Shown here in pieces: positions 1 through 49,881 of a stretch of 49,881 nucleotides of DNA. The notes under the pieces are model-generated. The model worked only from the letters and a program-made list of their open reading frames with translations. It did no database searches and was not told where the DNA came from. Position 1 is the stretch's first letter. Each line of letters starts with the position of its first letter. This stretch comes from a virus, in IMG/VR virus record IMGVR_UViG_3300008113_000075, positions 1 through 49,881 of that record; one strand, written 5' to 3'. The translations under genes were made by a program, and so were the position numbers.

Positions 1-62
1 TTTACTTCTTGTTTAACAAATGCTTCATTGTCCAGATTAAAAATGTCAAAATTTTCTTCCAT
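1..62 (-). CDS. Hypothetical protein, N-terminal fragment cut by window edge
   Basis: An ATG on the minus strand (complement of 60-62) opens a frame that stays open to the left edge. The visible peptide starts MEENFDIFNLDNEAF, acidic and without a recognisable motif. It lies 40 bases downstream of the resolvase gene. A copy of the recurrent motif AAGTATTAAATA sits about 31 bases upstream of the ATG, so it may have its own transcript start. No clear Shine-Dalgarno sequence is visible. Too little is present to name it. Confidence 0.55.
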   Translation of the reverse strand, partial: MEENFDIFNLDNEAFVKQEV

Positions 63-92
63 GATTCTTAAATTATTTAAATTATTACTTAT

Positions 93-104
93 TATTTAAT
101 ACTT
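93..104 (-). promoter_or_regulatory. Recurrent intergenic 12-mer AAGTATTAAATA (copy 1)
   Basis: Minus-strand AAGTATTAAATA, overlapping the stop codon of the resolvase gene and lying about 31 bases upstream of the next ATG. The same 12 bases occur at 18536-18547 and 19498-19509, also between genes. It loosely resembles the T4 late promoter element TATAAATA. A role as phage promoter is inference. Confidence 0.35.
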
Positions 105-804
105 ATACCTTCTTTCCAGATAAAAGTTTCTCTAAATTCTCCTCAACAAATAATGATATCCATGTTGCATCTACTAAATCAGAACAAGGTCCTTCAACTT
201 TGTTTGTGCCCTTTATCCATGAATCCTTATATTCTTTTAATACTTCCAAAAATGGTTTAAGCCTATTATCTTCTATTCTTTTCTCTATCAATGTATTATA
301 TAGTTCGTCCTTCTTAGAATTTCCCTTTAAAGCATATTTCTTAATAGTAGTTGGAGATAGCACAAAGAAATTATTAGGATCTATTATTTTAACTATAGAT
401 GATCTTACTAAAGCAGTAGTCATAGAAATATCAATAAGAGAATTTCCAGATGATCCAAAAGATAATCCTTCCATACCAACTATAGTATTTTCATTTATGT
501 ACGGTTTCAAAAGATCTAGTACCACCTCAGAAAAATAAACAGCATTAACTATCTTGTCTCTTTCTATGATATGATACTCTCCTTTAAATTCTTTTTTCTC
601 AATGATGTTTATATCGACATTAGAATTATCATTTAATATCTTAAAAGGAGATCCATCCTTTTTAAACATTTTATCTATGATATTTTTTGTTCTATGTAGG
701 CTAATCCATCTACATTTATCTTTTTCTAATATACAAAATCCTGGTGAATTTAAAGAGAAGTCTATACCAATTATCCTATCCAATTTCGAGTTTAACATTG
801 ACAT
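103..804 (-). CDS. RuvC-like Holliday junction resolvase / RNase H-fold nuclease
   Basis: 233 residues with the RuvC pattern of acidic residues on an RNase H fold. The first strand has IIGIDFSLNSPG (Asp15), a second acidic site is in VGMEGLSFGSSG (Glu112), and the C-terminal helix has SDLVDATW (Asp209, Asp212). Between them, around residues 149-166, SPTTIKKYALKGNSKKDE matches the basic segment of RuvC that follows its Pro-x-x-(V/I)-K-K motif. RuvC enzymes cut four-way DNA junctions; phage versions resolve branched DNA before packaging. It is longer than bacterial RuvC (about 170 residues), with an insertion around residues 40-90. Its start overlaps the end of the tail-tube-like gene by 29 bases, so it is probably co-transcribed with tail genes. 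It could instead be another RNase H-fold nuclease, but the order of all four motifs favours RuvC. Confidence 0.75.
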   Translation of the reverse strand: MSMLNSKLDRIIGIDFSLNSPGFCILEKDKCRWISLHRTKNIIDKMFKKDGSPFKILNDNSNVDINIIEKKEFKGEYHIIERDKIVNAVYFSEVVLDLLKPYINENTIVGMEGLSFGSSGNSLIDISMTTALVRSSIVKIIDPNNFFVLSPTTIKKYALKGNSKKDELYNTLIEKRIEDNRLKPFLEVLKEYKDSWIKGTNKVEGPCSDLVDATWISLFVEENLEKLLSGKKV

Positions 805-1327
805 AATTACATTTAAAACCTATACTAAAGGTAGTAAACTGTGGTGTTGTGCTAGAATAATTTAGCTGTATTTCCGACAGTGAAGTATATATCGGCTGTT
901 GTAAAAGAACACTAGCCATAACAACACCATCATTATCTAAAAGTAATAATCTAAAATCTGGAAGATATACCTCAGGGTTTTGGAAGTCAAGGAACTTTAT
1001 TATATTTTCATAAAGTACCCAATAGTTTATAAATCCTTCACCAAGTTTAAAAGTAACAGTGAAATCCCTTTGTATTAAATTTTGTAGGGTTGTAGCACTT
1101 TTATAGCTTTGTTTAAATCCTCCAGGTCTTATCTGCTCTACAGTATCTATAGTTCTTAAAGTTGGAAAATTTACCTGCTGTATAGTTGAATTTATGAATG
1201 TATCAACAGTATCATAAGGAATGGGCATCCTGTTTATATACTTTTCGTATTTTTCAACCACTTCGGGTAAAATAAAACCCTTAGGAAACGTAAATATAAA
1301 CCCGTTTTGCCTTGCGTTTAATATCAT
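776..1327 (-). CDS. Putative tail-tube-like virion protein
   Basis: 183 residues, close in length to T4 tube protein gp19 (163). The N terminus has FIFTFPKGFILPEVVEKY, followed by a predicted beta-rich body. Features that suggest a tube-type fold are RDFTVTFKLGEGFINYWVLY in the middle and a last strand TTFSIGFKCNYVNVKL, which resembles the final strand of contractile-tail tube and tube-cap proteins (gp19, gp48, gp54). It may therefore be the tube monomer or a tube-initiating baseplate protein. The assignment rests on pattern and length, not on a signature motif. It lies 76 bases downstream of the 668-residue virion gene, a long gap for this genome, and overlaps the resolvase gene. Confidence 0.45.
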   Translation of the reverse strand: MILNARQNGFIFTFPKGFILPEVVEKYEKYINRMPIPYDTVDTFINSTIQQVNFPTLRTIDTVEQIRPGGFKQSYKSATTLQNLIQRDFTVTFKLGEGFINYWVLYENIIKFLDFQNPEVYLPDFRLLLLDNDGVVMASVLLQQPIYTSLSEIQLNYSSTTPQFTTFSIGFKCNYVNVKLEIG

Positions 1328-1335
1328 CTAATGTA

Positions 1336-1431
1336 TTATTTTTTATTTCCTTTAACTTCACCTGGGTTATCAGTTACAGGGAATCCTAGAGCATTACAAT
1401 AGCTTATATACTTGCTATTCCACCAGTAGCA
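1336..1431 (-). other. Open -1 frame extending past the stop of the 668-residue gene
   Basis: In the 76-base gap after the stop at 1404, the frame one base back is open from about 1431 to a TAA at 1336-1338 and would encode SKYISYCNALGFPVTDNPGE followed by VKGNKK. It has no ATG, GTG or TTG start of its own. The peptide is low in simple sequence and looks protein-like. Joining it to the 668-residue protein needs a -1 shift near the codons for Gly-Gly-Ile. No classic slippery heptamer is visible there. It could be a frameshift extension, a sequencing error or chance. Confidence 0.3.
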
Positions 1432-3410
1432 TTAATTAGTGATGCTGGTTTAAAGCTTAATATAGAACTACTCCCTAAAGAATAAGGTTTTATTTTCTTA
1501 ATTACCTTAGTAAGAGGAACCTTAGAAATTATTTGGTCTCCCTTGATAGTATTACTATTTGTTCCTGTAGATCCAGTAGAAGCAACTTCTGTAGTTCTCA
1601 CCTGAGATCCTGTTACTTCTGAAGTAGATGTAACAGAAGTACTTGATACAACAGAAGTCCTTGTTGTAAATTCAGATTGAGTTTCCCAAGATCCTGAATA
1701 CATTTTAGTCTCCACTCCATCAGGAGTTTTTGAAACTATATAAAAATCCCTAGAGGTAAACCCTAATACTTTTTTAGAATTACTTTCCACTACTTTAAAT
1801 GCTATTTGACCTGATGTTGGATTAGAAACAGTTGTTTTGTTTTTTATGTTTTCAACCTTCACACTTTGTCCCGCTGCATTTAAAAAAACCATATAATAAG
1901 TAAGTGATGTACCTAAATCCAATATTTCTGGTGAAGTTCCTTCTCTATAATTATATACTGTGAATTTATAAAAATTGTCGAAAGGATCTAGAACAACTTT
2001 TGCCTTTCCTTGACCAAATATCTGGGTTGAATCAGCTACTGAAGTTTCAGAAATTAGATTACCATTCTTATCAATCACTAAAGTTTCTTTCGTTATAGAG
2101 ATATTATTGTCTTTATAAAAAACAGGTATTCTTTTCTCGATAGGAGCTGCAGGATTAGGCATTACCCCTCCAGAAATTACATTAGGAGCTTGTACCACCT
2201 TATTATATACCTTCTGAGAATAAGCCCCAGTTGTTAAAGATATTATATTGTTCTCCCTTCCGTATTTATTTACATCTAAAGAGCTAAAAGAAGATCTTCT
2301 TATTATTTGATTTTGGTTACCTTTATTAACTAATCTCATAGTGTAGTTAACAACAAATGAAGTTGTTAAAGGATTTATTAATATAGGTCTAAATATATTA
2401 GGTGCATTAAAATCCTGTGTTTGTGTATTTGAAAAATTATAAGTTGTAATATAGTTTAATCCTACTTGCTCTTTTACTTCTATTTCGTTTATTACATAGT
2501 AAACATTACCAACCTTACCCTCTGCATTTAGAAAGTCCTCTAAAAAATTACCTTCCCACGTAGGATAAAATTCTAGGTAATTGTAAAATGAATTTTCCTG
2601 AATAACTGCAGCCAATGATGAAAAATTATCCTTAGGAAATATAGAAACCTGGTTTCTTATTTGAGCTATATAATTTTCATACCCATTCTTAAGAGCAGTA
2701 TCACTTATTTCATAAAGTGTAAAATTGATAGGAGCATCTCTAAGAAATCCATTACCATCTGATGATATTTTAGCAGCTAAAGTACTGGCTTGAGCAGGGG
2801 TGTTAGCTAATATATCAAATTCATAAACCATATTAGAATAGGCAGGAATCTTTATTTCAATATAGTGATCATAAAGTGCTCCACCTAAATAAATAGGATT
2901 CGGATTAAGAACTGTGGATGTTGTATCGCCTCTAGTTATAATTCTTTGGAATATTGTGGCTTTTTTACCAGTCCTTTCCTGGAATTGCCCTTGTAATATT
3001 ATACCATCTATATTATCGAAATTATATCCTGATACTATATGAAATTTTACAGAGTCATAATAGACTCCAATATTAGAAGGAAATACTACAGGTAAATTAT
3101 TGACTGATGTGAGATTAGGATCAGTATCTAGATAAGGTACTAAATAATCATTATCTAATGTTACAAATCTATTCTTATCAGTCTGAACGACGCTAAGATC
3201 TCTAACGTTACCCGTTATTGATTCGGATGCTGGTTTATTAAGTATCTGAACTGCATCATTAAAATAACCATTAACTATTTTTTCATATCCAACCGCAGGT
3301 ACCCCGGTATTTACATAATAAATTTCTGGTGTAGGAGCAGTAGTGTAATTATACTCCATCAATAAATAGCTACCGAGCTTTATGAATCTTTGTGTGGATG
3401 TGTAAGCCAT
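1404..3410 (-). CDS. Large virion structural protein, unknown role
   Basis: 668 residues with no family I can name. The protein is beta-rich with many Tyr, Asn, Thr and Ser, as in phage baseplate and fibre proteins. It opens MAYTSTQRFIKLGSYLLMEY. A low-complexity Ser/Thr/Val stretch at about residues 573-617 (repeats such as VVSSTSVTSTSEV) looks like a flexible linker before a basic 50-residue tail ending in NATGGIASI. It sits 14 bases after the membrane-anchored protein gene and before the tail-tube-like gene, so a tail or baseplate role is likely by context. After its stop the -1 frame stays open for another 26 or so codons; see the separate entry at 1336-1431. Confidence 0.6.
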   Translation of the reverse strand: MAYTSTQRFIKLGSYLLMEYNYTTAPTPEIYYVNTGVPAVGYEKIVNGYFNDAVQILNKPASESITGNVRDLSVVQTDKNRFVTLDNDYLVPYLDTDPNLTSVNNLPVVFPSNIGVYYDSVKFHIVSGYNFDNIDGIILQGQFQERTGKKATIFQRIITRGDTTSTVLNPNPIYLGGALYDHYIEIKIPAYSNMVYEFDILANTPAQASTLAAKISSDGNGFLRDAPINFTLYEISDTALKNGYENYIAQIRNQVSIFPKDNFSSLAAVIQENSFYNYLEFYPTWEGNFLEDFLNAEGKVGNVYYVINEIEVKEQVGLNYITTYNFSNTQTQDFNAPNIFRPILINPLTTSFVVNYTMRLVNKGNQNQIIRRSSFSSLDVNKYGRENNIISLTTGAYSQKVYNKVVQAPNVISGGVMPNPAAPIEKRIPVFYKDNNISITKETLVIDKNGNLISETSVADSTQIFGQGKAKVVLDPFDNFYKFTVYNYREGTSPEILDLGTSLTYYMVFLNAAGQSVKVENIKNKTTVSNPTSGQIAFKVVESNSKKVLGFTSRDFYIVSKTPDGVETKMYSGSWETQSEFTTRTSVVSSTSVTSTSEVTGSQVRTTEVASTGSTGTNSNTIKGDQIISKVPLTKVIKKIKPYSLGSSSILSFKPASLINATGGIASI

Positions 3411-3424
3411 GATTTATATATCAA

Positions 3425-4222
3425 TTAAAATTTAATGATAGAATATTGAATACCCACACCAATATTAAAGAAAGCTCCAGTAACTGGCTGTCCATTTAAT
3501 CCGTATCCTGATCCTATACCTACTCCAACATATGGGCCAACTGAAAACTTCTTATTAGGAAACATTTTCTTAAGAACATCTGATTTAGCAGGATCTATTA
3601 CCGCTCCTTCTATATCTGTAATTTTCATTCCTGGATATCTAGGAGTTACAAATATCTCTAAAGCTTTATCCTTTTCTCTAAGACCCGTAACAAAAGAGAA
3701 TCCCATTTCGTCCTGATCTATTCTAGTATTTCCTGGAAGTACTTTATTGTTTATCGTGTCTATAATAAAGAAGCTTTTGCCTGAAAATTTTCTATAATTA
3801 TTTACAGAGAATGTAGAATCATATTTCCAATCTAAACTAAATTTATTGTTTCCATAAGAAGTTAAATAATTATTCACATAATGTGTATCAACCTTAGTCT
3901 CTGTTACAACCTTCTCTATTACAATAACTTTACCTTTCTGCTTATCTAATTCCTCTTTTAAATCCTTATTCAATTTTTCCAAAGAATTCTTATCCGCTAA
4001 TAGTGTTTTTTTAACATAGGTTGCTTCTCCTGCTTTATTTTTTTGTACACGTACGGAGTCATTTAGCGCAGCTAAATTAGCATTCTGTATATCTAACTTA
4101 GATTTAAGATCTGAATTGCTGTCACATTGCCTAAATAGAAGTAATAACAATATAGCTATCCCTCCTAAAAGAACTAGGTCCTTTCTTTTAATAATTTTAG
4201 TAATTAAAGATTCTTCTTTCAT
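3425..4222 (-). CDS. Membrane-anchored coiled-coil protein with outer-membrane-like C terminus (spanin-like candidate)
   Basis: 265 residues. Residues 16-31 (LVLLGGIAILLLLLF) form one strong transmembrane helix after a short charged N terminus. They are followed by a long predicted coiled coil at about 36-110, rich in Lys, Leu, Asn and Glu. The rest is beta-rich, and the last 40 residues (GPYVGVGIGSGYG, then FFNIGVGIQYSIIKF) look like paired outer-membrane beta strands. The final residue is Phe, as in many outer-membrane barrel proteins. The layout would let one chain reach from inner to outer membrane, which suggests a lysis (spanin) role, but known unimolecular spanins have the opposite arrangement. 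It overlaps the upstream small coiled-coil gene by 26 bases. Confidence 0.5.
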   Translation of the reverse strand: MKEESLITKIIKRKDLVLLGGIAILLLLLFRQCDSNSDLKSKLDIQNANLAALNDSVRVQKNKAGEATYVKKTLLADKNSLEKLNKDLKEELDKQKGKVIVIEKVVTETKVDTHYVNNYLTSYGNNKFSLDWKYDSTFSVNNYRKFSGKSFFIIDTINNKVLPGNTRIDQDEMGFSFVTGLREKDKALEIFVTPRYPGMKITDIEGAVIDPAKSDVLKKMFPNKKFSVGPYVGVGIGSGYGLNGQPVTGAFFNIGVGIQYSIIKF

Positions 4223-4403
4223 CTTCTCTTGTTTTATTTAGTAGATCTATCGTCTCAATTGTTTTTCTTTTTAGGTCTTCCAATTTTTGATCATTTTCTA
4301 ATAGATCCTTTTTATTTTTTAAGTGATCCTCTATCTCTCTTTCTAACTTATTCAGATCATCATGTATATCCGAATATTTCTGTATGAACCAATCTTTATA
4401 CAT
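4197..4403 (-). CDS. Small coiled-coil protein, unknown
   Basis: 68 residues, almost entirely charged helix. LNKLEREIEDHLKNKKDLLE and the following residues show heptad spacing of Leu and Ile typical of a coiled coil. It has no membrane segment and no cysteine. It lies 8 bases after the collagen-fibre gene and overlaps the membrane-anchored coiled-coil gene by 26 bases, an arrangement typical of translationally coupled partners. It may pair with that protein or act as a fibre chaperone; both are guesses. Confidence 0.6.
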   Translation of the reverse strand: MYKDWFIQKYSDIHDDLNKLEREIEDHLKNKKDLLENDQKLEDLKRKTIETIDLLNKTREDERRIFNY

Positions 4404-4411
4404 AATGATAT

Positions 4412-7192
4412 TTATACTAAAACAAACTGGTATGTAAAATAATACTGGTGAGCAACTCCTACTGGTATAGCATTTCCGTCATTGTATATTCTAGAATTAG
4501 ATCCTGCTTGTATTACACCATATGCTCTCCTGTTTCCATCATCACCATATGCTACACCTATTAGATTAGATATAGAATATCCTCCTGCTGGTTGTACAGG
4601 TATATAGAACTGATCACTAGCTGATGAATTCCATACCCCAGATACATGTACTACAGCTCCAACTTTAATCCAAGTACCACTCACTGGACCGTTTGAATTA
4701 TAACTGAATTGTCCAGATGCAACTACATCATTGGTGGGACTTGTATAAATTACGCCACCTGGTGGATCAGTAGTAGTATCCCTATGTAAACTTTTTGTTG
4801 GGTTATCTATTCTTCCAGAGCTAAATGTTATATCAGGAGTTGTTGTACTAGTTCCGTATTGATTAACATCGCCATAAGCATCAATTGCACTACCAGCCAT
4901 TGCATTTTGTATAGATAGTGCTGCATTATCATCTATTGTTTTACCTATAGCTACGTTATTTCCTGTATCACTAACAAAAAACCCATCGCCATTTGTAATT
5001 AATGGTAAGGTAAGAAGACCATTAGATATAGAATCAGTAGCACCTACAGCTATAGCAACAGATTTATTTTTTACTGAAGCCGTAACATAAGGAGATTTAA
5101 TAGATGTTATCTCTAATCCATTTGGATAATTACCTGGATAATCTCCAGTTGCAAATATTGATGGGGGAGATCCTTTAATTCCAGGCGTGCTTCGTGTTGC
5201 TGTATATAAATTTCTATTAATCTTCAGTAAGCTATTTCCTCCAATAGATTGTGAAAGATTCTGCCCCCCTACATTAAACATAGATAAGGCATTAGTTCCT
5301 CCTATTGTTTGTGATCCAGTTACTAGTAAACTATGATTAGAAAGATTTCTTACCGAAGATGCACCAGTTACTGAGGAATGAGCACCAAAAGCAAAAGTAG
5401 ATCCTGTAAGTGCTCCGGTGGTAGGCTGATAGCTAGATGCACTAACTCCGACAGAAATTCCTCCTGTAGGTGATGATCCGGATGGACCCCATGCAGTTAT
5501 ATAAGCATTATCTTTAGCACCTATATTTACTTTATTAGTACCTCCAGTACCATTAGACATTATCTCTAATAATTTATTAGAGTTTCTAGTTTGTATTACG
5601 CTTCTTCCTGCTGCTCCTGTTGTTGTATACTCTGATGTTGCACCGGTAAAATAAGTTGATATAGCAAATACTGTTTGCTCTGCTCCTGTTACTCCTGAAG
5701 TAAATATTCTATGCTGGTTGCTTATAGCTGAAGAAGTAGGTAAAAAAGCTCCGGTTCCTGTAGAAAGCTGAACCGATTGACTTATATCAGAAAATAATCC
5801 CGAAGATCTAGAAGGAATAGTTCCACCTTCGAATGACCAGTTAAATAGACCATCACCTATTGTTGTTTTACTGAATCCTTTCCCTAAAGGTGCACCAGTA
5901 ACAGCTCTAGTTTTAATTTGCAATGCTGGTCCATATTCAGAAGAAGTTACCCACAATGTAGGAAAAGCATTAACACTTTCATTTGATCCAGTGGATTGAA
6001 ATCCATATAGATCTCCAGTAGGATTAGGATATCCAAATCCTCCTTGTCCTTCAACAAATAAAGCTCCTTTATTATAATTAGATGCTGTCGCATTTCCTAT
6101 AAACATATCAGTTGAATGTGACGATAGTGTTTTTCCGACACTTATATTACCACTAACTGCAAGTCTTCTGGAATCGTTTCCTGTTTGTTTAAATTGTCCA
6201 GTTCCTAATCCTAATCCTAATCCAGTAGAATTTGCAAAAAGAGGAGCAAATGCTTGGTTACCAGGAGTTGATGTATTATTAGACAATTCTAAAAATCCGC
6301 CGTTACTGCTGGCATCTATAAAAGTACCTTTATTTATAGATGATGTTTTAAGAACAATATTATCCGAAGTTGACTGTGCTGTAATTTCACTAGTGCTTAG
6401 CATATTAATTCCGGATTCTGCTGCAGCACCATTAGAAATAATACCTATAGATCCCTTAGGATTTGTAAAATTAATACCATAGAATCCAACTCCTACTCCA
6501 GTACTACCTGAAGGGTTAACCGATAAATCCCAAGAAAAATATGGATTGTAGTTGCTACTTAATCCTCCGGATCCACCAGGGGTAATATCATAAGTTGATC
6601 TACCAAAACTTATAAGTTTTGTTCTATCATCCTTAGTTGCAATTTTTAATTTGGAATTTTCAAAGTTTAAATTATCTATTGCAGTTCCTCCTGGAGTATA
6701 TCCGCTTATGCTAGAATCTGAAAGAACAAGAGTTTTATCTGATGCAGTAGTACCAGCAAATAATATTGCTTGTCCTGTAGCACTACCTATAACATTAATA
6801 GGAGTGACCTTCTGAAATAATTCACCAGCGGCTAATCCATATCCTGTATTAACCCATCCAGTAGCAGTAAATACATAAACATCCTGATTTGCAGAATCTG
6901 GATCAAGCCAATAGTCTCCCAAAGTTGGATATGTCCATGGGTTAGATCCTGTTATTCCTCCTGATGCAGGCTGAGCATCTTGAACAAACCATTTAGTACC
7001 AGAAGGTCCCTGAGCTCCTTGAACTCCTTGAGGTCCTTGAGGTCCTATCGGTCCAGTTGGTCCTATTAATCCTTGAGATCCTTGAGGACCTCCTCCTGCA
7101 CTAAGGATCTGATCAAAATTATAATTGAGTTTATCAACTATAGTGGATTGATTATCTCCCTGTAAAATATTTAATATGTTAATCTGTGGCAT
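4412..7192 (-). CDS. Tail fibre protein with collagen-like segment
   Basis: 926 residues. The N terminus MPQINILNILQGDNQSTIVD is followed at residues 33-66 by about ten Gly-X-Y triplets (for example GPTGPIGPQGPQGVQGAQG), the collagen-like triple-helix motif used by many phage fibres. The rest is rich in Gly, Ser, Thr and Asn with short repeating strands, as in trimeric beta-helical fibres. The C-terminal 90 residues (GTWIKVGAVVHVSGVW onward, ending YYFTYQFVLV) may be a compact tip or receptor-binding domain. It is last in a run of five fibre and baseplate proteins on the left side. A TATAAT hexamer lies about 17 bases upstream of its ATG. Confidence 0.7.
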   Translation of the reverse strand: MPQINILNILQGDNQSTIVDKLNYNFDQILSAGGGPQGSQGLIGPTGPIGPQGPQGVQGAQGPSGTKWFVQDAQPASGGITGSNPWTYPTLGDYWLDPDSANQDVYVFTATGWVNTGYGLAAGELFQKVTPINVIGSATGQAILFAGTTASDKTLVLSDSSISGYTPGGTAIDNLNFENSKLKIATKDDRTKLISFGRSTYDITPGGSGGLSSNYNPYFSWDLSVNPSGSTGVGVGFYGINFTNPKGSIGIISNGAAAESGINMLSTSEITAQSTSDNIVLKTSSINKGTFIDASSNGGFLELSNNTSTPGNQAFAPLFANSTGLGLGLGTGQFKQTGNDSRRLAVSGNISVGKTLSSHSTDMFIGNATASNYNKGALFVEGQGGFGYPNPTGDLYGFQSTGSNESVNAFPTLWVTSSEYGPALQIKTRAVTGAPLGKGFSKTTIGDGLFNWSFEGGTIPSRSSGLFSDISQSVQLSTGTGAFLPTSSAISNQHRIFTSGVTGAEQTVFAISTYFTGATSEYTTTGAAGRSVIQTRNSNKLLEIMSNGTGGTNKVNIGAKDNAYITAWGPSGSSPTGGISVGVSASSYQPTTGALTGSTFAFGAHSSVTGASSVRNLSNHSLLVTGSQTIGGTNALSMFNVGGQNLSQSIGGNSLLKINRNLYTATRSTPGIKGSPPSIFATGDYPGNYPNGLEITSIKSPYVTASVKNKSVAIAVGATDSISNGLLTLPLITNGDGFFVSDTGNNVAIGKTIDDNAALSIQNAMAGSAIDAYGDVNQYGTSTTTPDITFSSGRIDNPTKSLHRDTTTDPPGGVIYTSPTNDVVASGQFSYNSNGPVSGTWIKVGAVVHVSGVWNSSASDQFYIPVQPAGGYSISNLIGVAYGDDGNRRAYGVIQAGSNSRIYNDGNAIPVGVAHQYYFTYQFVLV
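6995..7096 (-). repeat. Collagen-like Gly-X-Y repeat coding segment
   Basis: Encodes about ten Gly-X-Y triplets rich in Gln and Pro near the N terminus of the 926-residue fibre. Triplet repeats of this type form trimeric helices and can change length by recombination. Confidence 0.75.
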
Positions 7193-7208
7193 CTCTTATT
7201 ATAGTTGT

Positions 7209-7214
7209 ATTATA
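7209..7214 (-). promoter_or_regulatory. Candidate -10 element TATAAT upstream of the collagen-fibre gene
   Basis: Minus strand reads TTGATATATAATAC in the 43-base gap before the 926-residue fibre gene, with a perfect TATAAT. No convincing -35 hexamer is seen. AAGAG just before the ATG could serve as a ribosome site. A similar TTGATATATAA lies before the 668-residue gene at about 3413-3423. Confidence 0.3.
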
Positions 7215-7235
7215 TATCAAAAATTCATCCCTCTA

Positions 7236-10200
7236 TTAAATTTTTCCTATCTCTATAGAGAAACATACGGAATAATTAAAAGAAGGGTCCTTCGGAACTC
7301 TAAACTCATATCTTAATTCATTAATTTTAGTATATCTAATCTCAGAAGATCTGAAGTATCCATTTATAAGCTTCTGATAGTCTGCAAGGTCTCCTATGAC
7401 AGGAGTAAGAGTCTGTGAAGCAGAAATTGGAATCTTTTTCAGATATCCTCCATTATTTTTAGACTGGAATATAGGAATAATATTTTGATTCATATATTCT
7501 TTAAAGTCATCATCTAGGTCTGTAGAAGTTCCAAATCCAAATTCAGGTAATATAAATTGATCAAAAGTTCTTTTACCTCCATTCTCTAAGAAATATCTAG
7601 TTAGCATTCTATCTACTAATAAAACCCCTCTTAGTTCTGTAGGTGTGTTTTCCCACAATATTTCATAATTGGGATAGTTATTATAATTAACATCAAGAAC
7701 TCCTTTTATAGATTGACCATATATTAGTTGCTTTTGTGAATTTACCGAATCAGGTGTCTGCATAAATTTACTACCGAAAAATGCTTTCTGTTCTTTCATC
7801 ACCTTAGTACCAGGAAGGCTGTTATATCCAGTAGGACCTGTATATTCTCTATAAAATCCAGCATCCCAAGAACTTTCAAAAATTGATAGGTTTCTTTTAT
7901 CAACAGGGGTTTCACCTATTAATGTGTATACAGGATTATATGGAGAATTCTGGCCTATTCTAAAAATCCATTGAGGTGAATATTTATAATAGTTTACGTT
8001 TTTAGATACTCCAAAATTATCCCTATATGGACCAAAAGAACAATATGAATATTCTATAGGATCTATCACATTGATATCTCCACCCATGTATTTTCCTCCC
8101 TCACAAACGTAAAATACAGAACTAGAAAAATCGTAAGGAACTTCCATAACTATATAGGATCCGATATTCCCTGGAGTTCCAACTAAAGTATATCCCTGAT
8201 TTATAGAATCGCCTGTTATATTATTACCTATATTAGACTCAGAAAAATATAATTGATATCCAGAATTACTAGAATCGCTAAGATCAAAATAATAAGTTAC
8301 TCCTTTAACGAGATTTATTTCACCTTGTGAAATTCCGTTGATTTCTATACACGATGTTGATCCTAGGTCATATGTAGAATTATCTTCCGATTTATCTACT
8401 ATTTTAACATAGAATATTAAAGATTCGGGCATAGTCCAAAAAGGAGCATCATATTTTACGTTTTCAAATTTTAATATCTCTCTAAAGCTAGGAACGTATT
8501 CTCCGCTATATCTATACATTTCAGTATCTCCGTCTAGCTCATCTATATTATATCCAACGTTAAATACTGTAAGCTCTTGTGGCTTGTCTGTTATCTCCAC
8601 CGGGAATAATATATTGTCCTGCTCTATAACGGAAGGCTTTAAGAACTCTAAAACAAACTGGTTATTTAATACCTTATTAGTTTTATTTACAGAGTCCCAT
8701 TCATAAGTAGTATATTCTATATAAGGATAACCAGTATTTATCCATAATGAAATATTTGCAAAAGATATTTTTTCTAGTATATTTCCCCAATATCCTATAC
8801 CTCCGCTTCTTTGATAAATTGGGATATTAGATATAGTTGTGTAGTTTGCTATAGTTGGTATATTAACAGGTCCTGGTATTCCTATATCAGTAAAATCAAA
8901 TTCATATCCAGGAGCTATTGCTGTAAAGTTAACAACCTCCTCTCCTACTCCAGTAGGAAAAGGTAAAACATACCCACTATAAGGAGCAGGTCCAGCAATC
9001 CCATAGAAAGATCCGGGACTAGTTGTATTTGGACCTAAAATAGGATTCGGCTGAGTAGAAGGCAGATAAGTAAAGTTTACTTCGTCTCTTAAATCTGTAT
9101 CATATTCAGGATTAGGTATAATATAAATCTCTCCCTCATTTCCAAATGTACCTGGATTAACTGAAGAAAATAATCCCTGAGCATTAGGATTTGATGATAT
9201 ATTTAAAGCGGAAGATAATTTTATATCTCCTACTATTGGAAGTTCTATTAATCCTCCAGGAAGATATGATGATACAGGAGCAGAAAAATATTGGCTGTCT
9301 AATTTATCTCTTAAAGAATATAATAAGAAGTAATCTAGATCTAAATATTGTCTAGAAGGACTTATATCTTCAAAATCAAGAACTCTTGCGTCATCTATTA
9401 AAACTTCTATTATAAAAGTTATATTTTTAAATGTCCTATTCTCGACAACCTTTATTTTTACAGGAGGTTGTATTTCATCAATTATATTTTTTATTGGTAC
9501 TATTACACAAGAGAATTTATAATTATCGTAGAACCTATCGTCTTCTATATACTTTATTGATTCACCTTGAGCATAATCAGTAAATGTTCTTTTGATTCTA
9601 ACTTTTGCTCCTCTATATAGGGATTCAGAATATCCACTACTCGTATTAAAATCAAACAATGAATATCTTTCAGTAAGATCTATATCCTCTATTGTATTAC
9701 TAGTTGGATAATAATTTGATAAATCCTCTCCCTCTATGGAGAAATAATCCATAAAATAATCTCTTACAGCTGGATTAGAATTTAATAATAAAGACTCATT
9801 AAGTTCACCTGATAGGTAGCTTTTATCTATATGCAAAGGATCCTCAGGTAATGAATATGGTGGTTTTTGTAAATGGTACCACTCATGTGTAAAATATTGA
9901 GGGTCTTGTGTTCTTCTAAAAAAGCTGGGAGAAAAATTAAGAGGATTAAATGCTAAATTATTATTTAGTCTATATCCGTTTCCTCTAACATCAGTTCCCC
10001 CTCTGTAAACCCATTTAGTAATGTATGGGCTAACTCTACTATTTATAGCATAGTCAGGATTATAGTTATCTTGTGTATAATCGTATTCAGATTCTAGCTT
10101 ACCAAAATTTAATTGTTTATATTTAGTATCTAGTCCTATTAGATCATTTATAAATTGTAATGATTGAACTCCGTAAAATCCGGGGAAAGAATCAAGATCC

Positions 10201-12863
10201 GGATAGAATGAATAATCGAAGTTAGCTGTTGTTATACTTCCTGTTTCATTGCCTCTAGATGATAGGGTAGGAAAAACATTAGATTCTGCAGTCGAAGAAG
10301 AAACTAGTAATTCGTACTCTTCCTCTCCTGGAACACCTATGAAGAAATCCGGACCAGATATAGTATTTATAGGTGATCCTGAAGTTGGATATTTTATTGT
10401 TGCTCCAGAAGAAACATAATAAGTTTTTCCTGGAACTATTTTAGTTGTTCCATCTGGTTGAGTGTCAAGATGTTTATAGTATTCTTTTGTTGGTGTATAT
10501 CCATATTGGCTATACCAAAAATCCATATCTATTTCTCTTAGCCCATAGAATGAGAATATTCCAAGAGGAATGTTGTATGTTTCAAAAGCAGATATACTTC
10601 CAGATGATCCAAATGCTATAGATTCAGTAAAGTTTCCTATCTCTATAGTTGCATGGGTTTCAAAATCCTTTAATCCTATAATATCCCCATTTTTATCCTT
10701 AGAATACTGATCTATAAATCTATATTTCCCTATTACAACTGAAGCTGATTTATTAGAATATTCTGGTATATTTGAGAATGAATCAGTTGAAGTATTCTTA
10801 ATAGTTTCTATGTATGTAGAACCAATATTTATTTTATTCGCGTCCTCTATTTTTACTTTTACTCTAGTTCTCGAATAATTAGATCCTCCTATAAAAGATT
10901 GATTTCTGTTTATATCACATACATCTTTTTCGTTTATAAAAACAGTACCTCTTTCAGAATCTGGCATTCTTTGTAAAGTGGTAAAATCTTTAAAAAAGTC
11001 TAGATGATATTTTTCATTCTCTTGTAATCCAGTAGCTTTAGTTCTTATAACTACCTCGTCGCCAGATTGAAATGCCTCAAAAGAATTATAGTTAAAGCTG
11101 TTAAAAATACCTGTAAGGGATTTAGCTATATCCTCATTAGTACCAAAGGGATGATAATAATAAACATTATCCTGAGCATAAAAGCTTCCTGGACCCCACT
11201 CATCTATAGAAAATGAAAGATCCGATGCTTTTATTATATCGTATTTACCTCCAGGCAATCCATAATAACCTAATGGGTTATAAAATACAAAAGCATTCTC
11301 TGATGAATTGTTTAATTCTTTTCCTATTCTAATAACTGAATATCCCCTACCTTTTTCTCCAGTAGTAACCGCAGGATATTGCTTCTTTGTTCCTTCATCT
11401 TTTCCTGTAAGTATGGAAAGGTCTATTGAAGTATCCTGTATAACTATTTCGTTTTCATATCCGTTTATACCATAGGCCGAATATATTGGTTTAGGAGACA
11501 CGTTAGAATAATTAACATCTCTTTTTAATGAATGAAAATTATCCTTCTTGTCTTTTATCCAAAATAGCTTAGTGTTCTCACTTACATTTACATCGTCGGA
11601 ATTAGGTATTACCCCGTTTACTTTATCATTATCAATAAATAATCTTACACCGTTATCATTATATTGGAAGTAAGGTGTTTCTTCGTAGTAGTATCCTTTA
11701 TTGTTTTTTTCAGGCACTGGAGTATTTCCGGAATTTCCTTGATCTCTATATAAAGAATTACCGTCTAATTTAAAGCTAGCTAACTCCGGTGCATTAACAT
11801 AAAGGCCAAAATATCTGTTTATAGTATAATTTTCCGAATCATTATCATTAAATAAAAATTCAAGATTTAATAGCTTGTAGCTTATTATACCATTATTTCT
11901 AAATCCATTTGTTATGAAATCCTCAAATCCTATTTGAGTCTGTGGATCCTCATAATAATCTAATAAAAAATCCCCCTTCTTATCAAATATACCTACCGAA
12001 TAATTTACTCCATTAAATGTAGTAAGCTGATTTTCCTCAAATCTTACATCTATAAGACTGTCAGTGTATCCAGGATTAGATTTTATTTTTCTTAAATATT
12101 TTCCTATTTTAGAATTCTCTGTTAGATCAAAACTAGCTACAACTGTAGACTTTGGTAGTATCTTATCGTAGAAATGATCTGCAGTATTTTCTACATTATT
12201 TATGTTGTATGATGGATCGAGTAGTATAACATTTCCCTGCCCCTGTATAACATTGAATGTAAAAGCTGTTGCTGTAAATATATTACCGTCAGTAAATGTT
12301 TGTGATCCACTAGATACTTCATATGGAAGATAAAAAGGATCTTGTGTATTTACTGAAGGATCCTGTAGAACCTTATAGGTTTTTCCAGGTTCCAAAGATG
12401 ATACAGGAATCTGATATGAATAATCTATAGGATCATTAACCTTAAATATAACAAAATGGTCCGGTATATCTTCGCCTAACCAAAGGGGTGCTAAATATGA
12501 AAAATCCTCATCATACCTATCAGATATTAAAGGAGATACACCAGAGCTATAAAAAAAGTTATAGCTACTTTCTAGATTTTTTATTTGATTTTGTACAGGA
12601 TCTCCCTCGCCAACCATTCCAAAAACAAATTGCGGGGGGGTTTTTCCATCGTCAAAAAATCTATATAAATCCTTATCGTAAGTAGTATCAGGTGATATTC
12701 TAAAAGCTTTATATGAACTATTAGCCATCTCTTCATTAGAATCTATAGAATTAAGCCATATATCACTTTTAGAGTCAACTGTTAACTTAACATTCCCGGA
12801 TATTCTTGGATTTGCTCTAAGAACCCCGAAAGACGAGTTCTGTTTAATTATCTTTCTTGCCAC
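7236..12863 (-). CDS. Very large virion protein, probable baseplate or fibre component
   Basis: 1875 residues, starting with GTG and opening MARKIIKQNSSFGVLRANPR. It is beta-rich with many Tyr, Asn, Asp and Ser and no membrane segment; I recognise no enzyme motif. The N-terminal 150 residues, with NPRISGNVKLTVDSKSDIWL and later SYLAPLWLGEDIPDHFVIFK, look like a separate, better-ordered domain that may anchor it to the baseplate. Further segments have the look of immunoglobulin-like or jelly-roll strands. It lies 3 bases after the 1159-residue gene and 43 bases before the collagen-fibre gene, so it is part of the left structural operon. Codons 75-77 contain a run of seven cytosines, unusual in this AT-rich genome; see the homopolymer entry. 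The exact role is unknown. Confidence 0.65.
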   Translation of the reverse strand: MARKIIKQNSSFGVLRANPRISGNVKLTVDSKSDIWLNSIDSNEEMANSSYKAFRISPDTTYDKDLYRFFDDGKTPPQFVFGMVGEGDPVQNQIKNLESSYNFFYSSGVSPLISDRYDEDFSYLAPLWLGEDIPDHFVIFKVNDPIDYSYQIPVSSLEPGKTYKVLQDPSVNTQDPFYLPYEVSSGSQTFTDGNIFTATAFTFNVIQGQGNVILLDPSYNINNVENTADHFYDKILPKSTVVASFDLTENSKIGKYLRKIKSNPGYTDSLIDVRFEENQLTTFNGVNYSVGIFDKKGDFLLDYYEDPQTQIGFEDFITNGFRNNGIISYKLLNLEFLFNDNDSENYTINRYFGLYVNAPELASFKLDGNSLYRDQGNSGNTPVPEKNNKGYYYEETPYFQYNDNGVRLFIDNDKVNGVIPNSDDVNVSENTKLFWIKDKKDNFHSLKRDVNYSNVSPKPIYSAYGINGYENEIVIQDTSIDLSILTGKDEGTKKQYPAVTTGEKGRGYSVIRIGKELNNSSENAFVFYNPLGYYGLPGGKYDIIKASDLSFSIDEWGPGSFYAQDNVYYYHPFGTNEDIAKSLTGIFNSFNYNSFEAFQSGDEVVIRTKATGLQENEKYHLDFFKDFTTLQRMPDSERGTVFINEKDVCDINRNQSFIGGSNYSRTRVKVKIEDANKINIGSTYIETIKNTSTDSFSNIPEYSNKSASVVIGKYRFIDQYSKDKNGDIIGLKDFETHATIEIGNFTESIAFGSSGSISAFETYNIPLGIFSFYGLREIDMDFWYSQYGYTPTKEYYKHLDTQPDGTTKIVPGKTYYVSSGATIKYPTSGSPINTISGPDFFIGVPGEEEYELLVSSSTAESNVFPTLSSRGNETGSITTANFDYSFYPDLDSFPGFYGVQSLQFINDLIGLDTKYKQLNFGKLESEYDYTQDNYNPDYAINSRVSPYITKWVYRGGTDVRGNGYRLNNNLAFNPLNFSPSFFRRTQDPQYFTHEWYHLQKPPYSLPEDPLHIDKSYLSGELNESLLLNSNPAVRDYFMDYFSIEGEDLSNYYPTSNTIEDIDLTERYSLFDFNTSSGYSESLYRGAKVRIKRTFTDYAQGESIKYIEDDRFYDNYKFSCVIVPIKNIIDEIQPPVKIKVVENRTFKNITFIIEVLIDDARVLDFEDISPSRQYLDLDYFLLYSLRDKLDSQYFSAPVSSYLPGGLIELPIVGDIKLSSALNISSNPNAQGLFSSVNPGTFGNEGEIYIIPNPEYDTDLRDEVNFTYLPSTQPNPILGPNTTSPGSFYGIAGPAPYSGYVLPFPTGVGEEVVNFTAIAPGYEFDFTDIGIPGPVNIPTIANYTTISNIPIYQRSGGIGYWGNILEKISFANISLWINTGYPYIEYTTYEWDSVNKTNKVLNNQFVLEFLKPSVIEQDNILFPVEITDKPQELTVFNVGYNIDELDGDTEMYRYSGEYVPSFREILKFENVKYDAPFWTMPESLIFYVKIVDKSEDNSTYDLGSTSCIEINGISQGEINLVKGVTYYFDLSDSSNSGYQLYFSESNIGNNITGDSINQGYTLVGTPGNIGSYIVMEVPYDFSSSVFYVCEGGKYMGGDINVIDPIEYSYCSFGPYRDNFGVSKNVNYYKYSPQWIFRIGQNSPYNPVYTLIGETPVDKRNLSIFESSWDAGFYREYTGPTGYNSLPGTKVMKEQKAFFGSKFMQTPDSVNSQKQLIYGQSIKGVLDVNYNNYPNYEILWENTPTELRGVLLVDRMLTRYFLENGGKRTFDQFILPEFGFGTSTDLDDDFKEYMNQNIIPIFQSKNNGGYLKKIPISASQTLTPVIGDLADYQKLINGYFRSSEIRYTKINELRYEFRVPKDPSFNYSVCFSIEIGKI
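12634..12640 (-). repeat. C7 homopolymer tract within the 1875-residue gene
   Basis: Minus strand reads five A then seven C, encoding Lys-Thr-Pro-Pro at residues 74-77. It is the longest C/G run I noticed in the window. Runs of this kind slip during replication, and a slip here would cut the protein off near its start. Confidence 0.6.
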
Positions 12864-12866
12864 TTA

Positions 12867-15800
12867 TTAAATAGTTTTCTTACTTTGAGAATAAGCAGGT
12901 GAAATTAAAGAGGTCTTAGTGTAACTTCCTGTTACTAGAACATCGAAAGAGAAAAGATCCTCATTTTTTACCTGTATATCTATACCTATTTTTTTAGTAT
13001 AGGTAATATTTTTCAAGTTACCTGCAGATCTCCAGCCTCCAACAAATCCAAGCTTATCTTGAGCTCTCATTTGAAAAACTAAAGGAACTGTTATTGCATT
13101 CTCCTCTCCAAATTCTAATGTCTTTTTAGCTAATTGAGTAGATCCTTCTATTTGTATAGCTGTGTGATTAGTCGGTGCTAAGAACAGATAAGATCCGCAA
13201 GAAAATTTACCACATAAAAACTCATCAGTATCTATAAATCCTAGTTTGTTCGGATATGCGTCATCATCAGTACCAAAAGATGAAGAGCTATTTGCTGGAT
13301 AATATTGTAATTGCTGATATGATGCTGTCTGTGAACTTGTTATTGATGATGTTATGTTAGTATCTGTTTCAAATCCTAAAGCATGTCTAAAAGATGGATA
13401 ATCCATTGGTCCTGTAGGAAGAACTGGAGGTCTTATTAAAGTTGCAAAAGGACTACTTCCTCCATCGTTTATATCAGGGTGACTTATATGAATACAAAAT
13501 TCATTAAGATTACCATTACCGGTTGGAGTTCCTGTAGAATAATTTCCGTTCCATATATTAGCATTAACAGAGCCTAAAGGAGTTGTAGTAGGATCAAATG
13601 GCATAAGTATCCCATCATTATTTATAGGTAATCCTGAGGTACCATTACTGATGTTCCATGATAAAGAAGTAGGTGGATCGAAATATAAATTCTCATCTAG
13701 ACCCACACTCTTATATCTCGTATAAACAAATTGAGAATAGGCATTAGCGCTCTGATATCCAGATGCTTGTATGAAAGATCCTGGAGAGGATACATTTACA
13801 TCACCGTTAACTATACCTGATAATTGTACCGGTGTTTCTCCATACTTTCTATTATTATTGTAATCTGATTGTCCAACTATAGAGTTAGGTGCTTTTACTC
13901 CCTGTCCTCCTGGAATTAAAGAGGATAACTCGAGAGGAGTAGCAGCTTCATTTCTAAGCTCTAAATAATATACCACGGTAGATATTTTTCCTTTGTTGCT
14001 AGGATTAGATAAATCTATAAGTTGATCGTAATACCCTGCAAATAAATTTATTGTACTTCCAGGATTTATCTTATTTGATGTGTTTCCACTTCTAACATAA
14101 ACGCCAAGAGTTCCTTTAGCTTTAGCAATAAGTGCTCTAAGAGATTGAAGTTCGTTGTCTATTTGTGTTATCTTTTGAAAAAGATCTAAAGCTTTACCTG
14201 TAGCATCGAAAAATCCTGATGCAATTACTGATGAGTTATGTGCAAAGAATTTATCTCCAGATGTAAATTGTGTAGATAAATGCTGATCTAATCCTTTTGC
14301 TTGTAAATCCTCTTGAACTTTAACTACTGCTTTATCAGTATTGTTCTGTGCTGCAAAAGATGTGTTATCAACCTGAACAACTAAATCTGGTGGGAATTCA
14401 ACTACAGCAGATGTAGACCAATCAGATGTTAAAGGATTAGTTGGCCATCCTGCTTCGGATATCGACTGTACTTGTATTTCTACCTTCTCGCCTTTTGTTA
14501 TAGCTATGTCTAATTGATTTATATTTACCGTATTAGCGTCGCTAACGTCCTCTATTTGCCAAATGTAGGTTCCAGTATCAGTGTCATATACTTTCTTTCT
14601 TACATCGCTTTTAAATTGAACCCAGTTTGTAAATTGGCCAGTTTTTTGTACACCGTTATTGTCTATATAATCGATTTGGTCTACGCCATTCGGGTTACCA
14701 GTTAATGAAAGATATCTGTATCTAACATTAAATTGTATTATATTTTGCTCTCCAGTTTTAGCATCTATTATTGGCTCGGGTATTGGCCAAAATCCTCTTA
14801 CTCTATATTTAGGTGCTTCTGTTAATTCTGGTATAGTTATAACAAGATTGTTTATTTCTGTTATTGTTGTTGATAATAATCCAGTTTTTGTACCTTTATC
14901 TTTAGTTAAAGAAGCTATTTTGTCGTTTAATTTTTTAAACTCAGCATTAGGCGTTTTCTTTACAGATGTAGTTGTTAACTCTGATAGTTGTTTTCTAGTC
15001 TGATCTATTGCTCTATCTATAGAATCTATCTCATTCTTAAGAGAAGTTTTTATTTTAATCTTGTCTTTAAAAGATGTGCTTTCTTTAGAATCTGTTACCT
15101 GAGCATTTATTTTAACAACTTTAAAATTACCAGGGGAAACTACTGGAGCAGAAGGTGTTTGACCATAAATAGAAGGAATAGTATTCTCCTTAGCTGAAGC
15201 AATAAATATTTTTCCAAAGTCGGATACTTGAGAATTGTAAAAGGATTCTAAATTTTTTACACCATCACTAGTTGTAATTTGTAATTCATTAGACCAAAAG
15301 CATATACCTGGACTATATTTACTAGAAGCAACATTAAAGTCTCCATCTATAGATTTAATAAAAATTCCCTGTCTTTCATCAAATCCAACATTTACTTCTA
15401 CTTGTCTGTTAGATAATACATTAGAATATATTGTCAATGATGAATCTCCTATTTGTACAGGTTCAAATCCAAATATTCTTTTTAATACAACAGTTTGATT
15501 TGTAACATCTATTGCAGATACCTCATACTTAGTACCTCCAGCAGTTATTAATAAATCTCCTTTTGATAATGTTCTTGAATTTTCTGTATCTGCTAAGGTA
15601 TCGTTGTATCTTATTGTGTTCAACTTATACTTTCTTACTGTTACAGTAGTTGTTGTACCACTCTCAGTATTTTGTACCTCTTCGTCGAATATTCTAAGAA
15701 CTCCAAAAGATCCAGTATATCTTATAGTCCTTAATTCAAGGTTATTTATTTGCTCGTCTATAAAATATTGTATTCCTTGGCTTTCTAAAGCTCCTATAAG

Positions 15801-16346
15801 ATCAGCATCAGTTATATCGTTTCTTCCCTTTAGATTATTATCAAAGTACTGTTTTTGTACATCAGATTGTGTGTTTGCGATTATTCTTTTTACGTAAACA
15901 TTTTCCGAATTTTCAGGTATTTGATTCTCTACGTCTATCTCAACATAAAGAAGAGGGTTAAGAAACGATTCAAAAAACCAGTTATTCCTTGCCTGAAAAG
16001 TTGAAGGTACTTGTAAGCTAGACGGGGAAGAAGGATCCTTTAGAACTTTAGCCTGATATATTTTAGCAACAGTTCCATCCGCATTTCTTACGTTTGCTCT
16101 ATTATCCTCAAGACCAGATAAAGATTTAATGTTTTGATCTAATCTGTTTATCTCAGACTTTAAAAATCCGAAAGAAGGAACCTGTATATTTTCGGATGTG
16201 TTATCATCTTTTAAAAATTCTATCTCTACAGTATCCTTAGGGGATGTTGTTAAGTCATTAAGTTTATTAATAATCTCTAGAGAGTTCTTTTGAAGTCTAA
16301 GAAATTGTGCTATTAAGGATGAAAATGAGTTTTTCGTATTCGACAT
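12867..16346 (-). CDS. Large virion protein with coiled coils and fibronectin-like region
   Basis: 1159 residues. Residues 1-75 form a predicted coiled coil (SSLIAQFLRLQKNSLEIINK onward). A second coiled coil lies at about 422-485 (IDSIDRAIDQTRKQLSELTT). Between about 510 and 655 the pattern YRVRGFWPIP, then YRYLSLTG, then IAITKGEKVEIQVQSISEAG resembles fibronectin type III-like domains often found in tail proteins. The C-terminal third is beta-rich and ends in a strand-rich domain (ITYTKKIGIDIQVKNEDLFS). Four bases separate it from the 727-residue gene and three from the 1875-residue gene, so the three are almost certainly co-translated partners. It is probably a trimeric baseplate-attached spoke or fibre; no receptor-binding motif is recognisable. 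Confidence 0.65.
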   Translation of the reverse strand: MSNTKNSFSSLIAQFLRLQKNSLEIINKLNDLTTSPKDTVEIEFLKDDNTSENIQVPSFGFLKSEINRLDQNIKSLSGLEDNRANVRNADGTVAKIYQAKVLKDPSSPSSLQVPSTFQARNNWFFESFLNPLLYVEIDVENQIPENSENVYVKRIIANTQSDVQKQYFDNNLKGRNDITDADLIGALESQGIQYFIDEQINNLELRTIRYTGSFGVLRIFDEEVQNTESGTTTTVTVRKYKLNTIRYNDTLADTENSRTLSKGDLLITAGGTKYEVSAIDVTNQTVVLKRIFGFEPVQIGDSSLTIYSNVLSNRQVEVNVGFDERQGIFIKSIDGDFNVASSKYSPGICFWSNELQITTSDGVKNLESFYNSQVSDFGKIFIASAKENTIPSIYGQTPSAPVVSPGNFKVVKINAQVTDSKESTSFKDKIKIKTSLKNEIDSIDRAIDQTRKQLSELTTTSVKKTPNAEFKKLNDKIASLTKDKGTKTGLLSTTITEINNLVITIPELTEAPKYRVRGFWPIPEPIIDAKTGEQNIIQFNVRYRYLSLTGNPNGVDQIDYIDNNGVQKTGQFTNWVQFKSDVRKKVYDTDTGTYIWQIEDVSDANTVNINQLDIAITKGEKVEIQVQSISEAGWPTNPLTSDWSTSAVVEFPPDLVVQVDNTSFAAQNNTDKAVVKVQEDLQAKGLDQHLSTQFTSGDKFFAHNSSVIASGFFDATGKALDLFQKITQIDNELQSLRALIAKAKGTLGVYVRSGNTSNKINPGSTINLFAGYYDQLIDLSNPSNKGKISTVVYYLELRNEAATPLELSSLIPGGQGVKAPNSIVGQSDYNNNRKYGETPVQLSGIVNGDVNVSSPGSFIQASGYQSANAYSQFVYTRYKSVGLDENLYFDPPTSLSWNISNGTSGLPINNDGILMPFDPTTTPLGSVNANIWNGNYSTGTPTGNGNLNEFCIHISHPDINDGGSSPFATLIRPPVLPTGPMDYPSFRHALGFETDTNITSSITSSQTASYQQLQYYPANSSSSFGTDDDAYPNKLGFIDTDEFLCGKFSCGSYLFLAPTNHTAIQIEGSTQLAKKTLEFGEENAITVPLVFQMRAQDKLGFVGGWRSAGNLKNITYTKKIGIDIQVKNEDLFSFDVLVTGSYTKTSLISPAYSQSKKTI

Positions 16347-16350
16347 TTTT

Positions 16351-18534
16351 TTATCTTATTTGATCTATTTCAAATATTAAATTTTTAGCATCTATACAAA
16401 CTATATCAAATATAGGTTTATAATTAGAACTAGAGAATTGTATATTTAGGAATCCAGCTACAACGGAAGAGTAAGGAACTCCAGAAGGGTTAGATTTAGG
16501 ATATTCACCTAGAGCATCGGTAAGAATAACTAAAGAATAATTACCAAGATCTATATCGTCTCCTATAATAAATCTTAATACCTGACCTTTCTCCCATTTA
16601 TTTATAGTGTCATCTATTCTTATAACTATATCATTATTAGCAGTTATAGATACTCCATTATTTTTATGTTTTAAATAATTAGTATAGATTGATAAAGGAA
16701 CTGTATTACCTGCAACAGGATTTATAGTAAATAATGAACTTGTTCCTATATTATAATCCTGCTGAGTTACATTTACCTTTAATATATTAGGTACGCTCCT
16801 ATCAACAGATGTACCGCTACCATCTTTTAAAAGATCTAGATTATAAGATAGATTAACAGAAGTTTGATTTTGTAATATATTATTTATTGTATCAGTATTC
16901 TGTTCTATTAGATTTAATATGTCTTGAGTATTATCAAAAAGAGCTTGATTTGCTTGTAATGAAGATTCTATTACGTCTAATCTATTTTTTATCTCAGTGC
17001 TATCGTCAGTATTAATTATTAAATCTTTAAGTCCTGCAATTTCCTCCTGCATTGCAGCAATCTGTAATGTTCTATCATTTAGATTTTTGGCTGCATCTTG
17101 TAGAACTGTAGCTGCGTCCATGAAGATAGAAAGTGAAAACGAAGAATAATCGTTTATCGCTTGCTCTACTCCTGTACTCTCTACATCAGTATCAAACTTA
17201 AGATTTATTTTAAATCCGTAAGAATTACCATTTAATTTAGTAATTGGGTCTGGTTTAAATTTCTTAAACGAAGGTAATTTAGCTGCATTGGTAGATACAG
17301 GCTCAGGATCATTTAAGAAAAGTATACCATAAAGATTCGTTTCAGAATCTGTTGGATTATTAGGATCATAAACATCATAATAAACCAAAACTGCATTAAA
17401 ATCAAAAGAAGTTGTAGTGGGGGTTCCGTTCCATTCCTCTATTGTAGAAATACCAACATAATTCTGTATTGCCTTATAAGAAGATGGATCAAAATCTATT
17501 TGTACCCCATCAAGATTACTTCTTTTATAAGTAACAGTATATCCAGTAGGTCCAGAAGCAGCTAAATATTTTTCTAATGTATAATTAGTAGAATCAAAAA
17601 AAGTTGGGTCAGTAAAATATGAATTGGCCTCGTCTCTAGGGGAATACCAATTATTAGAAAAAGATCCAGTAGCTGAAGTTCCACTAACTCCAGGATCTCC
17701 TAATGAATCCTGGTCAAATATAGCAAGTTTAGGTAAACCATTAGGGCCATATAGACCAGAAGCTGAATCTCTTCCTTGTAAATATTCAGTATCTGTTGGA
17801 TCTGGAGGTAAATGAGTCCATGTTCTGTCTGGATAATAATTCTCATCTGCTACTGTCTTAAACAAGACATAAGGAGTTCCTCCATCTCCAGTTGGTACAT
17901 GTATATAAACTTCAGAATATGCGTTCTCTGAATTTTGAACAGAGTTTACGACATCTATATCGCCAATATATTGTACTACTCTTTCGTATCTTGGATTTGG
18001 ACTTCCGTTACCAGTAAGAAGAGTATCCTCCTCAACCCATCTTTTATCTGAGTATGGGTAACCGTCTTTAGTTGTTGTTGTTGATTGGTTTAAAGAAGCA
18101 ACTACTTCATTAGTATTAGCAGCTCTATATCTTACACCACTTAACTCTTTTATCCATTTCCAAAATATTCTTTCAGAAACATTTCTTTTAAGTTCTGGAT
18201 TATAATTTGGATCAGATATAACGGTAGATTCTAGATTCAAACAATAATTTTGAAAAGATATCTCAGGAGATGGACTTAAATTATTTGGGTTAGTAAGTAT
18301 AAAATCTCCTTCTGCTGCGTCTAAAAATGTACTATCTATAGCATTAAATCTTAAAGCATTTTCTCCGTAAATTGGACTACCAAACTCAGGAAGTTTTAAA
18401 AGTGCATATTTAGAGAACGTAAACTTCTTAAGAGAGTTATTAAAAGTTAAAGTTAAATCTTCTGCAGCAGAAGAAAAGGTATAAAAAGTACCTCCTTGAA
18501 CTGATATGGGTCTTATATAGGGTGTCTTTGCCAT
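16351..18534 (-). CDS. Large virion structural protein with central coiled coil
   Basis: 727 residues, opening MAKTPYIRPISVQGGTFYTF. The N-terminal 470 residues are beta-rich, with SAAEDLTLTFNNSLKKFTFS near the start and Tyr/Pro-rich loops. Residues about 478-568 form a long heptad-patterned coiled coil (IAAMQEEIAGLKDLI, then LIEQNTDTINNILQNQ). A final globular domain of about 150 residues follows and ends FDIVCIDAKNLIFEIDQIR. This head, stalk and tip layout suits a trimeric baseplate or fibre component. It lies 15 bases after the 305-residue gene and 4 bases before the 1159-residue gene. No enzymatic motif was seen. Confidence 0.65.
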   Translation of the reverse strand: MAKTPYIRPISVQGGTFYTFSSAAEDLTLTFNNSLKKFTFSKYALLKLPEFGSPIYGENALRFNAIDSTFLDAAEGDFILTNPNNLSPSPEISFQNYCLNLESTVISDPNYNPELKRNVSERIFWKWIKELSGVRYRAANTNEVVASLNQSTTTTKDGYPYSDKRWVEEDTLLTGNGSPNPRYERVVQYIGDIDVVNSVQNSENAYSEVYIHVPTGDGGTPYVLFKTVADENYYPDRTWTHLPPDPTDTEYLQGRDSASGLYGPNGLPKLAIFDQDSLGDPGVSGTSATGSFSNNWYSPRDEANSYFTDPTFFDSTNYTLEKYLAASGPTGYTVTYKRSNLDGVQIDFDPSSYKAIQNYVGISTIEEWNGTPTTTSFDFNAVLVYYDVYDPNNPTDSETNLYGILFLNDPEPVSTNAAKLPSFKKFKPDPITKLNGNSYGFKINLKFDTDVESTGVEQAINDYSSFSLSIFMDAATVLQDAAKNLNDRTLQIAAMQEEIAGLKDLIINTDDSTEIKNRLDVIESSLQANQALFDNTQDILNLIEQNTDTINNILQNQTSVNLSYNLDLLKDGSGTSVDRSVPNILKVNVTQQDYNIGTSSLFTINPVAGNTVPLSIYTNYLKHKNNGVSITANNDIVIRIDDTINKWEKGQVLRFIIGDDIDLGNYSLVILTDALGEYPKSNPSGVPYSSVVAGFLNIQFSSSNYKPIFDIVCIDAKNLIFEIDQIR

Positions 18535-18535
18535 T

Positions 18536-18547
18536 TATTTAATACTT
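18536..18547 (-). promoter_or_regulatory. Recurrent intergenic 12-mer AAGTATTAAATA (copy 2)
   Basis: Exact copy of the motif at 93-104, in the 15-base gap just before the ATG of the 727-residue gene. It is too close to the start to give that gene a normal leader, so if it is a promoter it would serve a leaderless or later start. A different role, such as in translation or RNA processing, is equally possible. Confidence 0.25.
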
Positions 18548-18549
18548 AA

Positions 18550-19467
18550 TTAGTATGTGAATCCTTGTGTACAGTTTACAACGACCCAAGAACCTTTTTG
18601 AGTTGGCTGTCCTTGATCTATTCTAGGTTCCCACATAAGAGTAACAGAAGACTTATATTGATCCCCTGGTGTTTGTATATTAGGATCTGAATAAGATCCG
18701 TCTCCTGTTGAAAATCCTGTATAATAGTAAGGCGAAGGTCCAGTTACTCCAGTAGAAATTATTCCAGGAGTTGTGGCAGTATCTATTAGCGTTACTGTAT
18801 AGCCAGCAGGGATATCAGAAGCAGTTGCTCCAGAACCTGTTGTTGCATAAAAGAAAAATCCACTGGCAAATCCAGCATCAGCCGGCGCACTTGAAACATA
18901 GTCTGATTGTATATAGATAACATTTTCGGTTAAAGTTAATTGATAAGGTGTGGAATATGTTCCAGTAACACCTGCTCCAGGAGCAGAAGGAAATGCTGTT
19001 GTCGAACCAACTGTTGCTTTTCTATTTGTATTAACAAAATTACCAGAAGCCCCTATACTAACTCTTCCCTCTACATTAAGAACACTTTGGAATGTTGCAG
19101 TTGCTCCGAAAGTTGCTGATCCAGAAGCACCAAATGTATTGGATTGTAAAACATTAGAAAAAATACCTGTAGCTCCTGCTATAGTATTGGAAGATATAAT
19201 AGATCCTCCACTTGCTCCTGTTCCGTATATTTGTATAAGCGGTGATCCAGATGCTGGCATCACCAAGCTATTAGCCATTAACGATTTGGCTTTAATTTGC
19301 CCACTAGATGCAGAAGATACGTCTAACGATCCAGTTAATACGTTTATATTAAAAGAATTTTCTAAATCGTTATAAGCATTCTCAAGCAATAAAAAGTTAG
19401 CATTGATAGTTAACCTAGACCCGGATATAGAATCGGTTCCGAGAATTTCTGTAATTGTAATTGCCAT
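18550..19467 (-). CDS. Fibre or baseplate-decoration protein, Gly/Ala/Ser-rich
   Basis: 305 residues. The N terminus MAITITEILGTDSISGSRLT, followed by a helical segment INANFLLLENAYNDLENSF, resembles the short N-terminal module found on many T4-like fibre proteins. Residues about 60-150 are simple Gly/Ala/Ser/Thr repeats (GASGSATFGATATFQSVLNV) typical of trimeric beta-helices. The C-terminal half is a compact domain ending SWVVVNCTQGFTY. It is the first gene of the left structural block, 85 bases from the oppositely oriented phoH, with AAAGGAAAATCAAATG as a good ribosome site. The recurrent 12-mer lies about 31 bases upstream. Confidence 0.6.
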   Translation of the reverse strand: MAITITEILGTDSISGSRLTINANFLLLENAYNDLENSFNINVLTGSLDVSSASSGQIKAKSLMANSLVMPASGSPLIQIYGTGASGGSIISSNTIAGATGIFSNVLQSNTFGASGSATFGATATFQSVLNVEGRVSIGASGNFVNTNRKATVGSTTAFPSAPGAGVTGTYSTPYQLTLTENVIYIQSDYVSSAPADAGFASGFFFYATTGSGATASDIPAGYTVTLIDTATTPGIISTGVTGPSPYYYTGFSTGDGSYSDPNIQTPGDQYKSSVTLMWEPRIDQGQPTQKGSWVVVNCTQGFTY

Positions 19468-19481
19468 TTGATTTTCCTTTT

Positions 19482-19512
19482 TTTGATATATATCCTGTAT
19501 TTAATACTTTAA
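19482..19512 (+). promoter_or_regulatory. Candidate promoter for phoH, Bacteroidota-like spacing
   Basis: Plus strand has TTTG at 19482-19485 and TACTTTAA at 19505-19512, with 19 bases between. The Bacteroides consensus is TTTG, a spacer of about 19-20, then TAnnTTTG; only TAnnTT of the second box matches. phoH needs its own promoter because it is the sole plus-strand gene. The match is partial and overlaps the minus-strand 12-mer. Confidence 0.25.
19498..19509 (-). promoter_or_regulatory. Recurrent intergenic 12-mer AAGTATTAAATA (copy 3), candidate promoter of left structural block
   Basis: Minus strand AAGTATTAAATA about 31 bases before the ATG of the 305-residue gene, the same spacing as copy 1 to its gene. 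The region between the divergent phoH and the 305-residue gene is where a promoter must lie for leftward transcription. Promoter function is inferred from position and recurrence. Confidence 0.4.
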
Positions 19513-19552
19513 GAAAAGACAGGGTTAATTATTAAACCGAGAAACATCGAAT

Positions 19553-20254
19553 ATGTTTCTCAAAATAAAAAAAAATCTTATGGTTACAGGAAGCAATTGG
19601 ACTCAAAAAAGAAAACCCAAAAATCCCATCAAATTTAAAATCAATTTAAATGAGGAGCAAAAGGATGCTAAAGCTATTATTTTAGAAAATCCGGTAAATG
19701 TTCTTAAGGGTGCAGCAGGATCAGGTAAAACCTTGCTAGCGGTACAAATAGCTTTAGATATGCTATTTAATAGGGAGATTGAAAAGCTAGTTATTACTAG
19801 ACCGACAGTAGCAAAAGAGGATATAGGATTCCTTCCAGGGGATCTTAAAGAAAAGATGGATCCGTGGTTAGCTCCTATTTATGCAAATCTAGAAATGGTC
19901 TACGAAAAAACCAAGATTGAAAAATTACTAAGTGAAGGAATAATAGAAATACTTCCATTTCCTTTCATGAGAGGTAGAACATTAGTTAATTCTTGTGTAA
20001 TTGTTGACGAGGCACAAAACGTAACTATGAGTCAGATGGAAATGGTACTAGGAAGACTTGGTATAGGTTCTAAAATAATAATATGTGGTGATACTTCACA
20101 GATAGATCTAAAGAACAAAAAGGAATCTGGACTAGATTTTATGAATACTCTTTCTGCAAGAGTTCCGGGGGTTAAAGTTATTACTCTTAAGAAAAATCAC
20201 AGACACCCTATAGTTCCTGAAATATTAGATGTGTACAAGGAGTATACAACATAG
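19553..20254 (+). CDS. phoH: PhoH-like ATPase
   Basis: 233 residues of the PhoH family, P-loop ATPases related to the N-terminal half of superfamily 1 helicases. Walker A is GAAGSGKT at residues 53-60, Walker B is VIVDEAQN at 149-156, and IICGDTSQIDL follows at about 177-187. KKNHRHPIVPEILDVY near the end carries the conserved basic patch. PhoH is common in large phages; its role there is unsettled, with RNA metabolism and phosphate stress proposed. Two starts are possible: the ATG at 19553, or one at 19580 after a run of nine A. Neither has a clear ribosome site, and residues 1-9 look like low-complexity leader. It is the only plus-strand gene and converges with the 2258-residue gene, leaving 14 bases between stops. 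Confidence 0.92.
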   Translation: MFLKIKKNLMVTGSNWTQKRKPKNPIKFKINLNEEQKDAKAIILENPVNVLKGAAGSGKTLLAVQIALDMLFNREIEKLVITRPTVAKEDIGFLPGDLKEKMDPWLAPIYANLEMVYEKTKIEKLLSEGIIEILPFPFMRGRTLVNSCVIVDEAQNVTMSQMEMVLGRLGIGSKIIICGDTSQIDLKNKKESGLDFMNTLSARVPGVKVITLKKNHRHPIVPEILDVYKEYTT

Positions 20255-20268
20255 AAGATGAATAGGAA

Positions 20269-23200
20269 TTAATCTATATCGAACCTAGATAGAGGTGGAA
20301 ACCCTAATTCTTTTCTATCGTAATATATTGTTCTTAGTAAGTAATCATTAGGATTAACAACCTCTGGTTTAAGATCTCCAGCAAAAGCTTCCTTATGATC
20401 TATAACTCTTATTTTACCAGAATGTGATGTTTCGTAAATGTTACCATTTGCATCCTGAAGTTCACAAGCGATAGAATAGAATCCAGGATTTAAGAATGTC
20501 CATATAAAATATGGGGACTTTCTTATTTTAACTATAACTTCACCAGTTTCTGTATCGCTTAAAGTCCATATGTGGTCTTTCTTTCCAGGGATTAAAGAAT
20601 CTATCGGATTTATAAATATAGTGGTTGCTAAAGGTATTTCAAATTCATCTCTATAGAATTTTTCCTCCTTCCAAGACCATGCGTGAGACCCAAGCCAAGA
20701 TTGTACTGATCCTATCTTATTACCACCTTTGAATCTTTCCTTTGGTATTTTTCCTAAGAAAGCATCTAGATTTCCTCCAGGTGGGGATAAAATAACATAA
20801 GGTGAAAATTCAGATTCCCCTTCAAAATAACCAGTTATATAAATATTTTCTTCTTTATCCAAAACTAGATCAGCTCCTGAATCATTGTTAATACCTCCAG
20901 CTGTTACTATATCTACTAATAATCCATCCTTATTGAATTTAGTTAAATATATGTCTGTTCCCCCTCTTGATTCTATTTCCTCCGGAGAAAAATACGCTGG
21001 TGAAGTGTATGATCCTGTTATATAAACATTTTCCTCAGAATCACTTTCTATATCGTGAGCAGTATCACCCCCCAATCCTCCGCACATTTTCATCCAAATC
21101 AATTTTCCAGTGGACAACAGTTTTATTACAAATATATCAGTTGTTCCAGGGAATGAAGATAATGTCTGGTCCTCTATTTTTATAGTTCCTTCATATGAAC
21201 CACTAATTAATACGTGTCCATTAGGATCTAAACATATTGATGAAGAGCCAAAAGATGTGGAAGAATCGTATCCAATACTATTAGCCCATAAGCATTCCCC
21301 GTCTCCTGTATAGAATTTAGCTATAAACATATCAGGATTACCCACACCGGTTAATTGTATAGGTCCTAAATCTATCTGAGAATCAAATACCCCAGTTAAA
21401 TAAAGGTATTCTTCTTTTAGTATTCCTATCTCATATGCTTTAGAATACGTGGTATTCGTAAATTGCTTAGCCCAAACAAAAGTCATAGAAGGATCTAATT
21501 TAGCTAAGAATCCAGAATCTTGTCCGGTTGATATTAAAGATGACGAGCCAAGGATTAGATTTCCTTGGAATCCTCCACATATATAAATATTTTCATACTT
21601 ATCTACTTTAATATCGCCTATGTATTGATCTGGTGTAATAGGTATATTCAAAGAATTTAATAAAACACCATCAAAATTAAACTTATCTATTTGTATAAAT
21701 CCAGTAAGATTATTATCGCTAACTACATATATGTTTCCATTCGTATCTGTTATAACAGATCTAGCATAAATAGGGCCTTGAGGTGATGTTGATGCTATAG
21801 ATCTAGCCCATTGTATAACTCCGCCTTTATTATATTTAGCTATATAAACTCCTTGGTCTAATGATGTTAGATATAGATCCTGAGTACCTATATTATTAAC
21901 CTCACCCATAAATATAGTACCAGTAAAGTCTCCAATAGCTATTATGTCACCCTCGTTGTCTACTGTAACCTTGACACCCTGGTCAGGATTGCTATTACCT
22001 AGTGTTATAACCCATTCGAAATTATCAAAAAGATCCCTAGATTTTTTCTTAGCTATTCTCTCTATTTGGGAGTTTTTCCAGTAAGGTTCTTTATTGGCTT
22101 TGCCGTTTAAAATATCTCTTAAGGGAGCGTATAAGAAGACATCGTCTATATTCAAAGATGGAAATTGGTCTTTCAATCGATCGATGCTGTAGCGCTGCCA
22201 AATAGGCTTATACCAAGAATATCTATCAACATTAGGCATGATAGGTCTGGTGTAATCTGAATTTAAAGTTATATTATCATAATAAGGGCCAACTATAAAG
22301 TTAAAACCTAATTGTGATGTGCCTATACCAGAATCAAAAATATATTCTACTGACGGAAGAGGACTAGAAGTATCATGATAAATAAAATCCCATCCATTAG
22401 TACCAGGATCCTTAGATGTCGCCTGTATATGAGGTATTATATAATCTATTTTACCTATCTCTCCATCCTTTGTTAGAATTAAAAGATTCTTAGGGAAAGT
22501 TGTTTCCCCATTTTTAATAGTTTTCCATGGTGCGGATAATGATATCTTACCAAAATTACAATCAACAGGATTTATAAGAGTAGTTCCATCATTTCTATAT
22601 AAAACTTTAGTAAAATAGTATCCATCGAAATAATAAAGCTCTGTATTAGAAGGGGAAGAACTAGAATCTATAGTAAACCATATATTACTGTTTCCTGTTT
22701 CTATTATGCTTTTTACAGATCCTAAATTTAGTTCAGGATTAGTAGCATTGTTCCAAACCGCCCATCTTATATCATCCCAATAAACTAAACCATCGGAAGT
22801 TCCTATCCATTTATGATTTAGCTTATCTAATTCAATAGAATAAACATTATTTGAAGGAATACCTGAGTTACCTATATTATAGTTTTTAAAATTAACCCCA
22901 TCAAATCTAGAAATTCCGTTATCTGTTGCTATCCATAAGTACCACTTGTTTATCGAGTAATATTGTAATTTAAGATCTCTTATATTATCGGAAGGTATAT
23001 CAGAATTAGAAGTTGTATAAAGATTCCAAGATTTTGCACTAGAATCATAGAAAAGTAATCCGTCATAAGAAGGTGAAGAGTTGCAAGTAAATCCTGCAAA
23101 TATGTCCCCTCTCTGCGGATTTATTTCTATACAATTTATACTAGAAGGTGTTATAGGAGATATTGGATTTCCTCCATTATCTACAAAATCATTAACAGAA

Positions 23201-26200
23201 TATGCAAAACTATCTGATGGATCTTTCTCGTTTATTTTAACTAGAGGTACAAGATTGTTTTCTAATCCTATCCATTTTATATCATTTCTATCTATTTTTA
23301 TACAATTAGTAAGAAGAGATACTCCAGGCATTACACTGTTACTTGAATCATAATTTGTGTAATTAACACCATCGAATTTTATGACATCCTCACCGGTTAC
23401 CCATATATCACCATCAGCATCCCAAGCTATTCCTGTAGGTTCAAATAGTACAGGCGAATAAGTAGGAACTTTATAAAATTTAGATTGTATATTTTTAGGT
23501 CCTGGATTTGTACTAAGATCTGGAGATATGGGATTAGCGTTAGGATAAAAATTATTAGAAAGCTCTGAAAATCCTCTTACAACATAATCAAACCTTTTTA
23601 TATTTTCGTCTATAGAATTGTTTAACTGATCCGCAGCTTCCTTAAGATCTAAATAATTATTTCCGGGAGAATCAGTCTCACCAAATACTAATCCATTAGA
23701 ATCTTCAGTAACCTTAACCCTATCTCCATATTGTAATGAATATAGATTAAACCCTCCTAGCCAATCATTATGATAATCGTACATATCCCAAGTATGGGCA
23801 TAAGCTTTTTCGAAAGAAAAATCTTCAAAAGTTTCCCACGATAAGCTTTTAGTTCCCCAATATCTCATTTCCTTCTTAGGTAATAAATTGAAGTCATAAT
23901 AAACATACTCCTCCCTTTCATTTAATCCGCCAGAGAAGGTGTTAATTGGAGTAGTTATTAAAAGAGATCCAGTTGTCTGAACTATAAATTGTTTACCGTT
24001 CCAAAGACTTCCAGAATTATTAGGTGCTTGAACTGTAAAAGTTTTATAATTAGTAGTAACAGAATCCACTAAATTTATAACCTTATACTTAGGATCTAGA
24101 GGAGACGAATTAATTATACTATATGCTAAGCTAGTAGTTGAGTTTAAATCTCCTTGGAAATTACAGTCTGCTATTAAAACAGCATCAGCATAAAATTTAA
24201 TATTACCTGTTCCATAAACATATCCTCCAGTTATTGCTGTTATAATAATCTCCGGTATTTGGAATGTGTTAGTTCCTGTTACTGTAATAGGATATTGACC
24301 TAATGAAGATCCTAAAGAATCATATATCCAAACAGTATTCCCCGACGAGTATCCATGGGGAGTTAATGTTGTAACTTCAGCTAAATCATATCCTCCTCCA
24401 ATATAGTTACTAACTATTGTTGCTATGTCAATTTGTTGAACTCCGACATCAAACGTAACGGTAGATTTTACCTCTGGTAATTTGGTTAATACCTCACATT
24501 GCTGTCCCTCATTAAAATTATTAGAATACTCTGGGTAATTCTGTATAAAATCAGATATGCTTAGTATTTTATTTGTGTTTTCTACTGGGAATATCCATTG
24601 TGAAGGATAGCTTTCCCATTTCAAAGGCATATTATCCCAATCATAACTTTCAGATTCCCTGAATCTAGTTAATGTATTTAATTCTATTCCTCTCTTATCT
24701 ACTTTTACTACGCCCCTTTTTATACCTAATGATATAGAATTCAATGTATCCCAAACCCTACATTTTATATTATATTCACCAGAGTAAGGTAAGAAATGAA
24801 CTATAGTTTCCAATTCTGGTAATCCTCCTCTTGTTTGATAGTAGTAAGGCTTATCGTCATCGTCTTTATAAATAGTCCATTCTATCTCATAAAAATCTAA
24901 ATAAGGTAATCTATTCCATGAATAGAATCCATTACTCTGTATAAAGTTCTCATAATAATCAAATACGTATGAACTGAACCCTAAATTAGTAGGACTCACT
25001 TTCCAATTTGAATATTCTCCAGCTCCTCTAGTATAAATCATCTGTATATAGAGGTTTCCTGTTAATGTATTATAGTCTCCAGCACTACAATATCCAAGAA
25101 CTAAATTTCCTGGCGAATCTACTGACTCAACCCTTACAAAAATAACATCTGGAAAAGTTGTGTCGAACCAATTATTTCCTGTGCCTATATTAATATTAAT
25201 TCCCACAGGGAATGTGGTTGGCAAAGTAAATAATGAAGTGCTATAAACTGTTTGTAAGCTACCCCCAGGATTAGGAGATGTAGTGCTTGAATAGCTAGCT
25301 ATTTGTAAGTCTGTTCTAGTTATTGTTGGATCTAAAGAGTTCCAGCTTCCACTCAATTCTTCCCAAGATAGATTAAAGGTATCATTTTTTATAATAACTG
25401 GACATCCAGCGGGAAAAACATAATCACTACCATCAGAGAAAAGTTTATATCCAGGAGGATCATAATCTCCGTCACCTAAAAATTTAGGCATTTCTCCATT
25501 TGTAATGTCCTGATAGAAAAGATTTACTGCATTTTCTAATGATGGTATAGTGGAGATAGGATATTCTTGAAAATATGAATAAGGATCTACTGTGTTTCCG
25601 TAATAGCTTATTCCCTCTTCTACTCCATTTATATTTGGATATAAAAGACCGCTCTGATTTGGTTTTGTATAGAAAGGTCTAAGATCTTCTACGTATCCTC
25701 TTTCGGGATAAACATTAAAACCTACTTTTATACCCCCTTTTATTTCAGTGATATCTACAACATCAGTCCATCCTCTTGTTTTATATAAATTAAAATATAC
25801 ACCCTCTCCTGTAATATCTATTATCCTAGCATTTAAGGGAAGGTAGTCTCTTTTAAGTCTTTGCTTTAATCCAAAAAGTTTTATTAGTACCTCTTCTGGA
25901 CTAAAAGCAAAAGCATCTTCAACTATTGGATATCCGTACTGATCCTCCTCCTGATCTTCTACTACTCTATTTATATCATAGAATAATCCAAATAAAGCAG
26001 TTTTCTTATAAGACTTGGACGGGAAAAGACTTTCGAATTGTTTTTTTAAACCAAACGTACCGTCTTTTTTCTTACCGTATATTTCTACCTGCTTAAACTT
26101 TCCCTGGTTCTCATCCTTTATTAAACTACTTATTAGTTCCAATTTATTAAGTCCCTCTATATTAGGCTGGCTTAATTGATTTAATATTTTTTGGTTTTGT

Positions 26201-27045
26201 TGTAGTGGGGTAAGGGTATCTGCTTCGTCAGTTTTTATATTAAGCCAATATTCTTTAACTCTTAGATCATAATAACCAAAGAATTTTATAGCATTAAAAA
26301 GAGATTTATATGATCCTAAATAAGGGAAAATACTCTCTCCTGCTAATAAAAGCTCCTTTCTTTTTTTGTTTATTATTTCGTAGTCAGGAAACTCTTCTTT
26401 TATATCACTTTCTCTTACTATTAAAGCATCATCTGGATTAAAAGATCTTCCGAAATTGGAGAGAGTAACAGACAATCTGCTATCTTCCCCTTCAACCTCA
26501 CCATGTAGTTCTACTTTTAATATAGTTACTGGGTTATTAGGATCTGTATAATCCTCTATTATTAATCTCCTATCATATATTCCTTCGCTATCAGAATTTA
26601 AAGCTATGTTTATCTGCATAGAAGATGGACTGATATCACTACTAACAACCAATCCGCTAGGAGATGCTACAACGTCACCAGGAACTATCTCTGGGTAAAA
26701 TTCTACGTTATTCGCTTTAACTAATACAGGAGCATCAAGATTTCCATCCACTCCCAATTCATATGTGTATATGATAGAAGAAACATTAGTACTTCCATCA
26801 TAATCTGATTCCCATCTTGTTCTCCATACGGAAGGACCTGGACTAACACCATATGAATGTGGAAAACCATATTTTATTTCAGATAGAGGGTTTAGAAATT
26901 TTTCTATTATAAATATATGTTGGACCTCAAAAAGCTTCTCAGAAACAATAGGGAAAAGTATTGCACCCTCCCAATAATTACCATTCCATACAAAATTATA
27001 TTGATCACCTTTTTTATCAAAAAATAAAAGATTTTGAAAATTCAT
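20269..27045 (-). CDS. Giant baseplate-associated protein with two predicted beta-propellers
   Basis: 2258 residues. Residues about 1-480 form a non-repetitive domain (LFGLFYDINRVVEDQEED near 350, then LKQRLKRDYLPLNARIIDIT) that may be the baseplate-binding part. Its position just after gp6 matches T4 gp7, a large wedge protein, but homology is not shown. Residues about 1195-1485 contain six or seven repeats such as WIATDNGISRFDGVNFKNYN and HKWIGTSDGLVYWDDIRWAV, the pattern of two-component-regulator propeller repeats. Residues about 1678-2100 contain seven SBBP-type repeats, for example ENVYITGSYTSPAYF and GGTDIYLTKFNKDGLLV, enough for one seven-bladed propeller. PKD-like Ig folds are suggested near 765-800 and 2130-2220. 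It starts 1 base after the 81-residue gene. Propellers bind ligands or proteins, so host-surface binding or decoration is likely but unproved. Confidence 0.7.
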   Translation of the reverse strand: MNFQNLLFFDKKGDQYNFVWNGNYWEGAILFPIVSEKLFEVQHIFIIEKFLNPLSEIKYGFPHSYGVSPGPSVWRTRWESDYDGSTNVSSIIYTYELGVDGNLDAPVLVKANNVEFYPEIVPGDVVASPSGLVVSSDISPSSMQINIALNSDSEGIYDRRLIIEDYTDPNNPVTILKVELHGEVEGEDSRLSVTLSNFGRSFNPDDALIVRESDIKEEFPDYEIINKKRKELLLAGESIFPYLGSYKSLFNAIKFFGYYDLRVKEYWLNIKTDEADTLTPLQQNQKILNQLSQPNIEGLNKLELISSLIKDENQGKFKQVEIYGKKKDGTFGLKKQFESLFPSKSYKKTALFGLFYDINRVVEDQEEDQYGYPIVEDAFAFSPEEVLIKLFGLKQRLKRDYLPLNARIIDITGEGVYFNLYKTRGWTDVVDITEIKGGIKVGFNVYPERGYVEDLRPFYTKPNQSGLLYPNINGVEEGISYYGNTVDPYSYFQEYPISTIPSLENAVNLFYQDITNGEMPKFLGDGDYDPPGYKLFSDGSDYVFPAGCPVIIKNDTFNLSWEELSGSWNSLDPTITRTDLQIASYSSTTSPNPGGSLQTVYSTSLFTLPTTFPVGININIGTGNNWFDTTFPDVIFVRVESVDSPGNLVLGYCSAGDYNTLTGNLYIQMIYTRGAGEYSNWKVSPTNLGFSSYVFDYYENFIQSNGFYSWNRLPYLDFYEIEWTIYKDDDDKPYYYQTRGGLPELETIVHFLPYSGEYNIKCRVWDTLNSISLGIKRGVVKVDKRGIELNTLTRFRESESYDWDNMPLKWESYPSQWIFPVENTNKILSISDFIQNYPEYSNNFNEGQQCEVLTKLPEVKSTVTFDVGVQQIDIATIVSNYIGGGYDLAEVTTLTPHGYSSGNTVWIYDSLGSSLGQYPITVTGTNTFQIPEIIITAITGGYVYGTGNIKFYADAVLIADCNFQGDLNSTTSLAYSIINSSPLDPKYKVINLVDSVTTNYKTFTVQAPNNSGSLWNGKQFIVQTTGSLLITTPINTFSGGLNEREEYVYYDFNLLPKKEMRYWGTKSLSWETFEDFSFEKAYAHTWDMYDYHNDWLGGFNLYSLQYGDRVKVTEDSNGLVFGETDSPGNNYLDLKEAADQLNNSIDENIKRFDYVVRGFSELSNNFYPNANPISPDLSTNPGPKNIQSKFYKVPTYSPVLFEPTGIAWDADGDIWVTGEDVIKFDGVNYTNYDSSNSVMPGVSLLTNCIKIDRNDIKWIGLENNLVPLVKINEKDPSDSFAYSVNDFVDNGGNPISPITPSSINCIEINPQRGDIFAGFTCNSSPSYDGLLFYDSSAKSWNLYTTSNSDIPSDNIRDLKLQYYSINKWYLWIATDNGISRFDGVNFKNYNIGNSGIPSNNVYSIELDKLNHKWIGTSDGLVYWDDIRWAVWNNATNPELNLGSVKSIIETGNSNIWFTIDSSSSPSNTELYYFDGYYFTKVLYRNDGTTLINPVDCNFGKISLSAPWKTIKNGETTFPKNLLILTKDGEIGKIDYIIPHIQATSKDPGTNGWDFIYHDTSSPLPSVEYIFDSGIGTSQLGFNFIVGPYYDNITLNSDYTRPIMPNVDRYSWYKPIWQRYSIDRLKDQFPSLNIDDVFLYAPLRDILNGKANKEPYWKNSQIERIAKKKSRDLFDNFEWVITLGNSNPDQGVKVTVDNEGDIIAIGDFTGTIFMGEVNNIGTQDLYLTSLDQGVYIAKYNKGGVIQWARSIASTSPQGPIYARSVITDTNGNIYVVSDNNLTGFIQIDKFNFDGVLLNSLNIPITPDQYIGDIKVDKYENIYICGGFQGNLILGSSSLISTGQDSGFLAKLDPSMTFVWAKQFTNTTYSKAYEIGILKEEYLYLTGVFDSQIDLGPIQLTGVGNPDMFIAKFYTGDGECLWANSIGYDSSTSFGSSSICLDPNGHVLISGSYEGTIKIEDQTLSSFPGTTDIFVIKLLSTGKLIWMKMCGGLGGDTAHDIESDSEENVYITGSYTSPAYFSPEEIESRGGTDIYLTKFNKDGLLVDIVTAGGINNDSGADLVLDKEENIYITGYFEGESEFSPYVILSPPGGNLDAFLGKIPKERFKGGNKIGSVQSWLGSHAWSWKEEKFYRDEFEIPLATTIFINPIDSLIPGKKDHIWTLSDTETGEVIVKIRKSPYFIWTFLNPGFYSIACELQDANGNIYETSHSGKIRVIDHKEAFAGDLKPEVVNPNDYLLRTIYYDRKELGFPPLSRFDID
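20740..22015 (-). repeat. Seven SBBP-type beta-propeller repeats (coding)
   Basis: Part of the 2258-residue gene, residues about 1678-2100. Seven units of about 50-65 residues each carry a (E/G)-N-(I/V)-Y-(I/V)-(T/C)-G strand; most have a later (F/Y)-(I/L)-(A/T)-K-(F/Y/L) strand and four begin with W-(A/M)-(K/R/N). The DNA has diverged, so the duplication is old. Confidence 0.7.
22590..23460 (-). repeat. Six or seven regulator-propeller-type repeats (coding)
   Basis: Part of the 2258-residue gene, residues about 1195-1485. The units share a W-(I/V)-(A/G/T) strand followed by (I/L)-x-(K/R/Y)-(F/W/Y)-D and an N-Y/N-Y-T strand. The pattern is that of repeats in the sensor part of hybrid two-component proteins of Bacteroidota. 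Confidence 0.55.
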
Positions 27046-27046
27046 C

Positions 27047-27292
27047 TTATCTTACGTATTTATTATCTTTTGGAACGGTATAATTAAAATAGTTCTTTAT
27101 ATACTTAGCTGCTTCGAACCAGTTATAAACAACTTTTTCCATACTAGCTAAAATATCCATCCTATTAGAATCTCCGTCTAATACAGGATTAGAAAGTGTT
27201 TTTTCGAATATTTTACCTTCATAATCAAATCCCAAATTAGATCTATCGTCGTTTTGGGTATTTATAAATTCGTACCAGCTTTTTTTATCCAT
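27047..27292 (-). CDS. Small protein between gp6-like and giant baseplate genes, unknown
   Basis: 81 residues opening MDKKSWYEFINTQNDDRSNL, with a predicted helical C-terminal half (MDILASMEKVVYNWFEAAKY). No recognised motif or membrane segment. The start and stop are each one base from the neighbouring genes, so it is translated as part of the baseplate block. By position it could be a small wedge component or an assembly factor. It is well supported as a gene by its tight packing and ordinary composition, but its function is unknown. Confidence 0.65.
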   Translation of the reverse strand: MDKKSWYEFINTQNDDRSNLGFDYEGKIFEKTLSNPVLDGDSNRMDILASMEKVVYNWFEAAKYIKNYFNYTVPKDNKYVR

Positions 27293-27293
27293 T

Positions 27294-28991
27294 TTAATTT
27301 CCTGTATTTAAAGAACTTTTTAATATGCTATTTACTTTGGAATTATAAGTATTAGCTACTATAGATCTAATATCTATGTTTATAGAAGAAAGAGTTGTCA
27401 TACCAGCTCCTAGATCATAATATATTCCATTCCTATCTTCCCATCCCCCCGATATTATAACTATCTCATCTTTTCCTATAACTATATCACCAAATTCATC
27501 AAATCCTATCTCTGGTGAATTTGGACTTTGTGCTTTAGCTGCTTCGTTTTCTTCCCCTACAAAATATAAAGAAACTGAATCTACACCCTGTATAGCCTCA
27601 ACAGCTGCAATTAAATCTGATCTAGGTATCTTATCCCTTCTTCTTATATTTAAGAAATAGTCACTCATAGTGTTTACTATCTGCGATTTTATGGTATCGG
27701 GATCATTACCTTCAAATATAGTAATAGCTATGTTTATTACATATTTTTTTATTACAGGATCTAGTATTTTAACCTCAGTTGTAACTATTTTCTGTCCACT
27801 TTCGTCTAACAAAGCGTAAATACTATTTCTTTGTGCATTAGTTAATTTAAATCTTGATACTGGTATATCAAAATATGTTTCATTACTTTTTAGTGTTATC
27901 TGTATATCAGGAACTAAGATAAGGTATATTATATTGTCGTCATCTATGTATTGATCATCAAAAGTTGTAAATGCTTCTATTATAGAAAACTGACCAAATT
28001 TTTCAAAATAAGTTATGTAATTAGTCGGATTGGCCAAGACAAAACTTCTTGAAGTTTTAGGTGCTATTAATCTAGTTAAATCTATAGATTCTTGATTAGC
28101 TCCTAATTGTGGAATAACTGTACAGCTAACGCTTAAAACTTCAGAAAGAGTTACACCATTACCAAAAAGATCTGTACCCTCCGAATCGAAATTAAATATT
28201 ATCTGTGAAGAATCCTCTACTATAATATTTCCACTAGATCCAGCAGATTCTAAATAATTTACTTGTATAATAGAGCCAGGTGCTGGAGGAAGACCAAAAT
28301 TTGTATTACCAAAGAAAATGTCTATACCAGATATTATAGAGCTTCTGACTATATAGCCTCTACCATTTCTAGGTATGTCGTATAAAGATTCGTATCTTTT
28401 CCACTCCACTCCGTTTATTTTTACGTCAACCTCGAAGTTTTCTATTCCAGAAGTACCTCTGGAAGATATATTAAAGCTCTGTAAAATATCTCCAGATCCA
28501 GTATATTGATTAGTACTTATTGTTCCTTCTATTATAGAACAAAGTAAATTGGAAGACCCATCTAAATTTAATCTAGTATATTCTTGTGGAAATTTCAATA
28601 GATATGTTTTTCCATTGTTGACACATTTTATTTCAGAGTTTTTTGGAATTAAAACCGCGCCACCTCCTATATTTTCTGCGCCCCTACCATTCCATTTTAT
28701 AAGTACCTCTCCTTTTGCTGATATACTTCTTGTTGGATTATGGCCAGCAAGAGTAGCAAGACCGTATACGGATGATTCTCTAGTTGCGGTATTAATATTT
28801 AATTCCGTTATGGAATCTTCAATAAAAAATAAAACAAATTGTGAAAGATTGTCAAGTACAAATATTATCTGACCCCATACAGAAGCTACAGTAAATAATT
28901 GGTTAGACATCCCATATCTTGCCTGTATTAACTCAAAAGTTTGGGTTAGAAGGTCGGATATTTTAGCGTTACTTTTCGATAATAAATCCAT
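27294..28991 (-). CDS. gp6: Baseplate wedge protein, gp6 / baseplate J-like
   Basis: 565 residues (T4 gp6 has 660). Typical features are the N-terminal helical region ending in a hydrophobic stretch (TVASVWGQIIFVLDNLSQFV), followed by TATRESSVYGLATLAGHNPT and AKGEVLIKWNGRGAENIGGG, which match the conserved part of gp6 and gpJ baseplate proteins. The C-terminal part has YFLNIRRRDKIPRSDLIAAV, similar to the J-family segment that joins wedges. In T4, gp6 dimers form the inner ring connecting six wedges. It lies 2 bases after the gp25-like gene, the order seen in T4-like and Mu-like phages, which strengthens the call. Confidence 0.75.
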   Translation of the reverse strand: MDLLSKSNAKISDLLTQTFELIQARYGMSNQLFTVASVWGQIIFVLDNLSQFVLFFIEDSITELNINTATRESSVYGLATLAGHNPTRSISAKGEVLIKWNGRGAENIGGGAVLIPKNSEIKCVNNGKTYLLKFPQEYTRLNLDGSSNLLCSIIEGTISTNQYTGSGDILQSFNISSRGTSGIENFEVDVKINGVEWKRYESLYDIPRNGRGYIVRSSIISGIDIFFGNTNFGLPPAPGSIIQVNYLESAGSSGNIIVEDSSQIIFNFDSEGTDLFGNGVTLSEVLSVSCTVIPQLGANQESIDLTRLIAPKTSRSFVLANPTNYITYFEKFGQFSIIEAFTTFDDQYIDDDNIIYLILVPDIQITLKSNETYFDIPVSRFKLTNAQRNSIYALLDESGQKIVTTEVKILDPVIKKYVINIAITIFEGNDPDTIKSQIVNTMSDYFLNIRRRDKIPRSDLIAAVEAIQGVDSVSLYFVGEENEAAKAQSPNSPEIGFDEFGDIVIGKDEIVIISGGWEDRNGIYYDLGAGMTTLSSINIDIRSIVANTYNSKVNSILKSSLNTGN

Positions 28992-28993
28992 AT

Positions 28994-29365
28994 TTATAAT
29001 ATTTTAATTCCTAATATAGGATTACCCTTTATTGCAAAATCTATTACACAGGCATCTCTTGTTTCTCCTCTTAAAAATCCTATTGTGTATTTCACGTCGA
29101 AAATACTAAAGGCCATAGGAACATATGTGGCTAAGTGAATATCTATTGCTCTTGATAGCGTTGATTCGTCAACCTCGAGATCAAATATTAATCCCTCTAG
29201 ATCTATACCAAAATAAGGATCTCCTAAAACCTCACCTGGCCTCGAGAGCATACAATTTTTAATCATCCCTATCAAGATTTCCACATCATCATTAGTGTGA
29301 AGAAACCCTTCCTTATAATTAGGATCTTGAGGTCCCCTCGGATAAATTTCACTTAATCTTGCCAT
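28994..29365 (-). CDS. gp25: Baseplate wedge protein gp25-like (GPW/gp25 family)
   Basis: 123 residues (T4 gp25 has 132). MIKNCMLSRPGEVLGDPYFG, followed by IDLEGLIFDLEVDESTL, is the characteristic gp25/GPW region, in which a helix is followed by G-(E/D)-x-x-x-D/N-P-x-(F/Y)-G. The second half has the family's beta sheet (FSIFDVKYTIGFLRGETRDA). gp25 nucleates the sheath on the baseplate in T4-like phages; despite the old name it is not an active lysozyme. It is directly followed by the gp6-like gene, as expected. The 108-base gap upstream holds a hairpin and an A/T-rich motif, suggesting a transcription unit starts here. Confidence 0.8.
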   Translation of the reverse strand: MARLSEIYPRGPQDPNYKEGFLHTNDDVEILIGMIKNCMLSRPGEVLGDPYFGIDLEGLIFDLEVDESTLSRAIDIHLATYVPMAFSIFDVKYTIGFLRGETRDACVIDFAIKGNPILGIKIL

Positions 29366-29473
29366 GTTGATCTATATATTCCAATAAAAAAATACCCACT
29401 TATTTTACCGGATTTTATTATTTAATATTATAGACCGAAAATGGAAAATATATTCTACAGAATATTATTTTTT
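29366..29473. other. 108-base intergenic gap before the gp25-like gene
   Basis: The longest apparently non-coding gap between structural genes other than at phoH. On the minus strand it contains CTATAATATTAAATAATAA at about 29415-29433, similar to the recurrent 12-mer (TATTAAATA shared), and GGAATATATAGATCAAC before the ATG. A hairpin lies at its right end. No reading frame of note is present. Confidence 0.4.
29450..29465. terminator. Possible terminator hairpin
   Basis: ATATTCTACAGAATAT is a 7-base inverted repeat around AC. On the plus strand it is followed by eight T; on the minus strand, just past the stop of the 259-residue gene, the upstream side is A-rich and the downstream side has only four T. 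The stem is AT-rich and weak. It may end leftward transcription before gp25, but this is uncertain. Confidence 0.3.
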
Positions 29474-30253
29474 TTAATTCCACTGTAAGAAGTATGAAGG
29501 AGTGTTCTCGTCTTTTATCATCTGAATTATTTCAGTTTTTTCAGTTGATCCTATAGTTTGAATATTATTATAGTTAACTCTAACACCACCAGGAAGATTA
29601 TATTCAAAAGTACCTAACAATCTACCTATATTTATTTTAGCTTCAGCTAAGCAGAACCTTACAAATAATTCATCATCATATAAGCTTTCTTCTGGTATAT
29701 CTATATAAGCCCTTATCCCCACATCAGTTCCGCTGTATAATGAACTTGAGCTACCACCATCTGTTTGATATGTTCTATTAGGATCTCTACCGTTTATAGT
29801 TAGTTTTTTTGTGTTTTTGTTATAGTTAAAAGCATAAGTTTCTAATAAATATGCCTTTGCTAAATCGAAGAAAGAATATAAAACAGTTCTATACACTAAA
29901 TTATCCCCTGCAAAAGGAGATAACATAAGTTCCGACCCTAGTAGTTTAGAATCACCAAAATCTTTATCAGGGGTTCCTATCAATCCAGCTCCGTTTACTT
30001 CTCTAACCTCGTAAATAGATCTAACACATTGAGGAAGCTGTATTTGTCTAGTAGCTCTAAATGATGGCGTCGAGAATAATTCTCTTCCTAATACAAATAT
30101 CCTATCCTCTACAGCATATTGATAATTATCATAAAAATAAGCTCTAGCTCTTTTTATTATCCTCTTAATTTCCTGCTCGTTTAGATTATAAGGCAAAGCA
30201 CAAGAATGAGATATGTCATCCTTTATTTCTTGGATTAAGTCTGCTTCGGTCAT
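29474..30253 (-). CDS. Virion-associated protein, possible neck or connector component
   Basis: 259 residues. The first 55 residues are helical (MTEADLIQEIKDDISHSCAL, then NEQEIKRIIKRARAYFYDNY) and resemble the helical start of head-to-tail adaptor proteins. EDRIFVLGRELFSTPSFRAT and IQLPQCVRSIYEVREV follow as strands, and a helical stretch RTVLYSFFDLAKAYLLETYA lies in the middle. T4 neck proteins gp13 and gp14 are of similar size, but no diagnostic motif is seen. It is the last gene of the right structural block, 5 bases after the amidoligase-like gene. A structural role is likely; which one is not known. Confidence 0.5.
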   Translation of the reverse strand: MTEADLIQEIKDDISHSCALPYNLNEQEIKRIIKRARAYFYDNYQYAVEDRIFVLGRELFSTPSFRATRQIQLPQCVRSIYEVREVNGAGLIGTPDKDFGDSKLLGSELMLSPFAGDNLVYRTVLYSFFDLAKAYLLETYAFNYNKNTKKLTINGRDPNRTYQTDGGSSSSLYSGTDVGIRAYIDIPEESLYDDELFVRFCLAEAKINIGRLLGTFEYNLPGGVRVNYNNIQTIGSTEKTEIIQMIKDENTPSYFLQWN

Positions 30254-30258
30254 ATCTA

Positions 30259-31701
30259 TTAATTATTTGATTTAAAGTTTACCCCAGGTATTCCTGAAGG
30301 TTTAGAATTATTATCAGAAAATCTAGCTGGAGTAGAAGGCGAATCCCCTTCGTTTCTATTAGGGAAAGGTCTTTTCTTAGAACTTCCTTTTAATTTTTTA
30401 TCGTCGTCTCCATCTTTAACTATTTCTGTCTCAGGAGATATAGTAGCAAGCTTACCTATAAATCCCGATCTAATTATTCCGCCGAAAACCTCACAATTAA
30501 TTTCCTTGTCTTTATTATCTATATAGCTATCATGGACAGTGTTAGTAAAATAAAGATCCGAAGTCATAATCTTAGATCTACTTATTTCATTATTTGTTAT
30601 TAAATCACAATCTTCTAGGGTTGAATCGTTTATTTTACAATTAAACAATCTACAATTAAATACATTACCAGCTATTTCCCCTTCTAATATGTCATAATCC
30701 TTTAAAAGATAGGCTCTAGTTGTTTTTACGTCTTTTAGCTGGAATTTACCTAAGGAGCTATCATAATTAATTACTCCTTCTTTTATGCTATTCTCAACTA
30801 TTAAATCGTAAAGTACTTCCCTTATATTTAGGAAAAAAGATCTAAGTATTTGTGGATCAGACCTTAAATCCACCATTATATTCATGTGTGGATAATTCTT
30901 CTGAAAAGCGTCCGGATCTATAAATGTAGATGAGTTTTTGTATATCTCATTAAGGAACATTTTAAGAGTCTTAAGATCGTTATCAGTAAATCCTGTATTG
31001 AATTGTAGTACTCCAACAGTATAGGTAATTATATAGTCTATTATTTCCTTAATAGCAGAATATCTTTTCTGGTAATCTTTCCCACCAAGATATCTAACCT
31101 CGAAATATCCTTCGGGAAGTTTTAAGAAATTTATCCCCATATTTTTTTCAAGAGGAACTTCAAATAGATTTTTATCAATAAATCCAATATTGCTAGGATC
31201 TACGAACTTATTTGATGGAATAATTCTTTTTATAGATTTAGCATATAAAGATCCCATTCTATCAGGGAATCTTTTATAGATAACATTCTCATCAAATCCA
31301 AGAATAAATTTAAGAATATTTAGTTCCGTCATTTTAGGAACTTCTGGATATATTGATGTATCTATGCTAACACCAAACTGAAAAGCACACTTCTTATCCG
31401 TATACCCATTCTCATCTATCCATTTTAAGGTTTTTATTAAAATAACTATAGCCTCGAAATAAGGAAGAGGACCCGTGATGAATTCTACCATCTTGGATCC
31501 TCCTGAATAATCCGGCTCTAATTTAAAAATATCCTTGTTTGGTTTAAAATTAGAATGATACTTATTAAAAAGAAGTATTTTCTTTCCTAATACCTTTCCT
31601 AGGCCCTCGCATATTTCATTCCTATTTAAGTTACTATAAAACTCAAATTCGAAACCAAGCTTAACTGAGTAGAAAAAATCATTAGTAAGTAGATTAGCCA
31701 A
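30259..31701 (-). CDS. Amidoligase-like protein with pentapeptide-like C-terminal region
   Basis: 480 residues. The N-terminal half resembles the putative amidoligase family, ATP-dependent COOH-NH2 ligases with a glutamine-synthetase-like fold. The matching features are GFEFEFY at 16-22 (metal-binding acidic residues), KLEPDYSGGSKMVEFITGPL at 60-79 (the E-x-D-x-S ... E-(F/I)-(V/I)-(T/S)-x-P/G motif) and LPEGYFEVRYLGG at 195-207. The usual His motif after a Gly is replaced by CAFQFGVSID at 105-114. Residues about 341-395 (NVFNCRLFNCKINDSTLEDC) look like irregular pentapeptide repeats, which form a beta-helix. The last 70 residues are charged, Pro-rich and probably disordered. It sits 3 bases after the S1-domain gene, among baseplate genes. 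Family members modify peptides or make glutamyl-like amide bonds; the substrate here is unknown. Confidence 0.55.
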   Translation of the reverse strand: MANLLTNDFFYSVKLGFEFEFYSNLNRNEICEGLGKVLGKKILLFNKYHSNFKPNKDIFKLEPDYSGGSKMVEFITGPLPYFEAIVILIKTLKWIDENGYTDKKCAFQFGVSIDTSIYPEVPKMTELNILKFILGFDENVIYKRFPDRMGSLYAKSIKRIIPSNKFVDPSNIGFIDKNLFEVPLEKNMGINFLKLPEGYFEVRYLGGKDYQKRYSAIKEIIDYIITYTVGVLQFNTGFTDNDLKTLKMFLNEIYKNSSTFIDPDAFQKNYPHMNIMVDLRSDPQILRSFFLNIREVLYDLIVENSIKEGVINYDSSLGKFQLKDVKTTRAYLLKDYDILEGEIAGNVFNCRLFNCKINDSTLEDCDLITNNEISRSKIMTSDLYFTNTVHDSYIDNKDKEINCEVFGGIIRSGFIGKLATISPETEIVKDGDDDKKLKGSSKKRPFPNRNEGDSPSTPARFSDNNSKPSGIPGVNFKSNN

Positions 31702-31704
31702 TTT

Positions 31705-32814
31705 TTATTTCTCTATTAATTGTATTTTAAGTGTGGAACTATCCACGCTTAAGATCGAAAAATCAACCGATTCTCCAACCTCGTATTCTTTAATAGAGTT
31801 TACTAATTTTTCTTTTTCGATAAGACCAGTTAGACCATTTTCCATCTTTATGAAAATACCGAAAGTTTTAATTTTAGTAACCTCTCCTTTATATATTTTC
31901 AAATCGGTATTTTCCCCCAAAACTTCAGAAGAAGTATCCTTCATTTCTTGGATATTTTTCATCTTCTCGTTTGGTTGGGTAACTGATAAATTTATTCTTT
32001 GTGGATTTTTAATATCCATTACATAAAATTCGATGCTATCACCAGCTTTATATTTTTCTAGATTTCCTCTGTTTGTATCGTCCATAGGTATGATTCCTGT
32101 ATAGATATCATCCCATTCTACAAATACTCCATTACCTGATAGTCCTGTAACATTACCTTGATATTTATTAGAGAAAGAAAGATCTTGAACTGCACGATCT
32201 ATAATTTTTCTTAAATATTTCTTAAATGATACAACAAAAATATCTCTTTTCTGATCGTAGACTTCAACCATCACGTTTAGTTCTTTACCTACATAATCTG
32301 CAAAATTCATAATTCTGTTTGCTGCAGCTAGACTTCCAGGAAGGAAACATTCAATTCCAGATAGATCAACCATGAATCCTCCGTTACAAACATTCTTAAC
32401 TTTAACCTTGAAAGCGCAGTCCTCTTCTTTTATTGATCTATGTAATTCTCTTTTAAGTGCTTTTTCATATCCAGCAGAAACAGATCCATTGAAAGATCCA
32501 GAAGAATCCTTAGTTATCACAACATCTAATACGTGACCTGGATTCATCTCTATCGAAGGATATCCAAGCTTTCTCATATTCTTTTCTTCCTTCTTCGTGT
32601 CTATTACAATAGTTTGACCAAAAGTGGTCTCTCCTAAAGCTATTCCTTTATCAGGATCAACAGATGTTACTGTAATTTTTTCTACTGAATTGTTTTGCAA
32701 ATCTTTACCCGATATTTTCGCTGAGTCGTCAGGAAATGTATTTCCGTAAAGTGAAGCTAGTTTTTCCCTTTCTTCTGTGTCATATTCGAAAAAACTAAAA
32801 TTTTTATTTTTCAT
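31705..32814 (-). CDS. S1-domain RNA-binding protein, ribosomal protein S1-like
   Basis: 369 residues with at least three S1-type OB-fold domains: residues about 132-198 (FKVKVKNVCNGGFMVDLSGI, then ECFLPGSLAA), 214-280 (YQGNVTGLSGNGVFVEWDDI) and 305-369 (YKGEVTKIKTFGIFIKMENG, then LTGLIEKEKLV). A more divergent first domain is likely at about 41-110. The ECFLPGS motif is typical of the third and following domains of ribosomal protein S1. S1 binds mRNA on the 30S subunit and helps unfold leaders. A phage copy could redirect translation to phage messages or protect RNA. It lies 56 bases after the 1696-residue gene and just before the amidoligase-like gene; nothing else nearby is concerned with RNA. 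Confidence 0.8.
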   Translation of the reverse strand: MKNKNFSFFEYDTEEREKLASLYGNTFPDDSAKISGKDLQNNSVEKITVTSVDPDKGIALGETTFGQTIVIDTKKEEKNMRKLGYPSIEMNPGHVLDVVITKDSSGSFNGSVSAGYEKALKRELHRSIKEEDCAFKVKVKNVCNGGFMVDLSGIECFLPGSLAAANRIMNFADYVGKELNVMVEVYDQKRDIFVVSFKKYLRKIIDRAVQDLSFSNKYQGNVTGLSGNGVFVEWDDIYTGIIPMDDTNRGNLEKYKAGDSIEFYVMDIKNPQRINLSVTQPNEKMKNIQEMKDTSSEVLGENTDLKIYKGEVTKIKTFGIFIKMENGLTGLIEKEKLVNSIKEYEVGESVDFSILSVDSSTLKIQLIEK

Positions 32815-32839
32815 GTTATTTGGGTTTGTATTGGTTTAT

Positions 32840-32866
32840 ACTATAAAATTGGATTAAAATTTCCAA
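32840..32866 (-). promoter_or_regulatory. Candidate sigma70-like promoter before the S1-domain gene
   Basis: Minus strand TTGGAA (complement of 32861-32866), 15 bases, then TATAGT (complement of 32840-32845). The spacer is slightly short and the -35 box matches 4 of 6. It lies in the 56-base gap upstream of the S1-domain gene and would allow expression apart from the structural genes. Confidence 0.25.
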
Positions 32867-32870
32867 GAAA

Positions 32871-35800
32871 TTAATATTTTTTCAAATTAAAAGCTTTTTT
32901 TAATTCAGATGGCAATTCGGGGATAGGATACACAGGATCTGCAGAGCCTAAGAAAAATTTAAACAATCCTGAAACATCAGCTGCGCTTCTTAAGAATTCA
33001 TCTATATAAACAACATAATAAGTGTTTCTTAAGCTCATTCTTCTCCAAGCAGGATGATCGTCGCTCATTATTATAGGATTTAAAATGTTTAATAAGTTTC
33101 TTCCTAATAGTACAGCTAATGGCCAAGGTATTTTTGAAAGTAGTTCTGCAGAAGCAGAAACCTTAGGGAATACTAATTTATCTCCCAGTGGAGTTTTAGG
33201 TAAACTTTTATAATATTCCCAGAATAAGCTATATACTATTCTAGCAGGAGGAGGAGCACCTAACCCTATTAGAGCCTGCTCTATCATATCAGTTGGTCTA
33301 GCAGGGGGAAATACTGGAATGTTTAAAATATTTAAGAATGCTGGAACTTCAGGAGATTCTGGATTTACTAGATCTAATACTAAATTTTTAGACATCTTTT
33401 GAATATCCTCAGGATTAAGATTTAAAAATTTAGGTGAATCAACATCTTTTATTTCAGGCATAGCTGCTTCCAATGAACCATTATCTAGACTTTTTATTAG
33501 AGCCTCTATTAGAAACGATTTTATTTTAGATCCTGGTATAGTTACTTGTATAATTCCACCAAGGCCTGGGGTTTGTGTTAGTTGATCTTGCTTAAGTGGA
33601 AAAACCGTAGGCATTTCAAAAGCAGCAACAGCATTACCAAATCCTCCGTTAAGAGCACTTAAGCATGAAAGTGGTCCTTTAGGATACGGAAAATTAGAAA
33701 TTAAAGGATCTTCCTCATCTAGTGGTCTAACTGGATCAAAAGGGCCTATTCTGCTAAGTCCAAGTTTTTTAGAAACCAATTTCTTTAAATCTTTTACTCT
33801 TATAACCAATATAGGATTTTCTCCTTCATATCTAACATATCTAGAAAAATCTTCTTTCCTATATTCTATTGTAGAAAGACCCTCCATTATTCTAAATTTA
33901 ATAGCCTCTATAATGGGATTTTTTTTTCTTAAAAATTTTAATGTTCTAGGCGCAGAATTCGTTATCTTTATCTCTGGGAATTTAAAAATTCCTTCAAATT
34001 CACTACTTTCAACTATTGAAAATGCACCATCCCTTACTTTTTTAATAACAGAGAATCTATTACCCCATAAAATTATCTTGGTTATTATTAAAGACGCACC
34101 TCTTATCAGTTTAACAAGATCATTAAATTCGTCATCTGACATAAGTCTAGGATCCCTATCTCTTCTTAGGAATATCTTGCTTGAATTAGCAACTTCAAAA
34201 TTTTCTAAGAAATATTTAGGTGGACAAACTATTTTCATAAGTTTAAGTACCTCTCTCATCTCATCTTTAAAGTTTATAAAGTTGGGGCAATCTATAGGAA
34301 CTAAACTTGCTTTCATCTCCTTTAATATTCTAAGGGATCTTATTATACCAGGTATATCAATTTTTAATTTATCCTTATCCTTAGGAAAGTATATAGATTT
34401 AGGATCTGGTATACTTTTATCTAGATAGTTTTTTATTACAGTTTTTAATGATTCCTTTCTTTGATTTACTAAAAGATCTAGCTGTTTTTTTTCTTCTGTT
34501 AAATCTGGCTTAGGAATATCAAGCAATGCGCTCTTGTTTTTATAATCCCTCTCTTTATCCCTTATTGATTTTTTAAGTTCTCTTTCCTTTTGTTGTTGTT
34601 CTCTAATTTTCTGTATATCACCAGGAGGAGGAACACTATCAAATATTTTTGATAAATTACTCCTTATCCCTTCTAAAACCCTTTGTTTAGAATCCTGGTT
34701 ATCTAATCCAAATCCAGGAAGCGGTATCAATTTATCAGGTATACCAAAAGATAGAGCTTGCTTAATTTTTTCAAAAGGATCTTTTATAACAGGATCAGAT
34801 TTTCTAGGAATAAATCTGGGTCCTCTTAATCCGGTAAGGAAAAAAGAACTCCCCGTTAAAAACTCTTTTATGTAGACAAGCGGGGTTGGCATAAACCCTC
34901 CTATAAAAGGAATGAATATAACCAGCAATCCCAAATTAAAAGGAAGGGGTATTAATATAGGAGGTACTATAGTCCATATCATAGGAAGCGGTATCCTTAT
35001 ATAAGGATTTCCGTCTATAGGATTAGGAAAAGGTATAGGTATAAAAGATGGCGGAAGATATCCCACGGGCCAATATTTTAATCCCAATCTTACTGAAGGA
35101 CCCTGGGATAAAAAGTATTTAGTATCTTCAATTGGAGGAAGACCGTTAGGGTATGGCAAAAGACCAACTTTTGTTACATCCTTACAAAATTGTTTCCACC
35201 AGCACCTTTGAAAAATGGTTGGACAATCAGAGCTAGGAGGAGATGATAATAAATAATTTTTTGTTTTAAAATCAGAACCAGGCTCGCCACAACAAATAGG
35301 GGGGCAATTCTCAGGATCATCCTCGTCTGGCTCATTATTTACTCCTGCACATTTAACATCAGAAAATCTTTTTTTAACATTCTCCGGGCTTACAGAATCG
35401 TTTATCTCACTAACCTTTTGTGAAGCAAGAAGCATAGTATCCCTTATCTGCTCGTACTTATTTTTTACATCTAAATAATTTTCATATATTCTAATACCTA
35501 TTACATCAGAAGCAGGTAGTGTTTTTGCTAATCCCTCTCCAGCCTTTATTGCTTTATCTCTTATATCTTTTATAGCAGGGTCTATATACTGCGATTTGCT
35601 TTGTCTATATTTTTCATCCCACTTAGGTTTAAAATTACTATAGAAATCTGTAAAAACTGGTGTTGGTTCTCCGTCTTGTGTGAAACTTGAAGGTCTGTTT
35701 TTTGAAGGATCTCTAGCATCATTATCTCCTCTTTCTTCTGCGGTAAAGAAAAGCCAATTAGAAGAAGATTTTTCTATGAGTTGCCCGTATAATATTCCTC

Positions 35801-37961
35801 TATCCTCTACTATTTTATCTATTATAGATTGCTTAGAGTCATTTGTTTTAATTATTTTTTCTATAAAATCATAGAACTTAGCAACATCAGGAAATCCTGT
35901 CTTTATATTGTTTATCTTTATATACTGATATGATGTTAAATAGTCAGCTTTAGTACCTCCCAATATTCCACCATTGCCAGAATATTCATTTCCTATTTTT
36001 ATTTTTTCAGCATCTGGTTCATCTACCTCTGATAAAGGCTCAGCAGATGATCCGGAGAAAGTAATCTTTCCCGGTTTTTTAACTTTTTTATAAGGTAAAG
36101 GAAAGCCGTAATCAGATACGAACGATAGCTCGAATTGTAATTCACTTAGTGACTTTACGAATTTAGTTTGGTATCTTATTGAGAATTTTTTTAATGCTTC
36201 TAAAAAATCGTACCCATAGGAATCGTATGTGTAAGAAAGACCGGTAGCTAGATTTTGTGCACTGCTTTTAAATACTCTTTCGTTTATATCTAGTGATGAA
36301 TTTCCTTGACCATATAAATCAGTTGTTGCAGTATTGGTTGGAATAAAAGATTTTTCAACATCTCCTATGGTAACAGGAGCTTGCTTTCTTTCTTCCAGAG
36401 TAGAAATAGAGGCATTTAATAAATCCTCCGTTTCTTTTATTTTATTTTCTAATATTCCTATAAAATTCCTTTCTATAATTATTATTCTTATATCCTCTAC
36501 ATTTTCCTTAAATTTTATTATTCCTTCGGAAACTGGCCAAGATGCAGTGGACTCTTCGTAAGTTATAGGAGATTTGTTGGCATTTATTTGATTATTAAAA
36601 AGAATCTCTAAATCCGGATCGTTTAATTCTGTATCATAAACGTTCAATAAAAAAAGATCCTCTGTAAATATATTGTTGTTCTCTAAGAAGATCTTTTTGT
36701 CGTTACTATATTTAGTATTCTGATCGATTAATTCTTTCTTATACGCTTTTATTTCATCGTTATAAGTTAATATTTCGATCCCTAAACCAAAATCGCTAGG
36801 ATCACCACCATCATTTTTAGGAACTCTAGCAATCCAATTCTCATATAAAGATTTCTGATATTCGTATATCCCCTCATAATGATATAAAATTTCCTCTAGA
36901 CTTCTTTCTAAATTTTGCCATCTAGCTAATAATTTTATGTCCTCCTCAAGCTTTTTACTTTTATCTAGAGCTGATGATATACAAGAATCTATTGCATTAA
37001 CATCTACCGGAGATGGTACTGGATCTGGTAAAGTTTCTCTATTGAATTCGTATGTTGGCGGATCACAAAATTCGTCTAATATATCTTCGAACGAAGACTT
37101 AGTTAATATAGGATCTCCAGTTATAGGATCTTCTGGTACTCCGGGTAAACAATCATCATCTATAATTGGATCATCACCATCAGGAAAAAAATTAGCATCA
37201 AATCCGTCTATCCTTTCAGAGCTTGAATTTTCAACTCCATCACAAGGATTAGTATTTGCATTCTGGTCTTTTAATAAACCGTTTATTTTTTCTAATGCTC
37301 CGTCTATGCTTAGATCGTCTCCTCCTATCTTTACATGGACTATTTGTGTTTTATTCATTATAAATTCTAGGGGTATATCAAAACCTAGAACTTTCATTTT
37401 TCTTTTCTTTCTTGAACCAGAGTTAGAAGGTTTTCCTAAGATTAGAGGATCTATATTATCAAATATTTTTTCATTTATTTTTTCTAATAAATCCTGGTTT
37501 TTTCCTTTCAGATATTTAGTTATTCCTGATGAAGGTATTTTTTTAGAAAAACCAAGATCCCTATTTCCTACACTTACTCCTAGATCCTTTTCTGTTACGG
37601 ATATATTTTTCTTATACTCATCAGAATTTACAAGCTCCTCGTATAATTTTTTATCCTCTTTTTTTATAGATTCTAAAATGATTCTACTATATAAATCGTC
37701 TCCCTCATATTTACAAGATAGGTCCTCTATTTTTTTTAATGATATAGGAGGACCTTGAGGTTTTAAGCTATCTATTATGTTATCTACTTCCTTTTGACTT
37801 TTTTCTAATTCCTTATTAAATCCCTCTTTAGATTGTAAATCCTCATAAGGTATATTAAAATCTTGTCCACCTGATATTATATTTAATATCTCATCAGTAG
37901 ACATTTGAGAAAAATCCTTTCCTAATAATTCATCTATTCTAGATCCTATTTCCTCTGCCAT
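32871..37961 (-). CDS. Very large virion protein with coiled coils, Cys cluster and Pro-rich hydrophobic segment
   Basis: 1696 residues, no family recognised. It opens MAEEIGSRIDELLGKDFSQM. Predicted coiled coils lie near 330-430, 500-530, 820-900 and 1107-1174 (IREQQQKERELKKSIRDKER). A Cys-rich patch at about 867-924 has seven or so Cys (NCPPICCGEP, CPTIFQRCWWKQFC). It is followed at about 945-1040 by an unusually hydrophobic, Pro-rich stretch (SFIPIPFPNPIDGNPYIRIP, then LGLLVIFIPFIGGFMPTPLV). The C-terminal 600 residues look globular. Its place between the gp5-like spike and the S1 gene, and its mix of helical and membrane-like segments, suit a tape-measure or hub-associated protein ejected at infection. 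That is inference. It starts 1 base after the gp5-like gene. Confidence 0.6.
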   Translation of the reverse strand: MAEEIGSRIDELLGKDFSQMSTDEILNIISGGQDFNIPYEDLQSKEGFNKELEKSQKEVDNIIDSLKPQGPPISLKKIEDLSCKYEGDDLYSRIILESIKKEDKKLYEELVNSDEYKKNISVTEKDLGVSVGNRDLGFSKKIPSSGITKYLKGKNQDLLEKINEKIFDNIDPLILGKPSNSGSRKKRKMKVLGFDIPLEFIMNKTQIVHVKIGGDDLSIDGALEKINGLLKDQNANTNPCDGVENSSSERIDGFDANFFPDGDDPIIDDDCLPGVPEDPITGDPILTKSSFEDILDEFCDPPTYEFNRETLPDPVPSPVDVNAIDSCISSALDKSKKLEEDIKLLARWQNLERSLEEILYHYEGIYEYQKSLYENWIARVPKNDGGDPSDFGLGIEILTYNDEIKAYKKELIDQNTKYSNDKKIFLENNNIFTEDLFLLNVYDTELNDPDLEILFNNQINANKSPITYEESTASWPVSEGIIKFKENVEDIRIIIIERNFIGILENKIKETEDLLNASISTLEERKQAPVTIGDVEKSFIPTNTATTDLYGQGNSSLDINERVFKSSAQNLATGLSYTYDSYGYDFLEALKKFSIRYQTKFVKSLSELQFELSFVSDYGFPLPYKKVKKPGKITFSGSSAEPLSEVDEPDAEKIKIGNEYSGNGGILGGTKADYLTSYQYIKINNIKTGFPDVAKFYDFIEKIIKTNDSKQSIIDKIVEDRGILYGQLIEKSSSNWLFFTAEERGDNDARDPSKNRPSSFTQDGEPTPVFTDFYSNFKPKWDEKYRQSKSQYIDPAIKDIRDKAIKAGEGLAKTLPASDVIGIRIYENYLDVKNKYEQIRDTMLLASQKVSEINDSVSPENVKKRFSDVKCAGVNNEPDEDDPENCPPICCGEPGSDFKTKNYLLSSPPSSDCPTIFQRCWWKQFCKDVTKVGLLPYPNGLPPIEDTKYFLSQGPSVRLGLKYWPVGYLPPSFIPIPFPNPIDGNPYIRIPLPMIWTIVPPILIPLPFNLGLLVIFIPFIGGFMPTPLVYIKEFLTGSSFFLTGLRGPRFIPRKSDPVIKDPFEKIKQALSFGIPDKLIPLPGFGLDNQDSKQRVLEGIRSNLSKIFDSVPPPGDIQKIREQQQKERELKKSIRDKERDYKNKSALLDIPKPDLTEEKKQLDLLVNQRKESLKTVIKNYLDKSIPDPKSIYFPKDKDKLKIDIPGIIRSLRILKEMKASLVPIDCPNFINFKDEMREVLKLMKIVCPPKYFLENFEVANSSKIFLRRDRDPRLMSDDEFNDLVKLIRGASLIITKIILWGNRFSVIKKVRDGAFSIVESSEFEGIFKFPEIKITNSAPRTLKFLRKKNPIIEAIKFRIMEGLSTIEYRKEDFSRYVRYEGENPILVIRVKDLKKLVSKKLGLSRIGPFDPVRPLDEEDPLISNFPYPKGPLSCLSALNGGFGNAVAAFEMPTVFPLKQDQLTQTPGLGGIIQVTIPGSKIKSFLIEALIKSLDNGSLEAAMPEIKDVDSPKFLNLNPEDIQKMSKNLVLDLVNPESPEVPAFLNILNIPVFPPARPTDMIEQALIGLGAPPPARIVYSLFWEYYKSLPKTPLGDKLVFPKVSASAELLSKIPWPLAVLLGRNLLNILNPIIMSDDHPAWRRMSLRNTYYVVYIDEFLRSAADVSGLFKFFLGSADPVYPIPELPSELKKAFNLKKY

Positions 37962-37962
37962 A

Positions 37963-38889
37963 CTAAACTCCTGTTATTCCTGTAGCTCCAGTAGGTCCTG
38001 TAGCAGATCCTGTTACACCTGCTCCTGTTACACCTGCTCCTGTCGGATTAGGTATACCTACCGGAGAATCATTATTTATTGGAACAACAGGAAAATCAGG
38101 GGAATTTTCTCTTGTTACTCTAACAGTCTGACTTGTAGCAAGCTGTTCAAAGCTAGATGCTAAAGTTGAATTAACCCCTGGGGTAGCTGGAAGTTTACTG
38201 TCTATAGATATTGCTAATTTTTTAAGAAAGTCCCAAAGAGGTTCTGCACATACAGCAGAGAACAAAGGAGAATGACCCAAGTTGGTTGTTTTTCCGTCCA
38301 TCCAAACTTCTTCAGAACTATGTTTAATTCTTGTTATAGCAGTATTCTCTATTTCTTGATCCGCATACTTAGTTATCTTTCCGCCTTTTAATTCTATAGA
38401 TGATGTGTCATCAGCATGAGTTATTAGTATAGAGTTATCATTTCTTATTATAATTTTAGATTCTTTTAAATCTATTACAAGACCTTTCTCTACAGTATAA
38501 TACATTTTAAGTCTCTCTATCCCATCATAAATAATAGAATGAGCTCCATCATAACTAGCACTTATCTCTTCAATTAAATCTGGAGCAAGTTCCTGTACAG
38601 CTTTGTATTCTGGACTATAATAATTACCATTATTAAATTGAACGTGAACTACCGATCCTAATTTAGGAACAGACATTCTACCAGATCCTCCTCCTAATCC
38701 ATAACTCTGTTCAAATCTTTGATGTGCCCAAGGAAGATCCTCGTCTAGTATATCTGGATCAAAAACCCCAAAGACTCTAATCTTAGCTCTACCTTTGAAT
38801 TCTGGATCCTTGTTATCTACAACAACACCTAAATAATGAGAGATCTCAATATTAGGTCTTTCTAATTTATTTCTGTCTACTAATCCCAT
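37963..38889 (-). CDS. gp5: Baseplate hub spike, gp5-like OB-fold protein without lysozyme domain
   Basis: 308 residues. The N-terminal OB-fold of T4 gp5 and P2 gpV is recognisable: YLGVVVDNKDPEFKGRAKIR, then VFGVFD, LPWAHQRFEQSYGLGGGSG and KLGSVVHVQFNNGNYYSPEY. A short repetitive stretch at about 135-205 (KGLVIDLKESKIIIRNDNSI) is consistent with a small beta-helical spike. T4 gp5 has an internal lysozyme domain; none is present here. The last 28 residues are Gly/Thr/Val-rich (TGAGVTGAGVTGSATGPTGA), a collagen-like tail. In T4 this protein sits on gp27 and pierces the outer membrane. The gp27-like gene lies two genes upstream, with the 851-residue gene between. Confidence 0.75.
   Translation of the reverse strand: MGLVDRNKLERPNIEISHYLGVVVDNKDPEFKGRAKIRVFGVFDPDILDEDLPWAHQRFEQSYGLGGGSGRMSVPKLGSVVHVQFNNGNYYSPEYKAVQELAPDLIEEISASYDGAHSIIYDGIERLKMYYTVEKGLVIDLKESKIIIRNDNSILITHADDTSSIELKGGKITKYADQEIENTAITRIKHSSEEVWMDGKTTNLGHSPLFSAVCAEPLWDFLKKLAISIDSKLPATPGVNSTLASSFEQLATSQTVRVTRENSPDFPVVPINNDSPVGIPNPTGAGVTGAGVTGSATGPTGATGITGV
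38011..38040 (-). repeat. Tandem 15-base repeat at the end of the gp5-like gene
   Basis: Plus strand TGTTACACCTGCTCC occurs twice back to back. It encodes the Gly-Ala-Gly-Val-Thr repeat in the C-terminal tail of the gp5-like protein. Being exact at DNA level it is a recent duplication. Confidence 0.8.
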
Positions 38890-38911
38890 TTTTAATTATA
38901 TAAGGATTACC

Positions 38912-41467
38912 TTAATTGTTTTCATTATTAGCCGAAGGATAAATTCTACCTATTCTAGAAACATTAACTGGCGAGTTTTCTGTTTTATATTCGTCGCTAT
39001 TTAAAGAATTGTAATTTCTCCCAGGAGCTCCTAGATCTCTACCAGGTACAGTTTTATAAACATCCTCATTTAATCCCTCTTTAAAAGAGCCAGAATCTTT
39101 GTATTCATCATCATTTATCTGTCCGTAAACAGCCTTATTCTTATCATATACTTCGCCTAAAGGCGCACTTTCTAGATTAATCCTATCCTCGTACACCTTC
39201 TCGTTTATTTGTGAGTATTCATTTTTATCCTCTTCGTAAACATCACCTATATTATTGACTTCAGTAGAAGATGGTATCTCATATTGATTTTCAGTAACTT
39301 CCGGATATTGATTATCTTCTCCTGAATAAACATCGCCTATATTCTGTGTATCCGGCTGTGGTGGAGTTGTATAAACATCATCAGATATTGTTGGATATTC
39401 TGGATTATTTTCAGGATAAACGTCATCGTTAAGTTCAGGATAAACCCTATCAGGAACACCCAAGCTTGATCCTGGATTAGTTGTGTATTCATCTCCTCCT
39501 GGTTCTGGATATTGTCGGTCGGGTAATCCTAGTGATGTCCCAGGATTAGTAGGATATACATCTCCTTTAATTAAAGGATAAACCCTTCCAGGAACACCTA
39601 GATCAGATCCTGGTACATTCTTATATTCGTCACCTCCAGGCTTAGGATATTCCCTATCAGGAAGTCCTAAAGAAGTTCCAGGATTTGTTGGATAAACATC
39701 CTCGTCTAATCCTGGAGGGGTAGCGCTAGATCCATTATATGCAGTACCTAAGTTTTGTATGACAGTTACACTACCTTTATATTCATTTATATCTTCTGTT
39801 ATGTTTCTATAAAGTCCCTTCTCTTCCCTTTCAATAGGACCTCCTAGTCCTCTAGCTTGTGGACTATTATCAGCAAAAGGGTTTGGTATTCCGTTTTCAC
39901 TAAAATTTTGTATATTACTTACTACCGAATACGCACTCCTTAATGCAGAAGCTGGGCTAATTCCACCGAATCCATAAATATTTCCAAGTAAAGCTCCTTG
40001 TAATGAAGTAGCACTTAGATTAACACCATTTATAGTAACACCCTGTTCTTTAAGATCTGCAACACTATTAGTTATAAAATTAGATGCAAGTTGTGTAAAA
40101 TATTCCTTAGGATCCGCTTTGTCGTCAAATGTTGCCTTTTCTATACCAGCTGATCCAGCATAATCATAATCATCATAAGGACTTTTTCTTGATCCCCAGA
40201 CATCCGAAAGAACCATATTCTTTACATTGTCATCCTTTTGCATTACATCAGCTAAAGCATTAAATTGAATTTTATAATCTTTAACCCTACCTACGTGAAT
40301 TTTAAATTTACTGTTAACTGCCGATCCTCCTTTATTATCTAGGGTACCATAAGACGGATAAGAATCATCAAAATCAAATTCACATTGATCAAATTGATAA
40401 ATGAAAGCGTATGGTCCTAATGTATATGATCCAAATTTATCTGATGGATATAAATTAGAATCTTTTGAAGTACTTTTTTGTAAAAGTCCCTCCGTATTAT
40501 TTAAAAGACCAGTTTGTGAATTGAAACTATCTAAAAAATTAGCCCCTTGCGCTACAGACGGAATAGAGAAAGGATTTAATATATCATTAATTCCATAAGA
40601 TAGCTGTATATTTCTTATCTCAGATACTACAAGCCACATTCTAAACTTCCTTAAATTTTCAGGTAGCATTACTCTATGGTAAGTATAATCATATATAGCT
40701 TTCCTATAAAGTTCTGAAAGAGAAAACATTCTCATGTCTATGGACTCTAAGCAATCTATTGTTAAAGTCCCCATTCTATAAGGCTTTCCTGCCTCCTTAT
40801 GTAAATTTTTTATATCTATTTTAAGTAGAGTATCTAATCCGGTTACAGATTGAAAATAATATGGACATTTCTCGTTAACAAACTTTAGGCCTTTTTTAAA
40901 TGCTTTTAGCATTTGTTTTCTTTTTACAGATCTCTGACCAAGAAATTCTTGAGCCCCCATATAACCTACTCCTCCTCCGTTCATATTAAAAGCTCCTTGC
41001 TCTGCCCTACTTTTTATAAAAAATTTACTACCATAAAAGAAATCTGTACCTGTATAAAAATTACCCCTATTAGCAGCATCTATCATTAATAAAGATTGCT
41101 GGTATGCAGGATCCGTTATAATATTATAAGATTTTTCCTTGTCTCCTGGTTTCTCTCCTCTTATTCTTCCAGCTATATCAGTTATTTCTTGATTGTTTGA
41201 TCCCCCCGGTTCGTCCTGAGCATTTCTAAAAAGAGGAGAAGGTGCTAAAAAAGTTTCCTCATCCAAAAATGATGTTTCACCAAAGTCGAATATAAATCTA
41301 AAATGAAGATATGTTGGATCTTCTTTTTTACCGTGCTTAGTAGTTGATATACCCTTTAACCAAGTTTCTCTCTGCGCGTCTATTTTTCTTTTTAAGGCAT
41401 CACCATCAGGAAGAACTTGGTTACCTAATGCTCCTCCAAAACTATCGCCACTAAAATAATCTGCCAT
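38912..41467 (-). CDS. Large baseplate-hub-region protein with C-terminal degenerate repeats
   Basis: 851 residues. Residues 1-580 are a non-repetitive, probably globular part (LGQRSKRKQ region near 180, PYYFQSVTGLDTLLKIDIKN near 205-225, IYQFDQCEFDFDDSYPSYGT near 360). The C-terminal 260 residues, from about 585, are built of imperfect repeats such as DVYPTNPGTSLGLPDR, then EYPKPGGDEY, with period about 23-24 at first, degenerating into D-V-Y ... N-x-Y-x-x-(I/V) units. The repeat region is acidic, Pro- and Tyr-rich and probably extended. It lies between the gp27-like and gp5-like genes (9 and 22 bases), so it is likely a central hub component. No T4 counterpart recognised. Confidence 0.6.
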   Translation of the reverse strand: MADYFSGDSFGGALGNQVLPDGDALKRKIDAQRETWLKGISTTKHGKKEDPTYLHFRFIFDFGETSFLDEETFLAPSPLFRNAQDEPGGSNNQEITDIAGRIRGEKPGDKEKSYNIITDPAYQQSLLMIDAANRGNFYTGTDFFYGSKFFIKSRAEQGAFNMNGGGVGYMGAQEFLGQRSVKRKQMLKAFKKGLKFVNEKCPYYFQSVTGLDTLLKIDIKNLHKEAGKPYRMGTLTIDCLESIDMRMFSLSELYRKAIYDYTYHRVMLPENLRKFRMWLVVSEIRNIQLSYGINDILNPFSIPSVAQGANFLDSFNSQTGLLNNTEGLLQKSTSKDSNLYPSDKFGSYTLGPYAFIYQFDQCEFDFDDSYPSYGTLDNKGGSAVNSKFKIHVGRVKDYKIQFNALADVMQKDDNVKNMVLSDVWGSRKSPYDDYDYAGSAGIEKATFDDKADPKEYFTQLASNFITNSVADLKEQGVTINGVNLSATSLQGALLGNIYGFGGISPASALRSAYSVVSNIQNFSENGIPNPFADNSPQARGLGGPIEREEKGLYRNITEDINEYKGSVTVIQNLGTAYNGSSATPPGLDEDVYPTNPGTSLGLPDREYPKPGGDEYKNVPGSDLGVPGRVYPLIKGDVYPTNPGTSLGLPDRQYPEPGGDEYTTNPGSSLGVPDRVYPELNDDVYPENNPEYPTISDDVYTTPPQPDTQNIGDVYSGEDNQYPEVTENQYEIPSSTEVNNIGDVYEEDKNEYSQINEKVYEDRINLESAPLGEVYDKNKAVYGQINDDEYKDSGSFKEGLNEDVYKTVPGRDLGAPGRNYNSLNSDEYKTENSPVNVSRIGRIYPSANNENN
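38930..39715 (-). repeat. Degenerate Tyr/Pro/Asp-rich protein repeat region (coding)
   Basis: Encodes about ten imperfect repeats at the C terminus of the 851-residue protein. The first four (about 39430-39715) are the most alike, sharing D-x-Y-x-x-x-P-G-x-x-L-G-x-P-x-R-x-Y-P; a late unit near 39010-39060 has the same core. The middle units keep only the D-V-Y and Q/E-Y positions. Confidence 0.7.
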
Positions 41468-41476
41468 TTTGTTTAA

Positions 41477-43093
41477 TTATTTACTATAGATATCATTTTT
41501 AATTATCTGGGTATTTTCTTGAACTATACTAGACACATTATCAACGAAATCATCAAATTCTGCCTCAAATTCTTTTGTATTTAATGATAATGGTTCTGAA
41601 GCTAATCCTGGGTTTAATGCCCATTGTTTTTTACCAAGCATCATAGTTTGATATATTCCACTCTCATCATATTCTATTGTAAATCCTAAAACAACATAAT
41701 TACCCGAGAGAAACATATTTATATTTCTTTTCTCGCCTTTATTACCAAGCATAGATTGCTCTCCTACTTTAGTGCTATAACTGGTGGATGCTCCAATACT
41801 AGGAGCACCTTCTGTTACAATATATACAGGAAAAGTTTGTCCTCTGTATAGAAATGGTGTCCATGCCCTATTTTTTACGTTCAATACTATTTTATAACTA
41901 TCATTTCTGTTTAGTATATTCTGAACAGAAGCTTGTTGAAAATTACCATGTACATTCTCAAAATACATAGTACCAACATAAGTCTTTTTTATCTCCTCTT
42001 TGTAAGAATTTTCACCAAGTCTACCTTTGTTTATTACGTCTCTAGAACCTAAATTTTTATTAGTAATAGATTCTATATCATATTCAACAAATTTGTTTTT
42101 AGGCTTATCTGAAACAAGTTTAGAATCGTAGAACTGGACCTTTTGAAAATATCCAAGATCTTTATTTATACTACCAGCATTTTGCTCTATTGATATATCT
42201 TTTATAAAAAGAGGGGATTTACTAAACTGAGTTGAGTTTGTTAGCATTAAAGGGAATTCAACCTCAACTGGTTTTGTTCCCCCAGGAAAAATGTCACCAA
42301 ATGAATCTGATCCATAAGCAACCCTCATATTCTCTATTTTGGGATTGTTTTCGTCGAATTGTTTTTTTAAATTAACTAGATTTATGTTATAATATTGATC
42401 TATCCAACAATCAAAATAATCTTCTTCACCAAGCCAAGAGCTATTTACTATGTGTCTTATTAATGTTTCATAATCAAGATTGGGAGAAACCCAATTCATT
42501 GAATCATTCATTTTTACCTCATTAGAAGCATATCCTAATCCAAGGTCCTCAGCAACTTTTAATAAAGCGTCCGCGCTGCTTCCTTTGAATGTTTTAGAAA
42601 CATGTTTATATAATTTAGGAATTCTAACCTCTGCCATTATAGTGTATGATTGATACTTACCACTAGATGGTGTGTAATCGATATAAGGTCCATTATTAAA
42701 AGGTGATATCACCTCATTTATTATAAAATCCATCCTAATTGGTTTAAACATTTCACCAAATGGTCTTATATAAACGGAAACTATATCTCCGTCTTTAGGA
42801 AAAGAAGTGAAAATAAACTTCTCATCTATTGTTTCAAATCTAAGTATAAGTGTTGGTTTAAATCCTGTTAGATCTAATTTAAAATATTTTATTCCATTTA
42901 TTATCTCGGTGTTTATTCTTACTAAAGGTTTAACAGTACCAAAATATTTTTTCTGGACATTATCTGCCTTCTGGTCATTTAGTTCTAGATCACCTTTTTG
43001 TGTAGAAGTATCGACCACAGCTAATTCATCCAAAAATATATTAGGGTCCCTATATTGAAGTATGGCTTTCCTTACGTTTATTTCTGCTGGCAT
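41477..43093 (-). CDS. gp27: Baseplate hub protein gp27-like
   Basis: 538 residues (T4 gp27 has 391). The central segment has the gp27 / late-control-D pattern: TFKGSSADALLKVAEDLGLG, ASNEVKMNDSMNWVSPN, then YETLIRHIVNSSWLGEEDYF and a strand IDQYYNINLVNL. In this family that region forms the ring that mimics the tube and carries the gp5 spike. The N-terminal part (RFETIDEKFIFTSFPKDGDI, then VSVYIRPFG) gives the first tube-like barrel. The C terminus is extended and acidic. It follows the gp53-like gene by 5 bases; gp53, gp27 and gp5 being close together supports the assignment. Confidence 0.7.
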   Translation of the reverse strand: MPAEINVRKAILQYRDPNIFLDELAVVDTSTQKGDLELNDQKADNVQKKYFGTVKPLVRINTEIINGIKYFKLDLTGFKPTLILRFETIDEKFIFTSFPKDGDIVSVYIRPFGEMFKPIRMDFIINEVISPFNNGPYIDYTPSSGKYQSYTIMAEVRIPKLYKHVSKTFKGSSADALLKVAEDLGLGYASNEVKMNDSMNWVSPNLDYETLIRHIVNSSWLGEEDYFDCWIDQYYNINLVNLKKQFDENNPKIENMRVAYGSDSFGDIFPGGTKPVEVEFPLMLTNSTQFSKSPLFIKDISIEQNAGSINKDLGYFQKVQFYDSKLVSDKPKNKFVEYDIESITNKNLGSRDVINKGRLGENSYKEEIKKTYVGTMYFENVHGNFQQASVQNILNRNDSYKIVLNVKNRAWTPFLYRGQTFPVYIVTEGAPSIGASTSYSTKVGEQSMLGNKGEKRNINMFLSGNYVVLGFTIEYDESGIYQTMMLGKKQWALNPGLASEPLSLNTKEFEAEFDDFVDNVSSIVQENTQIIKNDIYSK

Positions 43094-43098
43094 TTATC

Positions 43099-43704
43099 TT
43101 ATCTTTTAAAAATATTTTTCTGTGCAAGTTTAGTTTTTATATCAGTAACAGATACATTCTTTTTTGATCTAGATTTACATTGCCCTATGTCAGGACCAAA
43201 TATTAATTTCCCCTCAGTTACTAATATTTGTTGTTGTCCTTCTCTTAGAAGATTAGGAGGGAGAGGTGTTTCTGCAAGATTTGATATGTTTTTAGAATTT
43301 AAATATTCGAGTCTATCCTTGCTTACTTGTGAGATCTTTTCCTGAAGTTCTTTTCTAAAAGATCTGGCTTTTTGCTTTTGGTTTGTTATACTCTTACCAC
43401 TATCAAATAGATCATTAATCATTTGTTCCCCTGGTATAAAGAGTATCTCTCCTAATTTAAGACTTAATGGATTAGATATATTATTCAATTTAAGCATAGT
43501 TCCCATACTAGATTGATCATAAAGATATAGCATAGATAATAAGTCAGCTCTAGCCTCAGTCTCTTCGTCTACAACTGCTATAGATTTTAGGGTATATCGT
43601 ATATTTTTAGGAGACCAAGATGGAACTAAAAGATCTACAGATCTCTCCTGTGTATTAGGATTAGTAAAAAATGGTTTGCGTTCTATTACATCTATTCCTA
43701 ACAT
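43099..43704 (-). CDS. gp53: Baseplate wedge protein gp53-like with LysM-type domain
   Basis: 201 residues (T4 gp53 has 196). It opens MLGIDVIERKPFFTNPNTQE. A LysM-like segment at about 62-93 is recognisable: LYLYDQSSMGTMLKLNNISN, then PLSLKLGEILFIPGEQMI, matching W/I-x-x-N-x-I-x-N-P-x-x-L-x-x-G-x-x-L-x-I-P. T4-like gp53 proteins carry such a domain and clamp neighbouring wedges together. The C-terminal half is a basic helix followed by a Lys-rich tail. It lies 14 bases after the 628-residue gene and 5 before the gp27-like gene, a suitable baseplate context. A free LysM cell-wall-binding protein is less likely here. Confidence 0.6.
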   Translation of the reverse strand: MLGIDVIERKPFFTNPNTQERSVDLLVPSWSPKNIRYTLKSIAVVDEETEARADLLSMLYLYDQSSMGTMLKLNNISNPLSLKLGEILFIPGEQMINDLFDSGKSITNQKQKARSFRKELQEKISQVSKDRLEYLNSKNISNLAETPLPPNLLREGQQQILVTEGKLIFGPDIGQCKSRSKKNVSVTDIKTKLAQKNIFKR

Positions 43705-43718
43705 ATCTTATTTTTATT

Positions 43719-45605
43719 TTATTGTATTGTACCTTCAGTACTTCTTCTTCCTGTTAAAGGATCTATATTATCGTTAACAATATCGTATATATTTTTACCA
43801 TCTGTGTCGTTAGGGAATACACCTTGAGTATTAACCCAAGCATTGGTACTTTCTTTACTAGAAACAAGCTGACCTAAATACAATCTTCCATTACCTCTGT
43901 TAAACATAGATTCCCAATCACCCCTGTGTCTCTGTCTTCCAGGCTCTAAAGTTACACTAGCTTTCATTTCTGTTGGAAAATCGTCAGGTCCTAATGTGTC
44001 GTTAAATTCTATCTTTACGTTTTTACACACCAAATTTCCCATCATCGCAATAGGATTCAAAGGATTTCCTATTGTAACATGCCACTCTCCAGTTGGATAA
44101 CCGCTTAGCATTAAAGGACTATAGTATATTTTTTTGAGAAATAAATCCGAGATCATTACTGACAAAGATTTATATAGCTTAGAATCTGCAGCAACACCTT
44201 TAGTTGGATCATTACCAAACTTTTTAAGATCGTTTACTACCTGCTCCATCTCTTCTTTTACGCTTTTTTCAGCATCTAGTCTTTTATTTACTTCACCCTC
44301 AGAAAGAAGCTGTCCTATTGCTTCCCTTATGTATTGCATAGGATCTGTTATAGATTGAGCATATTTTTTTGGTCCTCCAGGGAATCCTAGACCTAAAGAT
44401 GTCTGTTCTATTCTAATCTCTGGAGTTAAAAATTGTCCATAGTCCGCTCCCACAGATAATATATTAGACATTAAATCTAAAAACAAAAGCTTAGAATTTA
44501 CTTGTCCTGCAGAATTTAATGTATAATGAAAATACAGAGTGAAGCCATTCGTTCCACCATTAAATCCTTGCTTTCTCGTATTTACCTGATTTACAGTATT
44601 TACATTAACAAATATTTTTTTAGATAATGGACCTTCCGCAGTTACTGCTTCGTCTAGAAGAGCTCTTTCTAATTTATTTAATTGTTTATCTGGATTTAAA
44701 AGTGTTTGTACAAATTTATCATAAGATTCAATCTCAGTGTCATTTATTTCGTTTCTTGATCCGCTTGTTATAGCGGATTTTATTAAGTCACCATAAGGTG
44801 TGTTCATTAACCCCGGATCGCCAGTTTGTTCATTCTTAAGAGCCTCTTGAGTCTCCATGGTAAAATTTAAACCAGTATCTATTCCTAATATAGAATTAAG
44901 GGAATTTCCTGTTTCCCCACCAAAAAAAGTTACAATCTGAGCAACAGGTAATGAAGTATTTAATCTTGCCTCGGAATCTTGTAATTTTCCTAAAGTTGGT
45001 ATGTCTTGGGATACGTATTTTACAGACTTTTGGTCTTTTTTTCCTTCTACTACAAAATCACCTCTTTTTGTCCCATTTGCTAAAATTTTAAGGGAATCTA
45101 AAACAGGATGTGCAAATCTTCTGAGTGTTATCATTCTATTATTTGGAATGATTCCATAGTATTTACAAAATATAAAATCCTTAACATTATATATTTGTCC
45201 TCTGTAAGGGCTACTAGGATCAAGGTAAGCAGGTCCTTTAGTTCCCCTAGTAACAGCATCAATTATTTGTTTTGCTGTGGGGTTTCTAGACTCCTGCGGA
45301 GTTATTTTAGCTAATCCTGCGCTTAGCTCAGAAGTAGCATAATTAACTCTTCCATTATTTACTCCTAATACATAATAAGCAAAAAGACCCCTATAAACAC
45401 CATCAGAAGTTGCTGCATCATAAAATAAACTCTTAGGAAGATACTTTAACTCAGAAAGTTCATATGTAGCAAACGTTTTATCAGCTGCATTGGAATATAT
45501 GAATGCACTTCCTTTAAAAGTTTGTACCGCACTAACAGTTTTTCCTCCCTCCGTAAAGGTTCTCATGGAATTAACAGCCTTTCCTACATCAGATACTCCA
45601 GTCAT
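43719..45605 (-). CDS. Virion structural protein, possibly related to tail tube or tube cap
   Basis: 628 residues, first of the right structural block. The C-terminal 130 residues stand out: GEWHVTIGNPLNPIAMMGNL, VCKNVKIEF, LGPDDFPTEMKASVTLEPGR and WESMFNRGNGRLYL. A similar pattern (strand with I-G-N-P, then a V/I-rich strand and F-P-T-x-(M/I)-K) is seen in large phage virion proteins with a tube-like domain. The N-terminal half contains DFIFCKYYGIIPNNRMITLR and a helical part after residue 440 (KSVKEEMEQVVNDLKKFGND). I cannot say if it is a tube cap, a sheath-related or a hub protein. It starts 21 bases after the 107-residue gene. Confidence 0.5.
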   Translation of the reverse strand: MTGVSDVGKAVNSMRTFTEGGKTVSAVQTFKGSAFIYSNAADKTFATYELSELKYLPKSLFYDAATSDGVYRGLFAYYVLGVNNGRVNYATSELSAGLAKITPQESRNPTAKQIIDAVTRGTKGPAYLDPSSPYRGQIYNVKDFIFCKYYGIIPNNRMITLRRFAHPVLDSLKILANGTKRGDFVVEGKKDQKSVKYVSQDIPTLGKLQDSEARLNTSLPVAQIVTFFGGETGNSLNSILGIDTGLNFTMETQEALKNEQTGDPGLMNTPYGDLIKSAITSGSRNEINDTEIESYDKFVQTLLNPDKQLNKLERALLDEAVTAEGPLSKKIFVNVNTVNQVNTRKQGFNGGTNGFTLYFHYTLNSAGQVNSKLLFLDLMSNILSVGADYGQFLTPEIRIEQTSLGLGFPGGPKKYAQSITDPMQYIREAIGQLLSEGEVNKRLDAEKSVKEEMEQVVNDLKKFGNDPTKGVAADSKLYKSLSVMISDLFLKKIYYSPLMLSGYPTGEWHVTIGNPLNPIAMMGNLVCKNVKIEFNDTLGPDDFPTEMKASVTLEPGRQRHRGDWESMFNRGNGRLYLGQLVSSKESTNAWVNTQGVFPNDTDGKNIYDIVNDNIDPLTGRRSTEGTIQ

Positions 45606-45626
45606 ATAATATATACCTATTTTTTA

Positions 45627-45950
45627 TTAGTCAACTAAAATAACGTCGCAAAATTCGTATTCTAATATTTCTAATATTTTACCTCTTAAAAGATCTATAA
45701 AAGGGTCAGTAGGGTTATCATATACTATAACTAAATTAAATCCGGATGTTAATTTTGTTTTAGAACTGCATATTTTTTTATGTAGCCACTCCTCGAAAAT
45801 ATATTGTCTTATTTCGTTCATAGAGGAAGGAGTTAAGCTATTCGATTTAAACCACATATTAACATCTATTGTATGTAGTCCAGAGCAATCCCCGTAATCG
45901 AAATTTTTTAACTTATCAGCTTTTGAGATTATAAATGATTTAACCGACAC
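45627..45950 (-). CDS. Small protein, unknown, GTG start
   Basis: 107 residues starting with GTG (complement of 45948-45950), MSVKSFIISKADKLKNFDYG. It is a mixed alpha/beta protein with a short hydrophobic C terminus (IDLLRGKILEILEYEFCDVI). No motif recognised. The gap to the 55-residue gene is 6 bases, and it lies directly before the first large structural gene. It could be an assembly chaperone or a small structural protein. Confidence 0.55.
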   Translation of the reverse strand: MSVKSFIISKADKLKNFDYGDCSGLHTIDVNMWFKSNSLTPSSMNEIRQYIFEEWLHKKICSSKTKLTSGFNLVIVYDNPTDPFIDLLRGKILEILEYEFCDVILVD

Positions 45951-45956
45951 TATAAA

Positions 45957-46124
45957 TCAATTATCTTTTTTTCTATTTCTTTGCTCTGTAAGATTTCTTA
46001 AATGAATAAGATTTCCCATAGCTTTAGATCTTTCTCTAACTTCTTCTGCATTTGAAGATTTCTTTCCCAGAAGACCATTTTGTTTAGCGATCTTTCTTCT
46101 TTCTTTTCTATTCGGTAGATTCAT
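45957..46124 (-). CDS. Small basic protein, unknown (55 residues)
   Basis: A short frame from ATG (complement of 46122-46124) to TGA (complement of 45957-45959), encoding MNLPNRKERRKIAKQNGLLG and continuing with KSSNAEEVRERSKAM and ending NRKKDN. It is strongly basic at both ends, with a NRKERRKIAKQ motif seen in various small phage proteins of unknown role. It overlaps the Nudix gene by 17 bases, ends 6 bases before the next gene, fills what would otherwise be a 157-base gap, and has a purine-rich AGAAGAAGAG before the ATG. Nucleic-acid or ribosome binding is plausible from charge alone. Confidence 0.65.
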   Translation of the reverse strand: MNLPNRKERRKIAKQNGLLGKKSSNAEEVRERSKAMGNLIHLRNLTEQRNRKKDN

Positions 46125-46671
46125 TCTCTTCTTCTTTTTGGTTAAAAATATCTTTAAATGTTTTTATAAATAAAGTACTAACTAAGCTATCCTCTAGATT
46201 TAGAGCTTCATCTACGCTAACTAATTCGAATTTACTGTCTTTCTCTGACTTAGATCCATCAGTTTCTTTATCTCCTGATACCATACCTGTTATATTAACA
46301 GCAAAACATGGATTAGAGTTTAATACCATTTTAGATGTGTAAAGACTTCCTAAGAATTTCCATCTTTTAAGATCCTCTACTAAAAATCCAGACTCCTCAC
46401 TCATTTCTCTAACTGCAGTTTGATATATGTTGTCGTCTTTATCTTCCTGTGATCCAGTTATTAAAGTTTTTGCCATCCCTCCAGGTCTTTGATCTAATAC
46501 CTCTGATATTATACCTATCTTATTAGGAAGGCCTTCATCATTAAGAGTATAAGGCATTATAATAACGCCCGGATTTATTTGTCTGACAAAAAGGTGTCCG
46601 TCTATTTCAACGACCTCCCTATTCTTCGTCTTTTGTATTACTACTTGTTCCGCTTTTTCGTAAAGTTCCAT
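46108..46671 (-). CDS. Nudix hydrolase
   Basis: 187 residues. The Nudix box is visible as VREMSEESGF at about 87-96, matching R-E-U-x-E-E-x-G-U, with GSQEDKDDNIYQTA before it at the expected spacing. The usual Glu eight before the Arg is Asp here, a slight departure. Nudix enzymes hydrolyse nucleoside diphosphates linked to another group, such as ADP-ribose, NADH, NDP-sugars or capped RNA. The N terminus (REVVEIDGHLFVRQINPGVI) and a GMVSGDKETDGSKSEKDSK insert give no substrate clue. It overlaps the preceding gene by 53 bases and the 55-residue gene by 17. Because Kdo and glycosyltransferase genes lie close by, a nucleotide-sugar substrate is one option. Confidence 0.75.
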   Translation of the reverse strand: MELYEKAEQVVIQKTKNREVVEIDGHLFVRQINPGVIIMPYTLNDEGLPNKIGIISEVLDQRPGGMAKTLITGSQEDKDDNIYQTAVREMSEESGFLVEDLKRWKFLGSLYTSKMVLNSNPCFAVNITGMVSGDKETDGSKSEKDSKFELVSVDEALNLEDSLVSTLFIKTFKDIFNQKEEENESTE

Positions 46672-47197
46672 TCGATTTATATATATCTTTTATATTTATC
46701 CTTAGACTTTCTTTTATTATTTCAATATCCAAATCCCTAACAACAAATTCTATTATTTCATCTTCCGCATCTTCAAATGAAGAGTTAAGAACATTGTATA
46801 GATTTTTTGTTGGTAAATTGAGTTTTAAATTTATACCAACCTCAACCCAATTAGGTTTTTGTTTTTCTAAAAGAGAAACTATAGGATTATCAGAAACTTT
46901 GATCTTTGTCTTTCCTTCAGATAGCATAACATTTTTAACAGGGACCTGATGTTCTATTACTGGAGCAGATTGCACAATAGAAGAAGAATCTATCTGCATC
47001 ATATATTCATTCACCAATGAGTAATTTATTCTAGTACCACCTTTAAAATTTATCCAAACTATACCGGTCGTAGGGTCCTTAAAAATACTCTCATATTCAC
47101 AAACGTTTCCAGCATTATCGCCCTTTGTCCATTTATAAAGAAAAGGCTTGAGTTCTCTATCAAGGATTTCTACATCAATTTCTTCAATGTTTTCCAT
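46619..47197 (-). CDS. Hypothetical protein
   Basis: 192 residues when started at the ATG whose complement is 47195-47197 (MENIEEIDVEILDRELKPFL). A longer form could start at 47242, but its extra 15 residues (MWNLLKKLIKRKNNN) overlap the upstream gene and look like out-of-frame translation. The shorter start lies 4 bases after the upstream stop, so it is preferred. The protein is alpha/beta with WTKGDNAGNVCEYESIFKDP and a hydrophobic-acidic C terminus (EIIEFVVRDLDIEIIKESLR). No family recognised. It overlaps the Nudix gene by 53 bases. Confidence 0.6.
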   Translation of the reverse strand: MENIEEIDVEILDRELKPFLYKWTKGDNAGNVCEYESIFKDPTTGIVWINFKGGTRINYSLVNEYMMQIDSSSIVQSAPVIEHQVPVKNVMLSEGKTKIKVSDNPIVSLLEKQKPNWVEVGINLKLNLPTKNLYNVLNSSFEDAEDEIIEFVVRDLDIEIIKESLRINIKDIYKSNGTLRKSGTSSNTKDEE

Positions 47198-47201
47198 GTT
47201 A

Positions 47202-47462
47202 TTATTTTTTCTTTTGATTAGTTTTTTTAGGAGATTCCACATCTTCCACTATTTTTATATTTATAAATCCTTCCTTTTTTATGGAAGAGATCCAGGCTTC
47301 TAGGTCTTTCTCAATTATCCATGTGTCTTCGTATCTTGTACTCCCTGTGCTATTTACTATGAGTATATTATCCATATGAGAGGCTTTATGTCTTGTTATT
47401 TCTACTAAAGCTTTACCTTTTTCTTTAGAAAATACCATCTTATAGCCTTTCTCTATGCTCAT
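47202..47462 (-). CDS. Hypothetical small protein
   Basis: 86 residues opening MSIEKGYKMVFSKEKGKALV. Predicted beta strands (ILIVNSTGSTRYEDTWII) are followed by a helix (LEAWISSIKKEGF) and a Lys-rich tail (SPKKTNQKKK). No motif recognised. It lies 38 bases after the methyltransferase gene and just before the 192-residue gene. The AT-rich gap upstream (CTATAAAATATT on the minus strand) may hold a promoter but nothing definite. Confidence 0.55.
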   Translation of the reverse strand: MSIEKGYKMVFSKEKGKALVEITRHKASHMDNILIVNSTGSTRYEDTWIIEKDLEAWISSIKKEGFINIKIVEDVESPKKTNQKKK

Positions 47463-47500
47463 AATATTTTATAGAATTTTTATCATAAATAATTTCAAAA

Positions 47501-48145
47501 TTAAACTGTTTTATAAATAGGGTAATTTTTTTCAAATTCTTCAGGGGTTACTAGATCTAATATCTCATTTCTGTTTTCGTGAAAAAATTCCCAAGAAATT
47601 GCATCATTAGGAAAGGCATTTATTGTTTCACTCAACTCTCTAGTTAATATACCAACTCCCCAATCAGTGTTAACTGTTACTAATTTTAAATTGTTTTTAT
47701 AAAGTCTTAGCTTTATTAAAGAAAGATATACTGTACCGTTCCATTCGCCGTTAGCAGGAGCAGTAAAAACTGGCGATTCCGCAGCGTGATATCTAGTAGG
47801 TGGATTACAGTCATGTAAAAGTATAGTACCTCCCTCTGCTAAATGATTTAAAGAATTCTCAATATCTTTATCTACCTGGTGATCTAAATGAAGTCCATCT
47901 ATAAAAATAATATCAAATTTATGGTCAGAATCTAATGATTCAAAGAAAGAATCTGAAGTCATTATATGCGTTGTGTGAAAAGAAACTGGAGCAGGATCAA
48001 CTCCTATTTTGTTTTCACAACATATTTCTTTGAAGCATTGACCATCTCTTACCCCTATTTCGAGATAATTCTTATATCCCTTATTTTCTATAATTCTGTT
48101 TATTATATCGTATCTAGTCATAATTAAATTTTTTATAAGTTCCAT
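47501..48145 (-). CDS. Class I SAM-dependent methyltransferase
   Basis: 214 residues. Motif I is YLEIGVRDGQCF at 27-38, the ribose-binding acidic residue is in IGVDPAP at 47-53, and FDIIFIDGLHLDHQVDKDIE at 77-96 and GGTILLHDCNPP at 105-116 match the Methyltransf_24 type, often sugar O-methyltransferases or proteins of unknown substrate. The C-terminal half (LYLSLIKLRLYKNNLKLVTV area) is family-typical. The first eight residues overlap the glycosyltransferase gene by 13 bases; a second ATG at 48121 (MTRYDIINRII) may be the true start, as the conserved part begins there. Next to a glycosyltransferase, methylation of a sugar is a natural guess. Confidence 0.75.
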   Translation of the reverse strand: MELIKNLIMTRYDIINRIIENKGYKNYLEIGVRDGQCFKEICCENKIGVDPAPVSFHTTHIMTSDSFFESLDSDHKFDIIFIDGLHLDHQVDKDIENSLNHLAEGGTILLHDCNPPTRYHAAESPVFTAPANGEWNGTVYLSLIKLRLYKNNLKLVTVNTDWGVGILTRELSETINAFPNDAISWEFFHENRNEILDLVTPEEFEKNYPIYKTV

Positions 48146-48843
48146 TTTTCTTTAAATAGTGGATAAGATCCGCTAGTCATCTTATACATCTGATCATAAT
48201 CTTTAACTACCCTTTCTGTTGTTTTACCTATGTTGTTATCGTGGTGTATAACAACAGAATTAGTAACTAATACGTGTTTTATGTTATTCGTAAACAACTC
48301 CATAGAATAATCATTGTCACAATACCAGTGCTGAAATCTTTCATCCAAATCTCCTATCCTTTCGTAAATTTCCCTTTTTTGTATTATACACCATCCAGAA
48401 ATTTGTTTTCTTATTTCATATCCTTCAATAAGACCCATGTTTTCATTTATTCCATAAAGAGTCTGTGTCATAGGACATAAGGGAGAAAAAGAAAGAGCTT
48501 CAGGTACTGTTGAAGATGCTTCAAGTATTCTACTAAACCAGTCTTTTGTAAATTCAAGGTCATTATTACACAGAGCAACCCATGGTGAATTTCCTTTCTT
48601 TCTACCAAAGTTTAAAAACTTGTGATATCCGTAAGGAAGAGGGGATTCATATGTTTTTACATTTATTGACATCCAATCCCAGTTAACACCTGGCTCGGAT
48701 TCAACTACTATTATATTAAAATCATCTACTGCATTATCTTCAGAATATAATAAGGAAAAAATACAATTCTTTGTTAGCTCCTTACAATAGTCGTCTTTTG
48801 CGTAGCTAACTATAACTATATCTAATAATTTATCTTGCATCAT
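48133..48843 (-). CDS. Glycosyltransferase family 2 (GT-A fold)
   Basis: 236 residues. LLDIVIVSYAKDDYCKELTK at 6-25 is the nucleotide-binding first strand, and WVALCNNDLEFTKDWF at 88-103 holds the metal-binding motif (NND in place of D-x-D). GWCIIQKREIYERIGDLDER and YCDNDYSMEL at 150-183 match the acceptor-side region of GT2 enzymes such as rhamnosyl- and galactosyltransferases. The enzyme would transfer a sugar from a nucleotide donor to an unknown acceptor. Its C terminus overlaps the methyltransferase gene by 13 bases, and its start overlaps kdsA by 14, so the three are probably translated together. Donor sugar unknown; CMP-Kdo is possible only if an unseen kdsB is present. Confidence 0.8.
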   Translation of the reverse strand: MMQDKLLDIVIVSYAKDDYCKELTKNCIFSLLYSEDNAVDDFNIIVVESEPGVNWDWMSINVKTYESPLPYGYHKFLNFGRKKGNSPWVALCNNDLEFTKDWFSRILEASSTVPEALSFSPLCPMTQTLYGINENMGLIEGYEIRKQISGWCIIQKREIYERIGDLDERFQHWYCDNDYSMELFTNNIKHVLVTNSVVIHHDNNIGKTTERVVKDYDQMYKMTSGSYPLFKEKWNL

Positions 48844-49633
48844 AAATCTTTCTAGCTTTACCTATTATACTTTCTAGATTTGAAAGTTCTAGCATATTTT
48901 CGGAGTCAGATGGAGAAAGATGTGGATAGGGATGTGTTTCTATAAACAATCCATCCGCATCCATTACTGCACCAAATCTAACCATATCCTCTATCAGATC
49001 TCCTCTACCTTCAGTTTTTCCGCTAATACCATTAGGCCTCTGTAAACTGTGTGTACAATCCATTATTATTTTAGATCTTGTACACGATTTCTTTAATCTT
49101 GATATAGAAGTGGCATCTACTATTAAATCATTGTAACCAAAGCTATTACCTCTTTCTCCTATTAATAGCTCCTTCCCTCCTGATTTATAAAATTTATCTT
49201 CTATAAATTTACACGATTCAGGGGAAAGAAATTGTCCCTTTTTAATAAGTACAGGTAGACCTGTTTTAGCACACTCTTCTATTAAATCAGTTTGTCTACA
49301 AAGGAAAGCAGGTATCTGTAAATAATCAACAACAGAAGCTACTTTTTCAACATGATGTGTCTCGTGTACATCTGTTATTATCTGCATATTTAATCTAGAA
49401 TTTATTTTTTTTAAAATTTCTAGACCTTTATCTATACCAATTCCTCTAAATCCCCCTGATGATGTTCTATTGGCTTTATCAAAACTCGCTTTAAATATAG
49501 TATGATAGTTATGTAGTAATCCACATCTCCTAACTTCAGTAGCAATCTCAAAGCAAGTGTCCCAGCTTTGTATAACGCAAGGACCTCCTATAAGAATTCT
49601 AGTTTTTTGATCTTTGACCGAGATATCCTCCAT
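48830..49633 (-). CDS. kdsA: 3-deoxy-D-manno-octulosonate 8-phosphate synthase (Kdo-8-P synthase)
   Basis: 267 residues (E. coli enzyme 284). It joins phosphoenolpyruvate and arabinose 5-phosphate to give Kdo 8-phosphate, the committed step to Kdo of lipopolysaccharide. Signature segments are all present: IGGPCVIQSW near 14-23, FKASFDKANRTS near 43-54, IITDVHETHHVE, LQIPAFLCRQTDLI, IKKGQFLSPES, ERGNSFGYNDLIV, MDCTHSLQRPNG and GLFIETHPYPH. The Cys in GGPC, with the His of CTHSL and the Glu of FIETHP, points to the metal-dependent class (the metal-free E. coli enzyme has Asn at that Cys). The start overlaps the KdsD-like gene by 35 bases. The protein looks complete and active-site residues appear intact. 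It is a host-type metabolic gene carried by a phage. Confidence 0.92.
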   Translation of the reverse strand: MEDISVKDQKTRILIGGPCVIQSWDTCFEIATEVRRCGLLHNYHTIFKASFDKANRTSSGGFRGIGIDKGLEILKKINSRLNMQIITDVHETHHVEKVASVVDYLQIPAFLCRQTDLIEECAKTGLPVLIKKGQFLSPESCKFIEDKFYKSGGKELLIGERGNSFGYNDLIVDATSISRLKKSCTRSKIIMDCTHSLQRPNGISGKTEGRGDLIEDMVRFGAVMDADGLFIETHPYPHLSPSDSENMLELSNLESIIGKARKIYDAR

Positions 49634-49881
49634 GATGTAATTTTGAGTATTCTTTTTTGGTAAAATTCTTATCCATTAATCCAATAACTATTAAATCGGA
49701 TATCACAGACATACAAGTTGTAGAAGTTGTTGGAGTTAATCCCATAGGACATATCTCCTCAACAGGACCAAATTCAATATAGTCTGCACATTTTATAGAG
49801 ATATCTTCGGTTTTGGTTCCGACTATAGCATATATGTAATTACCATACTCTAAATTATGTACAAGATCAATAAGTTCTAAA
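49599..49881 (-). CDS. kdsD: Arabinose 5-phosphate isomerase, C-terminal part (cut by window edge)
   Basis: The last 93 residues are visible, ending at TAG (complement of 49599-49601). ICPMGLTPTTSTTCMSVISD and YSKLHHGGYLGQR match the end of the SIS domain of KdsD/KpsF isomerases (CPLGLAPTTSTT and HPGGxLG in family members). The enzyme makes arabinose 5-phosphate from ribulose 5-phosphate, the substrate of KdsA, encoded directly downstream with a 35-base overlap. E. coli KdsD has two CBS domains after the SIS domain; here the protein ends right after the SIS motif, so it is a single-domain form like those known from some Bacteroides. Only the C-terminal portion is in view. Confidence 0.85.
   Translation of the reverse strand, partial: LELIDLVHNLEYGNYIYAIVGTKTEDISIKCADYIEFGPVEEICPMGLTPTTSTTCMSVISDLIVIGLMDKNFTKKEYSKLHHGGYLGQRSKN

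Follow-up and report, generated by a model that had tools for sequence, protein, structure and literature searches.

What is a protein with two beta-propellers of different families doing among the baseplate genes of a phage? The question arises in a virus record of 49,881 bases (the window, meaning the whole stretch of DNA analyzed), where a 2258-aa ORF runs from 27045 to 20269 on the minus strand, with an ATG start and its stop included. Our preferred answer, to which we give a probability of about one half, is that this is a baseplate-wedge-type protein in the gp7 position whose scaffold sits in the baseplate and whose inserted propellers face outward as a conserved module for adhesion to the host surface. 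The gene (20269..27045) has relatives at 43 IMG/VR loci, and the sole PHROG match of its product is phrog_28177, a family of unknown function (9.6e-24). At 30 of these loci the relatives, which lie in other contigs, match from end to end within one ORF, so the two-propeller ORF is no assembly accident; at the other 13 the match is partial, mostly cut by a contig end, and in one of them (L042) the frame is broken near residue 1782.

The neighborhood points to a tail. Upstream on the same strand come an 81-aa ORF (27047..27292), a gene for a gp6-like baseplate wedge subunit (27294..28991; phrog_219, 2.4e-26), and a gene for a gp25-like wedge subunit with a weak match (28994..29365; phrog_261, 0.026), while a hub/lysozyme-type protein is encoded farther upstream (37963-38889; 2e-14). 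Downstream lie a 1875-aa protein that matches a tail-fibre family (5e-8) and, at 4412-7192, a protein of collagen-like type. Judging from the wedge and hub matches, the phage is probably contractile-tailed. Its host is probably a Bacteroidota; homologues occur mostly in phages recorded from that phylum (Prevotella, Tenacibaculum, Chryseobacterium, and Flavobacterium), with phage PAU recorded from Sphingomonas. Ribosomal protein S21, which one report describes from lake Bacteroidetes phages (PMC9723584), was present in 1 of 11 contigs tested. The window also holds a PhoH-like gene on the opposite strand inside the tail cluster (19553-20254), a 1159-aa protein (12867-16346) matching a PHROG of unknown function (phrog_29329, 8.8e-148), and, at its end (47501-49633), PHROG matches of methyltransferase-, glycosyltransferase-, and DAHP-synthase-like type.

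An initial annotation had placed the protein where T4 has gp7, and as a statement about position this is sustained: in T4 the gene for gp7 follows gene 6, and here the gene follows that of the gp6-like protein, with the difference that the 81-aa ORF lies in between. The isolate phage MA9V-2 has size-matched genes in the same order (117, 552, 83, and 915 aa, sequence being compared for the 915-aa gene), its 83-aa gene standing in the place of the 81-aa ORF. Kinship with gp7 is another matter. Profile-profile comparison against six gp7 sequences gave E values of 0.17-0.66 for the whole protein and 0.075-0.9 for sub-regions, which is no match, and we know of no propeller in T4 gp7. A model of the core is poor (pLDDT 58) and has no PDB match under 1e-3, and the propeller-less core, compared with solved structures, found only a PKD protein at 0.061. 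This failure to show kinship, together with the poor core model, counts against the preferred explanation, as does the gene order in two other phages: the annotation of MaF61 shows no gp6-like gene next to the homologue, and the wedge gene of pT24 comes two genes after it. The missing gp7 match and this gene order would also suit a surface or secreted protein that acts separately and lies in the baseplate cluster by chance, the MaF61 and pT24 homologues not standing directly after a gp6-like gene. We regard that as very improbable, because the N-terminal core is found again in phages recorded from Prevotella, Tenacibaculum, Chryseobacterium, Flavobacterium, and Sphingomonas, because the PTm1 homologue comes close after an annotated baseplate wedge gene, and because the window gene directly follows the gp6-like and 81-aa genes.

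The protein divides into seven parts, all on the minus strand. Residues 1-460 (N1-N2; 25666..27045) are a conserved phage core, most conserved over residues 171-440, pieces of which are common to Lak, Tenacibaculum, Chryseobacterium, and PAU phages. The middle of the scaffold (residues 461-1059; 23869..25665), defined by domain profiles, includes a part at about residues 715-860 that we read as Ig-like from the strand pattern of a moderate-confidence model. The L region (residues 1060-1181; 23503..23868) is the last part ahead of propeller A (PA, Reg_prop type; residues 1182-1537; 22435..23502), whose seven predicted blades draw on repeats, AlphaFold, and a profile; in clade-C relatives L is the last part of the core gene. 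Between the propellers lies the S region (residues 1538-1671; 22033..22434), disordered or unmodelled in the prediction and present also in a propeller-less relative, L291. Propeller B (PB, SBBP type; residues 1672-2100; 20746..22032) again has seven predicted blades, here from Pfam, profile, repeats, and model, and is followed by a C-terminal PKD/Ig-like domain (residues 2106-2258; 20272..20730; PKD 0.036, below the cut-off), which propeller-less homologues have as well. Pfam recognised no carbohydrate-binding module in the 2258-aa protein, a further point against the preferred explanation.

That there are two propellers, of different type as first annotated, is agreed on by repeats, profiles, and AlphaFold. 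PB passes the Pfam SBBP threshold (PF06739; 2.8e-6, 27.6 bits against a cut-off of 20.5) and matches the NCBIfam SBBP lipoprotein family at residues 1660-2075 (1.2e-30), where its 106.7 bits are far below the curated cut-off of 400; its family profile finds CylK in the PDB at 1.4e-23. PA, scored on this protein alone, reaches 0.005 and 17.3 bits with Pfam Reg_prop (PF07494). Because this is under the cut-off of 20.4, we call it Reg_prop-type and do not file it as a member of PF07494; clade-C relatives straddle the same cut-off, L105 at 21.4 and the fuller L223 at 19.4 bits. The assignment to both families held at the Pfam level for SBBP and fell short there for Reg_prop, yet the PA family profile leads to the sensors BT4663 (4a2l; 4.3e-24) and BT3049 (3v9f; 6.5e-18). 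Internal repetition is strong in both. Comparing first and second halves gave a repeat score of 97 in PA (shuffle mean 37.9) and of 110 in PB (shuffle mean 35.7), and none of 500 shuffles reached either score. Four further regions of the protein behaved ordinarily (187, 310, 341, and 226 of 500 shuffles). Summed blade-to-blade scores gave z values of 23.9 for PB and 5.8 for PA over 300 shuffles, with blade limits drawn by eye.

An AlphaFold model of residues 1160-2258, computed from 33 aligned family sequences, had a mean pLDDT of 73.2 and a pTM of 0.47, so the mutual placement of the domains is not fixed by it. Local confidence is good in the propellers (mostly 80-95 in PA and 70-94 in PB) and under 50 for 133 residues of the S region. 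Seven blades are predicted in each propeller. In the DSSP line of the model we read PA as seven groups of four strands; the limits given earlier for its six or seven repeats, about residues 1195-1485, were a little short of the present ~1182-1537. The same reading gives PB seven A-B-C sets, of which some include additional hairpins, and six D strands inside; the seventh D strand appears to be supplied by the N-terminal strand at ~1678-1682, and propellers are commonly closed by their N-terminal strand. A single closed seven-bladed propeller at ~1672-2100, as the initial annotation had supposed for the SBBP part, is therefore what the model predicts, and PB superposes on CylK with a Z of 43.8 and an rmsd of 2.3 Å over 374 residues at 22% identity. 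The 50 VIA-align rows listed all fall on PB and are silent on PA. Whole-model Foldseek matches include Bacteroides sensors and PorZ, with a large rmsd because these matches span two propellers, as well as virginiamycin B lyase (2z2o).

CylK (7ron, 7fh6) is a cyanobacterial alkylating enzyme, and the closest solved fold of PB thus belongs to an enzyme; with a lyase also among the Foldseek matches, it might be asked whether the propellers cleave or modify a surface polysaccharide. We think this very improbable. The likeness to CylK is one of shared fold at 22% identity, and the Pfam matches include no enzyme family. Predicted structures of phage proteins also resemble the model, the likeness being at that level: Q5GQG3 of cyanophage S-PM2 (6.6e-16), V5USF6 of ACG-2014h (1.7e-15), and gp424, gp425, and gp427 of Bacillus phage G (2.9e-12, 1.5e-8, and 1.0e-12).

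How the propellers came to be in this protein can be read from relatives that have none. Five phages with a recorded host (MaF61, MA9V-2, PTm1, pT24, and PAU) carry a propeller-less homologue of 857-1037 aa, measured from stop to stop. In LR756500, a 999-aa homologue follows the profile colinearly through positions 3-274, 343-458, and 544-822, and matches also at 1069-1154 weakly (0.19) and at 2150-2207 (7.1e-6). L291, from a 374-kb contig, encodes a 1003-aa protein in which N, the Ig-like part, L, S, and C follow one another and both propellers are missing; the PA and PB profiles have no match anywhere on that contig. Since L291 keeps the flanking domains, sequence comparison indicates an older phage scaffold of 800-1120 aa that received two insertions at separate points. 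In a tree of 70 hand-picked cores, the 47 propeller-bearing rows group together with support of 95/88, and L291 attaches to them at 99/99; the L291 branch is long, which makes its exact place less sure. The 24 rows with split genes form one group at 100/100. The ancestor would accordingly be a scaffold of the form N-...-L-S-C that gained a Reg_prop-type seven-bladed propeller between L and S and an SBBP seven-bladed propeller between S and C.

The earlier idea that host-type propellers had been captured is borne out as to insertion into an older scaffold and the resemblance of PA to Bacteroides sensors; a donor was not found. A search for a bacterial donor of PB returned 68 stretches matching the patterns, none a PB relative, which says little because the patterns are phage-specific. 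A Leptospira phage match was set aside: it is a separate propeller gene, and the surroundings in its record show no baseplate gene. In three huge phages (L049, L050, and L051; 636-735 kb) the core homologues have some 880-1400 aa after a match to core residues ~3-50. One contig titled as a Bacillota MAG (L350, JAKPAB010000039.1) carries a two-propeller protein of 2222 aa and probably represents phage sequence binned as bacterial.

Variation at the insertion points bears on what the propellers do. Of 322 core ORFs, 127 are distinct; the counts that follow draw on best-hit lists (the best 80 of 421 and the best 80 of 331) and are not frequencies. Forty-five of the 127 are fused with PA and 44 of these also with PB (41 with both propellers, three more fused and cut at the 3' end, and one PA-bearing and cut); in 36, PA is in a separate ORF downstream in the locus. 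Another 22 are propeller-less scaffolds with a C domain, 11 are complete and match none of PA, PB, and C at threshold, including the five isolate phages (in which the C domain is seen weakly or not at all), and 13 are cut by the end of the contig or locus. In clade C the part with the propeller is encoded as a polypeptide of its own. Of the 36 distinct coreless PA ORFs, the C domain is present in 33, a stretch that replaces PB in 35, and PB itself in none; likewise, the PB profile matches nowhere on three large contigs of clade C (348, 373, and 435 kb). The replacing stretch, 550-730 aa in the seven members looked at, matches no Pfam family over cut-off in the seven scanned and nothing in the PDB, and the one indication that it is related to PB (P 0.021 over 53 columns) was not accepted. 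Between the split parts, L105 encodes a PKD-headed 577-aa protein (11788-13518; 0.00065, below cut-off), and L103 (13006-13974), L108, and L116 have an ORF of ~325-346 aa there, with no Pfam match for that of L103.

Other relatives carry modules at PA. In L253 (7519-12753) and L251 (7720 onward), PA is broken at the same point, after profile position 73-76, by ~350-415 aa, which in L253 form a nested DUF5122 propeller (9e-77 over seven stretches; delta-60 repeat, 1.3e-49). L098, in clade B, has an F5/8 type C domain between L and PA (6.8e-11; ORF residues ~1353-1451). Six other clade-B members scanned have CBM_5_12-like matches between two pieces of PA, all below the curated cut-off (0.00016-0.0086), which counts against the preferred explanation; some of these rows are near copies of one another, and the first PA piece is weak. 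In L051 (642 kb), CBM_5_12 passes narrowly near the C-terminus of the homologue (6.7e-6; 26.5 against 26.2 bits). A separate PA gene in 36 of the 127 cores, with the nested DUF5122, F5/8 type C, and CBM_5_12-like inserts, argues for a site that tolerates insertion, and the clade-C split together with inserts at PA suggests that it is exposed. The sugar-binding type of the inserts points to glycans as ligand and, since such modules recur at the same place, suggests a part that aids hold on the host surface. On the preferred reading, the scaffold would anchor the protein in the baseplate, and the propellers would face outward and bind glycans or a protein of the host surface; we infer that the 2258-aa protein is present in the virion with this orientation and that it binds glycans.

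The main rival to adhesion is a structural role, with the propellers serving as rigid supports for protein contact within the baseplate, for instance in docking tail fibres or the next wedge, and having no host ligand. Phage tails do use propellers structurally: according to one report, the seven-bladed propeller of the T7 gp12 nozzle constricts the channel and accounts for the strongest subunit contact (PMC6702177), albeit in a podovirus and as a structural element of its tail. A separate propeller polypeptide such as that of clade C, if present in the virion, must also attach to something there. Set against this are the three large clade-C contigs without a PB match, the stretch without accepted PB kinship that takes its place in the seven members looked at, the scaffolds that manage without both propellers (L291 and others), and the sugar-binding-type modules at PA, which fit an exposed site better. 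Precedent from T7 gp12, with the conservation described below, keeps a structural role in play as a serious possibility, which we rate well short of even.

Elsewhere, propellers of phage tails are so far known one at a time. Among the listed matches in the open-access PMC literature, at the level of titles and openings of abstracts, none was a phage protein uniting Reg_prop and SBBP propellers, in line with the initial annotation, which knew of no phage baseplate protein so arranged; single tail or baseplate propellers qualify that statement. One report (PMC4901313) describes two: PhiKZ gp131C (4GBF), a seven-bladed propeller at the periphery of a myophage baseplate with unproven function, and phi11 Gp45, a baseplate propeller with a cavity that could hold GlcNAc. 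The first, likened here by description, has one C-terminal propeller, whereas the window protein has two of different families set in a scaffold; the second is a five-bladed, trimeric receptor-binding protein of a Staphylococcus siphophage, and the propellers of the window protein are predicted to be seven-bladed. Other reports mention Kelch-type proteins of a jumbo phage, among them one virion protein (PMC5259590), propeller lectins in contractile injection systems (PMC12923769), and a further single-propeller precedent (PMC10607447). BT4663 and BT3049 have Reg_prop propellers, which the PA profile matches; they are hybrid two-component periplasmic sensors of Bacteroides, whereas in the window protein the second propeller is SBBP-type and scaffold lies in between.

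What sets this family apart is that one lineage preserves a readable history on one baseplate-type protein: the scaffold without inserts, the scaffold with two propellers, the gene divided at an insertion, and one propeller nested in another. A bolder view, which we hold as rather doubtful, is that the wedge protein is a chassis with two slots and carries glycan-sensing parts. The first slot, between L and S, would take a propeller that hosts sugar-binding-type modules or a nested second propeller, and the gene could be split there; the second, between S and C, would take an interchangeable large module, the SBBP propeller or a different one. If so, conserved glycan-sensing parts would sit on the baseplate itself, apart from the tail fibres. 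Should the parts bind glycans, large Bacteroidota phages would carry adhesion on the baseplate wedge, a site suited to the study of how phages recognize glycan-coated hosts.

Rates of change qualify any such role. Receptor-binding parts are usually the most variable of a phage. In 12 contigs the window protein has counterparts that are 54-82% identical (12 of 12), compared with 68-86% for the gp6-like protein (12 of 12), 55-80% for the 1875-aa protein (11 of 12), and 44-71% for the collagen-like protein (10 of 12, some contigs ending inside it), which in the same contigs has no match past residue 846 of 926. Mean pairwise identity among 16 sequences was 0.68 for PA and 0.68 for PB, within the 0.61-0.82 of the other parts; it is therefore not in the propellers that the adsorption apparatus changes fast, and the greater variability than neighboring structural proteins by which a receptor-binding protein might be recognized is absent. 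This ordinary variability favors the structural alternative and counts against the preferred explanation. The suggestion of receptor-binding arms is thus not borne out at the level of strains, the propellers being about as conserved as the rest and the collagen-like neighbor more variable. Adhesion by the propellers, or sensing, would instead be a conserved step, distinct from that of the more variable collagen-like fibre. The collagen-like protein, the least conserved of the four proteins compared, is a candidate host-range fibre.
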